Shown piece after piece: positions 1 to 64,000 of a stretch of 64,000 nucleotides of DNA. The position numbers and the translations under genes were made by a program. This DNA is from Synechococcus sp. CBW1002 (lineage in GTDB: Bacteria > Cyanobacteriota > Cyanobacteriia > PCC-6307 > Cyanobiaceae). The notes beneath the pieces were generated by a model that was not told the origin of the DNA, ran no database searches, and saw only the letters and a list, made by a program, of their open reading frames with translations. Where the stretch lies: assembly GCF_015840915.1 (NCBI RefSeq), contig NZ_CP060398.1, positions 1,550,001 through 1,614,000 on the forward strand, read 5' to 3'. Within the stretch, counting starts at the first letter, position 1; each line of letters begins with the position of its first letter.

Positions 1-897
1 CGATACCGCTCGTCTCATCAGCAACACATCCAGAAGGCGCTGATGCTTATGAATCTTCAGCTTCATCATGTTGTCAGAGATATCAGCGGACTAACCGGTA
101 GGCGAATCATCGATGCCATACTTTCAGGTGAGAGGGACCCCGAAAGACTCGCTTCTCTCCGAGACAGACGCTGCAAGGAGAGCGCGGCAACAATTGCGGC
201 TGCTCTTGAGGGGAACTACCAAGACGATCACTTGTTCTCTTTGAAGATCGCAGTTGAGCTCTTTGACACCTATTCAGAGAAGATCAGGGCCTGCGAGCTT
301 GCGGCACAATCATTGATGACAGAGCTTGCCGGCTCGGACTATCAAGATCCAGGCAGTCAACCTGGGGATTGGAAGATATGCGGACATGGCTTTGCATTTA
401 ACCCAACCCACCTAATTCAAGCCTTGTCAGGCCACAATCTTCTAAGGCTTCCGGGATTAGGACCAACAACAGTTCTCACGCTCATTAGTGAGTGTGGGTT
501 GGACATGAAGCGCTGGCCCAGTGCCCAGCATTTTGTGTCATGGCTGGGACTCAGTCCTCAGAACAGGATCTCAGGGGGAAAGGTACTTTCTTCACGAACA
601 CGACAGGGCACTACGCGAGCAGGTAGTGCCTTTTGGATGGCTGCCGTACCGCTGGGAAGAACGAATACTGCACTGGGTGCTTTTCAACGTCGTCTGGCAG
701 CACGTGCCGGAAAGAGTAAAGCATTAATTGCTACTGCCCGAAAGCTTGCCATTCTTTACTACAAGACGCTCCGTGATGGTTTGGTATATCAGGATCCCGG
801 TGCTGCCGCATATCAGGAGGAATCAAGGGATCGTCAGATTCGTGGTCTCCAGCGACGCGCCATTGCCCTTGGTTTTCAACTTGTTGCCTCTGCTTGA
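1..897 (+). CDS. IS110 family transposase, C-terminal part (cut by window start)
   Basis: The reading frame is open from base 1 and ends at TGA 895-897. It corresponds to about the last 298 residues of the complete 447-residue transposase at 16576-17919, so the N-terminal DEDD RuvC-like domain is missing here only because the window begins inside the gene. The visible part carries the C-terminal Transposase_20 region with the helix-hairpin-helix-like stretch RLPGLGPTTVLTLISECG and, further on, the serine-bearing region SGGKVLSSRTRQGTTRAGSA. The gene is directly followed by an IS3 element, as in the second copy. It is probably intact outside the window. Confidence 0.85.
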   Translation, partial: RYRSSHQQHIQKALMLMNLQLHHVVRDISGLTGRRIIDAILSGERDPERLASLRDRRCKESAATIAAALEGNYQDDHLFSLKIAVELFDTYSEKIRACELAAQSLMTELAGSDYQDPGSQPGDWKICGHGFAFNPTHLIQALSGHNLLRLPGLGPTTVLTLISECGLDMKRWPSAQHFVSWLGLSPQNRISGGKVLSSRTRQGTTRAGSAFWMAAVPLGRTNTALGAFQRRLAARAGKSKALIATARKLAILYYKTLRDGLVYQDPGAAAYQEESRDRQIRGLQRRAIALGFQLVASA

Positions 898-946
898 GGT
901 GTGGTCAGTCAGCCGAGATCCCTGTTGGCCGTTGGTGTTTCTTAGG
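1..946 (+). mobile_element. IS110 element, copy 1 (left part outside window)
   Basis: Bases 1-946 match bases 17023-17968 of the second copy wherever I compared them. The element ends at the junction TTCTTAGG/AAGAAGTCC, where the following IS3 element begins without its outermost terminal bases. IS110 elements lack ordinary terminal inverted repeats, so the right end is inferred from the junction and could move by 2 bases. The left end and the non-coding 5' part lie before the window. Confidence 0.85.
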
Positions 947-996
947 AAGAAGTCCGCTCGGTTTGACCCGTCCACCTGGGGGCCCAACCGACGACT

Positions 997-1506
997 ATGC
1001 AACCGCCCTATGACGCCGCTCTGCGGGAAGCCGTCCGCCTGCGGATGAGCCCTCCGAACCTTGAGAGCGTGGCTGAGATCGCCCGCGACACCGGGATCAC
1101 GGCGCAGACCATCTACAACTGGCGGAGCCAGTGGCAGAAGCAGGGCCAGCTGGTGCCTGCCACGAACCGGCCGCCGGAGCAGTGGAGCGCTGCCGACAAG
1201 CTGGCAGCCGTGATCCAGGCCGCAGGACTGAACGGAAGCGAGCTCGGGTCGTTCTGCAGGGAGCGGGGGCTGTACCCCAAGCAGGTTGCCCGTTGGCGCC
1301 AGGCCGCCGAGGATGCCAATGGCCCCAGCGCGCCGAGCATGGCTGATCAGCGGGAACTGCAACGCAAGAATCAGGAACTGGTCCGGCGGAATCGCCAGCT
1401 GGAGCGTGAATTGCAGAAGAAAGAAAAAGCACTGACAGAAGCGGCGACGTTGTTGATGCTCTCAAAAAAGTTCAACCAGATCTTTCAACCGGACGAGGAT
1501 CCTTGA
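997..1506 (+). CDS. IS3-type element OrfA (helix-turn-helix protein)
   Basis: This 169-residue protein is the DNA-binding partner of an IS3-like transposase. Residues about 5-60 contain a helix-turn-helix with the IAxxxGItaqTIYNWrsQW pattern. A second, similar HTH lies at about 70-110 (SFCRERGLYPKQVARWR), followed by a C-terminal coiled coil rich in Q, E and R (about 120-155). The stop TGA overlaps the TTG start of OrfB by one or two bases, the usual coupled arrangement. The same sequence occurs at 18019-18528. Its family placement as IS3 rather than a related DDE family is my judgement. Confidence 0.8.
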   Translation: MQPPYDAALREAVRLRMSPPNLESVAEIARDTGITAQTIYNWRSQWQKQGQLVPATNRPPEQWSAADKLAAVIQAAGLNGSELGSFCRERGLYPKQVARWRQAAEDANGPSAPSMADQRELQRKNQELVRRNRQLERELQKKEKALTEAATLLMLSKKFNQIFQPDEDP

Positions 1507-2007
1507 TTCCGTCTGGCGATCGCGGTGCGATCGTCGCGCTTCTACAGGAAGGCATCAGTCGTGGCCTTTCGGCCAAGGCCATTGCTGATCTTTTCGGCCT
1601 GGCGACACGCACGCTGAGGCGATGGGGCTTGATGATTCGGACCCAGGGATTCAGCTGCGATCAACGCAAGGGAGCGTCCAGGCATGTCATGCATCGTTTC
1701 AGCGAGGAGGAGCGCCAACAGGTGTTGTCCACTGTCAACGATCCACGCTTTGCCGATCTCACGCCTGGTCAGATCGTGGCGATCCTTGCCGAGGAGGGAG
1801 TCTACGTGGGATCGGAGTCAACGATTTACCGCATCATGCGCCAGGAAGGCCTGTTAAATCATCGCGGCAGGAGCCGCCCACCGCGGGAGCCAAGAGAGCC
1901 ACCCGTGCTGGAGGCAACGGGCATCCATCAAGTGCTGGCCTGGGATATCACCCTGTTGCCGGGGCCTGTGAAGGGTCAATTCTACTACCTTTATATGGTG
2001 ATGGATG

Positions 2008-3702
2008 GTAAGCATTCAGGGGTCGGGACAGCACGCGGCGAACATCGTCTCTGCTGAACCCTTGACGGCGTCCTGATTCCCGTTTGCATCTCAGGCAGAG
2101 ACTGCTTGAGATGGGCGCCCCTCCTGCTGGCATTTCCGAGGTGGACTGGTTGTCGTGGCCAGCTGGTGCCAGGGAGTTCATCCTGGCTCAACAGGAGGAG
2201 ATGGTGCAGCTCCGCGTCCAGCTCACCGCCCTGGCGACCGAACTGGCCCATCTGCGCGAGCGGATCGGCCGCAGCTCCCGCAATTCTTCCAAGCCTCCCT
2301 CCAGTGATGGCCAGGGGTTTAGGCCGCCCGAACGACGCAAGGGCAGTGGCCGCAAGCGCGGCGGCCAGCCGGGCCATCCCGGATCTGGGCCGGAGCTGCT
2401 GCCGATCGAGCGGGTGGATGAGGTGGTCGAGCACCACCCCCAGGCCTGCCGCCGCTGCGGCACGTTGCTACAGGGTCAGGATCCCGAGCCCTTGAGGCAC
2501 CAGGTGATCGAGATTCCACCGATCACGCCTCTGGTGATCGAGCACCGGCTGCACCGCCTGGTCTGCCCCTGCTGTTCCACCAGCACCTGTGCCTCGTTAC
2601 CGGCGGAGGTGGAAGTAAGCCATTACGGTCCCCGGCTCAGTGCTCTGGTGGGTCTGCTGGGTAGTGCCTTCCCGTTGAGTTTCAGCAAGACCCAGGCGCT
2701 GCTGGATCAGCTGCTGGGGGTACAGATCAGCCGGGGAGCGATGGCCACTATCCGCCAGCGCTTGAGTGCAGCACTGGAGCAGCCCATGCAGGAGGCCCTT
2801 GCGTTTGCCCGTCAGCAGTCGGTGGTCTATGTCGATGAAACCGGTGCCCCCACCGGTAATGCCGATGGGGGCAACCCCGATGGCCGGCGCGGCTGGGAGT
2901 GGGTCATGGTGACCGCCATGGGGGTGACAGTGTTCTTGCAGAGCCTGAGCCGCTCGGCTGCCGCCGCGATCGACCTGCTCGGGAATGCCTTTGGCGGAAT
3001 TGTGGTGAGCGATCGCTTCTCCGCCTACAACCATCTCCCGCTGGAGCAGCGCCAGCTGTGCTGGGCGCACGTGATCCGCGATCTCACTGCCATCGCTGAC
3101 CGTCAGGGCGCCAGCGGTGAGATTGGAGCGGAGCTGCTGGGCCTGCAGCAGCAGCTGTTTGCCCAGTGGCACCGCTACAAAGACGGAACGATCGACTGGT
3201 CCACGTTGCAGCAGGGCTGTCGGCCGATCCGCCAGGCGTTTGTGGGCACGCTGCAGCGGGTTGTGGAGCTGGGCTGCCAGCGCGGCGAGCGAACGCCGTG
3301 GGCCAAGACGGTGCGTACCTGCCATCAGTTGCTGCAAGTGAGCGATGGCCTCTGGACCTTCCTGGAGATTGAAGGGATCGAGCCCACCAACAACGCAGCC
3401 GAGCGTGCCCTGCGCCATTCGGTGATTCAGCGCAAGATCAGCCATGGCGTCCAATCCCGCCAGGGTGCAATCTGCCGCAGCAGGTTGCTCACGGTCACCA
3501 CCAGCCTGCGGCAACAGGGCCGTGATATCTGGCAGTTCCTGGAGCAGGCCTTGATCGCCCATCATCGTGGCGGTGAGATGCCATCGCTGTTGCCGAATCC
3601 CTGAGCCGGCCGTCATCGATCGTGGTGTCTGTGGTCGCTTGGTGATCAGCGATCAAGGGCGGTGAATGCTGCGCGGCTGCGTCACGGCCCCTGAACGGAT
3701 AC
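2008..3702 (+). mobile_element. IS66 family element with 8-bp target duplication
   Basis: The left end begins GTAAGCATTCAGGGGTCG. The right end, read on the other strand, begins GTATCCGTTCAGGGGCCG, giving imperfect inverted repeats with the GTA start typical of IS66. The 8-bp sequence GATGGATG flanks the element at 2000-2007 and 3703-3710, and occurs once at the matching place in the uninterrupted copy (19022-19029). The length is 1695 bp with a single gene, so the accessory tnpA and tnpB genes of longer IS66 members are absent. Confidence 0.95.
2084..3604 (+). CDS. IS66 family transposase TnpC
   Basis: This 506-residue protein is the DDE transposase of the IS66 element. The N-terminal third has a leucine-zipper-like coiled coil (about 25-60), the SSRNSSKPPSSDG motif (about 65-77), and a zinc-binding Cys-rich segment (CRRCGTLL then CPCCSTSTC, about 125-170). 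The catalytic domain follows, with VYVDETGAP giving the first Asp, VVSDRFSAYN the second and NNAAERALR the Glu. The TTG start used here could instead be ATG at 2111, which begins MGAPPAGISEVDW. The full-length frame suggests a recent, possibly still active insertion. Its size matches single-gene IS66 members. Confidence 0.95.
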   Translation: MHLRQRLLEMGAPPAGISEVDWLSWPAGAREFILAQQEEMVQLRVQLTALATELAHLRERIGRSSRNSSKPPSSDGQGFRPPERRKGSGRKRGGQPGHPGSGPELLPIERVDEVVEHHPQACRRCGTLLQGQDPEPLRHQVIEIPPITPLVIEHRLHRLVCPCCSTSTCASLPAEVEVSHYGPRLSALVGLLGSAFPLSFSKTQALLDQLLGVQISRGAMATIRQRLSAALEQPMQEALAFARQQSVVYVDETGAPTGNADGGNPDGRRGWEWVMVTAMGVTVFLQSLSRSAAAAIDLLGNAFGGIVVSDRFSAYNHLPLEQRQLCWAHVIRDLTAIADRQGASGEIGAELLGLQQQLFAQWHRYKDGTIDWSTLQQGCRPIRQAFVGTLQRVVELGCQRGERTPWAKTVRTCHQLLQVSDGLWTFLEIEGIEPTNNAAERALRHSVIQRKISHGVQSRQGAICRSRLLTVTTSLRQQGRDIWQFLEQALIAHHRGGEMPSLLPNP

Positions 3703-4486
3703 GATGGATGTGTGGAGCCGGCGCATCCTTGGCGTTGAGGTGCACGATCGTGAATGCGGCGAACTGGCCAAGCACTTCTTTGATCGTGTCTGCCGTGATG
3801 AAGGGATCAGCTCGGGGTCGACCACGATCCTGCACGCCGATAACGGAGCACCCATGCGCTCCTACACCTTGGCCGCCAAGCTGGCCGAGCTCGGCATCTC
3901 CCTGTCATTCTCGCGGCCGCGGGTGAGCAATGACAACGCCTACGTTGAGTCATGGTTCCGAACCATGAAATATCACCAGAGCTATCCAGTGCGTCGTTTC
4001 CGGGATCTTCTCTCAGTGCGTGCCTGGGTCGATGGTTTTGTTGACTGGTACAACGCTGAGCATCGTCACAGCGGCATCAAGTATGTGACGCCCAATCAAC
4101 GTCACTACGGAGAAGCTGACGCGATCTGCAGAGTCCGTCAGCAGACCTATGAGCAGGCGCGTGCGCAACATCCACGCCGCTGGGCCAGGCCACCTCGCGA
4201 TTGGGCTCAGCCAACAGTCGTGCGGGTCAACCATCCCAGACCGCAGGACACTGTCGCTGCTTGAAGATCAGAAACCCAGGCCCCAGGGGGTTGTGGTTGG
4301 ACCGCCCGCAAGAGGCGGGCCGGCCTCAGCCTCCGACCGGGGGCCGGCCGCTCAAGCCTGCGCTCCTGATCAACGCGCGATGACGATCAACATCCGATCT
4401 CGAAGCCCATGATCCTCCATCCGGAGTAGGCTTTCTGAGGTACTCAGATCAGTACCCTGAGCGGACATCTTTGCTGATAGGCGCCG

Positions 4487-4522
4487 CCATGGGATCAGCC
4501 CCTCCAGTTGAACCCAGCGATT
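4487..4522 (-). mobile_element. Remnant of IS5/IS1182-type element, internal part
   Basis: These 36 bases match 9301-9336 inside the complete element at 7764-9530 and would encode NRWVQLEGLIPW on the minus strand. The remnant continues at 7065 after the IS3 element that was inserted into it; the trinucleotide ATT is repeated on both sides. The rest of the element, towards its 3' end, is missing where it abuts the IS3-type element at 4486. Confidence 0.9.
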
Positions 4523-4602
4523 TGAGGTGGTCTGGCTTTTCTGGACAGGCCCCATCGTTAACCTCTGAGGCGGGGTACCGCCCCTGAAAGGGGCTCCCAC
4601 CG

Positions 4603-4890
4603 ATGAGCAAGCGCCGCGCCCACAGCCCCGAGTTCAAGGCCAGGGTCGCCATGGAGGCGATCAGTGGCCGCAAGACGATCCAGGAGATCGCCGCCGACCA
4701 CGCCATCCACCCGATCCAGGTGAGCCAGTGGAAGCGGCAGCTCCTGGACGGTGCCAGCGAGCTCTTCACCCGAGGCAAGAAGACCAAGGACAAGGAGGAG
4801 GGGCAGGCCAAGGAGGCGGAGCTGTTCCAGCAGATCGGACGGCTGCAGATGGAGCTGGAGTGGCTCAAAAAAAAGTCTCAACTGCTCTGA
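4603..4890 (+). CDS. IS3 family OrfA (transposase HTH protein)
   Basis: This 95-residue protein begins MSKRRAHSPEFKARVAMEAI, the classical IS3 OrfA start. It has a helix-turn-helix at about 20-45 (TIQEIAADHAIHPIQVSQWK) and a C-terminal leucine-zipper helix (about 65-92). It ends at TGA shortly after an A8 run at 4867-4874, a potential slippery site for making an OrfAB fusion. The downstream OrfB sequence, however, lies in the +1 frame, not in the -1 frame usually used, so an indel may have disturbed this element. Confidence 0.9.
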   Translation: MSKRRAHSPEFKARVAMEAISGRKTIQEIAADHAIHPIQVSQWKRQLLDGASELFTRGKKTKDKEEGQAKEAELFQQIGRLQMELEWLKKKSQLL

Positions 4891-4947
4891 TGCCCGTGAA
4901 CTGCGCAAGCTGGTCGATCACGACCACCCCGAGCTCAGCATCAGCAG

Positions 4948-6213
4948 CAGGGTCGCCTAAAAGTCTGTCCTGGTAGCTCTTGGCAGGTCTGCCAGCATTG
5001 GGTTTGGTCGGCGGGTCTCAGTGCCCCCAATGCCCGAAACCCGCTCCACCGGAGTCGATCAGCCCGCACCGGATGACCTGATCAGCTTCCTCAAGGCCAT
5101 CCCGGATGGGCGTTACCGCCGCGGGGTGCGTTACCCGCAGTGGTTCCTGCTGCTGGTGGCTGTGCTCGGGATCCTGAGCGGCTGCCGCAGCTCCCGTGAT
5201 CTGGAGGCCTTTGCCCGGCGGCACCGTGAGGCACTCAACCAGGCGCTGGGCCTGAATTTCAAGCGCTGGCCCTCCGATGCCACCTTCCTCTACCTGTTCA
5301 ACAAGGCCCACCTGCAGGAGTTTGGCCAGGTGCTGCAGGCCTGGATGATCAGCCAGGTCCCAAGCGGGGCAACGGGTCTGGATCAGCTGGTGTGTGATGG
5401 CAAGACCCTGCGCGGCTCTGCCGTGGAGACAGAAGACGGCAGTCACCGGTTTGTCGCCCAGGTCACGGTGTACGCCCGGGCCCTTGGCGTCGCCCTGGCC
5501 CAGACGACCTATGACACCCACGAATCCAGTGAGCGTGCGGCGCTGAAAGAGCTGCTCAGCAGCCTGGATCTCGATGGCGTGTTGATCCAGGCGGATGCCC
5601 TGCACACGACGCAGGCGTTTTTCGCTGGTGCCTCTCCCAGGGGGCCGACGTGCTCCTGACCGTCAAATCGAACCAGAAGACCCTCTACCGCCAGATCGGC
5701 TGCCAGTTCCAGGGAAAGCGTCACATCCCTTTCACTGCAACAGATCACGAGAAGCGCCACGGGCGCGACACCGTCTGGGAACTGCGAGCCAGAGAGGCAC
5801 CGGAGCACATCAAAGCCAACTGGCCCGGCAGCGCCTGGATCGTTGAGGTGATCACAGGCACCCTCACCCGCAAGGGCAAGCGCAAGATCAGGCACCACCT
5901 GTTCCTCACCAGCGTGCGCACCACGCCACAAGCCCTGCTGCGCCTGATCCGTCAGCGCTGGAGCATTGAGAACGAATGGCACTGGGCCCGTGACGTCCAG
6001 CTGGGTGAGGACGCTCATCGCTACGCCAACCGGATCGGGGCCCCGGTGTTCGCCTTCCTGCGAACCATCGTGATGAACTTGCTGCGGCGGGGCGGCTACC
6101 GCTCGATCCGCCAAGGCCTGCGGGAGTTGGCCTACGACATCAAGGGAATGCTGGCACTTGGCGGCGTGGCCAGCCGAGGGAGCTTGGGCTGATCACACTT
6201 TTAGGCAGCCCTG
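4948..6213 (+). mobile_element. ISAs1-like element with 10-bp target duplication
   Basis: The left end is CAGGGTCGCCTAAAAGT and the right end on the other strand is CAGGGCTGCCTAAAAGT. GCATCAGCAG is repeated at 4938-4947 and 6214-6223. The length is 1266 bp. It was inserted into the second gene of an IS3 element that itself sits in an older element, so this is the youngest layer of a three-deep nest. Confidence 0.94.
5021..6192 (+). pseudogene. ISAs1 family transposase with frameshift
   Basis: The transposase is readable in two frames: 5021-5659 gives the first 200 or so residues (DLISFLKAIPDGRYRRGVRYP, then LDQLVCDGKTLRGSAV with the first catalytic Asp), and 5650-6192 gives the rest (GADVLLTVKSNQKTLYRQI, QRWSIENEWHWARDVQLGED, with the Glu region). 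The family reading FFRxxLxxGADVLLTVK is restored if one T is added to the T5 run at 5618-5622. The simplest explanation is loss of one T from a T6 run. Programmed frameshifting on the T run is possible but less likely. Confidence 0.88.
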
Positions 6214-7064
6214 GCATCAGCAGGCAGTGTGCGCTGCTGGGGCTGCCTCGATCCACGCTGTACTACCGGCCGACACCGGTCCGTGTATCGACGCTGCGGA
6301 TCATGGCCAGGATCGATGCTCTCTACCTGGAGGATCCCTGCAGCGGCAGCCGCCGGATGGTGGACTATCTGGCCCAAGATGGTATCCCGATCAGCCGAGA
6401 TCGAGTGCGAAACCTCATGCGGCGCATGGGATTACGGGCGATCTACCAGAAGCCCCGGACGACGGTTCCAGGTGATCCGTCCGTGCGGTTCCCCTGCCTG
6501 GTGGACCTCACGCAGGTCACGTCGGTGGATCAGGTCTGGGCGACCGACATCACCTACATCCCTCTGCAGAAAGGGTTCCTCTATCTGGTGGCGATCATGG
6601 ATCTCCATTCCAGGCATGTGCTCAGCTGGAGGCTCTCCAACAGCCTTGACACGAAGTTCTGTCTGGAGGCCCTGGAGATGGCCTTGGGAGGCGGCCGTAG
6701 GCCAGAGATCTTCCACTCCGATCAAGGCTGTCAGTTCACGTCCGCTGACTTTGTGGCCAGACTCAAAGGGGAGCGGATCCAGATCAGCTGGTCCGGCAGA
6801 AAGCGGTGCTACGACAACATCCTTGTTGAACGGCTGTGGAGGACTGTCAAGTACGAGGAGGTCTACCTACGGGCATACAGCGATGGCTGGGACGCTGAAA
6901 TCAGCCTGGCCCGCTTCCTGTGGCGGTATTGCCATGTAAGACCTCACAGTTCCCTTGGAGGCAAAACTCCCCACGCGGTCTACACTGAGGCCGAACCATG
7001 TTCCACCCGTCCTGGGTTAACGATGTCAGGGGCCGGAACTGTCCAATAAAAGGCACCCACCTCA

Positions 7065-7260
7065 ATTCTCGGGATCAAGTGTGCCGCCAAATGGCAGGTG
7101 GAACTCCTTGATTGAGATCTGACCGTTATTGTGCCTCCGGTACATATGGAACGATCAGGAGTAAAGGCAATCACGGATTGCCTGATTCACGGCCACTTTA
7201 GCGGTTTCTCATGCTTGAGACCAGCTGCGGCGCAATGGATCTGGATTGTTCAGGAGTCCC
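7065..7260 (-). mobile_element. Remnant of IS5/IS1182-type element, right end
   Basis: These bases match 9335-9530 and end with the intact terminal repeat GATTGTTCAGGAGTCCC, after which the sequence becomes unrelated (TCTATATTGC). It contains the first codons of the transposase on the minus strand, but the gene is cut. Together with 4487-4522 it is the oldest layer of the nest. Confidence 0.92.
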
Positions 7261-7757
7261 TCTATATTGCAATGATGTGACGTCCGACTATTCAGGCCTA
7301 ACAGATGAGCCTTGCTTTCGCAGGAGAGTCCTTGATAGCCAGGATTCTTCGGCTTGTGCCAATGAATCTAGTTGTATACACACGCTGATGCTATAAATGG
7401 ATGTGTGTAAGGCGTCCAGCATTGTTTAGGCTCTGAAGATTCAGCAATTAGCGTACATTCTATAACTGGCACACGCACGCATTGCGTTCTCGTGTTTGAG
7501 CCACAGAAATGCTTCGCGAAGCAATAAAGGAAAGCAAAATAAACCTATCCTGGCACTTTCAAGCGGATAGCCGTCCTCGATTGATGGGAGAGATTTCTGG
7601 TGTGAGTGGGAATACCTCACCCGTAATCTATTTAAGTGCTCATATGTCAACAATCAAACTATAGAGTCATAGTAGTATTCGATCCATTTGGAATTCACAG
7701 ATGAAGCAAGGGTGAGCACCTTGTTGGTCCCAGAATGTAAGCCTCGAATGCTGAAAG
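7261..7757. other. AT-rich spacer without recognisable gene
   Basis: About 500 bases that are visibly richer in A and T than the rest of the window. The short open frames here have no recognisable family, and I see no promoter or RNA gene that I would defend. It is probably old intergenic or decayed sequence caught between two insertion elements. Confidence 0.5.
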
Positions 7758-7763
7758 CATGTA

Positions 7764-9530
7764 GGGACTCCTGAAAAAGATTCTCGGCCCATCGGCGCCG
7801 GATTCGTCCGTTTGCTTCGCGTTAATCAGGCTGGCAAGCGCGGTGACATCAAGTCGGCCAGATCTCAAAAGCCTGGCCTGCAGATGCCCTCAGGCGCTCT
7901 GATCGCTGACCAGGCCATAAAAAAGCTGTAGATCCACCCAAAAAGAAGGACAAAAAAGAGGCGCAGCAGCCTCAAGACCTTTTCCGCGCACATCACGACA
8001 AAGGCCATCGAGATGGAGGATTCGGCACCAGCTGGTAGACGAGCCATGATCAGATCCAGGGAATACTTGCGCTTTCCAGAGCCAAAGACGCCTTCCACTT
8101 CATTGCGTCGAGCTTGATCAGATCGGAGCTGGTGCTTGTGTGCAGTGGTGACATCAGGATCCTTGGGCGGGCGACCCAATCGCTTGCCGGAGAGGCGAAT
8201 ACCGTTCCTCGTGCAGAAATGCCTATTCTTGGCCGTGATATAAATCCGGTCGGCGCAGATTCGCTCTGGGTAAGATCCTGTATCCAGCTTGTATTTTTCC
8301 GCCTGAGCGATAAGGTCTTCTCCTTCGTTGTAGGGGTTCCAGCTTATGCGGTGCAAGAACGGAAAGCCGTTTTGAACCGAAACACTGATTTTGGCTCCAA
8401 ACTCCACCGCAGCACGTGCTTTGCCTCGCACCATTGGGCGGATATGGGTCTGCACAAGATTCACCAGGCGGTCTGGAATGCTGTTGGTCTGAGAGGCGAG
8501 CAGAAGGCCCTGTTGCCGCTCCAACTCGCTGCAGGCCAACAACTTCTGCCACCAATGCCTCTTAAGCTCGGAAAGCCTTGCCCCGCAGCCGATCAGAGCA
8601 TCAATGGCCTTGAGATTCTGCCGCACATAGCCAAGCTGATGTTTAATGGCAGCCTTCACTTTGCGGCGACGTGGTCGTTTTTGCTTCGCCACTCTCAGGA
8701 AATGAGCACGAGCAAGGCCACGGTCGTAGCGAGGTCGATGTCTCCTGAATCCCGATGACTGACTGCACAGATCATCAATGACTCGCTCGGTCGTTGTGCG
8801 AGCCTCGTTGAGGAGCTTGAGGTCTCTGGGATAGGTGATGTCGGCTGGAGTGCAACTGGCATCAATCGTGAGAGTGCCCCAATTCTTTCCTTCTGGCCAG
8901 TCAGCAGGCTTGATCAACGCATCAAGTTCTAGCTGAGCGCCTCCTCCACTGGAATCACGATCATCATGGTCGTCATCGTCTGCTGCCTGAGCAAGTGCTT
9001 CCAGAAGGATCTCTTTGCCGCGCTGCACCACCAGCTCGTTGATAAGGCGCAGATCCTCGTCAGAGAAACGCTTGCGAAAGTGCACCATCATCGAGGCATC
9101 AAACGGTGCCTTGGCTGTGTAGCCCGCAAAGCCGAGAAAGAACTGAATATAGGCGTTCTCTCTGATCTGATGGACTGTCTCTTCGTCGGTGAGCCCTAAC
9201 TTCTGTTTGATGTAGAGAGCACCAAAGGCCATTCTCACTGATTTGGCTGGAGCGCCAATTGTGGCGCTGAATTGAGGGGCATAGGTTTCTTCCAGCTCAT
9301 CCCATGGGATCAGCCCCTCCAGTTGAACCCAGCGATTCTCGGGATCAAGTGTGCCGCCAAATGGCAGGTGGAACTCCTTGATTGAGATCTGACCGTTATT
9401 GTGCCTCCGGTACATATGGAACGATCAGGAGTAAAGGCAATCACGGATTGCCTGATTCACGGCCACTTTAGCGGTTTCTCATGCTTGAGACCAGCTGCGG
9501 CGCAATGGATCTGGATTGTTCAGGAGTCCC
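7764..9530 (-). mobile_element. Complete IS5/IS1182-type element, 6-bp target duplication
   Basis: Both ends read GGGACTCCTGAA inward (7764-7775 on the plus strand and 9530-9519 on the minus strand). CATGTA is repeated at 7758-7763 and 9531-9536. The element is 1767 bp and carries one transposase gene. A truncated relative is split between 4487-4522 and 7065-7260. Confidence 0.93.
7865..9415 (-). CDS. IS5/IS1182-type transposase
   Basis: This 516-residue transposase has the DUF772-like N-terminal region (SVRMAFGALYIKQKLGLTDEETVHQIRENAYIQ is cut here to its pattern: KQKLGLTDEETVHQIREN), followed by the target segment FDASMMVHFRKRF. A catalytic core with GTLTIDASCTPADI (first Asp) and a later DRIYIT (second Asp) follows. 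C-terminal NEVEGVFGSGKRKYSL provides the Glu. A charged linker with a run of Asp (about 145-155) precedes the core. The C-terminal tail is unusually hydrophobic (RLLRLFFVLLFGWIYSFF). The frame is full length, so the element may be active. Placement between the IS5 and IS1182 families is uncertain. Confidence 0.85.
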   Translation of the reverse strand: MYRRHNNGQISIKEFHLPFGGTLDPENRWVQLEGLIPWDELEETYAPQFSATIGAPAKSVRMAFGALYIKQKLGLTDEETVHQIRENAYIQFFLGFAGYTAKAPFDASMMVHFRKRFSDEDLRLINELVVQRGKEILLEALAQAADDDDHDDRDSSGGGAQLELDALIKPADWPEGKNWGTLTIDASCTPADITYPRDLKLLNEARTTTERVIDDLCSQSSGFRRHRPRYDRGLARAHFLRVAKQKRPRRRKVKAAIKHQLGYVRQNLKAIDALIGCGARLSELKRHWWQKLLACSELERQQGLLLASQTNSIPDRLVNLVQTHIRPMVRGKARAAVEFGAKISVSVQNGFPFLHRISWNPYNEGEDLIAQAEKYKLDTGSYPERICADRIYITAKNRHFCTRNGIRLSGKRLGRPPKDPDVTTAHKHQLRSDQARRNEVEGVFGSGKRKYSLDLIMARLPAGAESSISMAFVVMCAEKVLRLLRLFFVLLFGWIYSFFMAWSAIRAPEGICRPGF

Positions 9531-9536
9531 CATGTA

Positions 9537-9940
9537 CGCGGTAGTCGAAGTGCATCATTCAATAGGCTGCAGCCCAGAGAATCGACATTGCAACAAATGA
9601 CTGACGGCCCACCAATTGCGATTGATAGTAACAGTATGGAGAGATGACAATCATACAGTATTTCGTTGCACTTGGGTTACAATAGAGTGCATATAAATGC
9701 ATATTTCGATGGCAATGAGCTCCCTGTCTCAATACTAACAAAGCACAGATAATCATTTTATCCAATCTATGGCAAGCATTATTCAGAGATAAGAACTCCT
9801 ATATCACGGCGGGCCTCTAACTCCGTCGACTGCAGGCTGATAGAATTCTAAGGATGTGATGCAAGTATCCAGGCATATTGGAGCTCTCTGGAGAGGTAAT
9901 GGTTTGATCGGAACCTAATACTGCTGCTTCGGTTTGGAGT
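9537..9940. other. AT-rich intergenic region
   Basis: Roughly 400 bases between the IS5/IS1182-type element and the Coq4-like gene. It is AT-rich and contains no open frame that resembles a known family. It presumably includes the 3' untranslated part of the Coq4-like gene. Confidence 0.5.
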
Positions 9941-10654
9941 CTAGAAATGCCGGCACTCTCCATTGGTTGGCTCTGACCTAGTTGGATTACTGAAAGGTGT
10001 AATGTTTAGATCTCGCCGTAACTCTGCAATAGGTCTGTCCCAATAGTCCTCAAACTTGTAGGCATAGATTGAACCTGTACTGCACATACGCGCTTGCATT
10101 CCCATTGAAATACCTGCTGCTGTTGCAAGCAGGATGTCATCAAACGCACAGTAGTCTTTGCATCTAAGCGAATGTAACAGGCCACCAAAAGCTAGTATTG
10201 CTCCAAAGAAGCTTCGTATGTGTGACATATTAAAGCTGGCGACCCCAGCTTCCGATGCGAGATCAGTTCGTGCAAAACCAAGAATCACATGCATCATGTC
10301 ATGAACATGCCTAAGCCGATGTGTTATATAGTCAATTTCGCTATCAACTTGACCAAGCTCATCAATTGCCGCTGGATCAAGACCGTTTTCAGAAATGAAA
10401 GTAGCGTACTGCCTTCCAAAGGTTTCATCACCTAACTGAAGCAACTCATCTACGTCCACTTCAGGATACGTCCATCGCTCACTGGCCATTGATTTTACAC
10501 CGGGGTTAGAAAGTAATTGCTGAAAGTACTGCAATGATATCTCGCTATCTTTTAGACCTTCATACATTCGTATTATGCTTGTAGTATCTGAAGGGTTGCC
10601 TATGAATGATAGAAAAGCTCTGCACGTCCTAAATAATGCAATCAGGTTTGTCAA
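9941..10654 (-). CDS. Coq4-like protein
   Basis: This 237-residue protein resembles the Coq4 family, which in mitochondria and some bacteria assists ubiquinone synthesis. The diagnostic feature is HRLRHVHDMMHVILGF at about 112-127, containing the HDxxH metal-binding motif, with an acidic residue (SEAG) about a dozen positions later. The flanking helices are also Coq4-like. The ATG at 10654 starts MTNLIALFRTCR. The gene is noticeably AT-richer than the core genes to the right and stands alone between mobile elements, so horizontal acquisition is plausible. Cyanobacteria make plastoquinone rather than ubiquinone, so its substrate here is open. Confidence 0.75.
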   Translation of the reverse strand: MTNLIALFRTCRAFLSFIGNPSDTTSIIRMYEGLKDSEISLQYFQQLLSNPGVKSMASERWTYPEVDVDELLQLGDETFGRQYATFISENGLDPAAIDELGQVDSEIDYITHRLRHVHDMMHVILGFARTDLASEAGVASFNMSHIRSFFGAILAFGGLLHSLRCKDYCAFDDILLATAAGISMGMQARMCSTGSIYAYKFEDYWDRPIAELRRDLNITPFSNPTRSEPTNGECRHF

Positions 10655-11226
10655 AGTAGTACTAGCCGAGCTTCAACCCATTCTAGCAGTAATACATGGG
10701 CTAACAACAGGTGTTGGACGCCATCAAGATGGGTAGTGGCTTTTGGGATTCCAACCATTGTGCTAGAGCGACATTATGCGGTGGTCAGCATTGAGCACGG
10801 GCATTTGTGCTGTCTAGCTCGACAGATATATGTAAGCACTCACTTATAGGGATCCTCTCGGCAGCCAGCAATGTCACTATCGTTACGGGCCAGCTCCAGA
10901 TGTTACTCTCAGCTCGGTTATGGATTCTTGGCAGACTGTTGATATACAAGATCTAAACCTTGCTTGGATCTTCTGACCTGAATATTGGCATTGGGTGCAG
11001 TTAGAGGAACCATGCCGACGTTGATCCTTCCAGTGTGAACGAGAGAGTGCAGCTTACCACAAAACGCAACAGGTAAGAATTGCCATGAAATGAAATCCTA
11101 ATACAACCTTGAGAGAGGTAATCTATGTAGACCGTGAGCAAGGAGGAGCTTTCAATGGCCTGACAGCAATACAAGCAAATGCGTGGAAAATATGACTTCA
11201 TAGAGCAACTGACTAATATCACCGAA
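10655..11226. other. Intergenic region without recognisable gene
   Basis: About 570 bases between the Coq4-like gene and the antiporter. Open frames here (for example 11001-11249 on the minus strand, which runs into the antiporter gene) lack any family signature. I see no RNA gene. The Coq4-like gene promoter should lie in the left part, reading leftward. Confidence 0.5.
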
Positions 11227-12633
11227 TTACAACTGAGAACTCGTAGCATCCAATTTCAAGCCTGATCTTAGTCCCATTCGAATCAGCAGTGGCTGCAACA
11301 AGAGATCCAAAAGAACCACGATATACAGCATCGCAAGGATTTGCTCACCCAACTGATTGGCAATCGTGGCTGTCACACCACTGATATGCGGGAGCTCTTC
11401 AGTCAATGACAGCGCCATTGCTAAAGGTACTGCAGCCCGCAATCCAAAACCGGCAACTACGAAGCGATCGGGCCATGAGAATACTTTGGAAGGTAGCAGC
11501 ACGGTAAGCGTCAGCAGTCGTGCAATGGGAACCACAATCGCAAGGAGAAAGCCAAGCGGCAACACCGAAACAATCGCCTCAGGTCTGACTAAGAAACCGA
11601 GCAAAAGTAGAACAGTGATTTCGGCGGCAGTATTAAAGGGATGCATCACCCTTCCTAGAGCCTGCTGCTCAAAACGATTGATTCGATAACGACCATTTGA
11701 GAGCATTACACCAGCCACAAATACCGCCACTAGTCCCCCGCCTCCGAGGATCTGACCTAAGCCATAACTAACGAAGGCAAGCGCAACTGCAACCAACAAC
11801 AACATCGGCTCAGAACGCACAATCGCATCGATGAATCGCGGTGCTAATGCACCGACCAACAAGCCAGCAAGCAGACCGGCGACTACATGAAGGCCAACAG
11901 CTCCAAACTGATCCATCGCGCCAATTGCCAAGAGCCCTTGAACGGCATGGTGATCCCCATGTGATTGGTCTTTCAGCAAACCAGCCAGGAATCCAAAGCC
12001 CAGCAAGGTAACGATGGTGCTCACCGCAACTTCAAATTGCAAAAGATGAGTCAAGCGTGCACGAATGGGATGAGCCAACGCCACAAACAGATCGTCGATC
12101 GCTCCGCTGTCGGTTGCTCCAAGGCATGTCATCGCAAGCACGGCAACGGCTGGGGGCAAGCCAGGGGCCAACAACGGGGTTAACATCAGTAGCGTTAAGG
12201 CGGTGATAGCAACAGTCAGCGCGACGCCACCACAACCAAGCGCGAGACCAGTACTGGCTTGACCGCGGATCCGGCGCAGGTCGGTCTTCAGACCGGCGTA
12301 AAAAATCAATAGGGCAAGGCTGACCCTGTGCAAGGTCTCGACATGCACTGCGTCAAGCCACTGAGATTGAGTCAACCAATCACTGGGGATGACCAGCCCC
12401 AGCAGCAAAATGGCAGCGGCACCGGGTAAGCGCAAGTTAGCGGCAAGCCGATCCACAGCAAGTGCCAGCATGTAGATCGCCCCAAGGCCGAGAAAAAAGC
12501 CACGAGGAAGAAGCGTGCCCTGCAGATGAGGACTGGAGGCTGTCGTGGCAAGCAAAAACTTGTAATGCACCAAAGTCTGTGATAGAAACATTCCAATCAT
12601 CGTCATGCGCCTGCTTGCATCAGGATATCGCAA
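11227..12633 (-). CDS. CPA1-type cation:proton antiporter
   Basis: This 468-residue polytopic membrane protein has about 12 hydrophobic segments and the general pattern of the monovalent cation:proton antiporter-1 family (NhaP-like). RVSLALLIFYAGLKTDLRRI matches the family helix before the ion site, and CLGATDSGAIDDLF (about 190-203) contains the Asp pair region. RFVVAGFGLRAAVPLAMAL near residue 385 matches the conserved R-x-x-x-P-x-A-x-A-L helix. The start is uncertain: MTMIGMFLSQ at about residue 11 is an alternative. An IS1182 element begins 7 bases upstream of the annotated start, so the original promoter has probably been displaced. Cation specificity cannot be read from the sequence. 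Confidence 0.8.
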   Translation of the reverse strand: MRYPDASRRMTMIGMFLSQTLVHYKFLLATTASSPHLQGTLLPRGFFLGLGAIYMLALAVDRLAANLRLPGAAAILLLGLVIPSDWLTQSQWLDAVHVETLHRVSLALLIFYAGLKTDLRRIRGQASTGLALGCGGVALTVAITALTLLMLTPLLAPGLPPAVAVLAMTCLGATDSGAIDDLFVALAHPIRARLTHLLQFEVAVSTIVTLLGFGFLAGLLKDQSHGDHHAVQGLLAIGAMDQFGAVGLHVVAGLLAGLLVGALAPRFIDAIVRSEPMLLLVAVALAFVSYGLGQILGGGGLVAVFVAGVMLSNGRYRINRFEQQALGRVMHPFNTAAEITVLLLLGFLVRPEAIVSVLPLGFLLAIVVPIARLLTLTVLLPSKVFSWPDRFVVAGFGLRAAVPLAMALSLTEELPHISGVTATIANQLGEQILAMLYIVVLLDLLLQPLLIRMGLRSGLKLDATSSQL

Positions 12634-12640
12634 TAACTAG

Positions 12641-14430
12641 GAGCCTGTCGCGCATAGATCAGCACCCAGTCTCTCCACAGCCGCCCATCAATCTGCCCAG
12701 ATCCCAGTGACTGCAATGGATCTGGGCGATACACTCGGGCATGCAGAAGCGCAAGACCTTTCGCCCCTGGCAGCCGCAGCAGGCCACCCTGCTGCCGCCG
12801 TCACCGCGTGAGTGGCTCTCAGAAGACCACCAGGTGTATTTCCTGCTGGACCTGGTGGATGAGCTGGATCTCTCCGCGATCCTCGTACCCGCTCAGGCCA
12901 AGGACCCCCGCGGAGAGAAGGGATTCGATCCACGCATGATGACGATGCTGCTGCTTTACGCCTACTGCGTGGGCATCGTCTCCTCCAGGAAGATCGAGCG
13001 GGCCTGCTACGAGGATCTGGCATTCCGCGTGCTGACCGGCAACCAGCAGCCGGACCACAGCCGAATCAGCGAGTTCCGCCGGCGCAACCTTGATGCCCTC
13101 AAGGGCCTGTTTATTCAGATCCTGCGCCTGTGCCAGAAGGCGGGGATGGTGAGCCTGGGCCATGTGGCCCTCGATGGCACCAAGGTGCAGGCCAATGCCT
13201 CCAAGCACAAGGCGATGAGCCACGAGCGGATGCTCAGGGCGGAGAAGGAGCTCCAGAAGGAAATCAACGCCTTGATCCGCAAGGCCGAGATCCTGGATGC
13301 CCAGGAAGACCGGCGCTACGGCAAAGGAAACCTGGGCAGTGAACTTCCCGATGAGCTGCGCCACAAGCAGGGCCGCCTCGCAAAAATCCGTCAGGCCCGC
13401 AAGGAGATGGAGGCGGAAACCGCTGCAGCTGCAGCGCGGCAGCGGCAGGAGGAAGCCGAGAAGGCCAGAGCCAAAGCGACCGCAGCCGAGGAATCGGATG
13501 GATCGGCCCCTGAGCAGGCCGAGCTGAACAGGAAAGCGGAAGCCGCAGCGGCAAAGGCAGCAGCGGCGGGGGACAAAGCCATCGAGGCCGCCGAGAGCGC
13601 TGGCCTCGAGCCACCAGATCTGGAGCCACTCGCCTCTGACGCGATGCCCAGGCGTGGTCTGGCGAGAAAGGCTGACGGCACACCGACGGCCAAGACCCAA
13701 CGGAATTTCACAGATTCCGACAGCCACCTCATGCAGTCCGGCGGCACCTACCTGCAGGGCTACAACTGCCAGCTGGCGGTCGACAGTGACCACCAGGTGA
13801 TCGTGGCGGTGGGCGTCAGCAACCAGCCACCGGACGTGGAGCACCTGGAGCCCATGCTGGAGCGGATCGCCGCCAGCGCCGGTGAACTGCCGGACGTGAT
13901 GACGATGGATGCGGGCTACTGGAGCGACGACAACGCAGGTCACTGTGAGGACCTTGGCATTGACGCCTACATCGCCACCGGCCGTCTGCCGCATGGGAAG
14001 CCGCCACCGCCACAGCGAGGACCGCTGCCCAGAGATGCCGACGCCAGAACCCGCATGGCCCGCAAGATCAGAAGCAAGAAGGGATCCAGGATCTACGCCC
14101 AGCGCAAAGCGATCGTGGAGCCGGTGAACGGCCAGATCAAGGAAGGCCGGGGCCTGCGGCGGTTTCTCTTGCGGGGCCTGGAGAAGGTCGATGGTGAATG
14201 GCATCTGATCGCTGCCACCCACAACCTGCTCAAGTTGTTCCGGTACAGGCGATCACAGCAGCAGCTCTGGGCAGCAGCGACGGGATGAGGGGTAGAGACC
14301 CTGGCAATGCCGCCAGGGCTGAGTCAACCTCGCCCCAATGAACCAGCTCAGCGGGAGAGGTAGACCTCAGAGCTCACCTCACCGGGATTCGTCGTGACCA
14401 GGGGCTCGCTGCTCTATTGGCAACAAACTC
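12641..14430 (+). mobile_element. IS1182 family element at a CTAG target
   Basis: The left end GAGCCTGTCGCGCATAGA and the right end on the other strand GAGTTTGTTGCCAATAGA form an imperfect inverted repeat. The palindromic tetranucleotide CTAG flanks the element at 12637-12640 and 14431-14434, a pattern typical of IS1182 insertions. The length is 1790 bp. It separates the antiporter gene from whatever lay upstream. Confidence 0.9.
12741..14288 (+). CDS. IS1182 family transposase
   Basis: This 515-residue transposase starts MQKRKTFRPWQPQQATLLPP, as in IS1182 proteins, and continues with the DUF772 region (FDPRMMTMLLLYAYCVGIVSSRKIE is represented by MMTMLLLYAYCVGIVSSRKI). It has VALDGTKVQANASKHKAMS for the first catalytic Asp, an extended Ala/Glu/Lys-rich coiled-coil insertion at about 215-290, VMTMDAGYWSDDNA for the second Asp and AIVEPVNGQIKEGRGLRRF for the Glu. 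The frame is complete and the ends are intact, so the element may be functional. The long alanine-rich coiled coil between the catalytic parts is a subgroup feature. Confidence 0.95.
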   Translation: MQKRKTFRPWQPQQATLLPPSPREWLSEDHQVYFLLDLVDELDLSAILVPAQAKDPRGEKGFDPRMMTMLLLYAYCVGIVSSRKIERACYEDLAFRVLTGNQQPDHSRISEFRRRNLDALKGLFIQILRLCQKAGMVSLGHVALDGTKVQANASKHKAMSHERMLRAEKELQKEINALIRKAEILDAQEDRRYGKGNLGSELPDELRHKQGRLAKIRQARKEMEAETAAAAARQRQEEAEKARAKATAAEESDGSAPEQAELNRKAEAAAAKAAAAGDKAIEAAESAGLEPPDLEPLASDAMPRRGLARKADGTPTAKTQRNFTDSDSHLMQSGGTYLQGYNCQLAVDSDHQVIVAVGVSNQPPDVEHLEPMLERIAASAGELPDVMTMDAGYWSDDNAGHCEDLGIDAYIATGRLPHGKPPPPQRGPLPRDADARTRMARKIRSKKGSRIYAQRKAIVEPVNGQIKEGRGLRRFLLRGLEKVDGEWHLIAATHNLLKLFRYRRSQQQLWAAATG

Positions 14431-14511
14431 CTAGGGCAATTGGCAATGCTCCATTCCATACTGAGGACAGACGAGCAATGCCTACTGCATGATCCCAAGG
14501 AAAAAAATCAA

Positions 14512-16038
14512 TCAACGCTGTTGGTCTGACAGTGCTGCAAGGAAAGCAACGAGATCAGTCTGTTCAGCAGAACTGAGCTTCAAGTTGCCGAGCTCAGTTT
14601 TGTTGACTGTTTCTGGGTATTCCGGCTCTGGCCAGCAACCCTGCCTTTCTGCATCCTCTACGGGCGTCCAGGAACTTTCACAACGCGGCTTAACATCGCG
14701 TGTGTTGTAGAAATCAATAACCTGCCCTAGTGTTTTGAAGTAACCATTATGCATGTAGGCCCTAACAAATTGAGGATCCGGTTTTCGTGCCACATTACGG
14801 ACAGTTGGAACCTTGAATTTACCCATCTCTTCAGAAGCGGATTCACGGTAGCTATCCTGCGTGAGAAGAAATCCTCCCAGTCCTAAGTCAACCCAATCCT
14901 CACCTTGGCTATTAATCCAAGAAGAGCGATAAATCGGATTGGAAGGGTTACGAGGAATTCCGAGATTGTCATACGTATAATCTGTAAACAGAGGCTTGAC
15001 ACCATTAATATTGGTCTGGGCTGAATGGCACAAGGCACACTTTGCCTTGCCATTAAAAAGAGATAGACCTCGCTTCTCGCTAGCAGAAAGCGAAGCTCTA
15101 TGTTGGATGTAAGCATCGTAGCGAGAACTGAATGGGCTCATCTCACTGGAGCCCTCATAAGCCATCAACGCCAATGCAATGTTGGTGTAAGCCACCTGGA
15201 TCAATGAGTCGTCCGAAAAGTGCCGTGTCGCTTGATCTAGTCGAACACTCCCCGTGACTGATTCACACTGACTTTCAATATCCTTGGGCCAGCGGATGAG
15301 ATCTATGCGCGAACCAAAGATCGACTGATAAGTGGTTGGATACTGTTCCTTGCGTGGTGGATGCACAACGCGGTAAACAATGCAGGCAGGAGCAGGTAGC
15401 TGACCTTCCAGGGTGCCAATCGCTGGTTGTGTCGCCTGCTCCTGACTGGCGCGTCCAGTCATGAAACCGGTGGCGCGTCCATCCCAGAAATTGCCCCCAA
15501 CGAAAATAGCTGAGCCGCCTTCATAGAACCGTGACAATGGCGGACTCAAAGCGGAGTAGGCACTGGTCTGCACATTGCGAAAACCAAGTGCATTCTCGGC
15601 CGAAGGCTTGAATTCAAAGCCCTGAAAGGCTGAACCTTGATGCACACCAGCTAGTCGATTACCAAGATCGGAGCCTGCTGTCCCCCCTGCGGCAATGGCG
15701 TGACAGGTGGCACACGACATATTTCGCTTCAAAGACAGATTCTCATCCTCGAAGATCGACTTCCCGAGAGCAACGAGCTTGCGGTTCTGACCCAGCTGCA
15801 ACAACGAGGCGTCGGGAGGGATCGGTTCAACAACGGCTGCAGTGGCCGCCAGAGGAACACTGCATAGGCAGAGGATCAAGACGATGACCAGCCTGGTAAC
15901 GGCGACGAACAGGGATGACCAACGGACGACTTGGGGCACGTGCGGTAGACCTTGGCTAGCGGAACGACTGCAACGACAACAGCACACAGCCAGCCGCACT
16001 CCACAATCATTTCTCAAAGATAGGCGAGCGCACTTCAA
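14512..16038 (-). CDS. Di-haem cytochrome c peroxidase/MauG-like protein
   Basis: This 508-residue exported protein has two haem c attachment motifs, CATCH at about 109-113 and CALCH at about 337-341, in the order found in the cytochrome c peroxidase/MauG family. A hydrophobic export segment (VIVLILCLCSVPLAATAA) lies at about 51-68, so the true start may be an internal GTG nearer to it; the first 40 residues are Cys-rich and unusual. GYMHNGYFKTLGQVIDFYN-type sequence (MHNGYFKTLGQVIDFYNTRD) near the C terminus is a family hallmark. The likely role is electron transfer to peroxide or to an oxidised cofactor in the periplasm. It has lower GC than the core genes and sits among IS elements, consistent with transfer. 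Confidence 0.85.
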   Translation of the reverse strand: MKCARLSLRNDCGVRLAVCCCRCSRSASQGLPHVPQVVRWSSLFVAVTRLVIVLILCLCSVPLAATAAVVEPIPPDASLLQLGQNRKLVALGKSIFEDENLSLKRNMSCATCHAIAAGGTAGSDLGNRLAGVHQGSAFQGFEFKPSAENALGFRNVQTSAYSALSPPLSRFYEGGSAIFVGGNFWDGRATGFMTGRASQEQATQPAIGTLEGQLPAPACIVYRVVHPPRKEQYPTTYQSIFGSRIDLIRWPKDIESQCESVTGSVRLDQATRHFSDDSLIQVAYTNIALALMAYEGSSEMSPFSSRYDAYIQHRASLSASEKRGLSLFNGKAKCALCHSAQTNINGVKPLFTDYTYDNLGIPRNPSNPIYRSSWINSQGEDWVDLGLGGFLLTQDSYRESASEEMGKFKVPTVRNVARKPDPQFVRAYMHNGYFKTLGQVIDFYNTRDVKPRCESSWTPVEDAERQGCWPEPEYPETVNKTELGNLKLSSAEQTDLVAFLAALSDQQR

Positions 16039-16110
16039 GGGTCAAGGAATCCCTGAAAAACCCAGTAAACTGCCCTCAAGTCCAAGCTTGAGACTGTCCT
16101 GCCCCCCTAG

Positions 16111-16278
16111 TGTCAGCAAAGAAGTCCGCTCGGTTTGACCCGTCCACCTGGGGGCCCAACCGACGACTATGCAACCGCCCTATGACGCCGCTCTGCGGGA
16201 AGCCGTCCGCCTGCGGATGAGCCCTCCGAACCTTGAGAGCGTGGCTGAGATCGCCCGCGACACCGGGATCACGGCGCA
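16111..16278 (+). mobile_element. Left-end fragment of the IS3-type element
   Basis: This 168-bp piece starts with an intact left terminal repeat, TGTCAGCAAAGAAGTCC, and matches 17969-18126 up to GATCACGGCGCA. It is followed by CCCCCAG and then another TGTCAGCAAA at 16286, which is the terminal repeat interrupted by IS110. It shows what the undisturbed left end looks like. Confidence 0.9.
16169..16278 (+). pseudogene. OrfA fragment of the IS3-type element
   Basis: The first 36 or so codons of OrfA (MQPPYDAALREAVRLRMSPP and onward to the first HTH) are present. The frame then runs into unrelated sequence at 16279. It is a truncated duplicate of 18019-18528 with no expected function. Confidence 0.9.
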
Positions 16279-16380
16279 CCCCCAGTGTCAGCAAACGAAC
16301 CAGTACGCGCGTACGCCCTCGCGCCCGAAACACCCACGGCCAAGCCAGAGCGCCCTTGCCACTCTGGTCATGAGGACATC

Positions 16381-16560
16381 GGGCCATGGCCGATGACATC
16401 TTTGGAGGCCTGACCCCGAAAGCAAACGTGGCCTGGGATTCGAATTGCGCTCCCTGCCCTGGCGACGGCTCGACTGACCAATGAGTTAGTCGGCCGATCC
16501 CGATTAGGAATTTGCTGATTTTAGTGCGCGAATCCTGCCTGATGCCCTCCCGATCACCTA
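16381..16560 (+). ncRNA. Candidate IS110 bridge RNA
   Basis: IS110 elements such as IS621 encode a guide RNA in the non-coding end upstream of the transposase. Here a stem GGCCATG/CGTGGCC (16382-16388 with 16427-16433) closes a loop containing GACATCTTT (16395-16403) and AGCAAA (16421-16426). Both match the terminal repeat of the IS3-type element that this IS110 occupies. TTAGGAA at 16504-16510 equals the right end of the element plus AA at its junction, as expected of a donor guide. The order of the two target-like segments is the reverse of the IS621 layout, so the assignment is tentative. Transcript ends are guesses. Confidence 0.4.
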
Positions 16561-16575
16561 GTGAGTCCTTAAGCC

Positions 16576-17919
16576 ATGGGAGAACCAATTTCAGCAGGCA
16601 AGCGCCGAGCTCGTCTGAAAGTCATTAACCCTCGTTCCGCTGGAATTGATGTCGGCAGTAGATTCCACGTTGTTGCTGTTCCTGTCGAGCTTGATCCGAA
16701 TCCCGTCCGCAAGTTTTCAAGCTTCACAAAGGATCTAATCGCACTCGCCGAATGGCTGCTGGCAGTTGGAATTAGCACCATTGCCATGGAGTCCACTGGA
16801 ATCTACTGGGTTCCGCTTTACGAGATTCTCTCTGGCAAAGGCATTGACGTCTTTCTTGTTAATGCCAGGCACGCCAAGAATGTTCCGGGCCGCAAGACGG
16901 ATATCAACGATGCACAATGGCTTCAGCAGCTCCACAGCTACGGCCTGGTGAGAGCAAGCTTTCGTCCAGACCAAAAAATCACAGAACTACGCTCATATCT
17001 GCGGCAGCGTGATCAACTTGTTCGATACCGCTCGTCTCATCAGCAACACATCCAGAAGGCGCTGATGCTTATGAATCTTCAGCTTCATCATGTTGTCAGA
17101 GATATCAGCGGACTAACCGGTAGGCGAATCATCGATGCCATACTTTCAGGTGAGAGGGACCCCGAAAGACTCGCTTCTCTCCGAGACAGACGCTGCAAGG
17201 AGAGCGCGGCAACAATTGCGGCTGCTCTTGAGGGGAACTACCAAGACGATCACTTGTTCTCTTTGAAGATCGCAGTTGAGCTCTTTGACACCTATTCAGA
17301 GAAGATCAGGGCCTGCGAGCTTGCGGCACAATCATTGATGACAGAGCTTGCCGGCTCGGACTATCAAGATCCAGGCAGTCAACCTGGGGATTGGAAGATA
17401 TGCGGACATGGCTTTGCATTTAACCCAACCCACCTAATTCAAGCCTTGTCAGGCCACAATCTTCTAAGGCTTCCGGGATTAGGACCAACAACAGTTCTCA
17501 CGCTCATTAGTGAGTGTGGGTTGGACATGAAGCGCTGGCCCAGTGCCCAGCATTTTGTGTCATGGCTGGGACTCAGTCCTCAGAACAGGATCTCAGGGGG
17601 AAAGGTACTTTCTTCACGAACACGACAGGGCACTACGCGAGCAGGTAGTGCCTTTTGGATGGCTGCCGTACCGCTGGGAAGAACGAATACTGCACTGGGT
17701 GCTTTTCAACGTCGTCTGGCAGCACGTGCCGGAAAGAGTAAAGCATTAATTGCTACTGCCCGAAAGCTTGCCATTCTTTACTACAAGACGCTCCGTGATG
17801 GTTTGGTATATCAGGATCCCGGTGCTGCCGCATATCAGGAGGAATCAAGGGATCGTCAGATTCGTGGTCTCCAGCGACGCGCCATTGCCCTTGGTTTTCA
17901 ACTTGTTGCCTCTGCTTGA
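16576..17919 (+). CDS. IS110 family transposase
   Basis: This 447-residue recombinase has the N-terminal DEDD_Tnp_IS110 domain beginning INPRSAGIDVGSRFHVVAV (first Asp at about residue 24). AMESTGIYWVPLYEIL supplies the Glu at about 74, and GRKTDINDAQWLQQL carries the Asp pair at about 113-116. The C-terminal Transposase_20 domain includes LRLPGLGPTTVLTLISECGL (about 305-325) and a serine-containing SGGKVLSSRTRQGTTRAGSA segment. It is longer than the roughly 330 residues of IS621. The ATG at 16576 gives a natural N terminus. The protein would act with the upstream RNA to excise and insert the element. All key residues are present, so it may be active. Confidence 0.93.
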   Translation: MGEPISAGKRRARLKVINPRSAGIDVGSRFHVVAVPVELDPNPVRKFSSFTKDLIALAEWLLAVGISTIAMESTGIYWVPLYEILSGKGIDVFLVNARHAKNVPGRKTDINDAQWLQQLHSYGLVRASFRPDQKITELRSYLRQRDQLVRYRSSHQQHIQKALMLMNLQLHHVVRDISGLTGRRIIDAILSGERDPERLASLRDRRCKESAATIAAALEGNYQDDHLFSLKIAVELFDTYSEKIRACELAAQSLMTELAGSDYQDPGSQPGDWKICGHGFAFNPTHLIQALSGHNLLRLPGLGPTTVLTLISECGLDMKRWPSAQHFVSWLGLSPQNRISGGKVLSSRTRQGTTRAGSAFWMAAVPLGRTNTALGAFQRRLAARAGKSKALIATARKLAILYYKTLRDGLVYQDPGAAAYQEESRDRQIRGLQRRAIALGFQLVASA

Positions 17920-18018
17920 GGTGTGGTCAGTCAGCCGAGATCCCTGTTGGCCGTTGGTGTTTCTTAGGAAGAAGTCCGCTCGGTTTGACCCGTCCACCTG
18001 GGGGCCCAACCGACGACT

Positions 18019-18528
18019 ATGCAACCGCCCTATGACGCCGCTCTGCGGGAAGCCGTCCGCCTGCGGATGAGCCCTCCGAACCTTGAGAGCGTGGCTGAGA
18101 TCGCCCGCGACACCGGGATCACGGCGCAGACCATCTACAACTGGCGGAGCCAGTGGCAGAAGCAGGGCCAGCTGGTGCCTGCCACGAACCGGCCGCCGGA
18201 GCAGTGGAGCGCTGCCGACAAGCTGGCAGCCGTGATCCAGGCCGCAGGACTGAACGGAAGCGAGCTCGGGTCGTTCTGCAGGGAGCGGGGGCTGTACCCC
18301 AAGCAGGTTGCCCGTTGGCGCCAGGCCGCCGAGGATGCCAATGGCCCCAGCGCGCCGAGCATGGCTGATCAGCGGGAACTGCAACGCAAGAATCAGGAAC
18401 TGGTCCGGCGGAATCGCCAGCTGGAGCGTGAATTGCAGAAGAAAGAAAAAGCACTGACAGAAGCGGCGACGTTGTTGATGCTCTCAAAAAAGTTCAACCA
18501 GATCTTTCAACCGGACGAGGATCCTTGA
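18019..18528 (+). CDS. IS3-type element OrfA
   Basis: This 169-residue HTH protein has the same sequence as that at 997-1506. It has two helix-turn-helix segments (about 20-50 and 70-110) and a C-terminal coiled coil for partner contact. The stop codon overlaps the TTG start of OrfB (TTGA), so translation is probably coupled. The second gene is intact in this copy, so this is the possible source of transposase for both copies. Confidence 0.85.
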   Translation: MQPPYDAALREAVRLRMSPPNLESVAEIARDTGITAQTIYNWRSQWQKQGQLVPATNRPPEQWSAADKLAAVIQAAGLNGSELGSFCRERGLYPKQVARWRQAAEDANGPSAPSMADQRELQRKNQELVRRNRQLERELQKKEKALTEAATLLMLSKKFNQIFQPDEDP

Positions 18529-19583
18529 TTCCGTCTGGCGATCGCGGTGCGATCGTCGCGCTTCTACAGGAAGGCATCAGTCGTGGCCTTTCGGCCAAGG
18601 CCATTGCTGATCTTTTCGGCCTGGCGACACGCACGCTGAGGCGATGGGGCTTGATGATTCGGACCCAGGGATTCAGCTGCGATCAACGCAAGGGAGCGTC
18701 CAGGCATGTCATGCATCGTTTCAGCGAGGAGGAGCGCCAACAGGTGTTGTCCACTGTCAACGATCCACGCTTTGCCGATCTCACGCCTGGTCAGATCGTG
18801 GCGATCCTTGCCGAGGAGGGAGTCTACGTGGGATCGGAGTCAACGATTTACCGCATCATGCGCCAGGAAGGCCTGTTAAATCATCGCGGCAGGAGCCGCC
18901 CACCGCGGGAGCCAAGAGAGCCACCCGTGCTGGAGGCAACGGGCATCCATCAAGTGCTGGCCTGGGATATCACCCTGTTGCCGGGGCCTGCGAAGGGTCA
19001 GTTCTACTACCTTTATATGGTGATGGATGTGTGGAGCCGGCGCATCCTTGGCGTTGAGGTGCACGATCGTGAATGCGGCGAACTGGCCAAGCACTTCTTT
19101 GATCGTGTCTGCCGTGATGAAGGGATCAGCTCGGGGTCGACCACGATCCTGCACGCCGATAACGGAGCACCCATGCGCTCCTACACCTTGGCCGCCAAGC
19201 TGGCCGAGCTCGGCATCTCCCTGTCATTCTCGCGGCCGCGGGTGAGCAATGACAACGCCTACGTTGAGTCATGGTTCCGAACCATGAAATATCACCAGAG
19301 CTATCCAGTGCGTCGTTTCCGGGATCTTCTCTCAGTGCGTGCCTGGGTCGATGGTTTTGTTGACTGGTACAACGCTGAGCATCGTCACAGCGGCATCAAG
19401 TATGTGACGCCCAATCAACGTCACTACGGAGAAGCTGACGCGATCTGCAGAGTCCGTCAGCAGACCTATGAGCAGGCGCGTGCGCAACATCCACGCCGCT
19501 GGGCCAGGCCACCTCGCGATTGGGCTCAGCCAACAGTCGTGCGGGTCAACCATCCCAGACCGCAGGACACTGTCGCTGCTTGA
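18525..19583 (+). CDS. IS3-type element OrfB transposase
   Basis: This 352-residue protein has an N-terminal HTH (ISRGLSAKAIADLFGLATRT, about 15-35), then an rve/DDE domain. HQVLAWDITLLPG gives the first Asp (about 150), TTILHADNGAPMRS the second (about 212) and SNDNAYVESWFRTMKYH the Glu (about 248). The C-terminal stretch FVDWYNAEHRHSGIKYVTP is the conserved IS3/IS481-type ending. The TTG start overlaps the OrfA stop. The missing outer left terminal repeat may immobilise this copy, yet the enzyme could still act on intact ends elsewhere. The exact family (IS3 subgroup) is not certain. Confidence 0.88.
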   Translation: MIPSGDRGAIVALLQEGISRGLSAKAIADLFGLATRTLRRWGLMIRTQGFSCDQRKGASRHVMHRFSEEERQQVLSTVNDPRFADLTPGQIVAILAEEGVYVGSESTIYRIMRQEGLLNHRGRSRPPREPREPPVLEATGIHQVLAWDITLLPGPAKGQFYYLYMVMDVWSRRILGVEVHDRECGELAKHFFDRVCRDEGISSGSTTILHADNGAPMRSYTLAAKLAELGISLSFSRPRVSNDNAYVESWFRTMKYHQSYPVRRFRDLLSVRAWVDGFVDWYNAEHRHSGIKYVTPNQRHYGEADAICRVRQQTYEQARAQHPRRWARPPRDWAQPTVVRVNHPRPQDTVAA

Positions 19584-19806
19584 AGATCAGAAACCCAGGC
19601 CCCAGGGGGTTGTGGTTGGACCGCCCGCAAGAGGCGGGCCGGCCTCAGCCTCCGACCGGGGGCCGGCCGCTCAAGCCTGCGCTCCTGATCAACGCGCGAT
19701 GACGATCAACATCCGATCTCGAAGCCCATGATCCTCCATCCGGAGTAGGCTTTCTGAGGTACTCAGATCAGTACCCTGAGCGGACATCTTTGCTGATAGG
19801 CGCCGG

Positions 19807-20790
19807 GTGAGCGGATCACTTCAGCTGGGGTTCAGCGATTACGAGCAGGTCTACGCCAAGAAGAAGACGCGGCGGCAGATCTTCCTCGACGAGATGGAAG
19901 CGACGATCCCCTGGAATAACTTCCATGCACTGATCCGTCCGGTTTACCACCAGCCATCTGCCAAGGGAGGCAGGCCGCCGTTTCCGTTGGAGGTGATGCT
20001 GCGCATTCACTTGCTGCAGCAGTGGTTCACGCTGTCGGATCCGTTGATGGAGGAGATGCTGATCGACACCCCCTGTTTCAGGCGCTTTGTGGGGATCGAC
20101 ATGGTCTCTGAGCGGATTCCAGATGAGACCACGATTCTGAATTTTCGTCATCTGCTCGAGGAGCACGGAATCGGCGAGCAGATTTTCGAGGCGGTCAAGC
20201 AGGCGCTCAAGGATCAAGGCGCCCTGCTGCAGGAGGGGACGATCCTCGATGCCACGATCATCCACGCCCCCAGTTCCACCAAGAACAAGAAGTGTGAACG
20301 GGACCCGGAGATGCACTCGGTGGCCAAGGGGAACCAGTGGTTTTTCGGCATGCGTTGCCATATCGGAGTGGATGCGGCCTCAGGCTTGGTCCACTCCGTG
20401 GTCAGCACCGCCGCCAATGTGCATGAACTGAACACCGCCACCGAGCGGCTGCACGGCGAGGAGAAGATGGTCTACGGAGATTCAGGCCATCTCGGCATTG
20501 AGAAGCGCGAGGAATTCGCAGACAGTCCGTGCCAGTTCCGGATCGCCATGAGGCCAGGCCAGCGCCGTGCGCTACCCGATACGGCGGAGGGAAGGCTGGA
20601 GGATTTGTTTGAGACGGCCAAAGCTCACCTGCGAGCCAAGGTGGAACATCCCTTTCGGGTGATCAAACGACAATTCGGCTTCCAGAAGACGCGCTACCGA
20701 GGCATCAAGAAGAACGATCACAAGCTCAAGATGCTGTTCGCCCTGGCCAACCTCTACAAGATCAGGCAACGAAGACCAGCAACAGCATGA
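19807..20790 (+). CDS. IS5 family transposase, 5' end possibly altered
   Basis: This 327-residue protein begins at a GTG directly after the IS3-type element. KKKTRRQIFLDEMEATIPW and GGRPPFPLEVMLRIHLLQQW are the IS5 N-terminal and DUF772 signatures. TILDATIIHAPSSTKNK gives the first catalytic Asp, KMVYGDSGHLGIEKR the second, and VEHPFRVIKRQFGFQKTRYRG the Glu with the C-terminal motif. The protein looks almost complete, but its left terminal repeat and promoter region have been removed or displaced by the IS3-type element, whose end lies one or two bases upstream. Expression would need read-through from that element. Confidence 0.88.
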   Translation: MSGSLQLGFSDYEQVYAKKKTRRQIFLDEMEATIPWNNFHALIRPVYHQPSAKGGRPPFPLEVMLRIHLLQQWFTLSDPLMEEMLIDTPCFRRFVGIDMVSERIPDETTILNFRHLLEEHGIGEQIFEAVKQALKDQGALLQEGTILDATIIHAPSSTKNKKCERDPEMHSVAKGNQWFFGMRCHIGVDAASGLVHSVVSTAANVHELNTATERLHGEEKMVYGDSGHLGIEKREEFADSPCQFRIAMRPGQRRALPDTAEGRLEDLFETAKAHLRAKVEHPFRVIKRQFGFQKTRYRGIKKNDHKLKMLFALANLYKIRQRRPATA

Positions 20791-21070
20791 GTGCAGAGGC
20801 TCAGTGTGCCTAAAAGCCAGAAATCCTGAACAGAAGACGATGATTCAGGCCGCATGAAGCGATCTAAAGCGCCAGCGATGCAGAATCATCACGTGTAGAG
20901 GTCTCATAGACGAGACTGAGACCACTGAACTGAGGAGCGGGGCTTGATCAGAGTTTCCCTAGAGCAATGACCGCTCGAGCCCATCTAGTCGCCGGCGTCG
21001 TTCACTCATCGAGCGCAAGGCGCTGGACCGGACGCGCTGCTGCGGGCCAGGGCCTCCGCCAGGGTGGTGT
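20791..21070. other. IS5 downstream region and boundary to host sequence
   Basis: These 280 bases include the trailing part of the IS5 element and the return to host DNA; I could not place its right end because the left end is missing for comparison. GGTCTCA and TGAGACC (about 20900-20925) form a small inverted repeat. No gene is evident. Confidence 0.4.
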
Positions 21071-21295
21071 CTACTGCTGCTGGATTCTGTAGCGGGTGCT
21101 TGGGTCGGCGGGGTTCTGGATTTGAACGTCACAGCTGATGGTCCCGTCGTCTGCGGTCTTGCAGTTGGTTGGCTTCAGCTCGGTATTAGGTCCGATGAAC
21201 GGCTGATTGCCCTTCCTGCGGAAGTAGACCTGCCCGTCCTGAGCGAAGGCAGGAGCAGCGAACAGTACGATCGTAAGCAGCTGAATCAGGCGCAT
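21071..21295 (-). CDS. Small exported protein
   Basis: This 74-residue protein has a clear signal peptide (MRLIQLLTIVLFAAPAFA, then QDGQVYF), so the mature form would be about 55 residues in the periplasm. It contains two Cys (TNCKTADDGTISCDV), which could form a disulfide. The composition and codon use look like host genes. I do not recognise a family. It has no evident operon partner, being isolated between the IS5 remnant and a possible small gene on the other strand. Confidence 0.6.
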   Translation of the reverse strand: MRLIQLLTIVLFAAPAFAQDGQVYFRRKGNQPFIGPNTELKPTNCKTADDGTISCDVQIQNPADPSTRYRIQQQ

Positions 21296-21407
21296 CGACC
21301 TTTTGAGAGTGCAGCGACCCTAGGCGAAATCACCTCAACCCCCTATAGAGATAGGTGCGGGCGTCACCCCATTGGCTACATCAAAGGCGCTGGCAAGGTC
21401 GCGCGTC

Positions 21408-21710
21408 ATGAAGCGGGCGTCGTTGCCCATGTGGACCTCAAGGCTGCGGCCCCGCGGCGCCTCAGGCGGTGACTTTGCGCGGATCGAGCTCACCGGTGCC
21501 AGCGCCAGCGAGATGGAGGCCAACCAGTCCTTGGTGACTCGGCTCGGTGGTGATGCCAAGGCTTGGTTGAGTGCCGTGGATTCGGCTCTTGATCGCCAGC
21601 AAGTGCCTCTGGCCTGGGCGCTGCTCTTTGCTCCACAGGATCCGCGCTCCAACGACCTTGATGCTCTGCGACGGGAAGTGCTGCAGCGGGGGTGCGGGGA
21701 TGGCCAATAG
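21408..21710 (+). CDS. Hypothetical protein
   Basis: This is a possible 100-residue protein starting MKRASLPMWTSRLRPRG. The second half (DAKAWLSAVDSALDRQQVPLAWALLFAPQD is represented by AWLSAVDSALDRQQVPLAWA) looks like a real helical protein, whereas the first 30 residues are basic and less convincing. An opposite-strand frame (21335-21763) is longer but more compositionally biased. No family recognised. It lies 130 bases before an IS1182 element end, so it could be a truncated gene. Confidence 0.4.
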   Translation: MKRASLPMWTSRLRPRGASGGDFARIELTGASASEMEANQSLVTRLGGDAKAWLSAVDSALDRQQVPLAWALLFAPQDPRSNDLDALRREVLQRGCGDGQ

Positions 21711-22408
21711 GGAGAAATCAAAAACCCCCGAGCAGTGCCCGAGGGTCCTGAACCAATCAACATTCCAATGGCTGTAGATGGTCGAAGCTGCTGGCGTTGG
21801 CGCCTGGGGCCGAACGTTCCAGGTGTGGGCCGTTTTGATCTCTTAGGAGTTTGCAGAAAAACCGTCTGACGAGGCGCGTTTTTCCTTCCGGAGAACTGAT
21901 CACACGCCGGAAGGGCCCGGGTTCAGCAAATCAGCGGATCAGAACGCACGATGTTTTGCGTTTTGCTCTGTTGGGTCTGTCTGATCCCTGCCGCCTGGTC
22001 ACACTTCGGGGCAACGACCTTTTCATGGTCATGCCGCTGCCATCGCTGGCTTGAGCAGGTTGCCCAGCCGGATCAGGTTGTAGGCGATCACATGCAGGCC
22101 AAACACCGCATTGACGTTCTCAGTGCCGCGCACTTTGAATTGGCGCAGCCCGCCCCACTGCTTGATCCAACCAAACACCTTCTCGATGCCGCGGCGGGCG
22201 TTGATCGACTTGGCGTAGCCCTTGTGGCGAGTGGTGCGGACATCGATCGCAGAACCACCAGGCCGAGCTGTGTTCTGCGCCACGTGCGGTGTCACGCCAC
22301 GCCGCCGCATCTGGGCGACAAAGCCCCGGGTGATGCTCGTATAGATCGTCAACCCCCCTGGCGCAGCTTTTCGCCAATGCCGTGACGGAGAGGCGGCCGG
22401 CTCTTCAT

Positions 22409-22457
22409 CCGCCAACCAGCCCGCCCGCAATGGAGGAGCGGGCGGGCTGGTTGGCGG
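22409..22457. repeat. Perfect 20-bp inverted repeat downstream of IS110 transposase
   Basis: The arms 22409-22428 and 22438-22457 are perfectly complementary and separated by 9 bases. The arms are G+C rich (CCGCCAACCAGCCCGCCCGC on the plus strand). The repeat lies 28 bases after the transposase stop. No T run follows on the minus strand, so it is either a non-canonical terminator or a structural end of the element. Confidence 0.9.
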
Positions 22458-22484
22458 GAGCCTGGGCTGTTGCCCCCTGGGGGC

Positions 22485-23567
22485 TCATGCCTTCTTCAAC
22501 CGCACGGCTGGACCACCCATGAGGATTCGAAACACCTCGCGGGCAATGAACCGCTTGAGGCAGCGGAGGATCTCCGCTTTCGAGAGCCCCTCCTCTGTTC
22601 GACGCTCGGCATAGGCCTGGGTCTGCTCGTCCCATCGCAGCCGCACCACCGCGATCCGGTGCAGTGCCGCATTGGCCTGACGGTTGCCGCCCCGATTCAG
22701 GCGATGTCGGTGGGTCTTACCAGAGCTTGCTGGTAGGGGATTAACGCCGCAGAGCGCTGCAAAACTGGCGTCGCTGCGCAGGCGCTCCGGGTTATCCCCA
22801 GTCGCGGTGAGCAGAGTGGCGGCGTTGTCGACTCCCACGCCAAAGGTCTGGCGCAGAGCGGGACAAACAGCCTGGGTGAGCTGATCAAGGTCGTCCCGCA
22901 ACCCTGCGATTTCCACTTCCAGGGCCAGAACCCGGCGAGCCAGGGTTCGCAGTGCCCGTTTGGCGGCGGCCAGCGGAGCATCCAGCGGGCCTGGCCTCAG
23001 GGCCGAGCAGGCCCGGATCAGGGCGCTGCGGTGCAGAGGCTCCAGCCGCTCGCGCAGGGCCGCCGGAGCGGTCACCAGAATCGCTTTGATCTGGTTGATC
23101 GCCCGGGTGCGGCTGCCGGTGGCCGAATCCTTGGCGCACTTGAGCATCCGGATCATTTCCACCCTTTCGCCGCCTGCCTTGGGTGTCACCGTGGCCGTGC
23201 CGGCGATCCACGCTCGGGCAGCGGCCTCGGCATCGATGGCGTCATTCTTGCCGAGGCGGCGCCTGGTGGAGCGATCGGGGCGGTTCACCTCGACGACCTC
23301 GTAGCCAGCATCGACAAGCTCACGGCACAGCCCGGCTCCGAAAGAACCGGTGCCCTCGACGGCAAAGACCGGCGTGTAGCCGAATTGCTCAGTCCAGGTC
23401 ATCAGCTCGTCATAGCCCCTTCGGGTTGTGGGAATCCGGAAGTCGCCGAGCCTGCCGCCGTTGGGAGCCAGGGCCACAGCCACATGGATGTCCTTGTGGG
23501 TGTCGACGCCGATCACAACATCAGGCGCCCGCTGATGAACGGACTGTGTCAGGGTTGCTGATGCCAT
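22485..23567 (-). CDS. IS110 family transposase (second type)
   Basis: This 360-residue recombinase has the DEDD domain with VVIGVDTHKDIHVAVALAP (first Asp at about 21), FAVEGTGSFGAGLCRELV (Glu at about 70) and RRRLGKNDAIDAEAAARAW (Asp residues at about 109-113). The Transposase_20 region has GVGVDNAATLLTATGDNPER and LCGVNPLPASSGKTHRHRLN with the catalytic serine pair (PASSGKT), then RGGNRQANAALHRIAVVRL. Its length is normal for the family. The ATG at 23567 follows 216 bases of non-coding element DNA. All key residues are present. Confidence 0.93.
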   Translation of the reverse strand: MASATLTQSVHQRAPDVVIGVDTHKDIHVAVALAPNGGRLGDFRIPTTRRGYDELMTWTEQFGYTPVFAVEGTGSFGAGLCRELVDAGYEVVEVNRPDRSTRRRLGKNDAIDAEAAARAWIAGTATVTPKAGGERVEMIRMLKCAKDSATGSRTRAINQIKAILVTAPAALRERLEPLHRSALIRACSALRPGPLDAPLAAAKRALRTLARRVLALEVEIAGLRDDLDQLTQAVCPALRQTFGVGVDNAATLLTATGDNPERLRSDASFAALCGVNPLPASSGKTHRHRLNRGGNRQANAALHRIAVVRLRWDEQTQAYAERRTEEGLSKAEILRCLKRFIAREVFRILMGGPAVRLKKA

Positions 23568-23783
23568 CGATGCCAGATGGTGGTGGGGAGAAGCGATCAG
23601 CGGGGAGGTCGGACAGGACTGTGATGGGGCCTCTTGACCAGGCTCGTATCAGGTCACGACACTTCTCCGTTGATCGGCCCCATCAATGCAGATCGACAGA
23701 TCACGCAGAAAGGCACTGAGCTGGCCAGGCCGGTCGTAGTTCGAGTCAGATCTGCTGATGATGGGGTTGCCAGGATCATCACA
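23568..23783 (-). ncRNA. Candidate bridge RNA region of the second IS110 element
   Basis: This is the non-coding 5' end of the element. On the minus strand it contains GAACTACGAC (23742-23733), identical to the 10 bases of host sequence immediately left of the insertion (23793-23784). This is the position and orientation expected for a left target guide of an IS110 bridge RNA. I could not find a matching right target guide, and no transcript boundaries can be read. Confidence 0.4.
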
Positions 23784-24797
23784 GTCGTAGTTCTTGTCGG
23801 CGCCGACGGTCTTCTGGTGGGCACCGGTGAGGTCTGCTGCCATCTCTTTGGCGGCATCCCGCTCACCGGTGCCCGTGGCCTGGGTGACGCGGCAATCGAC
23901 GATCAGGTCGTGGCGGTTGTCCATGAGGACATGGCCCCGATAGCTCAGCTGCGCTGGATGGGCATTCGATTTCCGGGCCAGCCGTGCCTCAGGATCGGTG
24001 CTGGAGCGGTGGGTCTCGTTGCTGAGCTTGATGCCGCGAAAGTCCCCTTTGGCGCGCTTCTTTCCCTCTTTGGGAGCACCGAATCCTTCGCCAGGACCTG
24101 TGGGCGGAGGCGGAGGATCCTCCTGGCCATCGATCCGCTCCAAGGAAGCGTGTGACGCCCAGGCCTGGAGCAACGTGCCGTCCACCGAAAAGTGCTCGTC
24201 ACTGAGCAGCGGTTTGACCTCGGGTGCTCCCATCAGCTTCTCCAGGAACAGCCCCATGACGTCGTCAGTGAGGAGCCGATCACGATTCTTGGTGAATGTG
24301 GTCGGATGCCAGATCGCATCGTCAGGGCTCAAGCCCACAAACCAGCGGAACAGCAGGTTGTAGTGGACCTGCTCCAGCAGCAGCCTCTCGGAGCGGATGC
24401 CGTAGAACGCCTGCAACAACGAGGCCAGCAGCAGCTGCTCTGGCGGCACCGATGGTCTCCCTTCTGAGGCATACAACCTGCAGAAGGTGGGATTGAGTCG
24501 ATCGAGGGCCTGATCCGCCAGCTTGCGAATCCGCCTGAGTGGATGGCTGGTCGGGATCCGCTCCTCGATCGAGACGTAGGAGAACAAGGAGCCGCTGCGC
24601 TCCTGCTGACCTCGCATCAAACCTGGGGCAGTTGCCCTATTTTCGCAGAGGCGGCGGGGTTTTTCAGTAAACTCCTAACACCCGACGGGAATCGCTGGGA
24701 TTTTCTATGGGGTCATCCTGCTACCGCTGAGGACGCATCGTGGGTGCCGATCGAGGTCTGCATCGGGCTGTCACAAAAACGCGTCTGCGCCGTGGCT

Positions 24798-25904
24798 TCA
24801 CTGGGCAGGGGCGGGCACGGTGGCCAGCCGCTCAGCAGCCGGATCCCAGAGGATGTAGTCGAAGCAGATGGGGATGTCGCCCAGCCGCAGGCGCCTGACG
24901 CCGTTGAGCAGATGCTGATTGCGTTGCTGGCAGGCCCGCAGCCGGTAGTTGGGGATGGCGGAGCTGAGGTGGTGGATGGCGTGGCAGCCGATGTCTGCCG
25001 AGAACCAGTTGAACAGGGCCGGCAGGTCCAGATCGCTCGTGCCTTCCAGGCAGCCGGCCATTTCGCTCCAGCCCTCGCTGGCATGGGCATAGGAGCCCGG
25101 GAAGTTGTGCTGCACGAAGAAGATGCAGATGAAGATGGCGGCGGCGCAGGCCATCACCGGTGAATAGATCAGCCAGAAGGGCCCGGCGCCGATCCACCAG
25201 CCCATGCCGACCCACAGGCCGACCACCGCCAGGTTGTTGAGGGCCAGATCGCGGCATTCCTCGGGGCTGTGCCAGTGCCGGGTCGACCCCTGACGGGCGA
25301 CATCCAGCAGACCCAGCAGCAGGGCCACGCGGGGCTTGATCACCAGATAGAAGAACCCGCCGGGAAACAGCATCAGCGGCTGGCGAATCCGGCCATACCA
25401 GCGCTGCTGCGACGGACTGAGCGCGCCGTAGGCCTCGGTGGTGATCAGGGCCGACGGCCCCTGATAGCGCTCCCAGTTGCCGTTGTGCCGGTGGTGAAAG
25501 GCATGGCCGCGCGACCAGGGCAGCTGCGGGATGCCGCAGACGATGCCGAGCAGAAAACCAACGGCGCGGTTCACCCTGCGGCTGCGGAACAGGGCGTTGT
25601 GGCCGCAGTCGTGCATCAGCGAGAAGCAGCGGGCCAGCAGCAGCACCATCAGGGCGATCACCGGCAGCAGCAGCAACGGCGCCTGCTGCAGGCTCCACAC
25701 CGCCACCCACCAGAGCAGGCCAAGTGGCACCAGGGTGTTGAGGATCTGCCAGCTGGCGATCCAGTTGGAGGGCGTCATGAAGGGCTTGAGCTCGAAGTCG
25801 GCCCTGGTGATGCCCGTGGCGTGTGCGCTTGGCTTGGCCGGCGGCGTCTGCGCTGGCGGCAGGGGGGAGCTCAGAACTGGAGCCGTCGCGGGGCCATGGG
25901 TCAA
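24798..25904 (-). CDS. Fatty acid desaturase family membrane protein
   Basis: This 368-residue protein has three histidine clusters of the membrane desaturase superfamily: HDCGH at 98-102, HAFHHRH at 134-140 and HHLSS near 314 (within IGCHAIHHLSSAIPNYRL). These bind the di-iron centre. Hydrophobic segments lie at about 60-95, 115-130, 215-235 and 240-262. The protein should introduce a double bond or hydroxyl into an acyl chain or related lipid in the thylakoid or plasma membrane; the position and substrate cannot be deduced. The N-terminal 35 residues are Pro/Ala-rich and cytosolic. Its start at 25904 may be too long. It is the first core gene right of the IS region. Confidence 0.88.
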   Translation of the reverse strand: MTHGPATAPVLSSPLPPAQTPPAKPSAHATGITRADFELKPFMTPSNWIASWQILNTLVPLGLLWWVAVWSLQQAPLLLLPVIALMVLLLARCFSLMHDCGHNALFRSRRVNRAVGFLLGIVCGIPQLPWSRGHAFHHRHNGNWERYQGPSALITTEAYGALSPSQQRWYGRIRQPLMLFPGGFFYLVIKPRVALLLGLLDVARQGSTRHWHSPEECRDLALNNLAVVGLWVGMGWWIGAGPFWLIYSPVMACAAAIFICIFFVQHNFPGSYAHASEGWSEMAGCLEGTSDLDLPALFNWFSADIGCHAIHHLSSAIPNYRLRACQQRNQHLLNGVRRLRLGDIPICFDYILWDPAAERLATVPAPAQ

Positions 25905-25978
25905 GGGTTCTTACCGAAAAGTCCGATCCATCAGCCTAGGCAGGATTCCAGGGTCGCGTCAGTGGGGTGAGAATTGGC

Positions 25979-27331
25979 TCAGACCGGTGTGGCGTCGCGC
26001 ACACTTTCGAACAGGTCGATGTCCCAGGCCACCAGATCGCGGCGGATCGCATCGGCGCGGGGGCGGGGCAACCGCTCGGCCAGGTCTTCGCCGGTGATCA
26101 CACCGCGGAGCTCGCCGCCGTCTTCCCGCAGGAAGGCCAGGGCATGCCAGGTGAGGATCGCGGCCCCCACGGCGGTGGGATAGGAGATGTAGGTGGCACC
26201 GGCATAGGGGCTGTTGAGTAAACCGCGGTAGCGGAGATAGCTCACCCCAACAGTTTCGATCGTGCTCTGGCGATCGTTGCGCACATTTTCGGTGTAGCGG
26301 ATTTCGGCGGAAGCGGCGAAGTGGGCCCGGCGAATCACCCCCTCGCGCAGATAATCCTCGATCCGCCGCGGTTTGTTCATGCCCGGCAGGATGGCGCGCA
26401 CCATCGCTTCCACGGTGAGTTCGCTCTGCTGCGGCAGGGTGCGTTTCGACAGCAGATTCAGCTTGAACAGGGCCTTGACCAGCTCCACTTCCGACCCACC
26501 GGTGTAGATGCCGATCGAGTCGATCTCGGGGAAGGAGCGATGCAGCGACAGCAGTTCCTCCTGATAGAGCGGGTACTGCCGGGTGGCTGTCACCTCATGG
26601 GGAAAGCTGTGCTCGCGCGCGGCGCTGAACGGCTCCAGCACCTGCAGGCGCCCATCCCGCAGCAGGCGAGGCCGCGCCGCCAGTTCCTCCAGGGCCACCA
26701 GCGGCGACCAGGAGAAGACGATCTCGTCGGCGTCGATGTCTTCGAGCAGATAGAGATCCACGCTCTCGATCCGCAGATCCCGGCGCCGGGCGGAGCGCAG
26801 CTCGTGCAGACGCAGACCGACCAGGAAATTGGTCACCCCCGGCGAGATGCCCAGATTGATCAGGGCGGCCCGGTTGGCGGCGCGGAAGGCGTGATCCAGC
26901 CCGTATTGCGCAAAGGTGAGGCTGCGCTCGGTCTCGGCGTCGTACATGTCCGAGGCCAGATCCACGGTGTGGGCGCCCAGCCGCAGGCCCAGCTCCAGCA
27001 TCGGCAGGTTGAAGATCGGGTTGGCGGCATTGACCAGCAGGTCGATGCCGGCGAAGCGGGCGGCGTGATCGCCTGCCAGGGCAAAGACCGGCGCGAAATC
27101 GCTCACCTCCAGGAAGTCGATCCGATCGAACAGGCGCTCGGCGTGGAACAGCGCATCGCGGGCCAGCTCCGTGTTCAGCACCACCACCAGGAACTCCAGC
27201 TCCACGCCATCCCGCTCGGCCAGCTCCGCCAGGCAGATCAGCAGGGAGGAGCCCACCGCCCCCAGCCCGAAGAAGGCGATCCGCAGGGTGGGGGCGGCAG
27301 GGGTGCTGGTGCCGGAGGGGAGGCTGGTCAT
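25979..27331 (-). CDS. Saccharopine dehydrogenase-like oxidoreductase
   Basis: This 450-residue protein has an N-terminal Rossmann fold (LRIAFFGLGAVGSSLLICLA, about 16-35) that binds NAD(P). Its overall layout resembles saccharopine dehydrogenase/homospermidine synthase-like proteins, with INLGISPGVTNFLVGLR in the middle and a long C-terminal substrate domain. The ATG at 27331 overlaps the TGA of the upstream gene as ATGA, indicating translational coupling, so I prefer it to the ATG five codons earlier. The substrate is unknown. The coupling with an exported solute-binding-like protein is not something I can explain from known pathways. Confidence 0.75.
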   Translation of the reverse strand: MTSLPSGTSTPAAPTLRIAFFGLGAVGSSLLICLAELAERDGVELEFLVVVLNTELARDALFHAERLFDRIDFLEVSDFAPVFALAGDHAARFAGIDLLVNAANPIFNLPMLELGLRLGAHTVDLASDMYDAETERSLTFAQYGLDHAFRAANRAALINLGISPGVTNFLVGLRLHELRSARRRDLRIESVDLYLLEDIDADEIVFSWSPLVALEELAARPRLLRDGRLQVLEPFSAAREHSFPHEVTATRQYPLYQEELLSLHRSFPEIDSIGIYTGGSEVELVKALFKLNLLSKRTLPQQSELTVEAMVRAILPGMNKPRRIEDYLREGVIRRAHFAASAEIRYTENVRNDRQSTIETVGVSYLRYRGLLNSPYAGATYISYPTAVGAAILTWHALAFLREDGGELRGVITGEDLAERLPRPRADAIRRDLVAWDIDLFESVRDATPV

Positions 27332-28341
27332 GGAACGCTCTGCCACTGGCGCAGCAGGTCTTCGAGGGCTCCGGGGGAGGGGGGCGGCAGGCGGCGCACC
27401 CGATCGCCGGCGGGGCTGCCGCCCTGACCGGCCGCATCCCGGAAGCCATGGCGGTTCAGCACGGCACGACCCTCGGCGCCCAGAAGAAACGCCACGAAGC
27501 GGCTGCCGTCGGCTTCCCGCCCCTGGCCTTCGCCCCGGCGCACGCCTGCGGCCAGCACCGTCTCCATGGTGGGATCGGGAAACAGCATCCGGTAGCCCCC
27601 CGGCCAGCGCCCCTCGGCTTCGCCCTGGCGCTGCAGGGCCGGGGCCTCGTACACAAAGGCGAGATCCCCCTGGTTGGGTCCGCCACTGACGAACTCGCTC
27701 AGCAGGATGTCGGTGGAGCGCGCCGGCCGGTAGATGGCCCGCTTCAGCAGCGCCACCGCCTCGCTGCCCGGTTGGTCGCGGGCCCAGAGCGCCAGGGTGA
27801 GCTGGCCCGAGTTGGAGCGGAGCGGATCGGTCATGCGCAGATCGATGCTGCCCCAGGCGGGCGGACCGCCGATCGCCTGCCAGCGACCGGCCCGCGCGGC
27901 AGCCCGCAGCCGCTCCCAGGAGAACCGGCCATCGGGGAACAGCCGCTTGGCCCGTTCCGGCCAGGCCACCGCCACCAGCAGCGTGCGGGCGATCGGCTGC
28001 GGGCTGCCGCGGAAGGCCGGTCCTTCGCCCCGGGCCTGCACCGCCCCGGCGTAGCTCTCGAGCTGGTCGCGGTTCGAGGGGATCAGCACCCGCGGGCGCT
28101 CCGGGCCGCCATCGATGCTGGCGTTGATCATGTCCTGGGCACCCAGCACCCGCCAGCGCAGGTCGATGTCGCCATGGCGCGTCTCGAACAGCGGTTCGAT
28201 CTGCCGCAGCGAGGCCTCCAGCTCCGATCCCACCACCACCAGCAAGGGACGCCGCAGACCCGGTACCGGGGCGGCAGCCAGCAGCACCGCCACAGCGCCG
28301 ATGCCCAGGGAGAGGAAGCGGCGTCGGCTCAGACGACTCAC
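27328..28341 (-). CDS. Tat-exported extracellular solute-binding-like protein
   Basis: This 337-residue protein starts at a GTG (28341) giving VSRLSRRRFLSLGIGAVAVL. SRRRFLS is a twin-arginine signal, followed by a hydrophobic stretch and a probable cleavage near VPG. The mature part looks like a type 2 periplasmic binding fold (LLVVVGSELEASLRQIEPLF; TDPLRSNSGQLTLALWARD; GDLAFVYEAPAL). The TDPxRSNSG pattern recurs in the VWA lipoprotein encoded divergently (PTRSNSGLQTLVAMF), suggesting related ligand domains. The stop overlaps the start of the downstream dehydrogenase-like gene. A frame on this strand continues far upstream but overlaps the divergent gene and is not coding. Confidence 0.72.
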   Translation of the reverse strand: MSRLSRRRFLSLGIGAVAVLLAAAPVPGLRRPLLVVVGSELEASLRQIEPLFETRHGDIDLRWRVLGAQDMINASIDGGPERPRVLIPSNRDQLESYAGAVQARGEGPAFRGSPQPIARTLLVAVAWPERAKRLFPDGRFSWERLRAAARAGRWQAIGGPPAWGSIDLRMTDPLRSNSGQLTLALWARDQPGSEAVALLKRAIYRPARSTDILLSEFVSGGPNQGDLAFVYEAPALQRQGEAEGRWPGGYRMLFPDPTMETVLAAGVRRGEGQGREADGSRFVAFLLGAEGRAVLNRHGFRDAAGQGGSPAGDRVRRLPPPSPGALEDLLRQWQSVP

Positions 28342-28416
28342 CGGCTGATCCGGAGATGCCCGGTCAGTCTGCAGCAGAATTCCGCAGCAGAATGGGGGGC
28401 AACGGGCCGGGATTCG

Positions 28417-30171
28417 ATGCGCTTCTCCAGCCTGGTGCCCTGCGGTGTGGTCCGCCGCCGCCCCTACTGCCACCGCCACCGCCACCGCCACCGCCACCGC
28501 CACCGTTGTACCGCCGCCGCTCTGCTGCTGCTGGCTCCCCTGGCGGGCTGCGGCAGCGGGCCGGGGCAGGAGATCGCCATCCCGATGCTGGTGGGCAGCG
28601 CCCTGGGCGGCTTCTGCGAGCAGGCCGCCGCCGCCATCGCCCGCCAGCCGCCCCGGCTCGACGACGGCACCCGGGTGCAGTTGCGCTGCCGCGCCGCCGG
28701 CAGCGGTGATGTGGTGAGCGAGATCGAGCGCCACGCCCGGGCCGTGCTGCAGGGCGGTGCTCCGGCCGATGACCCGTCGATCCCGGTGCTGCTCTCGGTG
28801 GATGGCGAGATCTACCAGGAGCTGCTGCGCTACCGGCTGCAGCAGCTGGCCCCCAGCCGCGATCTGATTCCGGCTCCGGCCGATGCCCCGGCCCTGGCCA
28901 GCAGTCCGATGGTGTTCATGACCACCCCGGCCCTGGCGAAGGGACTGCAGCGCTCCGATCCCTACCAGGCCCTGGCCCGCAGCACCGACCACCGCCAGCT
29001 GGATCCGGCGGGGCCGTCGCAGCTGATCCGCTTCGTGCACACGGCGCCGACCCGCTCCAATTCCGGCCTGCAGACCCTGGTGGCGATGTTCGCGGAGGTG
29101 GCCGGCAAGCCCCCTGAAGCACTCACCCTGGCGGACGTGAGCCGCCATGCCGCCGGTGTGGCGGCGATCCAGCGGCACATCACCCGCTACGGCAGCTCCA
29201 CCGATGAACTGGCCCGGGCGATGCAGCGCAACGGCCCCTTCTGGGCGTCGGTGGCCTCGGTCTATGAGTCGTCGGTGGTGGGGGTGAACAGCCGACGCAG
29301 CGGCAGCGAGGAGGTGCTGCAGGCCGTGTACCCGGCCGCCACCTACGCCAGCACCATGCGGGCGATCCTGCCGAACGCGCCCTGGGTGTCGCCCCAGGAG
29401 AAGGCGGCGGCAGAGCTGCTGATCGAGCGGCTCCAGAGCCCGGAGATCCAGAAGCTGGCGGCGGATCAGGGGTTGCGTCCCGCCAATCCGGCCGTGCCGG
29501 CCTCCCGGGTGGTGGCGGCCTATGGCGCCGATCCGCGGGCGGTCTACGACTCCCTGCGGGCGCCGCGCCCGGCGGTGGTGGAGGCGATGATCCGCACCTG
29601 GCGGGATCTGGTCAAGAAACCCTCGCGGGTGGCCCTGGTGGTGGACAGCTCCGGCTCGATGAGCGGCGAGAAACTGCCCTCCGCCCAGCGCAGCCTGCAG
29701 GCCTACCTGGCCGCCATCGGCCCGCGCGACACCGTGGGTCTGTTCGACTTCGACAATCGCCTGCCGGAGCCGGTGGTGATCCGTGGCGGTCCGGCTGATG
29801 CCGCCAAGGGCCAGGCCTTTGTGGCCGGGCTGGTGGCCGATGGCGGCACCCGCCTGCACGATGCCGTGTCCGGTGCCCGCGACTGGCTGCGCCGCAGCCA
29901 CAAGCCCGGCGAGATCCTGGCGGTGGTGGTGCTCACCGATGGGCGTGACCAGGGCTCGCGCCTCGGCCTCGACGCCCTCAAGGCCGAGCTGAAGCGCAGC
30001 GGTTTCGGCGGCGACGAGCGCATCGGTGTGTTCACGATCGGCTACGGCAACCCCGGTGATTTCGACGCTGACGTGCTGCGCCAGATCGCTGAGAGCAACG
30101 GCGGCGAGTTCACCCAGGGCAATCCCGAGAGCATCCTGCGCCGGATGGAGGATCTGCAGATGGCCTTCTGA
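28417..30171 (+). CDS. Lipoprotein with solute-binding region and von Willebrand A domain
   Basis: This 584-residue protein has an unusual N terminus: MRFSSLVPCGVVRRRPYC, six His-Arg pairs, then the hydrophobic CTAAALLLLAPLAGC lipobox, so Cys is lipidated and the protein anchored outside the inner membrane. Residues about 50-385 resemble a type 2 solute-binding fold (PTRSNSGLQTLVAMFAEVAG; YESSVVGVN). The C-terminal third is a VWA domain with the MIDAS sequence VVDSSGSMSG (about 411-420), a Thr-containing loop (VADGGTRLHDAVSG) and VVVLTDGRDQG. It probably binds a partner or ligand through a metal ion. The next gene follows 14 bases later, so the two are likely co-transcribed. Confidence 0.82.
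   Translation: MRFSSLVPCGVVRRRPYCHRHRHRHRHRHRCTAAALLLLAPLAGCGSGPGQEIAIPMLVGSALGGFCEQAAAAIARQPPRLDDGTRVQLRCRAAGSGDVVSEIERHARAVLQGGAPADDPSIPVLLSVDGEIYQELLRYRLQQLAPSRDLIPAPADAPALASSPMVFMTTPALAKGLQRSDPYQALARSTDHRQLDPAGPSQLIRFVHTAPTRSNSGLQTLVAMFAEVAGKPPEALTLADVSRHAAGVAAIQRHITRYGSSTDELARAMQRNGPFWASVASVYESSVVGVNSRRSGSEEVLQAVYPAATYASTMRAILPNAPWVSPQEKAAAELLIERLQSPEIQKLAADQGLRPANPAVPASRVVAAYGADPRAVYDSLRAPRPAVVEAMIRTWRDLVKKPSRVALVVDSSGSMSGEKLPSAQRSLQAYLAAIGPRDTVGLFDFDNRLPEPVVIRGGPADAAKGQAFVAGLVADGGTRLHDAVSGARDWLRRSHKPGEILAVVVLTDGRDQGSRLGLDALKAELKRSGFGGDERIGVFTIGYGNPGDFDADVLRQIAESNGGEFTQGNPESILRRMEDLQMAF
28471..28505 (+). repeat. Hexanucleotide CACCGC tandem repeat within a coding region
   Basis: Five perfect CACCGC units plus five bases of a sixth lie in the signal-peptide region of the VWA lipoprotein and encode His-Arg pairs. 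Copy-number change would keep the frame and alter only the length of the basic region before the lipobox. Confidence 0.95.
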
Positions 30172-30185
30172 GCCTGGATGCCCCC

Positions 30186-30935
30186 GTGACCCGCTCTGCC
30201 CTTCTGCCCAATCCCCTCGACGATCCCGCGGCCGTGGCCATCGCCTCAGTGGCACTGGTGCTGCTGGTGCGGCTCGGTCTGCTGCCCCTGGCACCGGCCC
30301 TGGCGGTGGCGGCGCTGTTCGGCTGGGGCCTGGCCACCCTGCGGCATCGGCGGCGCCATCGCGGCAGCCGCCTGCTGGATGCCCGCCTGCGGCTGCGGAT
30401 CGATGCAGCGCTGGCGCGCTGCCGGGAGCTGGCGGGGCAGGCGGCGCTGGTGGGTGGCGAGGCGATGGCGCGCTTTCAGGATGCGGCTCACCTGGAGGCC
30501 CTGGGCCTGGTCCAGCTCTGCTGCGAGCGGCTGCAGAGCCTGCCGGAGCGGATCGAGCAGCGCCGTCCCCTGCTCGAATCCGGTGGCGGCGTGCTGCTCA
30601 GCGCCGAAGACCTGCAGCGGCGCCTCAGGCAGGAGGAGACAGCCCTGCGCCGCGAGGAGGCCGGCCCCCTGCGGCTGGAGCGCCAACGGCTGGTGGAGCA
30701 GTTGCGCCGCAACCTGGAGGCGGCCGAACAGGGGATGGACGAGCGCGAAGCCCGGTTGGTCGCCCTCTCCACCCGCCTTGAGCAGATCGATGGCGGCCTG
30801 CGGCATCTGCGCCGCCAGGTGGATCGCCAATGGCCCTCCAGCCAGGCCACCGATGCGGCGATGGCCGAGGCCCTCAGGCCCCTCGATGCAGCCCTCGATC
30901 AGATCGAACGCCTGCTCGACGAAGGCTCCCGCTGA
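30186..30935 (+). CDS. Membrane-anchored coiled-coil protein
   Basis: This 249-residue protein has one or two hydrophobic segments at about 18-48 (AIASVALVLLVRLGLLPLAP and on to ALFGWGLATL), then a basic boundary and a long charged helical region (about 60-249) with heptad-like coiled-coil character. It starts 14 bases after the VWA lipoprotein gene, so the pair probably form an operon and could act together at the inner membrane. I do not recognise a family. The composition fits the host. Confidence 0.65.
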   Translation: MTRSALLPNPLDDPAAVAIASVALVLLVRLGLLPLAPALAVAALFGWGLATLRHRRRHRGSRLLDARLRLRIDAALARCRELAGQAALVGGEAMARFQDAAHLEALGLVQLCCERLQSLPERIEQRRPLLESGGGVLLSAEDLQRRLRQEETALRREEAGPLRLERQRLVEQLRRNLEAAEQGMDEREARLVALSTRLEQIDGGLRHLRRQVDRQWPSSQATDAAMAEALRPLDAALDQIERLLDEGSR

Positions 30936-31050
30936 GCGGGTTCGTCCCTCAGGATTCGGCCTTGGTCGGTGCTGCTGCCCCTTGCCGATTGACGCGGCGG
31001 CCTGCGGGACTCACCCTGGCGTTGATGGCGCCGCCTGCAATTCGTCCGTG

Positions 31051-31536
31051 ATGCCGCCGCAACTCCCGACCCTCCAGACCGGCCTTAACGTCTGGATCAG
31101 GCGCGGGATCCGGTGTGGGATCAGGGTCTCGGCACTCAGCCTGGCCCTGGCGGCCGTCTCCGCAGCCGAGACCGTTGCGGCAGCCAAGGCCCGCCCGGTG
31201 CCAGTGCCGCTGGTGGTGCAGCCAGCCGGCTCCCGGGCGAAGACCCAGCCCCCCACCGCGTCCAAGGCGGAGCTGCCGGGCCTGGGTGCCCGTCAACCGG
31301 AGTGGCGCCTCTACGGCCCCCTGCGGGTCGACTGGTCCAGCTGGACCTCGATGGGGGGCAGTGTGGTGGCGCCCACCATCAATTCCAAGGGGCAGACCAT
31401 CCATCTGTCGGTGAACTGCTCGGTGGGCAAGATCAACGTGGCCGGCGCCAATGGCGTCTGGAGGGGCTGGCAGGCTCCTCAGGTTGATTTCGAAAGACAG
31501 CTGGTGAAGGATGCCTGTGCCGCCCGGCGCAGCTGA
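31051..31536 (+). CDS. Small exported protein of unknown function
   Basis: This 161-residue protein has a probable export signal (RCGIRVSALSLALAAVSAAE at about 20-40) preceded by a basic N terminus. The C-terminal part (WRLYGPLRVDWSSWTSMGGS and the following SVNCSVGKINVAGANG) looks globular, with two Cys that could pair. The ATG at 31051 is preceded directly by an in-frame GTG, so the start is uncertain by one codon or more. It lies 115 bases after the coiled-coil gene, on the same strand. No family recognised, though the WSSW-containing region suggests a conserved cyanobacterial exported protein. Confidence 0.6.
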   Translation: MPPQLPTLQTGLNVWIRRGIRCGIRVSALSLALAAVSAAETVAAAKARPVPVPLVVQPAGSRAKTQPPTASKAELPGLGARQPEWRLYGPLRVDWSSWTSMGGSVVAPTINSKGQTIHLSVNCSVGKINVAGANGVWRGWQAPQVDFERQLVKDACAARRS

Positions 31537-31556
31537 TCCCGATGGGGCGGCTGGGT

Positions 31557-34500
31557 CTAGGCCGACGGCCCAGTGGCTGACTCCAGCCAGCCCAGCAGTT
31601 CCGGCAGGGGCATGGGTCTGGCGATCGCGAAGCCCTGCAGGTAATCCGCCCCCAGCTCCTGGCAGAAGGTGGCCATGCTTGTGTCACTGATGCCTTCCAC
31701 CACCACGGCGGCCCCGAGGCCATGGGCCATTTCGATGGCGGATCGCATCAATTGCCTGCCGCGATCATCCTCGAGGCTGAGCAGCAGCAGGGAGCGATCC
31801 AGCTTGATGAAGGCGGGCTCCAGTGTCTTCAGCAGCCTGAGGTTGGAATAGCCGGTGCCGTAGTCGTCGATCGAAATGGCGGCGCCGTGATCGATCAGGC
31901 CATGCACCACCTTCAGGGCCGCGCTGTTGTCGGGCAGCAGGATGGATTCCACCACTTCCACCACAAGGCCCTGGAGGCCGTGGACCGCGGGCCAGCTCTG
32001 CAGCAGGGAGGCGAGCTGGGGATCTTCCAGCTGCTTCACCGACATGTTCAGGCTCACCGACAGATCGCTGCGGCCGGTGGCGCTGAGGCGCTCCAGATCG
32101 GCCCGCAGCAGGCGCAGGGTGAGGGGCCCGAGCTCGCGGATCAGACCGCTCTGCTCGGCGAACGCGATGAAGTCGTCCGCATGCACCACCTGCCCGTCGC
32201 GGTGCCAGCGAATCAGCGCTTCCACCCCCCAGAGCGTTCCCTCTTTGGCCGCCACGATCGGCTGGAAATACAGCTCAAACGACTCTGCGGCGATTGCCTC
32301 CGCCAGCGCGCGCCGCAGCAGGCGCCGCTGCTCGGCGGCGGCATTCATTGAATCGGTGAAGTATTGAAAGGTGTTGCCGCCCTGGCTCTTGATTCCATAC
32401 ATCGCCGCATCGGCGGCACGCAGAAAGTCGTCCACCGTGGTGGCGTCTTTGCCGTAGATCGCCACCCCCACACTGGTGCCCACCTTGAGTTCCACATCCG
32501 CCGCCTGAATCGGATGCCTCAATTCCAGCATCAGCCGTTCCAGGATGGCATCGAGTTCGTGATGGTCGCTGTAGCCGGCGATGATCACGCCAAATTCATC
32601 GCCGCCCAGCCGGCCCACGTAATCCCTGCCGCCGCGGATTTCTTTCTGCAGGCGCTTGCCGATCGCGCACAGCACCTCATCGCCAGCGGCATGGCCGTAT
32701 TGGTCGTTGATGTCCTTGAAGTGATCCAGATCCACCCAGGCCAGGGCCAGGGGCAGAGTCTCCCGGGAGGCCCTGGCGATCTCGCGATCGAGGGCCTCCG
32801 AGAAGCTGAGTCGGTTGAGCAGTCCGGTCGCGCCATCAAAGCGGGCCATCTGCTCCAGCTGCAGGGTCGATTCCCGCAGGCTGGTCACATCCTGCAGGAT
32901 CACCAGAACCACGGCCTTGGCGATCGGTCGCGGCAGCCGCCGCACCTCGGCCGTCACCCAGGGGGTGTGGCCATCCTTGCCCTTGAGTTGCAGGGTCCGG
33001 GTGGCGGCACGGTCGTTGCCACTGAGCACGTCTGCTGCGGCGGAGACGATCTCCTGCTCGAACCCCGCCGCGGCGATCAGGCCGATCGGAATGCCCTGGA
33101 TCAAGGTGGAATCCAGGTTCACCAGATTGCAGAGTGCCTCGTTGCCCATCACCACCCGATACTGGTCATCGAGGATGGCCACACCGAAGGCCTGGGTCTG
33201 GAACACCGCTTCGAAGATCGCGGACATGTCATGGGCCCGTTCTTCGGTGGCGTGCTGTTCGCTGATGTCGGCCAGGGTGCCCACCACGAAGGTGTCGCTG
33301 ATCACCTTGGCCGTCTCCAGCACCCAGATGGGCTGGCCATCGCGACGGATCAGCTGATAGCGAACGTTCCACGCATCGGCCGCTTGCCTGGCCTGGTTGA
33401 CGCGGTCGCGGTCGGCTGGATCGATCGCCTCATCCAGCTGTTCAGGGTGGTCGAGGAGTTCCGCCATGCTCCAGCCGCTGAGGCTCTGCATGCGCTGGCT
33501 GACATAGACAATCTCCTTCATATTGCGGGCTCTCTTCCACACCGCCTCCTGCAGGGCATCGGCGAGCTGGGTGAAGTCCTGCAGCGCTGATTCGGCGTTC
33601 TGGCGCAGACTCACCAGCTCCGTGACATCGGTGAGCGTCACGATGGCGCCATGGCGGCCGCCGCGGTGGTCCTGATAGGGGAGGATCTGGGCCAGGTAGG
33701 CGATGCCGTCGCCTCGGGCCTCAATCGCCTCCCTGACGCCTCCCCGGATCACCCGCTCCAGGGCCTCCCGCAGGTTCGGCAGGGGCACCGTCGTGGGAAC
33801 GCCAGGCAGCATCTGGCCGATATCGCTGTCTACCAGGGCGAACACCCGCACCGCCAGCGGGGTGAAGCGGGTGACGCGCAGATTCTCGTCCACGATCACC
33901 ATCCCCTGGCTCAATGACGCCTGGATGTTCTCCATGTCGCCGTTCAGCGCCTGCAGTTCCTCGGTGCGGGATCGCAGCTGCTGGTTGAGGATCCCCAGGG
34001 CCTCATTGGTGGCCTGCAGTTCCTCGTTGGAGGCCTCCAGCTCCTCATTGGAGGATTGCAGCTCCTCCGACGACGCCTGCAGCTCCTCGGAGGAGGCCTC
34101 CAGCTCCTCGTTGGCGCTTTCCAGTTCGGACAGGGAGCGGCGCAGCGAGTCCTGGCTGCTGAGCAGCTCCTTCTCCAGCCGCTCCACCTCCTGATCGAAG
34201 CTGGTATCCCGTTCGATCAGGCGGCTCGGCAGCGGAGCCGTGGTGCTGGCGGTGTTGCTGTCGCTGGGATTGACCGCGATGAAGCTCAGAATCGTGAGGT
34301 TGCGATCACCCGCCGTCAGGGGCCGGGCTTCAAGGCGCACCTTGCCCTCCAGTCCCTCCAGCTGCAGCGGCTGGCCCATCACCGGCATGCCGTCGGCGCG
34401 GACGATCAGGAACAGGGCCCGCGCTTCGGCCTGCAGCTCCGGCCTCAGGTAGGAGCTGGCGGCGGAGGTGACCTGGCCCTCTGGCAGACGGCAGTAGGGG

Positions 34501-36368
34501 GTCACGTTCCCCTGCACCTCCACCAGGTCGTGGTGTTCGTCGAGGATGAGGCAGGGGTGGCACAGCTGGCGGATCAGGGCCTCCAGCAGGGTGACGTGCT
34601 GCTCCGGCACGTTCTCGCGCATGATCGCGACCCGGTTGCCCGCCGCCCCGCTGAACGCCGTCAATACCCGAGGCTGGGCTCTGCTGGCTAACGGCGGCAG
34701 CAGCCGCGTCGGGCTTTCTCCTTCCAGGGTGCGGACATAGAGGTGCTGTTCAGCGCTGGCCACCCCAAATCCCGGCGTGCGGCTGCTGAGCGATTCGGAG
34801 CCCCCCAGAAACAGCAGGCCGTCGGGCAGCAGGCCGTAGCGAAACAGGCTCAGCACCCGATCCCGCAGGGGGGTCGTGAAATAGATCAGCGTGTTGCGGC
34901 AGGAGATCAGGTCCAGCCGCGGGAAGGGCGGATCTTCCCCCACGTTGTGACGGGCGAACACGGCGCATTCGCGCAGCGTTTCGCTCAGCCCCATCTCGCC
35001 GTTGGCGAGGGTCACGAACCGCTGGCAGAGGTCCTCCGGGATCGCCTTGGCGGCCGAGACCGGATAGGTGGCCCGGCGGGCGATCGAGAGGCTCGCCTCG
35101 TCGAGATCCGTACCGAAGATCTTCAGATGGCGTGACAGATCGGCGGGATGATCCAGCACCTGGCTCACCACCATGGCGATGGAATACACCTCTTCCCCGG
35201 TGGCGCAGCCCGGCACCCAGACGCGCAGTGGATAGTTGTCCACCTGCTTGGCGAGGTACTGCCGCAGCTGACGGCCGAGCTCGGTGAAGGCGGCGGGGTC
35301 CCGGAAAAACGCCGTCACCGTGACCAGGAGGTTTTCCGCCAGGGCGTGCGCCTCAACAGGATCGGAGCCCAGCAGAGGGAGGTAATCCTCGATCGAGCTC
35401 ACCTGCCGGATCGCCATGCGCCGCCGGACCTGCCGGCGCAGGGTCGATTCCTTGTAGAGGGAGAAGTCGATGCCGATGGCGTGCTTCAGCTGCCGGCTGA
35501 TGGTGGAGAGCATCACAGGCTCCGGCTCCGGCAGGGCGCGGCCGATCCAGTCGGCGCCGCTGCTCACCAGGGCGGCGAGGCGCTGGCCGATCTCGGTGGC
35601 GCTGAGCACCAGCTCGGCGCCACCGAGGGAGATGGCGGCCCGCGGCATGCCGTCGAAGCGGGCGTTGTCCAGGGTCTGCACCAGGGTGAGCCCGCCGGCG
35701 GCCCGCACCGCCCGCAGCCCGCGGGCGCCATCGGAGCCGGTGCCGGAGAGCACCACCCCCACGGCCCGCTCCCCCCAGTGCTCGGCCAGGGATTCGAAGA
35801 GCAGGTCCACGCTGGGGCTGGGACCGAAGCGCGGCAGCGGCTCGGTGACAACCAACCGATTCTTCTCCACCGCCACGTCGTGGTTCGGGGGGCAGATGGC
35901 CATCGTTCCGGCCTGCAGCGGCATGCCGTCCACGGCCGCGACCACCTTGAGGCTGGTGGTATGAGACACCAGATCCACCAGCAGGCTGCGGTGGTCGGGG
36001 GCGAGGTGCTGGGCCACCACGTAGCTCACGCCCCCGCCCACCAGCAGGTGTCTCACCAGCTCCTGCAGCGCTTCGAGGCCGCCGGCGGAGGCGCCCAGGC
36101 CCACCACATAGGCAATCTCGTCGTCGGCTGGCGCGGGTTGGGGCTCTGTGGCGTCGGTGGCGCCTGGGGATCCAGCTGCTTCTGGCGGGTCAGCGGTCTC
36201 TGAAGCGCCAGGTGTGGGCGACGAGCCCGGCCGATCAGGTGGGTTGGCTGGCTGTTGGGACGCGGTTGGCTCGGCTGGCTGCTCGGGCGAGGTTGGATCG
36301 GCTGGCTGCTCGGACGAAGTTGGGTGCTCCTTGGGTTCAGATCTCTGCTTTGATCCCAACGACTGCAT
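31557..36368 (-). CDS. CheB-CheR-PAS-GGDEF-EAL hybrid signalling protein
   Basis: This 1603-residue protein combines several modules. Residues 1-84 are a Pro/Glu-rich disordered region. A CheB methylesterase domain (about 85-280) has GLGASAGG with the Ser at about 94, QHLAPDH and GTGSDGARG. A CheR methyltransferase (about 285-545) has FFRDP and the SAM loop GCATGEEVYS near 389. Then come a PAS-like part, a coiled coil of EELEASSEEL type repeats (about 726-812) and two or three PAS domains to about 1190. A GGDEF domain has LGGDEFG near 1256, and an EAL domain (EAL near 1383) keeps the Asn, DDYGTGYS, Lys, Glu and QGF residues. Both c-di-GMP synthesis and hydrolysis look possible. Confidence 0.93.
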   Translation of the reverse strand: MQSLGSKQRSEPKEHPTSSEQPADPTSPEQPAEPTASQQPANPPDRPGSSPTPGASETADPPEAAGSPGATDATEPQPAPADDEIAYVVGLGASAGGLEALQELVRHLLVGGGVSYVVAQHLAPDHRSLLVDLVSHTTSLKVVAAVDGMPLQAGTMAICPPNHDVAVEKNRLVVTEPLPRFGPSPSVDLLFESLAEHWGERAVGVVLSGTGSDGARGLRAVRAAGGLTLVQTLDNARFDGMPRAAISLGGAELVLSATEIGQRLAALVSSGADWIGRALPEPEPVMLSTISRQLKHAIGIDFSLYKESTLRRQVRRRMAIRQVSSIEDYLPLLGSDPVEAHALAENLLVTVTAFFRDPAAFTELGRQLRQYLAKQVDNYPLRVWVPGCATGEEVYSIAMVVSQVLDHPADLSRHLKIFGTDLDEASLSIARRATYPVSAAKAIPEDLCQRFVTLANGEMGLSETLRECAVFARHNVGEDPPFPRLDLISCRNTLIYFTTPLRDRVLSLFRYGLLPDGLLFLGGSESLSSRTPGFGVASAEQHLYVRTLEGESPTRLLPPLASRAQPRVLTAFSGAAGNRVAIMRENVPEQHVTLLEALIRQLCHPCLILDEHHDLVEVQGNVTPYCRLPEGQVTSAASSYLRPELQAEARALFLIVRADGMPVMGQPLQLEGLEGKVRLEARPLTAGDRNLTILSFIAVNPSDSNTASTTAPLPSRLIERDTSFDQEVERLEKELLSSQDSLRRSLSELESANEELEASSEELQASSEELQSSNEELEASNEELQATNEALGILNQQLRSRTEELQALNGDMENIQASLSQGMVIVDENLRVTRFTPLAVRVFALVDSDIGQMLPGVPTTVPLPNLREALERVIRGGVREAIEARGDGIAYLAQILPYQDHRGGRHGAIVTLTDVTELVSLRQNAESALQDFTQLADALQEAVWKRARNMKEIVYVSQRMQSLSGWSMAELLDHPEQLDEAIDPADRDRVNQARQAADAWNVRYQLIRRDGQPIWVLETAKVISDTFVVGTLADISEQHATEERAHDMSAIFEAVFQTQAFGVAILDDQYRVVMGNEALCNLVNLDSTLIQGIPIGLIAAAGFEQEIVSAAADVLSGNDRAATRTLQLKGKDGHTPWVTAEVRRLPRPIAKAVVLVILQDVTSLRESTLQLEQMARFDGATGLLNRLSFSEALDREIARASRETLPLALAWVDLDHFKDINDQYGHAAGDEVLCAIGKRLQKEIRGGRDYVGRLGGDEFGVIIAGYSDHHELDAILERLMLELRHPIQAADVELKVGTSVGVAIYGKDATTVDDFLRAADAAMYGIKSQGGNTFQYFTDSMNAAAEQRRLLRRALAEAIAAESFELYFQPIVAAKEGTLWGVEALIRWHRDGQVVHADDFIAFAEQSGLIRELGPLTLRLLRADLERLSATGRSDLSVSLNMSVKQLEDPQLASLLQSWPAVHGLQGLVVEVVESILLPDNSAALKVVHGLIDHGAAISIDDYGTGYSNLRLLKTLEPAFIKLDRSLLLLSLEDDRGRQLMRSAIEMAHGLGAAVVVEGISDTSMATFCQELGADYLQGFAIARPMPLPELLGWLESATGPSA

Positions 36369-36429
36369 CCGATCCCTGCAAGAAGCTTATGCAGGGTTTC
36401 CGAGGCTGGCTTGGAGTTGTTGCCGTCAC

Positions 36430-36915
36430 TCAGATCAGGGCCGGATCGGCGCCATCGGGGCGCTCGGCCAGCGGCAGATCAGCCAGGAGGTCGAAGTCGG
36501 CGAAGTCGAATCCCGGTCCCACGCTGCAGTAACTGAGGCTCCAGGCCCCCAGGCTGCGCGCCGCCTGCCACCAGTCGGCCGGGATCAGCTGCACAGGCTG
36601 CTGCTGGGGGTCTGCTGGATCGAGGGGGCCGAGCCGCAGGTGCTCGGTGCCGCCGCCCTGGGGTGGCAGGCGCAGCAGGTCGAGCGGTGCGCCGCCGCCG
36701 TGATACCAGAGCTCATCGGCCTGGCGGACCCGGTGCCAGCGGCTCGATTCGCCCGCCTGCAGCAGGAAGGCGATCAGGGTGAGGCCGGCCCGCGGCTGGC
36801 CGTCGTCCTGCCGCACCACCCCCACGGCGGAGCGGTGCAGTTCCCGGTACCAGCCCCCCTCCGGATGGGGTTGCAGCTCCAGCTGGCGAATCAGTTGTGC
36901 TGGATCGGAGGCCAT
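36430..36915 (-). CDS. DUF985 cupin family protein
   Basis: This 161-residue protein begins MASDPAQLIRQLELQPHPEG, followed by GGWYRELHRS, the usual start of the DUF985 (cupin_5) family. SSRWHRVRQADELWYHGGGA supplies the histidines and acidic residue of a cupin metal site at about 65-84, and AWSLSYCSVGPGFDFADFDL is the conserved C-terminal segment. The biochemical role of the family is poorly defined. The ATG at 36915 is chosen because family similarity begins there. It lies 61 bases upstream of the large signalling gene on the same strand and diverges from the beta-lactamase-like gene. Confidence 0.88.
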   Translation of the reverse strand: MASDPAQLIRQLELQPHPEGGWYRELHRSAVGVVRQDDGQPRAGLTLIAFLLQAGESSRWHRVRQADELWYHGGGAPLDLLRLPPQGGGTEHLRLGPLDPADPQQQPVQLIPADWWQAARSLGAWSLSYCSVGPGFDFADFDLLADLPLAERPDGADPALI

Positions 36916-36976
36916 GGGCGCCGGGTTGTTGCCCTGCCTAGCTTGCCGGGAAGGCCCCAGGTTGCAGGAGCGTTCC

Positions 36977-38695
36977 ATGCCCGCACTCCCTCGTCCCGCT
37001 TGGCGGCTCCACGGCGCGTCAGCTGCGGTCTCAGGGGCCGTCGCTCCGATCGCCAGGTGGTCTGAGGCGTTGGACGGTGGCCTGGCTGCGCTGCGGCGGC
37101 TGGGGGGTTTGCTGGGGCTGGTCGTCCTGGTGGGGCCGCTGGCCGCAGCGCCCGCAGCGGAAGCGCAGGTGCAAGCGCAGGCGCAGGCGCAGGTGCAGGC
37201 GCAGGTGCAGGCGCGCCTGGTGGCCGCCTTGGCCCGCCTCGACACCCTCGCGGCCGACACGCTGCGGCGCACCGGCGTGCCGGGCCTGGCGATCGCCGTG
37301 GTGGCTGATGGCGAGGTGGTGTTCGCCCAGGGCTTCGGGCGGCGCCAGGTGGACCGGCCCGATCCGGTGGATGCCGACACCGTGTTCCAGCTCGCCTCCC
37401 TCTCCAAGCCGTTGGTCACCACCGTGGTGGCCGCCCTCGTGGGAGACGGGCCGCTCGCCTGGGATACGCCCGTGCGGCGCTATGTGCCGGAGCTGCGGCT
37501 CGGCCCGCCGGCCATCGCCGATGCGGTGACCCTGCGGGATCTGTTCAGCCATCGCAGCGGCCTGCCCGACCATGCCGGCGACGACCTCGAAGACATCGGC
37601 TTCGGCCGGATCGCCGTGATCGAGCGCCTGCGGTTCCTGCCCCTGGACAACCGCTTCCGCGCCAGCTACGCCTACACCAACCTCGGCTTCACCGCAGCGG
37701 CGGAGGCCGCGGCCCGCAGCACCGGCCGCTCCTGGGAGGAGATCTCCGCCGAGCGGCTCTATCGGCCCCTCGGCATGGACCGCACCAGCTCCCGCCATGC
37801 CGACTGGCTGGCCCAGCCCAACCGTGCCGTGCTGCATAGGCAGCAGGGGGAGCGGTGGCAGGCCCTGTTCGACCGGGATGCGGATGTGCAGTCGCCGGCC
37901 GGTGGGGCGAGTGCTTCGGTGCGGGATCTGGCCCGTTGGATGACGCTGCAGCTGGCCGATGGACGCTTCGCGGGCCAGCAGGTGGTGGCGGCCGAGGCGC
38001 TGGCTGAAACCCATCGGCCCCAGATGGTGAGCAAGGCGCCGGCCGATCCCGCCCGCGACCATGCCGGCCTCTACGGCCTTGGCTGGGGTGTGGGCTACGA
38101 CGACCAGGGCCAGGTGCAGCTCAGCCACTCCGGTGCCTTCTTCCTTGGGGCCGCCACCACGGTGGTGCTGCTGCCGGCCCAGAAGATCGGCATCGTGGTG
38201 CTCAGCAACGGCCAGCCGGTGGGGGCGGTGGAAGCGTTGGCGCGCAGCTTCGTGGATCTGGTGCGGACGGGCACGATTCGGCGCGACTACCTGCCGGAGT
38301 TCGGCAAGGCCTTCGCCGCGATGATGGCCCAGCCCTATCCAGCGGTGGTGATCCCCCAGAGCCCGCAACCGGCGCGGCCGCCTGCGGCGTACACCGGCAG
38401 CTACGCCAACGATTACGTGGGCACCGCGGTGGTGCGCCTGGCGGGCAGCGGTGTGGCGCCTGGTGGTGCTGCTGGCGCAGGCAGCAACCTGGTGCTGGAG
38501 CTCGGCCCTGCCCGCCGGCCCTTTGCCCTGGAGCACGTCAGCGGCGACACCTTCCGTTATCAGCCCACCGGTGAGAACGCCGACGGGGCCAGCGCCGTGG
38601 TCTTTGCGCCCGGACCCGGCGGCCGTGCCACCAGCGTGCGGATCGACAACCTCAACCTCCAGGGTCAGGGGACCCTGCGGCGCCAGGATCCCTGA
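36977..38695 (+). CDS. Serine hydrolase of the beta-lactamase/PBP4* type
   Basis: This 572-residue exported enzyme has a hydrophobic segment at about 44-60 (GLLGLVVLVGPLAAAPAAEA), then a low-complexity run of Gln-Ala/Gln-Val pairs (about 63-78). The catalytic domain has QLASLSKPL with the SxxK nucleophile motif (about 137-145), SYAYTNLGF with the YxN motif, and LSHSGAFFLG for the third motif (HSG). The C-terminal extension after about 460 (YTGSYANDYVGTAVVRLAG) resembles the lipocalin-like domain DUF3471 often attached to such hydrolases. Substrates may be peptides, esters or D-amino-acid compounds; antibiotic hydrolysis is not implied. The start is ATG 36977 after a GGAGCG-like sequence. Confidence 0.87.
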   Translation: MPALPRPAWRLHGASAAVSGAVAPIARWSEALDGGLAALRRLGGLLGLVVLVGPLAAAPAAEAQVQAQAQAQVQAQVQARLVAALARLDTLAADTLRRTGVPGLAIAVVADGEVVFAQGFGRRQVDRPDPVDADTVFQLASLSKPLVTTVVAALVGDGPLAWDTPVRRYVPELRLGPPAIADAVTLRDLFSHRSGLPDHAGDDLEDIGFGRIAVIERLRFLPLDNRFRASYAYTNLGFTAAAEAAARSTGRSWEEISAERLYRPLGMDRTSSRHADWLAQPNRAVLHRQQGERWQALFDRDADVQSPAGGASASVRDLARWMTLQLADGRFAGQQVVAAEALAETHRPQMVSKAPADPARDHAGLYGLGWGVGYDDQGQVQLSHSGAFFLGAATTVVLLPAQKIGIVVLSNGQPVGAVEALARSFVDLVRTGTIRRDYLPEFGKAFAAMMAQPYPAVVIPQSPQPARPPAAYTGSYANDYVGTAVVRLAGSGVAPGGAAGAGSNLVLELGPARRPFALEHVSGDTFRYQPTGENADGASAVVFAPGPGGRATSVRIDNLNLQGQGTLRRQDP

Positions 38696-38713
38696 AGCGC
38701 CGTCCCAGCCGCC

Positions 38714-40429
38714 GTGACCTCCTCCTCCGTTCTGCAGGGTCCTCCCCTGGCCTGCCACACCCCGTTGGAGCAGTTGCTGCAACGCGGGCTCCAGCACCCT
38801 GATCCCAGGCGGCCGGCCCTGATCAGCCGGCGGGGGGTGATCGGCTGGCAGGAGCTGGATCGCCACATCGCCCGACTGGCCGGCCACTACCTCCGCCTCG
38901 GCCTGCAGCGCGGCGACCGGGTCGCGTCGCTGCTGCCGAACCGGCTGGCGGTGATGCTGCATCTGCTGGCCTGTCTGCGGGCCGGCCTGGTGGCCACCCC
39001 TCTGAACTACCGCTACACGCCGGCGGAGCTCGATTACGCCCTCGAGCTCAGCGGCGCCCGGCTGCTGCTGTTCCATGCCGAGCGGCTCGCCGATGTGGCC
39101 GCCAGTGTCCAGGCCGCTGCCCTGCCCCTGGGCACCCTGATCTATGGCGCTGAGTCGGCTGGACTCGTTGGCGGTCGAGGTTGCGGTGGCGAGCCGCTGG
39201 TGGTGGAAGGCCTGAGTCGGCCGCCCCGTTGCTTCGAGGATCTGCTGCTCCCTTCGCCGGCTGGCCTGCCGCCGGAGGTTGCTGGGGCAGGCCTGGCGGA
39301 TCCCACGGAGCACCACGACGACGACCCGGCCATCCTCTATTTCACCTCTGGCAGCACGGCCCGGCCCAAGGGCGTCACCCACAGCCGCCGCAGCCTCGCC
39401 GCCGTGCTCTCCAGCACCGCCCAGGGGCTGGGCTTCACGCCAGACGACAACTACCTGGCCGGCACCTCCATGGCCCACATCGGTGGCTCCACCAGTGCCC
39501 TGGCCGCCCTGCTGGCGGGCAGCACCGTGGTGCTCGCCCGCAGCAGCGACAGCGAAGAGATCCGCTGGCTGCTCGAGCAGACCAACCCCACGGTGCTGAA
39601 GCTGCTGCCGGCGGCCCTGTTCGCCCTGGTGCGCGATCCGGCGATCCGGCCCGCCGATTTCGCCAGCCTGCGGTTGTGCGTGTCCGGCGGGGATCACATC
39701 CCGTCGGAGCTGCAGACGGAGTTCCGCGCCGTGGCCGGCTTCCCGGTGAACGAGCTCTACGGCATGAGCGAGGTGGGCATGGTCATCCTCAATCCACCCG
39801 GTCAGGCCCTGCGGCCGGGCTCCCTGGGCAGGCCCGGTCCCGGGGTGGCGATGGACCTGCGCCGGCCCGATGGCAGCTCCTGCGCCCCGGGAGAAGCCGG
39901 CGACCTCTGGATCCGCACCGACGGCTGCATGAGCGGCTACTGGAACAATCCCGAGGCCACCGCCGCCGTGCTGGTCGACGGCTGGCTGGCCAGCGGCGAC
40001 GTGATGCAGGCCGACGCCGACGGCTACCTCTGGTTCGACGGCCGCCGCAAGCAGATCATCGTGCACGACAGCTCCAACATCTGCCCCCAGGACGTGGAGG
40101 ACGTGCTGCTCGAGCACCCCGCCGTGGCTGGCGCGGGCGTGGTGGGGATCCACGATCTGGTGCACGGCGAAGACGTGCGCGCCTACATCTGCCTGCGCGG
40201 CCCCGTTGCGGATCGGCAGGCCCTGGAGCGGGAGCTGATCGGCTTTGCCCGAGATCGCATCGGCTACAAAGCCCCTGAGCAGATCGTGGTGCTCGATGAC
40301 CTGCCGCTCAACGCCACCGGCAAGGTGGATCGCCTCGCCCTCAAGCGCATGGCGGAATCCGAAGCCACCCCCCGATCCGGGGCCGCTCCCATCGATCAGG
40401 TTGCACCGACGGACCTAGCCTCCACCTAA
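38714..40429 (+). CDS. Class I acyl-CoA synthetase-like (AMP-forming) enzyme
   Basis: This 571-residue enzyme of the ANL adenylating superfamily has the P-loop motif YFTSGSTARPKGVTHS (about 213-228), ELYGMSEVGM (about 350-359), the hinge Asp region LASGDVMQADADGYLWFDGR (about 428-447) with RKQII, and the C-terminal catalytic Lys in NATGKVDRLAL. It should activate a carboxylic acid with ATP and transfer it to CoA; the acid cannot be identified. The GTG start at 38714 lies 18 bases after the hydrolase stop, and the next gene follows 11 bases after it, suggesting an operon of hydrolase, ligase and membrane protein. Confidence 0.9.
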   Translation: MTSSSVLQGPPLACHTPLEQLLQRGLQHPDPRRPALISRRGVIGWQELDRHIARLAGHYLRLGLQRGDRVASLLPNRLAVMLHLLACLRAGLVATPLNYRYTPAELDYALELSGARLLLFHAERLADVAASVQAAALPLGTLIYGAESAGLVGGRGCGGEPLVVEGLSRPPRCFEDLLLPSPAGLPPEVAGAGLADPTEHHDDDPAILYFTSGSTARPKGVTHSRRSLAAVLSSTAQGLGFTPDDNYLAGTSMAHIGGSTSALAALLAGSTVVLARSSDSEEIRWLLEQTNPTVLKLLPAALFALVRDPAIRPADFASLRLCVSGGDHIPSELQTEFRAVAGFPVNELYGMSEVGMVILNPPGQALRPGSLGRPGPGVAMDLRRPDGSSCAPGEAGDLWIRTDGCMSGYWNNPEATAAVLVDGWLASGDVMQADADGYLWFDGRRKQIIVHDSSNICPQDVEDVLLEHPAVAGAGVVGIHDLVHGEDVRAYICLRGPVADRQALERELIGFARDRIGYKAPEQIVVLDDLPLNATGKVDRLALKRMAESEATPRSGAAPIDQVAPTDLAST

Positions 40430-40440
40430 ACGCCCCTTCC

Positions 40441-41712
40441 ATGCGGTTTCTGGCCCTGGCCATCCTCCTGGCATTGCTGGCCTTTTTTGCTGCCGGGGAG
40501 CTGGCCCTGATCCGTCTGCGGCCCAGCCGGGTGCAGCAGCTGGTGGAGGCCGGTGAACCGGGCGCCGCTGCCGTGGCGCGTCTGCAGCACCGGTTGCGCC
40601 GGGCGCTGGTCGCCACCCAGCTCGGCACGGCTCTGGCCCTGGTGGCCCTGGGCTGGACCGGCCGCGATCTCGTGGATGGGATGCGGCCCTTCGCCGCCGC
40701 CGCTCCGGAGCTGCGGCCCTGGCTTCTGGCCTTGGTGTTTCTGGTGCTGGTGCTGCTGGCCACCCTTCTGGGCGGCCTGGTGCCGAAGGCCTGGGTGCTG
40801 CATCAGCCCGAGCTTTCCGCCCTGCGCCTGGCGCCGTTGCTCGAATCGGTGAACCGCACCCTGGGGCCGCTGCTGCTCCTGATCGAGCGCCTGGGAGGCC
40901 TGCTGCTGCGCCTGTTCGGCCTGCCCCGCAACTGGGATGAGCTGGTGCCGGTGCTGTCGGCAGGGGAGCTCGAGACCCTGATCGAGAGCGGCAGCGTCAC
41001 CGGTCTGCAGCCCGATGAGCGCAACATCCTCGAGGGTGTGTTCTCCCTGCGGGACACGCTGGTGCGGGAGGTGATGGTGCCCCGCTCCGGCATGGAGACC
41101 CTGCCGGTGGGCGTCACCTTCGCCGAGATGATGGACGCGGTGCATGCCACCCACCACGCCCGCTTCCCGGTGATCGGCCAGTCGCTCGACGACGTCCATG
41201 GAATGCTCGATCTGCGGCGCCTCGCTGAACCGATCGCCCGAGGGCTGCTGCAGCCCGATTCGCGGCTGGATCCCTTCGTGGTGCCCGTGCAGCTGGTCCA
41301 GGAAAGTGCCTCCCTGGCTGACTTGCTGCCGCTGATCCGCAGCGGCCATCCGCTGCTGGTGGTGGTGGATGAGCACGGCGGCACCGAGGGGCTGGTCACC
41401 GTCGCCGATCTCACCGGCGAGATCGTGGGAGAGGAGGACGGATCCCAGGCCGATGCCAACGACCTGATGCAGCTCCAGGACGACTCCTGGTCGGTGGCGG
41501 GAGACCTGGAGATCTTCGAGCTCAATCGCCAGCTGGGGCTGCGACTGCCCGAGGCGGAGGGGCATCACACCCTGGCGGGCTTCCTGCTGGAGCGGCTCCA
41601 GCACATTCCATCCCCCGGGGAAGGTCTGGGTTGGAAGGGCTACCAGTTCACCGTGGTCACCATGGATGGCCCGCGCATCGATCGGGTGCGGATCAACCAG
41701 CGCCCCGGCTGA
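40441..41712 (+). CDS. CNNM/CorC-type membrane protein with CBS domains
   Basis: This 423-residue protein has an N-terminal DUF21 membrane domain with hydrophobic segments at about 1-20, 55-80, 92-118 and 125-150. A CBS-domain pair follows (about 195-310), including VREVMVPRSGMETLPVG and GHPLLVVVDEHGGTEGLVT. A C-terminal CorC_HlyC domain (about 330-415) has DSWSVAGDLEIFELNRQLGL. The family is linked to magnesium or cobalt transport, and its haemolysin label is historical. It begins 11 bases after the acyl-CoA synthetase-like gene. Confidence 0.9.
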   Translation: MRFLALAILLALLAFFAAGELALIRLRPSRVQQLVEAGEPGAAAVARLQHRLRRALVATQLGTALALVALGWTGRDLVDGMRPFAAAAPELRPWLLALVFLVLVLLATLLGGLVPKAWVLHQPELSALRLAPLLESVNRTLGPLLLLIERLGGLLLRLFGLPRNWDELVPVLSAGELETLIESGSVTGLQPDERNILEGVFSLRDTLVREVMVPRSGMETLPVGVTFAEMMDAVHATHHARFPVIGQSLDDVHGMLDLRRLAEPIARGLLQPDSRLDPFVVPVQLVQESASLADLLPLIRSGHPLLVVVDEHGGTEGLVTVADLTGEIVGEEDGSQADANDLMQLQDDSWSVAGDLEIFELNRQLGLRLPEAEGHHTLAGFLLERLQHIPSPGEGLGWKGYQFTVVTMDGPRIDRVRINQRPG

Positions 41713-41828
41713 GGACTCGATGCCTGTCAGATCCTCGTGAATCCCTGCAGATCGCGCACCGTCTGCTCTCCCGGGGCCCGGGGGCCCGGTCGCGCTGCGA
41801 TGATCCCGCTGTGGTGAGGCCTGCCGAC

Positions 41829-42821
41829 ATGAAGCCCGTCAAGGTTGGTGTGATCGGCATCGGCAACATGGGCTGGCATCACGCCCGCGTGCTCAGCCTG
41901 CTGCGCGACGCCGAGCTGGTGGGGGTGGCCGATCTCGATGAGGCCCGTGGGCAGCTCGCCGTGGAGCAGTTCGGTTGCCGCTGGTTCGCGGACTACGCCG
42001 ACATGCTCGAGCACGTGGAGGCGGTGTGCATCGCCGTTCCCACCCTGCTGCACCACCGGGTCGGTCTCACCTGCCTGGAGGCGGGGCTGCACGTGCTGAT
42101 CGAGAAGCCGATCGCGGCCAGCCAGGAGGAGGCGGCTGATCTGATCCAGGCAGCCTCCGCCACGACCCGCCTGCTGCAGGTGGGGCACATCGAGCGCTTC
42201 AACCCCGCCTTCCGCGAATTGCTCAAGGTGGTGGCCGACGAGGAGGTGGTGGTGCTGGAGGCCCGCCGCCACAGTCCCAACGCCGATCGGGCCAATGATG
42301 TGTCGGTGGTGCTGGATCTGATGATCCACGACATCGACCTGGTGCTGGAACTGGCCGGGGCTCCCGTGGTGCGTCTGGCGGCTGCCGGGGGGCGCAGCGC
42401 CGATGGCCCGATCGACTACGTCAACGCCACCCTCGGCTTCGCCAATGGCGTGGTGGCCAGCCTCACCGCCAGCAAGATGGCCCATCGCAAGATCCGCAGC
42501 CTCAGCGCTCACTGCCGCTGCAGCCTGATGGAGACCGACTTCCTCAACCACAACCTGCGCATCTATCGCCGGTCCCACGGCTCGGTGAGCGCCGACCACG
42601 GCGAGCTGGTGTATCGGAACGATGGCTTCATCGAGGAGGTGAGCACCACCTCGATTGAACCGCTCTACGCCGAACTCGAGCACTTTCTCCAATGCGTGCG
42701 AGGCGTGGAAATCCCAGCAGTCGATGGCCTTCAGGCTTCCCGTGCCCTGCAGCTCGCCGACCTGATCGAGCAGTGCGTTGAGCAGCCCAACCTCTGCATG
42801 GCGCTGGATGCACCGATCTGA
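41829..42821 (+). CDS. Gfo/Idh/MocA family oxidoreductase
   Basis: This 330-residue NAD(P)-dependent oxidoreductase has the Rossmann motif VGVIGIGNMGWHHARVL (about 6-22) and VLIEKPIAASQEEA with the conserved EKP at about 95-97. Further on is VVLDLMIHDIDLVLELAG with a D-x-x-x-H-D-type substrate site. It could act on a sugar or nucleotide sugar, possibly in surface polysaccharide synthesis given the glycosyltransferase nearby, but this is inference. ATG 41829 is preferred; an in-frame GTG six codons earlier is an alternative. It is convergent with the GH15-like gene, with only three bases between stops. Confidence 0.9.
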   Translation: MKPVKVGVIGIGNMGWHHARVLSLLRDAELVGVADLDEARGQLAVEQFGCRWFADYADMLEHVEAVCIAVPTLLHHRVGLTCLEAGLHVLIEKPIAASQEEAADLIQAASATTRLLQVGHIERFNPAFRELLKVVADEEVVVLEARRHSPNADRANDVSVVLDLMIHDIDLVLELAGAPVVRLAAAGGRSADGPIDYVNATLGFANGVVASLTASKMAHRKIRSLSAHCRCSLMETDFLNHNLRIYRRSHGSVSADHGELVYRNDGFIEEVSTTSIEPLYAELEHFLQCVRGVEIPAVDGLQASRALQLADLIEQCVEQPNLCMALDAPI

Positions 42822-42824
42822 TCC

Positions 42825-45800
42825 TCAGGCCGGCTGTCTGGCTTCAGCCGGCTGCTCCGCTTCGGTGAGCTCCCGCAGGGCCTGCAGTTGCCAGCGCCGG
42901 CAGGCGGCCGGCGAGGCGTTGTAGAAGCGATCCCAGGCATCAGCCTTGTGCAGGCCGTAGTCCGTGGCCGGCACATCGGGATGGTTCTGCTGCCAGCCGA
43001 CGCGCACCGCGTGGCCGATCACCACGTCGAGGGCGAGGTCGTCGTCGAAGTGAACCTGGGGGTTGGCCCCCACAAAGGCCATCAGGGTGATCAGGGTCTC
43101 GATGCAGAGGCGCCGGTACTCGGAGGCCTCGATCTTGCTGAGCAGGTGTTCGACCAGGGTGGCGAAGTTGCGTTCGCCGGGGGTCTTTTCACTCAGCAGC
43201 GGGGCGCTTTCCAGCCGGTTGCGGCGCTCCAGCTTGTCGCCGATCACCAGGCCGTCGCAGTGGTGCAGCAGATCCCAGATGCCGGCATAGAAATCGCGCG
43301 GCACCCGCTGCAGGGTGCCCATCCGCTGGCGGTGCTGCAACCAGCTTCCGCCCTTGGGCAGCTCCTCGAGCGGATCGGGCACTTCCCAGCGCACCCGGCC
43401 CCGAACATGCAGGTGTTCCTTGCGTTGCAGGGAGGCGCGGGCGTGCTCCACATCGGCCAGCAGGTCCCGCAGGCGGCGACGCAGGCCGTGGGGCGGCAGG
43501 CTGCAGAGCGCCTCGAAGGCATCGCTCTGGCTGAGCTCGTGTTCCGTGGCCAGCTCGCCGGTGAGCAGCAGCAGCAGCTGGCCCAGCTGCAGGGTGAGGC
43601 TGCCGCTCAGCAGGGTCGGCTCCAGCCGTGCCAGCCCGTCGAGGGCGAGCAGCAGTTCCTGCTGCAGCATCCATTCGCGGCCGTCGTCGCCGCTGTAGCG
43701 GCGGATCCGCTCGCCGATCACCAGGCTGCTGGCTGGTTCGGTGATCAGGGAGTCGTGGGTGTAGTTGCGCCCCACCACCAGTTGCTTCTGCCGCACCAGC
43801 AGGTCGGTGAGGGCATCTTCGAGCTGAGGGTGCACCAGCCCCATCACGCCGGCGCATCGGCGCACCACATTCCAGTTGCCCTCGGCCAGGGCCCGTCGGT
43901 ACACCTCATCCACCAGCAGGGGCAGCCGCAGGGGGGCGCCGCGGCCAGGCCCCTGCAGCACCGCGTGATTGCCGAGCCGCCGTACCAGCTGCTCCAGCAC
44001 CTCACTCTGCTCCTCCAGGGAGGTGCTGGCCCAGAGACGCTCCGCCAGGCTGGAGATCGGCGTCTGCTGCAGTTCCAGCTCCTGCTCCTGCTGGGCGGTG
44101 AGCGGCTTCTGGCTGGTGCTGGCCCGCAGCGGCAGCTGGCTCGGGGGCGCCGGTGCCAGGGGGGCGGGGAGATCGGCGGGGAGCTCCACCAGGTTGAGCT
44201 GGTCCAGCACGGTCTCCAGGGGAGCCAGCTGCACCGGAACCCCCTCGATCTCACCGGACTGGAGGGCGCGTCCCAGCCGCAGGAAGGCCTCCGGGTCGCG
44301 ATGGAAGGGGCCGGCAGCGACGGGCACCAGCAGCAGCGGCAACGTCTGGCTGCGCCAGTTGCGCTGCAGCAGCCGCAGCTCGCTGCACACCGCATCGGCC
44401 AGCTGCTCGGGATCATCGGCCAGGTAGAAGGTGCCCTCCTCCAGCACGGCCGGCAGGTAGGCGTGCAGGGCGCCGGCCTGGCGGTAGAGCCGGGCCGTGG
44501 CCATGGTCTCGATCCGCACCGGCGGATGGCCGCTCAGCCCCAGCTGGGGGTTGGCACCCACCGCCGCCAGCTGGCGGCCCAGCTCCCGCGAGCCGCCCAC
44601 CTGCACGCTCTCGTTGCTGCGGGTGATCGGCAGGCCGGCCTGCTCGAGCGCGGTGGCGATCGTGGCGTCGGCCGGCACCAGGCTGACCAGCACCCGCTCG
44701 GCGCCAAGCGCCTGGGGTTGGCGGCGGCCGCTGGGGTCGAGGTCGGCGGGGGTGATCAGCCCGTGCAGCAGCAGGTCCCCCAGCCAGGTGAGGCTCTGGG
44801 TCCAGAGCAGGGGCACGTTCTCGTTCGGTTCGCGCTCCTGGCTGCCGGGAATGGCCCGTTCGGCCTCGATCGCCTCCTCCGGCACCAGGTACAGCTCCGG
44901 CAGCAGCAGCACCCCGTCCACCTCCACGCTCACGGCCCGCAGGCGCTCACGCCAGCTGCGGGCCTCCTCCCAGCGGCCTTCGCAGCAGGCCGTGACCAGC
45001 TCGTAGGCGAGGAACAGGGGCCACTCGGATTCGATGTGCTCGAACTGGGCCAGCTCCTCCCGTTCGTAGTGCAGGCGGGTCACGTCTTCCACCACCGTCT
45101 GATGGCCGTCGCGGCGGAAGCGCTTGTAGCCGTAGGCGCCACCCAGGTCGCGGCGGATCCGGTGGCGGGTCCGTTCCACCAGGTCGGGATCCTCCACCGC
45201 CCAGGCGGGATAGCCGATCACCGCCAGGCAGGCGCTGTCGGCCTCCTTGCTGGCGGATTCGCGCGGCAGCAGGTTGAGCAGCGCCTGGCGCAGGCGCACG
45301 ATCGCATCCTGGGGAATGGTGAGGCAGCAGCTGCCGTCGCCGTGGGGTCCGTACAGATCGAGATCCTCCAGCGCTTCGAGGGCCGCCTTGACCAGGCCGA
45401 TCGAGCTGGCGTTCCGTTCCGGCTGGCCGTGATTGCCCTTGTCACCCCGCTCCCAGATGCCGTAGTCGGCCACGCGGTAGGCCCGCGCCACGTAATACAC
45501 CAGGTTCTGGATGAAGTCGCGCTCGTGGCTGGTCTGAACGATCACCAGGCCGGAGCGGGTCAGCTGGGCCAGCTGCAGCAGGAACAGGGCGGTGGCGTCG
45601 AGCTGCAGATGGCCCCAGCCCTCGTCCGGCACCACAGGCTCGCCGCTGCCGGTGTCGAACTTGGCGTGGATGGCGTCGAGCCGGTCGAGGCTGGTCTTGA
45701 AGCGCTCCACCTTGTCCGCCTGTCGCAGCATCGCGTTCAGGAGGCCGCGCATCAGCTGCAGCACCCGCTGCTGGAGTTCGTGGCCGCGGCGGGTGCTGCC

Positions 45801-46082
45801 GTGCAGGCGCTGGCGGGCCAGGGCCAGTCCCCAGACGCACTGGATCGAGTAGACGCAATCCCGCACCCAGGCATCGCCGTAGTTGCCGTGCACGGTGTTG
45901 GCGGTGCTGGCCGGCAGCAGTCCGGTGATCGGATGCTGCCGCCGCAGCACCACCTGTTCGATCTGCTGGTCCAGTTCCTCGAGGAAGGCCAGGGCCTCGA
46001 GGCTGGACTCCTGGCCGTTGGCGTCCGGCGATAGGGGGGGCGGGATCAGGAGTCGGTCGGAGGAGGCACTGGAGATCGTCAT
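42825..46082 (-). CDS. GH15 / phosphorylase-kinase-like glycoside hydrolase family protein
   Basis: This 1085-residue protein resembles the bacterial proteins related to glycoside hydrolase family 15 and the alpha/beta subunits of eukaryotic phosphorylase kinase. NTVHGNYGDAWVRDCVYSIQ (about 63-82) and PDEGWGHLQLDATALFLLQL (about 150-170) match the conserved (alpha/alpha)6-barrel start. GIWERGDKGNHGQPERNASS (about 213-232) carries an acidic residue at the expected general-acid position. The C-terminal half (from about 600) is a long helical region of unknown role. It is probably cytosolic, as no signal peptide is present. Whether it has hydrolase activity on alpha-glucans or is regulatory in glycogen metabolism is open. 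Confidence 0.82.
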   Translation of the reverse strand: MTISSASSDRLLIPPPLSPDANGQESSLEALAFLEELDQQIEQVVLRRQHPITGLLPASTANTVHGNYGDAWVRDCVYSIQCVWGLALARQRLHGSTRRGHELQQRVLQLMRGLLNAMLRQADKVERFKTSLDRLDAIHAKFDTGSGEPVVPDEGWGHLQLDATALFLLQLAQLTRSGLVIVQTSHERDFIQNLVYYVARAYRVADYGIWERGDKGNHGQPERNASSIGLVKAALEALEDLDLYGPHGDGSCCLTIPQDAIVRLRQALLNLLPRESASKEADSACLAVIGYPAWAVEDPDLVERTRHRIRRDLGGAYGYKRFRRDGHQTVVEDVTRLHYEREELAQFEHIESEWPLFLAYELVTACCEGRWEEARSWRERLRAVSVEVDGVLLLPELYLVPEEAIEAERAIPGSQEREPNENVPLLWTQSLTWLGDLLLHGLITPADLDPSGRRQPQALGAERVLVSLVPADATIATALEQAGLPITRSNESVQVGGSRELGRQLAAVGANPQLGLSGHPPVRIETMATARLYRQAGALHAYLPAVLEEGTFYLADDPEQLADAVCSELRLLQRNWRSQTLPLLLVPVAAGPFHRDPEAFLRLGRALQSGEIEGVPVQLAPLETVLDQLNLVELPADLPAPLAPAPPSQLPLRASTSQKPLTAQQEQELELQQTPISSLAERLWASTSLEEQSEVLEQLVRRLGNHAVLQGPGRGAPLRLPLLVDEVYRRALAEGNWNVVRRCAGVMGLVHPQLEDALTDLLVRQKQLVVGRNYTHDSLITEPASSLVIGERIRRYSGDDGREWMLQQELLLALDGLARLEPTLLSGSLTLQLGQLLLLLTGELATEHELSQSDAFEALCSLPPHGLRRRLRDLLADVEHARASLQRKEHLHVRGRVRWEVPDPLEELPKGGSWLQHRQRMGTLQRVPRDFYAGIWDLLHHCDGLVIGDKLERRNRLESAPLLSEKTPGERNFATLVEHLLSKIEASEYRRLCIETLITLMAFVGANPQVHFDDDLALDVVIGHAVRVGWQQNHPDVPATDYGLHKADAWDRFYNASPAACRRWQLQALRELTEAEQPAEARQPA

Positions 46083-46171
46083 GCTGGGTCTTCAGCGGGT
46101 GCCGCCTCTGAATCCCCGCAAGGGGTGTTCAGGCGTGAGCCATAGATTCTCTCGCGCAGCGAACCCGACCC

Positions 46172-46918
46172 ATGGCAGCGAAGGCGACCGATCCCCGCCG
46201 TACCCGGGTGCTGGATGTGCCCGTGGATGTCTGCCCGGATGTGTTTGAGGCGGCCCTGGCGCTGCTGCCGCGGGGCGGCGGCCAGATCGTCACCCTCAAC
46301 GCCGAGATGACGATGGCCGCCCTGGCGGATCCGCAGCTGGGGGCGGCGATCGAGTCGGCGGCGCTGGTGATCCCCGATGGCGCCGGCGTGGTCTGGGCGC
46401 TGGGGCGCCAGGGCTTGCGGGTGCGCCGCGCCCCGGGTATCGAGCTGGCCCACCGCCTGCTCGTTCACGCCTCCAGCCACGGCTGGCGGGTGGCCCTGGT
46501 GGGCGCCAGCCCGGAGGTGATGGAGCGGCTGGGTGAGCGGCTCAGCCGCGAACTCCCGACTCTGCAGCTGGCCTTTTCGGCCCATGGGTTTCAGAGCGCC
46601 GAAGCATGGCCGGGCCTGCAGCAGCAGCTGCTTGATGCCAGGCCGGATCTGGTGCTGGTGGCCCTGGGGGTACCGCGCCAGGAAACCTGGATCCAGCACT
46701 TTCCATGCCGCAACGGTGGGCTGTGGATGGGCGTCGGCGGCAGTTTTGATGTCTGGGCCGGGGTCAAGACACGCGCACCTCGCTGGATGGGAGCGCTTCA
46801 CATCGAATGGCTCTACCGGCTGATTCAGGAACCAAGCCGCTGGAGGCGGATGCTGGCACTGCCGGCCTTCGCCTGGGCCGTGCTGCGCCATGGAGTGAAG
46901 CGACCGCCTCAGTGCTGA
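46172..46918 (+). CDS. WecB/TagA/CpsF family glycosyltransferase
   Basis: This 248-residue GT26-type enzyme has VTLNAEMTMAALADPQLGAA (about 40-60), VIPDGAGVVWALGRQGLRV with the catalytic-type Asp, LVGASPEVMERL, and LVALGVPRQETWIQHF (about 166-182), all hallmarks of the family that adds N-acetylmannosaminuronate or a related sugar to lipid-linked intermediates. It is probably peripheral at the cytoplasmic face of the membrane. It is divergent from the GH15-like gene. With the WecA/MraY-type gene at the window end it may contribute to surface polysaccharide synthesis, though the two are 16 kb apart. Confidence 0.92.
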   Translation: MAAKATDPRRTRVLDVPVDVCPDVFEAALALLPRGGGQIVTLNAEMTMAALADPQLGAAIESAALVIPDGAGVVWALGRQGLRVRRAPGIELAHRLLVHASSHGWRVALVGASPEVMERLGERLSRELPTLQLAFSAHGFQSAEAWPGLQQQLLDARPDLVLVALGVPRQETWIQHFPCRNGGLWMGVGGSFDVWAGVKTRAPRWMGALHIEWLYRLIQEPSRWRRMLALPAFAWAVLRHGVKRPPQC

Positions 46919-47002
46919 ACGCCACCGGAGGTCCCGGGAGATGTTGGGATCACGACCGCCGGGGCGAAAGGACAGGTGCCAGAGGGGCGGCGAGCCTCCG
47001 GA

Positions 47003-47080
47003 TCAGCGGAAACCCAGCGGGTCAGCCCAAACCCAGCCGATCAGCCGAAATCCACAGGATTCAGCGGAAACCCACCGAGG
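47003..47080 (-). repeat. Degenerate 19-20 bp tandem repeat that includes the psbK 3' end
   Basis: Four units start with TCAGC on the plus strand: 47003-47021, 47022-47040, 47041-47060 and 47061-47080. The last unit contains the final codons and stop of psbK (TGA read on the minus strand). The three others lie just downstream of psbK and vary by several bases. The pattern suggests that the gene end was duplicated in tandem. Confidence 0.85.
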
Positions 47081-47222
47081 CTTGCCACACAAAGGCGAGC
47101 AGCAGGAAGAACAGGGGGATGATCGGCAGGATGTCCACCAGGGGACCGAACGCCTGGTAGGCCTCGGGCAGCTGGGCCATGGTGTGGAGGGCGGAGCCGG
47201 CCAGCAGCGAGGAGAGAGCCAT
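47061..47222 (-). CDS. psbK: Photosystem II reaction centre protein K precursor
   Basis: This 53-residue protein starts [20 protein letters not shown]. The mature part (from about [20 protein letters not shown] through the [16 protein letters not shown] tail) is the single-span PsbK subunit of photosystem II, which supports PsbZ and core assembly in the thylakoid membrane. The first 16 or so residues would be removed in the mature protein. The ATG at 47222 gives the usual precursor length; an upstream extension in the same frame is not part of the family. It lies 26 bases after the tgt stop on the same strand, the gene order common in cyanobacteria. Confidence 0.96.
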
Positions 47223-47248
47223 CCCTGAAACAGTGTGGTGGTCGGAAC

Positions 47249-48289
47249 CTACCACGTGTGTGCGGCCGGAGAATTCGGCTCCCACGGAGCGAAATCCTCT
47301 GAAAAACAACCGTCCTGGATCGCCTGTGCCATGGCGGAGGTGAAGCGGATCAAGGTGGTGATGTTGTGCAGGCTGAGCAGCGTGCGGCCCAGCATCTCGC
47401 CGCTGCGGATCAGGTGGTGCAGATAGGCGCGGCTGTGCTGGCGGCAGGCCAGGCAGCTGCAGCTCGGATCGAGGGGGGTGTGGTCGTGGCGGAAGCGGGC
47501 ATTGCGCAGATTCCAGCGCTCGCCCCCCACCAGGGCGGTGCCGTGCCGCCCCAGCCGGGTGGGCAGCACGCAGTCGAACAGATCGAAGCCGTGGGCCACC
47601 GCGATCGCCATTTCCCGCAGGCTGCCCACGCCCATCAGGTAGTGGGGCTTGGCTTCCGGCAGCAGCGGCGCCACCAGCCGCACGATCCGGTGCATCTCCT
47701 CGGCCGGCTCGCCCACGCTCACCCCGCCCACGGCGATGCCGGGCAGGTCCATCGCCGCCACCACCCGGGTGGAGTCCTGGCGCAGGTGCGAGTAGCAGCC
47801 CCCCTGGGCGATGCCGAACAGGGCCTGATCGGCTCGGTTGTGGGTGCTCAGGCAGCGCTCCAGCCAGTGGTGGGTGCGGCGGCAGGCCGCGGCCACCTCG
47901 GTTTCACTGGCCGGATAGGGAGGGCACTGGTCGAAGGCCATGGCCACGTCGGCGCCCAGGGCCATCTGGATCTCGATCGCCCGCTCGGGGGTGAGCTGGA
48001 TGCGGGCGCCGTCGCGGGGGGAGCGGAACACCACGCCGCTGTCATCGATCTTGTTGATCGCCCCGAGGCTGAACACCTGAAAGCCACCGGAATCGGTGAG
48101 CAGCGGCCCGTCCCAGGCCATGAAGCGGTGCAGCCCACCGGCGTCGGCCACCACCTGCTCGCCCGGTTGCAGGTGCAGGTGATACGTGTTGGCCAGCACC
48201 ATCTGGCTGCCGGTTTCGGCCAGCTGGGGTGTGGTGACTCCCTTGATGCTGGCGGCGGTGCCCACCGGCATGAACCGGGGAGTCTCCAC
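47249..48289 (-). CDS. tgt: Queuine/preQ1 tRNA-guanine transglycosylase, start unresolved
   Basis: This enzyme exchanges guanine 34 of certain tRNAs for a queuosine precursor. Visible hallmarks are [32 protein letters not shown] with the catalytic-type Asp, [34 protein letters not shown] with the nucleophile Asp, and zinc ligands in [18 protein letters not shown]. The first standard start in frame is GTG at 48289, but family similarity ([10 protein letters not shown] and [19 protein letters not shown]) continues some 25 codons upstream with no ATG, GTG or TTG. The real start may be a rare codon such as ATC near 48376, overlapping the divergent cobS, or the 5' end may be mutated. Confidence 0.9.
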
Positions 48290-48382
48290 GACGCCGTGGG
48301 GGGTGTGGAAGCGGCCGCAGCGGGCCCGGGTGCACGGGCAGCGGGCGGTGATCGCGAAGGAGAATGGGGGCTCGATGGCGCC

Positions 48383-49300
48383 GTGGTGGTGCTTCGCCGA
48401 CGCTACGTGCCGCGTTCTTCACCATCCGGTGGCCCTCTGCCCCCTCCGGGCCCATCACCGGCCCACCCCCTCGCCCCGAACCCCGACGGACGAGACGGCT
48501 GGCTGGCGGATCTGGCCGGCGCCTGGATCTTCTATTCGGTGCTGCCGGCCTGGCCGTGGCCGCGGCCCCGCTTCGGCCGGATCGCCCGCTTCGCGCCCTG
48601 GATCGGCCTGGTGCTGGGCGGACTGCAGGCCCTGGCCTGGCTGCTGCTGGTGGGGCGGGCGCCGGCCCTCACCCAGGCGGCCCTGGTGATCGTGCTGGGC
48701 CTGGCGCTCAGCGGCGGCCTGCACAGCGATGGCGCCATGGATACCGCCGATGGGCTGGCCGCCGGCGATCGCTGCCACGAGGCCATGGCCGACAGCCGGG
48801 TGGGGGCCAGTGGTGTGCAGGCCTTCGCCCAGCTGCTGCTGGTGCGGCTCGCCGCCCTGGTCTGGCTGGCCGCCGCCGCCGCGGCAGCCGCGCCGGCTGC
48901 CCTGGTGTGGGCCGCCTTCTGGGGGCGGCTGTCCCCCCTGATCGCCATGGACCGCTTCCCCTACCGCAGCGCCCGCGGCACGGGTGCGTTCCACCGCCAT
49001 CACTGGCGCGGCCTGGCGCTGGAACTGCGTCCATCGCTGCTGGTGCTGGCCGGGGTTGTGCTGCTGGTGCCGGCCACTGGGGCGGCGGGATTCAGCCCCG
49101 GCGCGGCCCCGCACCTCTGGCTGCCCCTGCTGGCCGGAGCGGTGGGGGTGCTGCCGGCGGTGCTGGTGCCCCTGTGGCTGGGCCGGCGGCTCGGCAGCCA
49201 CAGCGGCGACAGCTACGGAGCCTGCGTGGAGTGGGTGGAGGCCCTCAGCCTGCTGCTCACGGCTGCGCTGGTGGCGCTTCTGCCGCTGCAGGCAGGCTGA
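48383..49300 (+). CDS. cobS: Adenosylcobinamide-GDP ribazoletransferase
   Basis: This polytopic membrane enzyme of about 305 residues performs the last joining step in cobalamin synthesis. Hallmarks are [18 protein letters not shown], with the acidic metal-binding cluster, and [40 protein letters not shown] is the conserved C-terminal helix. The start is uncertain: three consecutive GTG codons at 48383-48391 and another at 48407 are possible, and a GTG start is likely in any case. The 3' end overlaps the convergent histidine kinase gene by 44 bases, and the 5' region may overlap the true start of tgt. Confidence 0.88.
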
Positions 49301-50387
49301 GCCGGAAGCCGTTGCCCTGCGGCGGCAGGGCTGGATCGATACGGGATGGCGGGATCAGCAGCTCCAGGTCGCCGCCGATCTGGCGGGCCAGGTCCCGGCC
49401 CAGGGCCAGGCCGAGCCCGGTGCCGGCGAGTTGCTGACCGGCCGTGCCCCGCACGCCGCGCCCGAAGATCGCCTGCCGCTCCGGCTCTGGAATCGCGGGC
49501 CCGGCGTCCCACACGGTGAGGCTGAGCCGCCCGTCGCTGCGGCCGACCAGCAGGCCCACGGCCGCTCCGGCGGGGCTGTAGCGGAAGGCGTTCTCCAGAA
49601 GGTTGGCGAGGATTTCGGCCACCGCACCGCTGTCGCCACGCCAGCTCGGCAGCGACGACGGGCCCTGCCAGGGCCGCTTCTGCAGTGCCGCAGTGGCGGC
49701 GGCCCGCTGCAGAAGCGGCTCCAGGACCTCCTCCAGGGGCTGGCCTTCCGGTCCGGCGAGCACCGGCGGCAGCAGCAGGGGCGTGGTGCCGCTGCTGCCC
49801 GTCAGGGCCTCCGGCGGCGCCAGGGCACTGATGGCTTCCACATAGCGGTTCAGCTGGCGTTCCTCCGCCAGCAGTCCGTCCACCAGGGGACGGCTGCTGC
49901 TGTCCTGCTCAAGCCGGCGCCGCAGCAGCTGGGCGAAGGTGCGCAGGGCGGCGAGGGGATTGCGCAGCTGATGGATCAGCAGTCGCAGCTGTTCGTCCTG
50001 GCGCTGCTGGCGCTGCAGGAGATGTTGCCGTTCCAGATCGATCCGCAGGGCCTCGGTGAGGCAGTGGGCCACCGCCTCGAGCCGCTCCACCAGCGGCATC
50101 GGCCAGCTGAGGCTGCGACTCTCCACCTGCAGGGCCCCCAGCAGGGCCCGGTCGTGGCGCAGGGGCAACCAGCGGCGGCCTTCGGCGGGCATCTGCAGGG
50201 TGCGATCCGAGGCCACCGCCGGCAGGGCCCTGCCATCACGGGGCCATTGGCCCACCGGCATCAGGCTGAGGCGTCCGTCTGGCCCAGGCAGGGCCAGATA
50301 CACCACCACAGACTTCAGGTCTTCGCGGTCGGCGAACTGGGCCAGCTGGCTGGTCAGCAGGGCCAGAAACCGCTCGGAGACCTGCAT
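49257..50387 (-). CDS. Sensor histidine kinase
   Basis: This 376-residue kinase has an N-terminal region (about 1-140) that resembles a GAF-type sensory domain, with no membrane segments, so it is cytosolic. The H box LIHQLRNPLAALRTFAQLL has the phospho-accepting His at about 137. The ATP-binding domain has the N box EILANLLENAFRYSPAGAAV, a G1 box in the variant form VWDAGPAIP and a G2 box GTGLGLALGRDLA. No response regulator gene is adjacent. Its start codon overlaps the stop of a possible small upstream frame as TGATG. The gene overlaps cobS tail to tail. Confidence 0.9.
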   Translation of the reverse strand: MQVSERFLALLTSQLAQFADREDLKSVVVYLALPGPDGRLSLMPVGQWPRDGRALPAVASDRTLQMPAEGRRWLPLRHDRALLGALQVESRSLSWPMPLVERLEAVAHCLTEALRIDLERQHLLQRQQRQDEQLRLLIHQLRNPLAALRTFAQLLRRRLEQDSSSRPLVDGLLAEERQLNRYVEAISALAPPEALTGSSGTTPLLLPPVLAGPEGQPLEEVLEPLLQRAAATAALQKRPWQGPSSLPSWRGDSGAVAEILANLLENAFRYSPAGAAVGLLVGRSDGRLSLTVWDAGPAIPEPERQAIFGRGVRGTAGQQLAGTGLGLALGRDLARQIGGDLELLIPPSRIDPALPPQGNGFRLSLPAAAEAPPAQP

Positions 50388-50728
50388 CAGCAGAGACGGC
50401 GAGGGGATTCGCGGAAGAAGTCCGGGGAGGGCGTTGAAAATCCCAGAAAAAGTCTTAAGATCCTGGTATCGACCAATACTTCCCAGTCCGCGAGCGGACG
50501 GTAAGTCGCAGTCGTCACGGCCAACATGTTGCGCTTCTCCGCAAATGAGGCTACAGCAGAGCCAGGTTCGCCTCCCTCTCCTGGTCTGAGCTCCGCCGCC
50601 GCGGGTTCAGACGTTGTTGATGACGCGGCCACCGCGGGCGTTTTCCGAAAACGTCTGCGGTGATCCGTTCCGGACGACAGACGTTTGGGCGTCTTCCGTG
50701 GCTTCTTTGCTGGAGCCGCGGATGACAC
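50387..50728 (-). CDS. Possible small protein upstream of the histidine kinase
   Basis: A 113-codon frame starts MSSAAPAKKPRKTPKRLSSG. Its stop shares one base with the kinase start (TGATG), a coupling pattern. The N-terminal half is basic and disordered; the C-terminal half (TYRPLADWEVLVDTRILRLF) looks more ordered. However, it overlaps a plausible promoter on the other strand, and no family is recognised. It may be spurious; only conservation would decide. Confidence 0.3.
   Translation of the reverse strand: MSSAAPAKKPRKTPKRLSSGTDHRRRFRKTPAVAASSTTSEPAAAELRPGEGGEPGSAVASFAEKRNMLAVTTATYRPLADWEVLVDTRILRLFLGFSTPSPDFFRESPRRLC
50434..50461 (+). promoter_or_regulatory. Possible sigma-70 type promoter
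   Basis: TTGAAA at 50434-50439 and TAAGAT at 50456-50461 are separated by 16 bases, close to the consensus, in a locally AT-rich patch. If used, it would give a leader of about 340 bases before the DUF3155 gene. No hairpin with a T run was seen before that gene. Confidence 0.35.
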
Positions 50729-50807
50729 GGTTCAGCTCGGCTTGCCGGCTGAATCTGTCGTCCCTCCTTCCCTCCTCTCTCAGCCTCCCGCCCGCGGGAG
50801 CCGTGTC

Positions 50808-51179
50808 ATGTCGAAAAAGCGCAAGCGGATCAGCCGTCGCCGCCTCGCCGGCCAGCGTGTTCTGGCCCATGTCTCCACCCACAACCTCGAAACCGGCTCC
50901 CACAAGCCGGTCACCGCGGCGCGTCGCTACATCGCCGAAGTGGGACTGGAAGCTCCGGCCATCCTCAACGTGCGTCGCAACGAGCACACCACGGACCGCT
51001 TCTTCTGGGGTGAGAAGGGCCTGTTCAGCGCTCAGTACGCCGAAGAGAACCACTTCCTCTTCCCCTCCCTGCGTCTGATTGTCGATCAGATCGGCGAGGA
51101 GGTGCTGTTCGAAGGTCTGGAAGCCATGGCCTCGGACGACTGGGAGGAAATGGAGGAATACGAGTACGCCTTCGTTTGA
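50808..51179 (+). CDS. DUF3155 family protein
   Basis: This 123-residue protein begins MSKKRKRISRRRLAGQRVLA, followed by AHVSTHNLETGSHKPVTAA, the signature start of the cyanobacterial DUF3155 family. The first 20 residues are strongly basic, and the C terminus (MASDDWEEMEEYEYAFV) is acidic. It has no membrane segment. Its function is not established. The ATG at 50808 gives the usual length. It is preceded by a long untranslated stretch of about 420 bases from the kinase start and followed by a convergent esterase gene. Confidence 0.9.
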   Translation: MSKKRKRISRRRLAGQRVLAHVSTHNLETGSHKPVTAARRYIAEVGLEAPAILNVRRNEHTTDRFFWGEKGLFSAQYAEENHFLFPSLRLIVDQIGEEVLFEGLEAMASDDWEEMEEYEYAFV

Positions 51180-51332
51180 GGGCGGCAGCGGAGCGGAGCC
51201 AGCGGCCACGGCACCTCACGGGTCGCTGGACTCGCTGGCTCCTGCATCACGATCCCTGGCGCGCATCAAGTCCTGCATCGCGTTCTGAATCTCAGGGGCG
51301 GCTGAAGGTCACCCAAGATCAGGCATGCCTCA

Positions 51333-51983
51333 TCAGCCAGCTGTCGAGGCTTGCAGGTGCTGGGCCAGAAAGGCTCGGATCCGCGGCAGCAGGTCTTCAT
51401 CGATCGTGTGGCCGCCGGCGAAAGCCAGGCGTTGCACCGGATGTTGTGCCTGTGCAACGCCGGTGAGCTGGCGCTCCAGCTCGAGGCTGGCCGCGAAGGG
51501 CACCACCGGGTCCTGTTCGCCATGGGTGAGCAGCACAGCCATGTGCAGAGGGCCTGGCTGCCAGCCGGGATGGGGGTAGCCGCTGCAGCTCACCAGCGCC
51601 GCCAGTGGCAGCCCCTCGCTGTCAGCGCTGGTGCCCACATCGATCGCCATGGCGGCTCCCTGGGAGAAGCCCAGCAGCGCCGTGTTCGCCAGGGGAACAC
51701 TGGTCGCCAGTTGCTCGAGCCGCTGGCGCAGATCCCGGCGGGCCTGGGGCAACTGCGGCCATTCCGGCTGCTGCAGGTCGTACCACTGCCGCCCCTGGCC
51801 GGCGGGATGGGGATCGGGCGCCCGCAGTGCCACCACGCTCACCTCCGGGCCCACCAGCAACGCGCCCAGATCGAGCAGGTCGTCGGCATCGGCCCCCCAG
51901 CCATGCAGCAGTACCAGCCGCGTGGCCGCCTGGTCCGGGCCGAGGCGGATCTGCTCAGGGTCCGGGGAGAAGGGGCTGGTCAT
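51333..51983 (-). CDS. Alpha/beta hydrolase of the phospholipase/carboxylesterase type
   Basis: This 216-residue enzyme has LVLLHGWGADADDLLDLGAL (oxyanion region, about 21-40) and ALLGFSQGAAMAIDVG with the nucleophile Ser of G-F-S-Q-G (about 108). HGEQDPVVPFAASLEL provides the Asp, and AGGHTIDEDLLPRIRAFL provides the His. The length and order fit the abhydrolase_2 carboxylesterase family. It is probably cytosolic, and the substrate is unknown. It is divergent from purH. Confidence 0.92.
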   Translation of the reverse strand: MTSPFSPDPEQIRLGPDQAATRLVLLHGWGADADDLLDLGALLVGPEVSVVALRAPDPHPAGQGRQWYDLQQPEWPQLPQARRDLRQRLEQLATSVPLANTALLGFSQGAAMAIDVGTSADSEGLPLAALVSCSGYPHPGWQPGPLHMAVLLTHGEQDPVVPFAASLELERQLTGVAQAQHPVQRLAFAGGHTIDEDLLPRIRAFLAQHLQASTAG

Positions 51984-52149
51984 GGCGTCGACGGCAGGAG
52001 CGTTCCAATCATGCGGAGAGGCCCTGCATGGCTGTCTGCACCATGCAGGGGCCGCAGGACTGGACCAAGCGATAGCGGGGCCGTGGCACCGGTGGAGCAG
52101 CCCAGGGTCTGCTGCGTAGGTTGGGCCTTACGCCCCCTCATCTGCCGCC

Positions 52150-53733
52150 ATGGCGCCCACGGCCCTCCTGAGTGTGTCCGACAAGCGGGATCTGGTGCCC
52201 CTGGCTCAGGGCCTGCTGCAGGCCGGCTACCGGCTGATCTCCAGTGGCGGCACCGCCGCGGCCCTGGCCGCCGCTGGCCTGAGCGTCACCAAGGTGGCTG
52301 AGCACACCGGCGCTCCCGAGATCCTCGGCGGGCGGGTCAAGACGCTGCACCCCCGCATCCATGGCGGCATCCTGGCCCGCCGCTCCGAGGCCTCGCATCT
52401 TGCCGACCTGGCCGCCCAGGAGATCGAGGCCATCGATGTGGTGGTGGTGAACCTCTATCCCTTCCGCGAAACCGTGGCCGATCCGGCGGTGGCCTTTGAG
52501 ACGGCGATCGAGAACATCGACATCGGCGGGCCGGCGATGGTGCGCGCCGCTGCCAAGAACCACGACGACGTGGCGGTGCTGACCGATCCGGACCAGTACC
52601 CCAGCTTCCTGGAAGCCCTGGCGGCCGGCCGGGTGGACCGGAGCCTGCGCCGGCAGCTGGCCCTGGCGGCCTACCGCCACACCGCTGCCTACGACGCCGC
52701 CATCAGCACCTGGCTGGCGGAGCGTCTGGCGGCTGAGGAGCCTGCGGCAGCGACCTCCGGCACGGGCGAGTCTGCGGTGGCCGCGCCCCTGCGACTGGAC
52801 CTGCCAGCGCGCCAGAGCCTCCGTTACGGCGAGAATCCTCACCAACGTGCCACCTGGTACAGCGCGCCTGCCGCCGGCTGGGGCGCAGCAAGCCAGCTGC
52901 AGGGCAAGGAACTCAGTTACAACAACCTCATCGACCTGGAGGCCGCTCTGGCCACCGTGCGGGAGTTCGGCTACGGCGAGCAGCGCCAGCAGCCGGCGGC
53001 GGTGGTGGTGAAGCACACCAATCCCTGCGGCGTCGCCACCGGCAGCAGCAGCGCCGAGGCCCTGCTGCGTGCCCTGGATGCGGATCGGGTGTCGGCCTTC
53101 GGCGGCATCGTGGCGCTGAACGGCCCGGTGGATGGCGCGGCCGCGGCCCATCTCACCGGCCTGTTCCTGGAGTGCGTGGTGGCACCGGCCTACGACGCCG
53201 ACGCCCGCGCCGCCCTGGCGGCCAAGGCCAACCTGCGCCTGCTGGAGCTCAGCCCAGCCGCCATCGCCGCTGCGCCGCACCAGCAGTTGCGCAGCGTGCT
53301 CGGTGGCGTGCTGGTCCAGGCGTTCGATGATCAGCCCGTGGAGGAGGACGCCTGGCAGGTGGTGAGCCGCCGCCAGCCCACGGAGGCGGAGCTTGTCGAC
53401 CTGCGCTTCGCCTGGCGGGTGGTGCGCCATGTGCGCTCCAATGCCATCAGCGTCGCCCGTGGCGGCCAGAGCCTCGGCATCGGTGCCGGTCAGATGAACC
53501 GGGTGGGATCGGCGCGGCTGGCCCTGGAGGCGGCCGGCGAACGGGCCCAGGGTGCGGTGCTCGCCAGTGATGGCTTCTTCCCCTTCGACGACACGGTGCG
53601 GCTGGCCGCGGCCCACGGCATCAGCGCCGTGATCCAGCCGGGCGGCAGCGTGCGGGATGGCGACTCGATCAGCGCCTGCGATGACCTCGGCCTGGCGATG
53701 GTCTGCACCGGCCGGCGCCACTTCCTGCACTGA
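52150..53733 (+). CDS. purH: Bifunctional AICAR transformylase / IMP cyclohydrolase
   Basis: This 527-residue enzyme catalyses the last two steps of IMP synthesis. The N-terminal cyclohydrolase/MGS-like domain (about 1-200) has [34 protein letters not shown] and [20 protein letters not shown]. The transformylase domain has [47 protein letters not shown] with the catalytic Lys-His, [16 protein letters not shown] and [12 protein letters not shown]. The length is normal and the ATG at 52150 is unambiguous. The DUF4079 gene follows on the same strand after 64 bases. Confidence 0.98.
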
Positions 53734-53797
53734 GTTGGCGGTGAGTTGTAGCTTCGCTGCCATCCCCCGAGCCGCCCCTGAGCGGCCGAATCCCGCC

Positions 53798-54268
53798 ATG
53801 CCCATCGCCCTTCCCAGCTCCCTGGCCTTCGGCCTCAACTTCCTGCATCCCCTGATGATGTGGGGGCTGCTGGCCCTCTCGGGCTACGCCATGCTGCTCG
53901 GCATCAAGGCCAAGAAGACCCGCACCGCCGCGGCCGAAGATCGCAAGGAGCTGATCAAGGGGCAGTTCGCCCGGCGCCACTACCAGCTCGGCAGCGTCGT
54001 GCTGGCGGTGATGGTGCTGGGCACCTTCGGCGGCATGGCCGTCACCTACGTCAACAACGGCAAGCTGTTCGTGGGGCCGCACCTGCTGGTGGGCATCGCC
54101 ATGACCTCGCTGATCGCCCTGGCTTCGGCGCTCTCGCCGCTGATGCAGCAGGGCAATCTGATCGCCCGCAAGGTGCACGTGGGTCTGAACATGAGCGTGA
54201 TGACCCTGTTCCTCTGGCAGGCGTTGAGCGGCATGCAGATCGTCAACAAGATCTGGACCAGCCGCTGA
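53798..54268 (+). CDS. DUF4079 family membrane protein
   Basis: This 156-residue protein has four hydrophobic segments (about 12-33, 65-85, 95-115 and 128-150), with histidines in HPLMMWGLLALSGYAMLLG and LIARKVHVGLNMSVMTLFLW. The general pattern is that of the DUF4079 family, found in cyanobacteria and plastid-bearing organisms and similar in outline to cytochrome b561-like four-helix proteins. The histidines could bind haem, but that is inference. The ATG at 53798 gives MPIALPSSLAFGLNFLHPLM. Confidence 0.88.
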   Translation: MPIALPSSLAFGLNFLHPLMMWGLLALSGYAMLLGIKAKKTRTAAAEDRKELIKGQFARRHYQLGSVVLAVMVLGTFGGMAVTYVNNGKLFVGPHLLVGIAMTSLIALASALSPLMQQGNLIARKVHVGLNMSVMTLFLWQALSGMQIVNKIWTSR

Positions 54269-54322
54269 GACGGATCCAGATCCTGCAGGCCCAGCCCGAT
54301 TCTGAGCCGGTGTGGTGCCGCC

Positions 54323-54976
54323 TCAGAACTGGGCGCGGCGCCGCGGCGGACAGGCGAGCCCGTGGGTGGCGTGGAAATCCTCCTGCACCTTCCAGGTGAG
54401 GCGACGTGAGATCTGCCGCACGATCTGGCGGAGCAGATGGTCACCGCTGCTCTGCACCAGGGAGTCCGGCAGCAGGGTGATCACCTTGGGCAAGCGGATC
54501 CAGACGCTCAGATCCAGCTCCCAGCGCACCAGGGTGAGTGGACCGTCTTCCTCGTTCTCTGGCGTGGTTTCATCAAGCCGCAGGGCGGCGTTGAAGTCGA
54601 CGTCGTAGAGGCCCTCCAGCCCTGTTCCGGCCATCACCTGCGGTGGCAAGGTCACGATCCGGTAGACGCCTTCAGCCTGGGGGAGCAGTTCCAGGCCGAT
54701 CGTGGGCTCCACCTCAAAGCCGAAATTGCCGAAACGCCCCAGGGTGAGCACATAGCCGTTGCTGCCATGGGGCTGAACGGTCATCGGGGCGGCGCAGCGC
54801 CGGAACCAGCCTTCGTGGCGATCCAGGTACTGGCCCACCTGCTCGGCAGGAGCCCGCATTTCCATCAGGTCGGCGAAGGTGGAGGCATAGCGCCGCACCC
54901 GATCATCGTCGCCATCCCGCAAGCTCACCTCTGGGGCCATCGGCTCGAAACCCTCGGCGGCAGCGGCGTCGCTCAT
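54323..54976 (-). CDS. DUF1997 family protein
   Basis: This 217-residue protein starts MSDAAAAEGFEPMAPEVSLR. The core has VRRYASTFADLMEMRAPAEQ, YLDRHEGWFRRCAAPMTVQP, FEVEPTIGLELLPQAEGVYR and HLLRQIVRQISRRLTWKVQE, matching DUF1997, a family of cyanobacteria and plants with a START/polyketide-cyclase-like fold. An in-frame ATG at 55069 would add 31 residues of low quality, so the later start is preferred. No membrane segment is present. Its function is unknown. It is convergent with DUF4079. Confidence 0.85.
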   Translation of the reverse strand: MSDAAAAEGFEPMAPEVSLRDGDDDRVRRYASTFADLMEMRAPAEQVGQYLDRHEGWFRRCAAPMTVQPHGSNGYVLTLGRFGNFGFEVEPTIGLELLPQAEGVYRIVTLPPQVMAGTGLEGLYDVDFNAALRLDETTPENEEDGPLTLVRWELDLSVWIRLPKVITLLPDSLVQSSGDHLLRQIVRQISRRLTWKVQEDFHATHGLACPPRRRAQF

Positions 54977-55163
54977 GGGGTTGGAGTGGAGATCGCTCAG
55001 GGCGGTCGTCGTCAAAGCGGGACAGGCAACGGACGAAGCGGCAGCCCCACCGGCCAAGCCTTCAAACAATGTAAAGGAATCCTTGCCATCGAGGCCCTTC
55101 TGCGGTGGTTCCCCGATTTCAGAGGCTGCTGCCGCTGCAGAGGCAGCACGGTCATCGGGTGAT

Positions 55164-56411
55164 TCAGGAGATCAGGCCTGTGGGTGGTCCGCAGGTCAGG
55201 CCGATCAGCCGCTCGATCACGTCTTCCACCACCCGGTCCGGCGTGGAGGCGCCTGAGGTGATGCCCACCCGGATCGGCCCGTCCGGCAGGAAGGGATCTT
55301 CCACCGCCAGCTCGGCGCCGAGGGGCATGTGCTCGATCCGGTTGCCCGGTCCGATCCGCTCGGGGGTGTCGATGTGGAAGGAGCGGATGCCGCGGCTGAC
55401 CGCGATCTCCTGCAGGTGGGTGGTGTTGGAGGAGTTGTAGCCGCCGATCACCACCATCAGATCGAGGGGCTCATCCACCAGGGAGAACATCGCGTCCTGC
55501 CGTTCCTGGGTGGCGTCACAGATGGTGTTGAAGGCCAGAAAATGCTCGTTCAGTTCCACCGGACCGAAGTGCTCCAGCATGGTGCGCTCCACCAGGCGGC
55601 CGATCTCCTCGGTTTCGCTCTTGAGCATGGTGGTCTGGTTGGCCACGCCCACCCGGAACAGGTCACGGTCGGGATCGAAGCCGGGGGAACAGGCCTTGGC
55701 GAAGCGGGCCATGAAGGCGTCGCGGTCGGCGGTGCCGCGGCCGAGGATGTAATCGCAGACCATCTGGGCCTCGGCCAGGTCGAGCACCACCAGGTAGGTG
55801 CCCGCAAAGGAGCTGGTGGCGAGGGTCTCCTCGTGTTTCACCTTGCCGTGGATGATCGAGGTGAAGGCGTGCTTCTTGTGCTTCTCCACCGTGTTCCACA
55901 CCTTCGAGACCCAGGGACAGGTGGTGTCCACGATGTGGCAGCCGCGCTCGTTGAGCAGCTGCATCTCCTGCACGGTGGCGCCGAAGGCGGGCAGGATCAC
56001 CACGTCGCCACGGGCCACGTCGGAGAAGTCCTTGACGCCACCCTCGACCGGGATGAACAGCACGTTCATCTGCCGCAGGTGATCGTTCACCGAGGGGTTG
56101 TGGATGATCTCGTTGGTGATCCAGATCCGTTCGCTTGGGTAATGGCGCCGGGTCTCGTAGGCCATGGCCACGGCCCGCTCCACCCCCCAGCAGAAGCCGA
56201 AGGCTTCGGCCAGCCGCACCGTCAGGCGGCCGCGTTGCAGGGTGTGGCCGTTCTCGCGCAGGGTGGCGATCAGATCGCTCTGGTAAGCCGTCTGCAGGCT
56301 GCCGGCCACCTCCTCGCCGAGGCCGAAGCCGCGGCGGTTGTAACGCTCCGAGTGATGTAGCGAGCGTTTGAAGGCGCGGGTATCCACAGCGGCCTGGCAC
56401 GGGTTGGGCAA
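55164..56411 (-). CDS. ispH: 4-hydroxy-3-methylbut-2-enyl diphosphate reductase
   Basis: This 415-residue [4Fe-4S] enzyme makes isopentenyl and dimethylallyl diphosphate in the last step of the MEP pathway. The three cluster cysteines are in [35 protein letters not shown] and [35 protein letters not shown] and [19 protein letters not shown] hold substrate-binding residues. The N-terminal extension of about 60 residues and the C-terminal arrangement are typical of cyanobacterial and plastid enzymes rather than of the shorter E. coli form. The electron donor is likely ferredoxin. Confidence 0.97.
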
Positions 56412-56455
56412 CTCTATGGGGGGTGCCGCGGCGCGGTGGGCCCGGCAGCGGGGCG

Positions 56456-57301
56456 TTACTCCCCGTCTTCACTGCTGGGCTGCACCTTGGCCAGGCCGCG
56501 CCAGCGCACCCCATCGGCCTGCACGTCGTAGATGCAGGGCAGCACCTCCACTCCCGCCGCCAGGGCCTGGCGGAACAGCTCGCCGTAGCGGGGATCGGCT
56601 GAATCACCCGGCGCGAAGCGACGCACGTCGGAGCGGCTCAGGCAGGGCAGCAGCACGGCCCGCGCCTCGGGCAGCACCCCGATCAGTTCCTCGAGGTGCT
56701 TCTGACCCCGCTCGGTCACGGTGTCGGGGAAGAGGGCCAGATCGCCGCGGGTCCAGGTGGTGTTCTTCACTTCCAGGTAGATCGGGCGGGGATCGGCGCT
56801 GCCCTCGGTCGGGGTGAGCAGCAGGTCGATGCGGCTGCGCCGCCCCTGGCCATAGGGAACCTCGGCCCGTACCGATGCGATCGGCCCCAGCCAGGGCTCC
56901 AGCAGGCCCGCTTCGATCGTGGCCCGCACCAGGCGGTTGGGCAGGGCCGTGTTGATGCCCACCCAGAGCGGCGTCCCCTCGGCCCCCGGCACCTCGGCCT
57001 GCTCCCAGGTCCAGGCGAGCTTGCGGCTGGGGGAAGGGGCGTAGCGCAGCCGCACCCGGCCACCGGGATGGATCACGCCGGTCATCGGGCCGGTGTTGGC
57101 GCAGTGGGCCGTGACCACGGTGCCGTCGTCGAGCTGCACGTCCGCCAGGAAGCGCTTGTAGCGCTTGAGCAGCACCCCCTGCCGCAGGCCCTCGAAGGGC
57201 AGCACCAGTTGATCCAGGCCCCGTGTTGGCAAGGCGGGCGACAGGCCAGGCGGCGTGGCCTGTGACACCGATTGCTTCGAAGCCAAGGGTTGCGCCGCCA
57301 C
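56456..57301 (-). CDS. sfsA: SfsA family protein
   Basis: This 281-residue protein has [20 protein letters not shown] (about 31-50), [40 protein letters not shown] with [21 protein letters not shown], and [20 protein letters not shown]. These are features of SfsA, a DNA-binding protein with a PD-(D/E)XK-like core first noted for a sugar-fermentation phenotype. The first 27 residues are not conserved, so the GTG start at 57301 may be too early. It diverges from murJ with about 100 bases between the starts. Confidence 0.92.
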
Positions 57302-57402
57302 TACCGGGATTCTGTGCCGGCCCCGTCGCCGGCGCGGTCAGGGGGGGCGGCACAGGACAGCGGTGGAGAATCCCCCGCAGTTCTGGCCCTGGATCGAACC
57401 GG

Positions 57403-59019
57403 ATGGCGAAATCCCTGCGCCGCATCGCCCTGATCGTGGCCGTGGCCACAGGCCTGAGCAAAGTGGCGGGGCTGGTGAGGCAGCAGGTCATCGCCGCAGC
57501 CTTCGGCGTGGGGGCCGCCTACGACGCCTACAACTACGCCTATGTGTTGCCCGGCTTCCTGCTGATCCTGCTGGGGGGCATCAACGGGCCTTTTCACAGC
57601 GCCATGGTGAGCGTGCTGGCGCGTCGGCCCCGCCAGGAGGGCGCCCACGTGCTGGCGGCGATGAACACCCTGGTGGGCGTCGGACTGCTGGGGGTGACCC
57701 TGATTCTGGTGATCGCGGCCAATCCTTTGATCGACCTCGTCGGGCCGGGCCTGGAGGCCACCCGCCACGACATCGCCGTGCAGCAGCTGCGCTGGATGGC
57801 GCCGATGGCCCTGTTCGCCGGTCTGATCGGCCTTGGCTTCGGCGCCCTGAACGCCGCCGATGAATTCTGGCTGCCGGCGGTGAGTCCGCTGCTCTCCAGC
57901 GTGGCCGTGATCGGTGGCATCGGCCTGCTCTGGTGGCAGCTGGGGGCGGCGATCACCCTGCCGGCCACGGCCCTGATCGGCGGCATCGTGCTGGCGGGCA
58001 GCACCACGCTGGGGGCGGTGTTGCAGTGGCTGATTCAGCTGCCTGCCCTGGCCCGCCAGGGCCTGGGCCATTTCCGCCTGGTGTGGGACTGGCGCGATCC
58101 GGGCGTCCGCGAGGTGCTGCAGGTGATGGGGCCGGCGACGCTCTCCTCGGGAATGCTGCAGATCAATGTGTTCACCGATCTGTTCTTCGCCTCCGGGATC
58201 GTGGGGGCTGCAGCGGGTCTGGGGTACGCCAACCTGCTGGTGCAGACGCCCCTAGGCCTGCTCTCCAACGCCCTGCTGGTGCCGCTGCTGCCGGTGTTCG
58301 CCCGGCTCACCGCTCCCGCTGATCGGCCTGAGCTGATCGCCCGCATCCGCCAGGGGCTGATGCTCTCCAACGCCAGCATGCTGCCGATGGGGGCGCTGAT
58401 GGTGGCCCTGGCCGGGCCGATCGTGGCGTTGATCTACGAGCGTGGCGCCTTCGATGCCGGCGCCGCCGCCCTGGTGGGTGGACTCCTGATGGCCTACGGC
58501 GTGGGCATGCCGGCCTATCTGGCCCGCGATGTGCTGGTGCGGGTGTTCTATGCCCTGGGCGACGGCACCACGCCGTTCCGCTTCTCGATGGCTGGCATCG
58601 GTCTGAATGTGGCGTTCGACTGGTTGCTGGTGGGCGGGCCCAGCCCCTGGGGGCTGCAGCTGCCGGCCTTGAACTTCGGTGCGCCGGGCCTGGTGCTTGC
58701 CACAGTGGCGGTGAATCTGATCACCTGTGCCGGCCTGTTGCTGGCCCTGCAGGCGCGGCTGGGGGCAATGCCGCTGCGCCTCTGGGGCCGCGACACCCTG
58801 CTGCTGCTGCTGGCGGCCCTGGCTGCTGCACTGGTGGCCTGGGCCCTGTCGGTGTGGGTGGCCTGGCCGGCGGGCCTGCTGGGGCGCCTCCTCCAGACCA
58901 GCCTCAGCGCCGGCCTGGGGCTGGCGATCTATGGACTCGCTGCCAGTGCCGCCGGGGTGCCGGAGGCGCGCCAGATGCAGCGGCAATTGCTGGCACGCCT
59001 GCCCGGCGGGGGCCGTTAA
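57403..59019 (+). CDS. murJ: Lipid II flippase MurJ
   Basis: This 538-residue polytopic protein begins MAKSLRRIALIVAVATGLSK, followed by VAGLVRQQVIAAAFGVGAAY, the MviN/MurJ signature. About 14 hydrophobic helices are visible. LPGFLLILLGGINGPFHSAM and LVRVFYALGDGTTPFRFSMA are conserved family segments. It moves lipid II across the inner membrane for peptidoglycan synthesis. ATG 57403 was chosen because family similarity begins there. It is followed by a short hairpin at 59052 and a convergent small gene. Confidence 0.95.
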   Translation: MAKSLRRIALIVAVATGLSKVAGLVRQQVIAAAFGVGAAYDAYNYAYVLPGFLLILLGGINGPFHSAMVSVLARRPRQEGAHVLAAMNTLVGVGLLGVTLILVIAANPLIDLVGPGLEATRHDIAVQQLRWMAPMALFAGLIGLGFGALNAADEFWLPAVSPLLSSVAVIGGIGLLWWQLGAAITLPATALIGGIVLAGSTTLGAVLQWLIQLPALARQGLGHFRLVWDWRDPGVREVLQVMGPATLSSGMLQINVFTDLFFASGIVGAAAGLGYANLLVQTPLGLLSNALLVPLLPVFARLTAPADRPELIARIRQGLMLSNASMLPMGALMVALAGPIVALIYERGAFDAGAAALVGGLLMAYGVGMPAYLARDVLVRVFYALGDGTTPFRFSMAGIGLNVAFDWLLVGGPSPWGLQLPALNFGAPGLVLATVAVNLITCAGLLLALQARLGAMPLRLWGRDTLLLLLAALAAALVAWALSVWVAWPAGLLGRLLQTSLSAGLGLAIYGLAASAAGVPEARQMQRQLLARLPGGGR

Positions 59020-59051
59020 GCGTTCGCTGAAAAAAAAACGCCAGCTCCGCG

Positions 59052-59067
59052 CCTGACTCTGGTCAGG
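59052..59067. terminator. Short hairpin between convergent genes
   Basis: CCTGAC and GTCAGG pair around a TCTG loop. It lies between murJ and a convergent gene and could serve both, though no long T run follows. Confidence 0.4.
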
Positions 59068-59069
59068 GA

Positions 59070-59528
59070 TTACTTGCGACGAATCGGGCCGGAAGTCTGG
59101 GCGTCGGAATCAAGCCAACGGCTCTCATTCCTGATCTTTGGATCGCCTTGAATCGTGAAGGTGATGAAGCCGGTTTTGAACACCAGGGCCCCATCAGTGA
59201 GCTTGCTGGCCACAGGCTTGCCGTTGACAACCACCTGATTCTTGTTGTCGATTTGGATGGCGGCGACAGTCTGTCCAGTTCCGCTGTTCTTGGCGACCCA
59301 GCGACCGGCGTAGGTCGATGCTGTGGCAGCCGGTGCCGTTCCGAAGCCCGCTTTGGCGTTTTCGGCCTTGGTCTTGTTGATGTCGCAACCCTGCATTTCT
59401 GTGACCTGGGTGCAGCCTGATTGTTCGAGCTTCTTCGCATAGGCCGGGTCCATCGCATGGGAGGCAAGCGGAAGCAGAACGGCTATGGCGGCGACGCTGC
59501 AGGCGACACAATGGTTTGTGCGGTTCAT
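59070..59528 (-). CDS. Small exported protein
   Basis: This 152-residue protein has a signal peptide (MNRTNHCVACSVAAIAVLLP, then LASHA before MDPAYA), so it acts outside the inner membrane. The mature part has two Cys in CTQVTEMQGCDINKTKAENA and a compact beta-rich-looking region (AAIQIDNKNQVVVNGKPVAS). No family is recognised. An upstream extension of the frame to 59666 lacks support. Codon bias is less extreme than in neighbouring core genes. Confidence 0.7.
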   Translation of the reverse strand: MNRTNHCVACSVAAIAVLLPLASHAMDPAYAKKLEQSGCTQVTEMQGCDINKTKAENAKAGFGTAPAATASTYAGRWVAKNSGTGQTVAAIQIDNKNQVVVNGKPVASKLTDGALVFKTGFITFTIQGDPKIRNESRWLDSDAQTSGPIRRK

Positions 59529-59688
59529 TCGGAGCTTCTGCGCGTTGCGCGACACAATGTTGTGACCGGAGGCGTTGAGCGCCGCGGGCACGATTGCCAT
59601 TCTGACGGACCGAATTGTTAGTCTGCTATGGCTACTGCTGTCAGTCGGCAGCCACGGCTCCGGCAACAGCCTTCAAGATCCCGACGCC

Positions 59689-59973
59689 ATGGATCTGCTC
59701 GTGCCGCTGTTCGTCGGCAAGCCCCAGACCATTCTGCTGGTGGCCGTGGTCTTCATCGCGGTTGATCTTGCCCTGCGGTTCCGCTGGCCCGGTCTTGCCC
59801 GCCATCCTGGCGCGCTGCGGATCGGGGCCATCGCCTGGGGGGTTTATGCCGGCTGGGAATGGCTGGTGCAACTGAGAACGCCGGAGGCGAACATCAGGGT
59901 CGATCTCCTGCTGATCTGGCCCGCGTTGATGATCCTCTCGGCCTGGGCGCTCCTGCGCACATTGCGAGCGTGA
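59689..59973 (+). CDS. Small membrane protein
   Basis: This 94-residue protein has three hydrophobic segments (about 11-28, 43-58 and 71-90) and begins MDLLVPLFVGKPQTILLVAV. WGVYAGWEWLVQLRTPEANI contains a Trp-rich loop. The family is not recognised, but small proteins of this type are common in bacteria. The next small frame begins about 35 bases after its stop, which suggests a two-gene unit. Confidence 0.65.
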   Translation: MDLLVPLFVGKPQTILLVAVVFIAVDLALRFRWPGLARHPGALRIGAIAWGVYAGWEWLVQLRTPEANIRVDLLLIWPALMILSAWALLRTLRA

Positions 59974-60007
59974 GCGCCGCCGCCTTTCGGATCTGCTGTT
60001 CCGCGCA

Positions 60008-60181
60008 GTGCTTCTTCTCTCGCTGGGTGGAATGGGTCTTCTGGGACTGGACAGCTATCGCTTCCACACGGTGCCCGAGCACAGGCAGGTGCAGCGGATG
60101 ACGATCATCCTGGTGCCGATGCTGCAATCGACCCTTGCGATCGCGATCGGTCTGATGCTGCAGGCCAGTCGGATCGTGTGA
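60008..60181 (+). CDS. Very small membrane protein (start uncertain)
   Basis: The frame ending at TGA 60181 encodes VLLLSLGGMGLLGLDSYRFH then TVPEHRQVQRMTIILVPMLQ and a second hydrophobic stretch to the stop. With GTG at 60008 this is 57 residues and two membrane segments; the frame also extends upstream without a good start. It directly follows another small membrane protein gene, and the two may form a complex or a unit. No family recognised. Confidence 0.45.
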   Translation: MLLLSLGGMGLLGLDSYRFHTVPEHRQVQRMTIILVPMLQSTLAIAIGLMLQASRIV

Positions 60182-60212
60182 CACTGACTGAAGCTCCTGG
60201 CCCACATACCGC

Positions 60213-60527
60213 ATGATCCGCTCCGCACTCGCCGCGCTGGCCGTCGTCGTCAGCACCACCCCGGCCTTGGCCGACTCGACAGTGGCGTATTGCGAGATGG
60301 TTCGCGACAACGGCGAGATGCTCAAAGGACGCTGTATCTGGTCTCAGATGCAGGGCAATGTCTACATCAACGATTTCAATCATTATGCCTTTGCCTTTCC
60401 TGCCGCTGAGCAGGGCAAGACCTATGAACGCACCAACCGTGAGGGTGCAGGTCCCTCCTTCAAGCGCCCTGGCTACGTGATCAATGTGTACTGGGACAAG
60501 CCGGCCCGTGAGCCTGGCGGTTTCTGA
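60213..60527 (+). CDS. Small exported protein
   Basis: This 104-residue protein has a clear signal peptide (MIRSALAALAVVVSTTPALA, cleaved before DSTVAYCEM). The mature part has two Cys (YCEMVRDNGEMLKGRCIWSQ) that could form a disulfide, and a beta-rich-looking remainder (GNVYINDFNHYAFAFPAAEQ). No known family is recognised, and no partner genes are obvious beyond the preceding small membrane genes. Confidence 0.65.
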   Translation: MIRSALAALAVVVSTTPALADSTVAYCEMVRDNGEMLKGRCIWSQMQGNVYINDFNHYAFAFPAAEQGKTYERTNREGAGPSFKRPGYVINVYWDKPAREPGGF

Positions 60528-60711
60528 GGGGGTCTCCAGTTCCCCGGCTTCGGTGGTGCATGAGGGCGGTTTCAGCTGGGAGAGGCGGCCTGTTTGTAGG
60601 GCTGTTGGCAGGGTGTTGGTCCGGACGTCCCAAGGATCCCTGGGGCTGATCACCGCACGAGCAGTGTGATCACGCTTGCCGCACAACGCCTCTTGCGTAA
60701 ACGCTTGGCCC

Positions 60712-60978
60712 TCATTCTGGATCCGGCAGTCGCACCTGCCGCTCCTCGCGTACGTGCAGGGGGATCTCGAGGCGGGAGCGCCCCACCATCTGGGGCCCGT
60801 CGATCGAGAAGATGCGCGCCTCGATGCCGAATTCCTTGAAGGCGCTCTCCAGTTCCTGGATCAGCACCTTCTCCACCTGGGCCTCGGCATCCACCACCTT
60901 GCCGATCAGGCGGCTTCCGAGGCGGCCGATGCGCTGCCGCACCACGTCGCGGGCGTTGGTGACCTCAATGACCAGCAC
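60712..60978 (-). CDS. Conserved small cytosolic protein
   Basis: This 88-residue protein begins MLVIEVTNARDVVRQRIGRL and continues with a helical segment and a basic C-terminal half. Its even, hydrophilic composition and host-like codon use suggest a real cyanobacterial conserved protein. It lies 42 bases downstream of a DUF3181 gene on the same strand. Function unknown. Confidence 0.65.
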   Translation of the reverse strand: MLVIEVTNARDVVRQRIGRLGSRLIGKVVDAEAQVEKVLIQELESAFKEFGIEARIFSIDGPQMVGRSRLEIPLHVREERQVRLPDPE

Positions 60979-61020
60979 GTCCCGTCCGCAGGAGCGGCAA
61001 CCCTATCGGCCTCGGCTGGA

Positions 61021-61308
61021 TCAGCCAAACTCCTGCAGCACGTCTTCCAGGTCGCGCAGCTGGCCGGGGGGGATCAGGCGGGCCAGGGGCAGGCGGGTGC
61101 TGCCGCCGCCGATCGGTACCTGCACGGCCTCCAGGGCCTGACGGGCACAGACGCCGGGTCCCTGCTCCAGCCGGGCCACGCATTCGATCGCCAGGGTCTC
61201 GGCCAGGCCCGCATCGCCCAGATAGAGGTGCCAGCCGGCCACCTGCAGGTAGAGCCGATCGGCCAGGGCCTCAGTCAGCTGTCGGATCGTGGCGGCGTCC
61301 ATGCCCAT
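61021..61308 (-). CDS. DUF3181 family protein
   Basis: This 95-residue protein begins MGMDAATIRQLTEALADRLY, with LQVAGWHLYLGDAGLAETLA following, matching the small cyanobacterial DUF3181 family. It is soluble and mostly helical by composition. It is flanked on the same strand by two other small conserved genes, probably one transcription unit. Function unknown. Confidence 0.85.
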   Translation of the reverse strand: MGMDAATIRQLTEALADRLYLQVAGWHLYLGDAGLAETLAIECVARLEQGPGVCARQALEAVQVPIGGGSTRLPLARLIPPGQLRDLEDVLQEFG

Positions 61309-61366
61309 GGCGGTGTCCGGAATCGGTGGGGGGATCTGAAGCAGGTGGAGCAGCAGCCGGGTCCGC

Positions 61367-61612
61367 TCAGGCCGGATCCTGGCGGGGCGGGCGCAGGGCG
61401 ATCACCACGCCGCCGTGCACCAGCAGCATGGCTCCCCAGGTGAGGGTCACCAGGTCGAGGTGGCTGAAGGGATGGCGCAGCTCCTGCAGGAACCAGAGGC
61501 CGCTGTTCACCGCCGCGAACACGGCGCCGTGCAGGGTGAGATTCACGATCCGCTCGAAATGGCGGTAGGTGGGGTCACCCGGGTCGGCGGGGCCGTACCA
61601 GCGGATCGGCAT
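61367..61612 (-). CDS. Small two-span membrane protein
   Basis: This 81-residue protein begins MPIRWYGPADPGDPTYRHFE, then has hydrophobic segments at about 26-45 (LTLHGAVFAAVNSGLWFLQE) and 54-74 (LVTLTWGAMLLVHGGVVIAL), the arrangement of the 2TM-domain type. It is the first gene of a three-gene minus-strand cluster. Function unknown. Confidence 0.7.
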   Translation of the reverse strand: MPIRWYGPADPGDPTYRHFERIVNLTLHGAVFAAVNSGLWFLQELRHPFSHLDLVTLTWGAMLLVHGGVVIALRPPRQDPA

Positions 61613-61733
61613 GGGTCTGGGGGAGGGCGAGGTTCCGCCGCGGCGGGTCGGAACGGGATGGCCCGATTCTGGGGGGGCGCCCTTGCACTCCGCTCCGGCG
61701 CCGCGGCGGGGCCCAGGTTGGGGGCGGCTGCTG

Positions 61734-61789
61734 GAGGCGGTTGGTTGGAGGCGGTTGGTTGAAGGCGGTTGGTTGAAGGCGGTTGGTTG
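61734..61789. repeat. Four tandem copies of a 14-bp repeat
   Basis: Units of form RAGGCGGTTGGTTG occupy 61734-61747, 61748-61761, 61762-61775 and 61776-61789. The first two start with G and the last two with A. The array ends 38 bases before the tRNA gene. Confidence 0.95.
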
Positions 61790-61827
61790 ACGGAGGGGCC
61801 CCCCGTGCGGTCAAAATGCCTGCACAC

Positions 61828-61901
61828 GCGCTTGTAGCTCAGCGGATTAGAGCATCTGACTACGGATCAGAGGGTCGGGAGTTCGAATCTCTCCAGGCGC
61901 G
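61828..61901 (+). tRNA. tRNA-Arg (anticodon ACG)
   Basis: This 74-base cloverleaf has the acceptor pair GCGCTTG (61828-61834) with CAGGCGC (61894-61900) and a discriminator G at 61901. The anticodon stem TCTGA/TCAGA encloses the loop CTACGGA with anticodon ACG (A34 normally becomes inosine to read CGN). The T arm includes GTTCGAATC. CCA is not encoded. A terminator follows within 35 bases. Confidence 0.97.
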
Positions 61902-61908
61902 CTTCTTC

Positions 61909-61935
61909 ACCGTCCCAAAAGGGCGGTTTTTTTTT
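61909..61935 (+). terminator. Rho-independent terminator after tRNA-Arg
   Basis: ACCGTCCC and GGGCGGT pair (one bulged T) around an AAAA loop, followed by a run of nine T that begins with the last stem base (61927-61935). This is a textbook terminator and separates the tRNA from glyA. Confidence 0.9.
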
Positions 61936-62029
61936 GGCCGGCCTCCGCGCCTGGCTTGGTGAGGGTCTGTCGCGCCAGGACTGCCGCTGCAGGTTTGTGA
62001 CGGCAGACGAACCCCTCCGTTTCATTACG

Positions 62030-63340
62030 ATGAGCAACCCCCGCATCCGGCCCATGGCGGACACCTCGGCAGCGCTCAACCAGCCCCTGGTCGCCGGGGA
62101 TCCGGCCGTGGCGGCCCTGATCGGCAAGGAGCTCCAGCGCCAGCAGACCCATCTGGAGCTGATCGCTTCGGAGAACTTCGCCTCCCGCGCTGTGATGGAG
62201 GCCCAGGGCTCGGTGCTCACCAACAAGTACGCCGAGGGGCTGCCCCATAAGCGCTACTACGGCGGCTGCGAGCACGTCGACGCGATCGAGGAGCTGGCGA
62301 TCGAGCGGGCCAAGCAACTGTTCGGTGCCGCCTGGGCCAACGTGCAGCCCCACAGCGGCGCCCAGGCCAATTTCGCTGTCTTCCTGGCCCTGCTCCAGCC
62401 CGGCGACACGATCCTGGGTATGGACCTGAGCCATGGCGGCCACCTCACCCACGGCTCGCCGGTGAATGTGAGTGGCAAATGGTTCAAGGCGGTGCACTAC
62501 GGCGTGGATCCCGAGACCCAGCAGCTCAACTACGACACGATCCGCACCCTGGCGCTGCAGCACCGGCCGAAACTGATCGTCTGCGGCTACTCCGCCTACC
62601 CCCGCACGATCGACTTCGCCGCCTTCCGCGCCATCGCCGATGAGGTGGGTGCCTGGCTGCTGGCGGATATGGCCCACATCGCCGGGCTGGTGGCGGCCGG
62701 CGTGCATCCCAGCCCGGTGCCCCATTGCCATGTGGTCACCACCACCACCCACAAGACCCTGCGCGGTCCGCGGGGCGGCCTGATCCTCACGGGCGATGCC
62801 GAATTCGGCCGCCAGTTCGACAAGGCCGTGTTCCCCGGCAGCCAGGGCGGCCCGCTGGAGCATGTGATCGCTGCCAAGGCGGTGGCCTTCGGTGAGGCGC
62901 TGCAGCCCGAGTTCACCGCCTACAGCAAGCAGGTGATCGCCAATGCCCAGGCCCTGGCGGAGCGCGTCCTCGAACGTGGCATCGATGTGGTGAGCGGCGG
63001 CACCGACAACCATCTGGTCCTGCTGGACCTGCGCAGTATCGGCATGACCGGCAAGGTGGCCGATCTGCTGGTCAGTGACGTGCACATCACAGCCAACAAG
63101 AACACCGTGCCCTTCGACCCCCAGTCCCCCTTCGTGACCAGTGGCCTGCGGCTCGGCACCGCCGCCTGCACCACCCGAGGCTTCGATCAGGAGGCCTTCC
63201 GGGAGGTGGCTGATGTGATCGCTGATCGTCTGCTCAGTCCGGAGGATGGCGCCATCGAGCAGCGCTGCCGCGACCGGGTGGCCGCGCTCTGCGATCGCTT
63301 CCCCCTCTACGCTTCCGAGCGTCAGCTGCAGCACGCCTGA
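62030..63340 (+). CDS. glyA: Serine hydroxymethyltransferase
   Basis: This 436-residue PLP enzyme interconverts serine and glycine with tetrahydrofolate and feeds one-carbon metabolism. [60 protein letters not shown] and the PLP-lysine motif [20 protein letters not shown] are all present, with the C-terminal [23 protein letters not shown] 62030 or ATG 62054 ([10 protein letters not shown]) could be the start; the frame also extends upstream through the terminator, which cannot be coding. It follows the tRNA-Arg terminator and precedes a WecA-type gene. Confidence 0.97.
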
Positions 63341-63407
63341 GCAGGCTCTGAGTCCATAAGGTGGCCCGCGAAGGCCCGCTCCTGGCACCCCCACCGGCCC
63401 CGTTGCT

Positions 63408-64000
63408 GTGACCCTCGCCTACAGCCCCAACGCGGCGGCCCTGCTCACCTTCTTCGCCGCGTCGGTGCTCACGGCTCTGATCGTGCCGGTGGTGCGGCGT
63501 CTGGGTCTGCGCTGGGGGCTCACCGATCAGCCTGATCCCCGCAAGCAGCACACCACGCCGATGGTGCGCCTCGGCGGCATCGGCATCGTGGCTGGCTTCA
63601 GCCTCGGGCTCATGCTCACCTGGGCCTTCGGTGGCTTCGCCGAGTTGCCCGTCAGCAAGGACACGGCGATCTGGACCACCCTGGCCGGCTCGCTCTGCTT
63701 CTTCGTGATCGGCCTGGCGGACGATCTCTTCGCTCTGCCGCCCCTGCCGCGTCTGGTCGGTCAGGTGGCCGTGGCCACGGTGGTCTGGGGTGAAGGGGTG
63801 CGGATCGGCACGATCGAGCTGCCCTTTTCCTTCGGCGATGCCCTGGCGCCGGTGCTGGTGCTGCCCGAACCGCTGAGCCTTTTGGCCACCGTGATCTGGC
63901 TGGTGGGGATCACCAATGCGATCAACTGGCTGGATGGCCTCGACGGCCTGGCCGCCGGGGTGAGTGGCATCGCCGCCGTGGGCCTGCTCTCGGTCAGCTT
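63408..64000 (+). CDS. WecA/MraY-type sugar-phosphate transferase (cut by window end)
   Basis: The first 197 or so codons are visible, starting with GTG 63408. The protein is a polytopic member of glycosyltransferase family 4: PDPRKQHTTPMVRLGGIGIV (about 44-63), FFVIGLADDLFALPPLPRLV with the magnesium-binding Asp pair, and TNAINWLDGLDGLAAGVSGI, a clear catalytic motif. It should attach a sugar-1-phosphate to undecaprenyl phosphate, starting a surface polysaccharide. The sequence is closer to WecA/TagO-type enzymes than to MraY, but this is a judgement. The 3' end lies outside the window. Confidence 0.9.
   Translation, partial: MTLAYSPNAAALLTFFAASVLTALIVPVVRRLGLRWGLTDQPDPRKQHTTPMVRLGGIGIVAGFSLGLMLTWAFGGFAELPVSKDTAIWTTLAGSLCFFVIGLADDLFALPPLPRLVGQVAVATVVWGEGVRIGTIELPFSFGDALAPVLVLPEPLSLLATVIWLVGITNAINWLDGLDGLAAGVSGIAAVGLLSVS

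Follow-up and report, generated by a model that had tools for sequence, protein, structure and literature searches.

A co-inherited unit of two solute-binding-like proteins, one carrying a VWA domain, and a membrane coiled-coil protein in cyanobacteria: a possible envelope-sensing module

To which purpose does a cyanobacterium devote two transporter-type solute-binding proteins (SBPs), one of them extended by a von Willebrand (VWA) domain, encoded beside a membrane coiled-coil protein? The question is raised by a locus of Synechococcus sp. CBW1002 located in a window of 64,000 nucleotides (contig NZ_CP060398.1, positions 1,550,001 to 1,614,000), to which all coordinates refer. The genes of the SBP P0001 (27328-28341, minus strand, 337 aa) and of the SBP+VWA lipoprotein P0002 (28417-30171, plus strand, 584 aa), which the original prediction described as facing each other, stand instead back to back, on either side of a divergent intergenic region of 75 bp (28342-28416) in which a simple scan detects no sigma-70-like match. 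The gene of the membrane coiled-coil protein P0003 (30186-30935, plus strand, 249 aa) directly follows that of P0002 on the same strand, as predicted. On the opposite side, a saccharopine/carboxyspermidine-dehydrogenase-like gene (25979-27331, minus strand), both Pfam matches of which fall under the cut-off, overlaps the SBP gene through an ATGA at 27328-27331 that comprises the stop of P0001 and the start of the dehydrogenase. The overlap behind the proposed translational coupling is thus present here but is not seen outside the genus: among 19 other loci, some of them short or non-orthologous, the dehydrogenase and desaturase neighbours occur again in a single one, that of the same-genus G001, and the dehydrogenase is accordingly judged not to belong to the module. 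A defence system was also discarded, none of six proteins matching the PADLOC models (E up to 0.01).

P0001 matches PF13531 (E 8e-14), and its predicted structure (pLDDT 80.0) compares to 1sbp with a VIA-align Z of 26.6, an rmsd of 2.5 and 272 aligned positions; according to both Pfam and structure comparison, P0001 and the first part of P0002 adopt the type II SBP fold. The binding-loop positions are conserved in an alignment (A2) that omits SBPs which are split (L037, L042) or lie outside the fetched regions (G074, G080, G087, G105). The N-terminus consists of a hydrophobic segment (residues 9-27) followed by APVPG, and P0001 is probably membrane-anchored with a periplasmic binding domain; an AxA devoid of a following P, found in 19 of 36 SBP sequences, counts against considering this anchoring as proven. 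The Tat export originally assigned to P0001 is weakly supported: the protein does contain the motif SRRRFL, yet its TIGR01409 score of 12.8 stays under the cut-off of 16.7. Of the 36 cyanobacterial orthologs, 13 show an RR-type pattern and, judged from these sequences, the Tat-like motif is no family trait, even if such an export may occur in the species of P0001 itself.

The predicted lipoprotein with binding and VWA regions is recognized in P0002, which displays a lipobox (LAGC45), a type II SBP domain (residues 50-400 approximately) and a VWA domain (residues 401-583 approximately), with Pfam matches to PF13416 (1e-11), PF13531 (2e-9) and PF13519 (1.5e-10). In the predicted structure (pLDDT 86.7), the SBP part resembles 5um2 (Z 27.3) and the VWA part resembles 4fx5 (Z 22.1), the closest VWA structures being those of ITIH, CMG2 and a Catenulispora VWA protein. 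The MIDAS residues D410, S412, S414, T478 and D508, together with Cys45, are invariant across 17 aligned orthologs (alignment A1, without L009, which contains an in-frame stop, and without the L051 paralog), and the binding-loop positions are conserved among the aligned orthologs as well. The DxSGS pattern occurs in 42/43 cyanobacterial and 56/56 other VWA-SBPs, while the second MIDAS pattern, hTD[GS], occurs in 43/43 and 33/56 of them, respectively. The SBP part of P0002 is homologous to P0001, both by BLASTP (E 1e-4 around RSNSG) and by profile-profile comparison (98.8% over 347 columns), and the RSNSG pattern they have in common is therefore more than a chance resemblance. The two proteins, rightly predicted to be related, are divergent paralogs that possess the same PxRSNSG loop.

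P0003, for which no Pfam family was matched, opens with a hydrophobic stretch, about 40 residues long, followed by a basic stretch and a coiled coil. The hydrophobic stretch is read as a putative two-segment transmembrane hairpin; a hydropathy scan yields one transmembrane segment in P0003 itself, and for 28 of 40 orthologs it yields at least two, which often overlap. In G084, a genome assembled as one contig, the coiled-coil protein and the SBP are fused in a single polypeptide of 602 aa, whose hydropathy reveals two segments ahead of the coil and one ahead of the SBP; with this pattern, a periplasmic SBP would therefore place the coil in the cytoplasm. The alignment used for the coiled-coil profile was trimmed at column 263, which drops the SBP part of this fusion.

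Other cyanobacteria retain or lose all three envelope genes jointly. Strong matches to P0001, P0002 and P0003 come from one and the same set of 18 genomes among 119 related ones; in a few of these, a gene is split or interrupted by an in-frame stop. The neighbourhood, whose conservation the original prediction proposed as a check, is also kept: of 27 named cyanobacterial loci, 21 have an operon-like arrangement on one strand in the order VWA-SBP, coiled-coil protein, SBP, the SBP is divergent in 2 further ones, and G087 and G105 contain the three genes at scattered positions. The scan of the relatives' contigs covered at least 80 of 236 relatives; L079 seems to duplicate the contig of L038 (14153 bases, identical gene coordinates), so that the named and unnamed sets of loci overlap. 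Taken together, the three genes very probably form one functional unit, and no kinase or regulator belongs to it in cyanobacteria.

Homologs of the SBP, the VWA-SBP and the coiled-coil protein occur in Chloroflexota, all in one cluster. Profile-profile comparison relates the cyanobacterial and Chloroflexota SBPs at 99.4% over 354 columns, and the cyanobacterial coiled-coil proteins to a Chloroflexia set at 92.4% over 206 columns, with a PspA coiled-coil control at 1.2% or less; this bridge rose from 37.3% and 63.4% with 4 sequences to 92.4% with 13. The direct comparison of cyanobacterial and Anaerolineae coiled-coil proteins gives no support (41.8%; 32.5%), and the link between them consequently needs the Chloroflexia bridge. 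A PspA-like gene stands upstream of the SBP, overlapping it by 3 bp at the closest and 1351 bp away at the farthest, in 14 of 33 Chloroflexota-type loci with room for it and is absent there in the other 19, the 33 being those of 44 loci with an A5 match and more than 1.5 kb upstream; where a separate SBP was not found, the A5 match may be the VWA-SBP itself. Since three of the four proteins of the PspA profile come from counted Chloroflexota loci (L115, L122, L134), the independent check is that of PF04012, matched by 16 of 18 upstream PspA-like proteins (E up to 1e-5). No PspA match occurs in 5 of the 19 genomes searched for it, an absence that weighs little because these genomes are drafts. 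A sample of 201 genomes from the phylum of L122 contained 19 with a match, including L122 as the centre. The three other close matches to L122 (E <1e-100) each combine a PspA-like gene with SBP, VWA-SBP, coiled-coil and LIVBP genes, the PF04012 match of one of them, G217, being weak (E 1.9e-5, under the cut-off). The PspA-like protein of another of the three, G225, has no PF04012 match at E up to 0.01, and PspA occurs in none of 13 regions with weaker matches (from 12 genomes, without G187, G195 and G244).

In cyanobacteria, PspA was rejected as a partner by adjacency: PspA/IM30 adjoins the module in a single locus (L043) out of 46, a set that includes the L038/L079 pair, the decayed L050 and short contigs. 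Nor does the copy number of PspA follow the module, since the numbers look similar in cyanobacterial genomes with and without it, with no trend visible by eye; the Synechococcus genome contains a single PspA match, at G000:C1:2115048, outside the window. The module resembles the PSP envelope-stress systems, which combine PspA with partner modules (Ravi et al. 2024, PMC11237479), in its Chloroflexota loci, where a protein of the PspA/IM30 family shares the cluster with binding lipoproteins and membrane proteins, and differs from them by the lack of ABC ATPase and permease, by the VWA fusion and the coiled coil, and by the absence of a PspA/IM30 gene from the Synechococcus cluster. Neither 'VWA' nor 'von Willebrand' appears in the text of that article.

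Such folds may also be read as serving transport. A binding protein without a transporter of its own can supply an ABC transporter encoded at a distance, and P0001 and P0002 might deliver an oxyanion, a metal or a small metabolite to a permease encoded elsewhere, with P0003 as an accessory. Both possess complete type II SBP folds with conserved binding loops, and their nearest structural relatives bind sulfate, ferric iron, thiamin and molybdate, a fold common to the SBPs of ABC transporters such as Sbp, ModA, FbpA and the thiamin-binding protein. However, a VWA domain and a fusion to the coiled-coil partner fit a simple shuttle poorly, and no cognate permease and ATPase were found alongside the SBP: as predicted, neither was seen in the ORFs up to about 5 kb away (from their translations and, for six of them, Pfam), and a motif search finds an ABC ATPase motif pair in only 1/27 cyanobacterial loci, at some 4 kb and on the opposite strand. 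A dedicated transporter elsewhere in the genome with an SBP of this family, looked for as the counter-evidence originally named, was not found either; up to an E of 10, the SBP profile retrieves nothing in it beyond P0001 and P0002. A third PF13531 match in this genome adjoins an ORF read as an iron-transporter permease. Delivery to a remote permease is thus quite unlikely, and the module is probably not a transporter. An SBP used for signalling is already represented by 6lkg ('two-component system protein mediate signal transduction'), which we take to be staphylococcal HptA and which shares the fold of P0001 (Z 23.6) and P0002 (Z 23.5), although the cyanobacterial unit is devoid of sensor kinase.

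VWA domains commonly mediate protein-protein contacts, and the VWA lipoprotein and SBP-like domains could alternatively bind an envelope polymer or a component of a pilus or matrix, anchored by the membrane protein and sending no signal inwards. The resemblance to ITIH, CMG2 and the Catenulispora protein and the missing kinase or regulator agree with such a role in assembly or adhesion, but an inward direction is suggested by the conserved, probably cytoplasmic coil and by the PspA gene that some Chloroflexota clusters contain, which makes such a role unlikely. A membrane coiled-coil protein beside VWA proteins also characterizes the TelA/XpaC operons, and the similar layout offered a lead towards a system of that type, directed at tellurite or toxic anions and including a VWA partner. 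This identity is rejected as extremely improbable: TelA (PF05816) and XpaC (PF10112) exceed their curated cut-offs in 0/119 related genomes, two genomes each giving a weak match under it, and neither family matches any of 16 scanned members of the P0003 family.

The evidence points to an envelope-sensing system rather than a nutrient transporter. The best overall explanation, to which we give an even chance, is an envelope sensor or scaffold without transport function, whose periplasmic binding domains and VWA adaptor would work across a membrane segment on a cytoplasmic coil and so serve membrane maintenance, this latter role considered by itself falling slightly short of an even chance. What is observed are the domains and folds, the joint inheritance and order of the genes, the fusions, the homology with Chloroflexota and the adjacency of PspA there. 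The original proposal of an envelope sensing or assembly module built on transporter-type folds accordingly gains from the neighbourhood, the phyletic sets, the fusion, the PspA clusters and the failure to find an ABC transporter with this SBP family in the same genome, and loses the dehydrogenase as a member and Tat export as a family trait. The topology, complex formation, ligand binding, sensing and cyanobacterial effector that we infer may be pictured as follows. The three products would build one non-transporter envelope complex, with P0001 held in the membrane by its uncleaved N-terminal helix and exposing its binding domain to the periplasm, P0002 contributing as a lipoprotein a paralogous binding domain and a metal-dependent (MIDAS) VWA domain, and P0003 forming a membrane hairpin prolonged by a cytoplasmic coiled coil. 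The paired SBP domains could read a ligand or the state of the envelope, the VWA domain would bridge them or bind a further partner, and the signal would reach the cytoplasmic coil, which would recruit or position membrane-maintenance machinery. In Anaerolineae-type Chloroflexota the PspA-like protein (ESCRT-III family) that shares the cluster would be this machinery, whose place in cyanobacteria might be taken by VIPP1/PspA encoded elsewhere, or by another factor. A more ambitious version, possible but doubtful, is that in both Cyanobacteria and Chloroflexota the module switches bacterial ESCRT-III across the membrane under the control of a ligand: paired periplasmic SBPs joined by a MIDAS VWA domain would pass the state of the envelope or of a solute through the membrane hairpin to a coil controlling membrane remodelling by PspA/VIPP1.

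Membrane upkeep in cyanobacteria presumably relies on VIPP1 and, to our knowledge, the route from envelope signals to PspA/VIPP1 is poorly known outside proteobacteria. In this respect, a three-gene unit standing beside PspA in part of a second phylum represents a testable candidate for such a link, in which transporter-type binding folds probably serve a purpose other than uptake. In the literature searched, at the level of abstracts and mostly outside subscription journals, no description was found of a module associating an SBP, an SBP-VWA protein and a coiled-coil protein. Besides the fusion of G084, an SBP fused to an M48 peptidase domain occurs in Lyngbya aestuarii BL J.

All four open reading frames named in the original prediction are present where it placed them, in a genome of 3.85 Mb consisting of a single contig. 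The gene of the solute-binding protein (SBP) P0001 (27328-28341, minus strand) and that of P0002, a lipoprotein combining an SBP part with a von Willebrand A-type (VWA) domain and hereafter termed VWA-SBP (28417-30171, plus strand), are divergently transcribed with 75 bp between them, and the membrane coiled-coil protein P0003 is encoded at 30186-30935 on the plus strand. A six-base GCCACC repeat (28469-28505, 6.2 copies), not seen in the same-genus ortholog, encodes an (HR)n run ahead of the lipoprotein signal segment of P0002.

Conservation of the neighbourhood in cyanobacteria, proposed as a check, was found for the three-gene unit. Searched separately, the three proteins gave strong matches in an identical set of 18 of the 119 related genomes, including two with the SBP as two ORFs (G054, G078) and one with an in-frame TGA in the VWA-SBP (G080). 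Two identical sets of this size have, as random draws, a probability of about 1e-21 (1.5e-17 when counted as 15 of 92 genera), values that overstate the case since the kinship of the genomes lowers the true significance. The split SBPs (L037, about 10024-11060; L042, 11281-12430), a different-frame overlap in G054 and a short gap in G078, may represent decay, a sequencing error or a real split. SBP remnants with stop codons occur in G098 (C164:11572-11937) and G114, and short VWA-SBP fragments in G114 and G118 (C12:25741-25929); these apparently decayed remnants, in G114 at C412 (about 7267-7875), suggest loss of the whole unit.

The SBP gene is divergent in all five module-bearing genomes of the host's own family. 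Among the 13 outside that family, nine display the same-strand row VWA-SBP, coiled coil, SBP (fused in one of them), two carry the first two genes together on one short contig while their SBP gene sits on a separate contig, and in the remaining two (G087, G105) the three genes lie at three distant sites. The same row occurs in 21 of the 27 named cyanobacterial loci obtained from a genome-contig scan (best 80 of 236 relatives); the others comprise two with a divergent SBP (Vulcanococcus limneticus and a MAG labelled Cyanobium), one devoid of the coiled coil, one with no SBP within reach and two with the VWA-SBP alone, one of which is truncated where the available sequence ends. The genes flanking the module differ from locus to locus, and the saccharopine-dehydrogenase-like gene next to the SBP (25979-27331, minus strand) did not hold as a conserved partner: together with a desaturase, it recurs in one of 19 other loci, from a same-genus genome.

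The RSNSG-type pattern noticed in both P0001 and P0002 does reflect homology of their SBP parts, according to BLASTP (E 1e-4 for the RSNSG region) and profile-profile comparison (98.8% across 347 columns). The homology includes a C-terminal Trp-containing stretch, which in P0002 runs into the VWA domain, and P0002 thus looks like a P0001-type protein with an added VWA domain. The predicted models (mean pLDDT 80.0 for P0001 and 86.7 for P0002) align by VIA-align with the sulfate-binding protein 1sbp for P0001 (Z 26.6, rmsd 2.5, 272 aligned), and with 5um2 (Z 27.3, rmsd 3.5, 293 aligned) and the VWA protein 4fx5 (Z 22.1, rmsd 2.2, 172 aligned) for P0002. Invariant residues among 17 P0002 orthologs include the lipobox Cys45, S214-N215-S216-G217, and the metal-site (MIDAS) positions D410, S412, S414, T478 and D508. 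D172-P173, R175-S176 and S178-G179 of P0001 are invariant in the SBP alignment (n=12), and the fold suggests that the conserved SBP loops of both proteins bind a ligand. The motif PxRSNSG occurs in 42 of 43 cyanobacterial VWA-SBPs and in none of the 56 from elsewhere; the corresponding counts are 42 of 43 and 56 of 56 for DxSGS, 43 of 43 and 33 of 56 for hTD[GS], and 37 of 43 and 25 of 56 for a lipobox-like pattern.

The hydrophobic segment of P0001 probably acts as an uncleaved anchor, given that a proline occupies what would be the +1 position; PxP follows this segment in 27 of 36 orthologs, but AxA without a following proline, found in 19 of 36, counts against it. In G084, whose genome is a single contig, the coiled-coil protein is fused to the SBP in one 602-aa ORF (L041, 7540-9348, minus strand) with two N-terminal hydrophobic segments and a third directly ahead of the SBP, so that the coil would be cytoplasmic if the SBP is periplasmic, which would agree with the basic stretch following the hydrophobic part of P0003. 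In P0003 itself the hydropathy scan gives one segment, whereas 28 of 40 orthologs show at least two, which often overlap, so that a membrane hairpin is likely rather than certain. Lyngbya aestuarii BL J represents a single case of an M48 peptidase domain (E 2e-32) at the SBP N-terminus (L084, 9982-12015, plus strand); it also has a separate coiled-coil gene.

Outside cyanobacteria, VWA-SBP relatives with 26-34% identity occur at 44 loci (L103-L145, L155; best 80 of 236 kept from the genome-contig scan), most of which are Chloroflexota according to their titles. At many of these loci the VWA-SBP comes right after an SBP and right before a membrane coiled-coil protein, the latter being directly adjacent in 25 of the 40 loci with room. 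The SBPs of both groups are homologous (99.4%, 354 columns), and the coiled coils are bridged by the Chloroflexia set, which matches cyanobacteria (92.4% across 206 columns) and Anaerolineae (98.0% across 240 columns), the direct comparison of cyanobacteria with Anaerolineae being not significant (32.5%) and a PspA profile, used as coiled-coil control, reaching at most 1.2%. All three parts thus probably share a common origin in both phyla, the coiled coil being the least certain. In five Chloroflexota loci (L181, L182, L183, L173, L185), an SBP adjoins a coiled-coil gene but the retrieved sequence shows no VWA-SBP; these loci may represent a minimal form.

Of the 44 loci, 14, each titled as Chloroflexota, have a same-strand gene resembling PspA (PspA/IM30 family, PF04012) upstream of the SBP (14 of 33 counting loci with room upstream), within 283 bp in 13 of them. 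PF04012 matches at E up to 1e-5 were obtained for 16 of 18 such PspA-like proteins, three of the 18 coming from a later draw. Since the L122 genome contains a separate second PspA match (E 4e-52), its cluster copy (E 4e-18) looks dedicated. A type I binding lipoprotein often comes next (Peripla_BP_6 in L122 and L172), and a response-regulator/histidine-kinase protein or a Trans_reg_C-domain ATPase may stand in front, e.g., the AAA/nSTAND-like ATPases of L128 (2327-3745) and L170 (7522-8880, minus strand). The five-gene cluster occurs in all three new close matches from a draw of 201 genomes of the same phylum, with PF04012 firm in one, weak in another and missing in the third. PspA is lacking near weaker Chloroflexota matches (0 of 13 regions), adjoins the module in one of 46 cyanobacterial loci (G074, L043, 507-1169, plus strand, upstream of the VWA-SBP, E 4e-56), and its copy number in cyanobacteria, judged by eye, follows no trend with the module; the link is therefore good for one Chloroflexota branch and unproven in cyanobacteria.

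With respect to function, several observations together favour a non-transport envelope unit: no ABC partner was found, P0001 is probably anchored, P0002 carries a VWA domain, one SBP is fused to a membrane coiled coil, the genes are co-inherited even where they lie scattered, and PspA is present in part of the Chloroflexota clusters. The module may instead serve transport through orphan SBPs, or it may be structural or adhesive. Sensing for membrane maintenance is the preferred mechanism, at even odds or slightly less. PSP systems offer the closest known frame: a published survey (PMC11237479) reports PspA beside many partners, including an operon that also encodes an ABC transporter and a solute-binding protein of the PBPB-OmpA type, and proposes that such systems couple extracellular stress sensing to membrane dynamics; neither "VWA" nor "von Willebrand" occurs in its text. 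The literature search yielded no account of an SBP/SBP-VWA/coiled-coil module, the domains of which are already known, the coiled coil excepted.

In the window, transposase-like ORFs, named by eye from their translations, cluster beside the module (16576-24620), and a gene at 31557-36368 (minus strand) encodes a protein of 1603 aa with CheB, CheR, several PAS, GGDEF and EAL domains.
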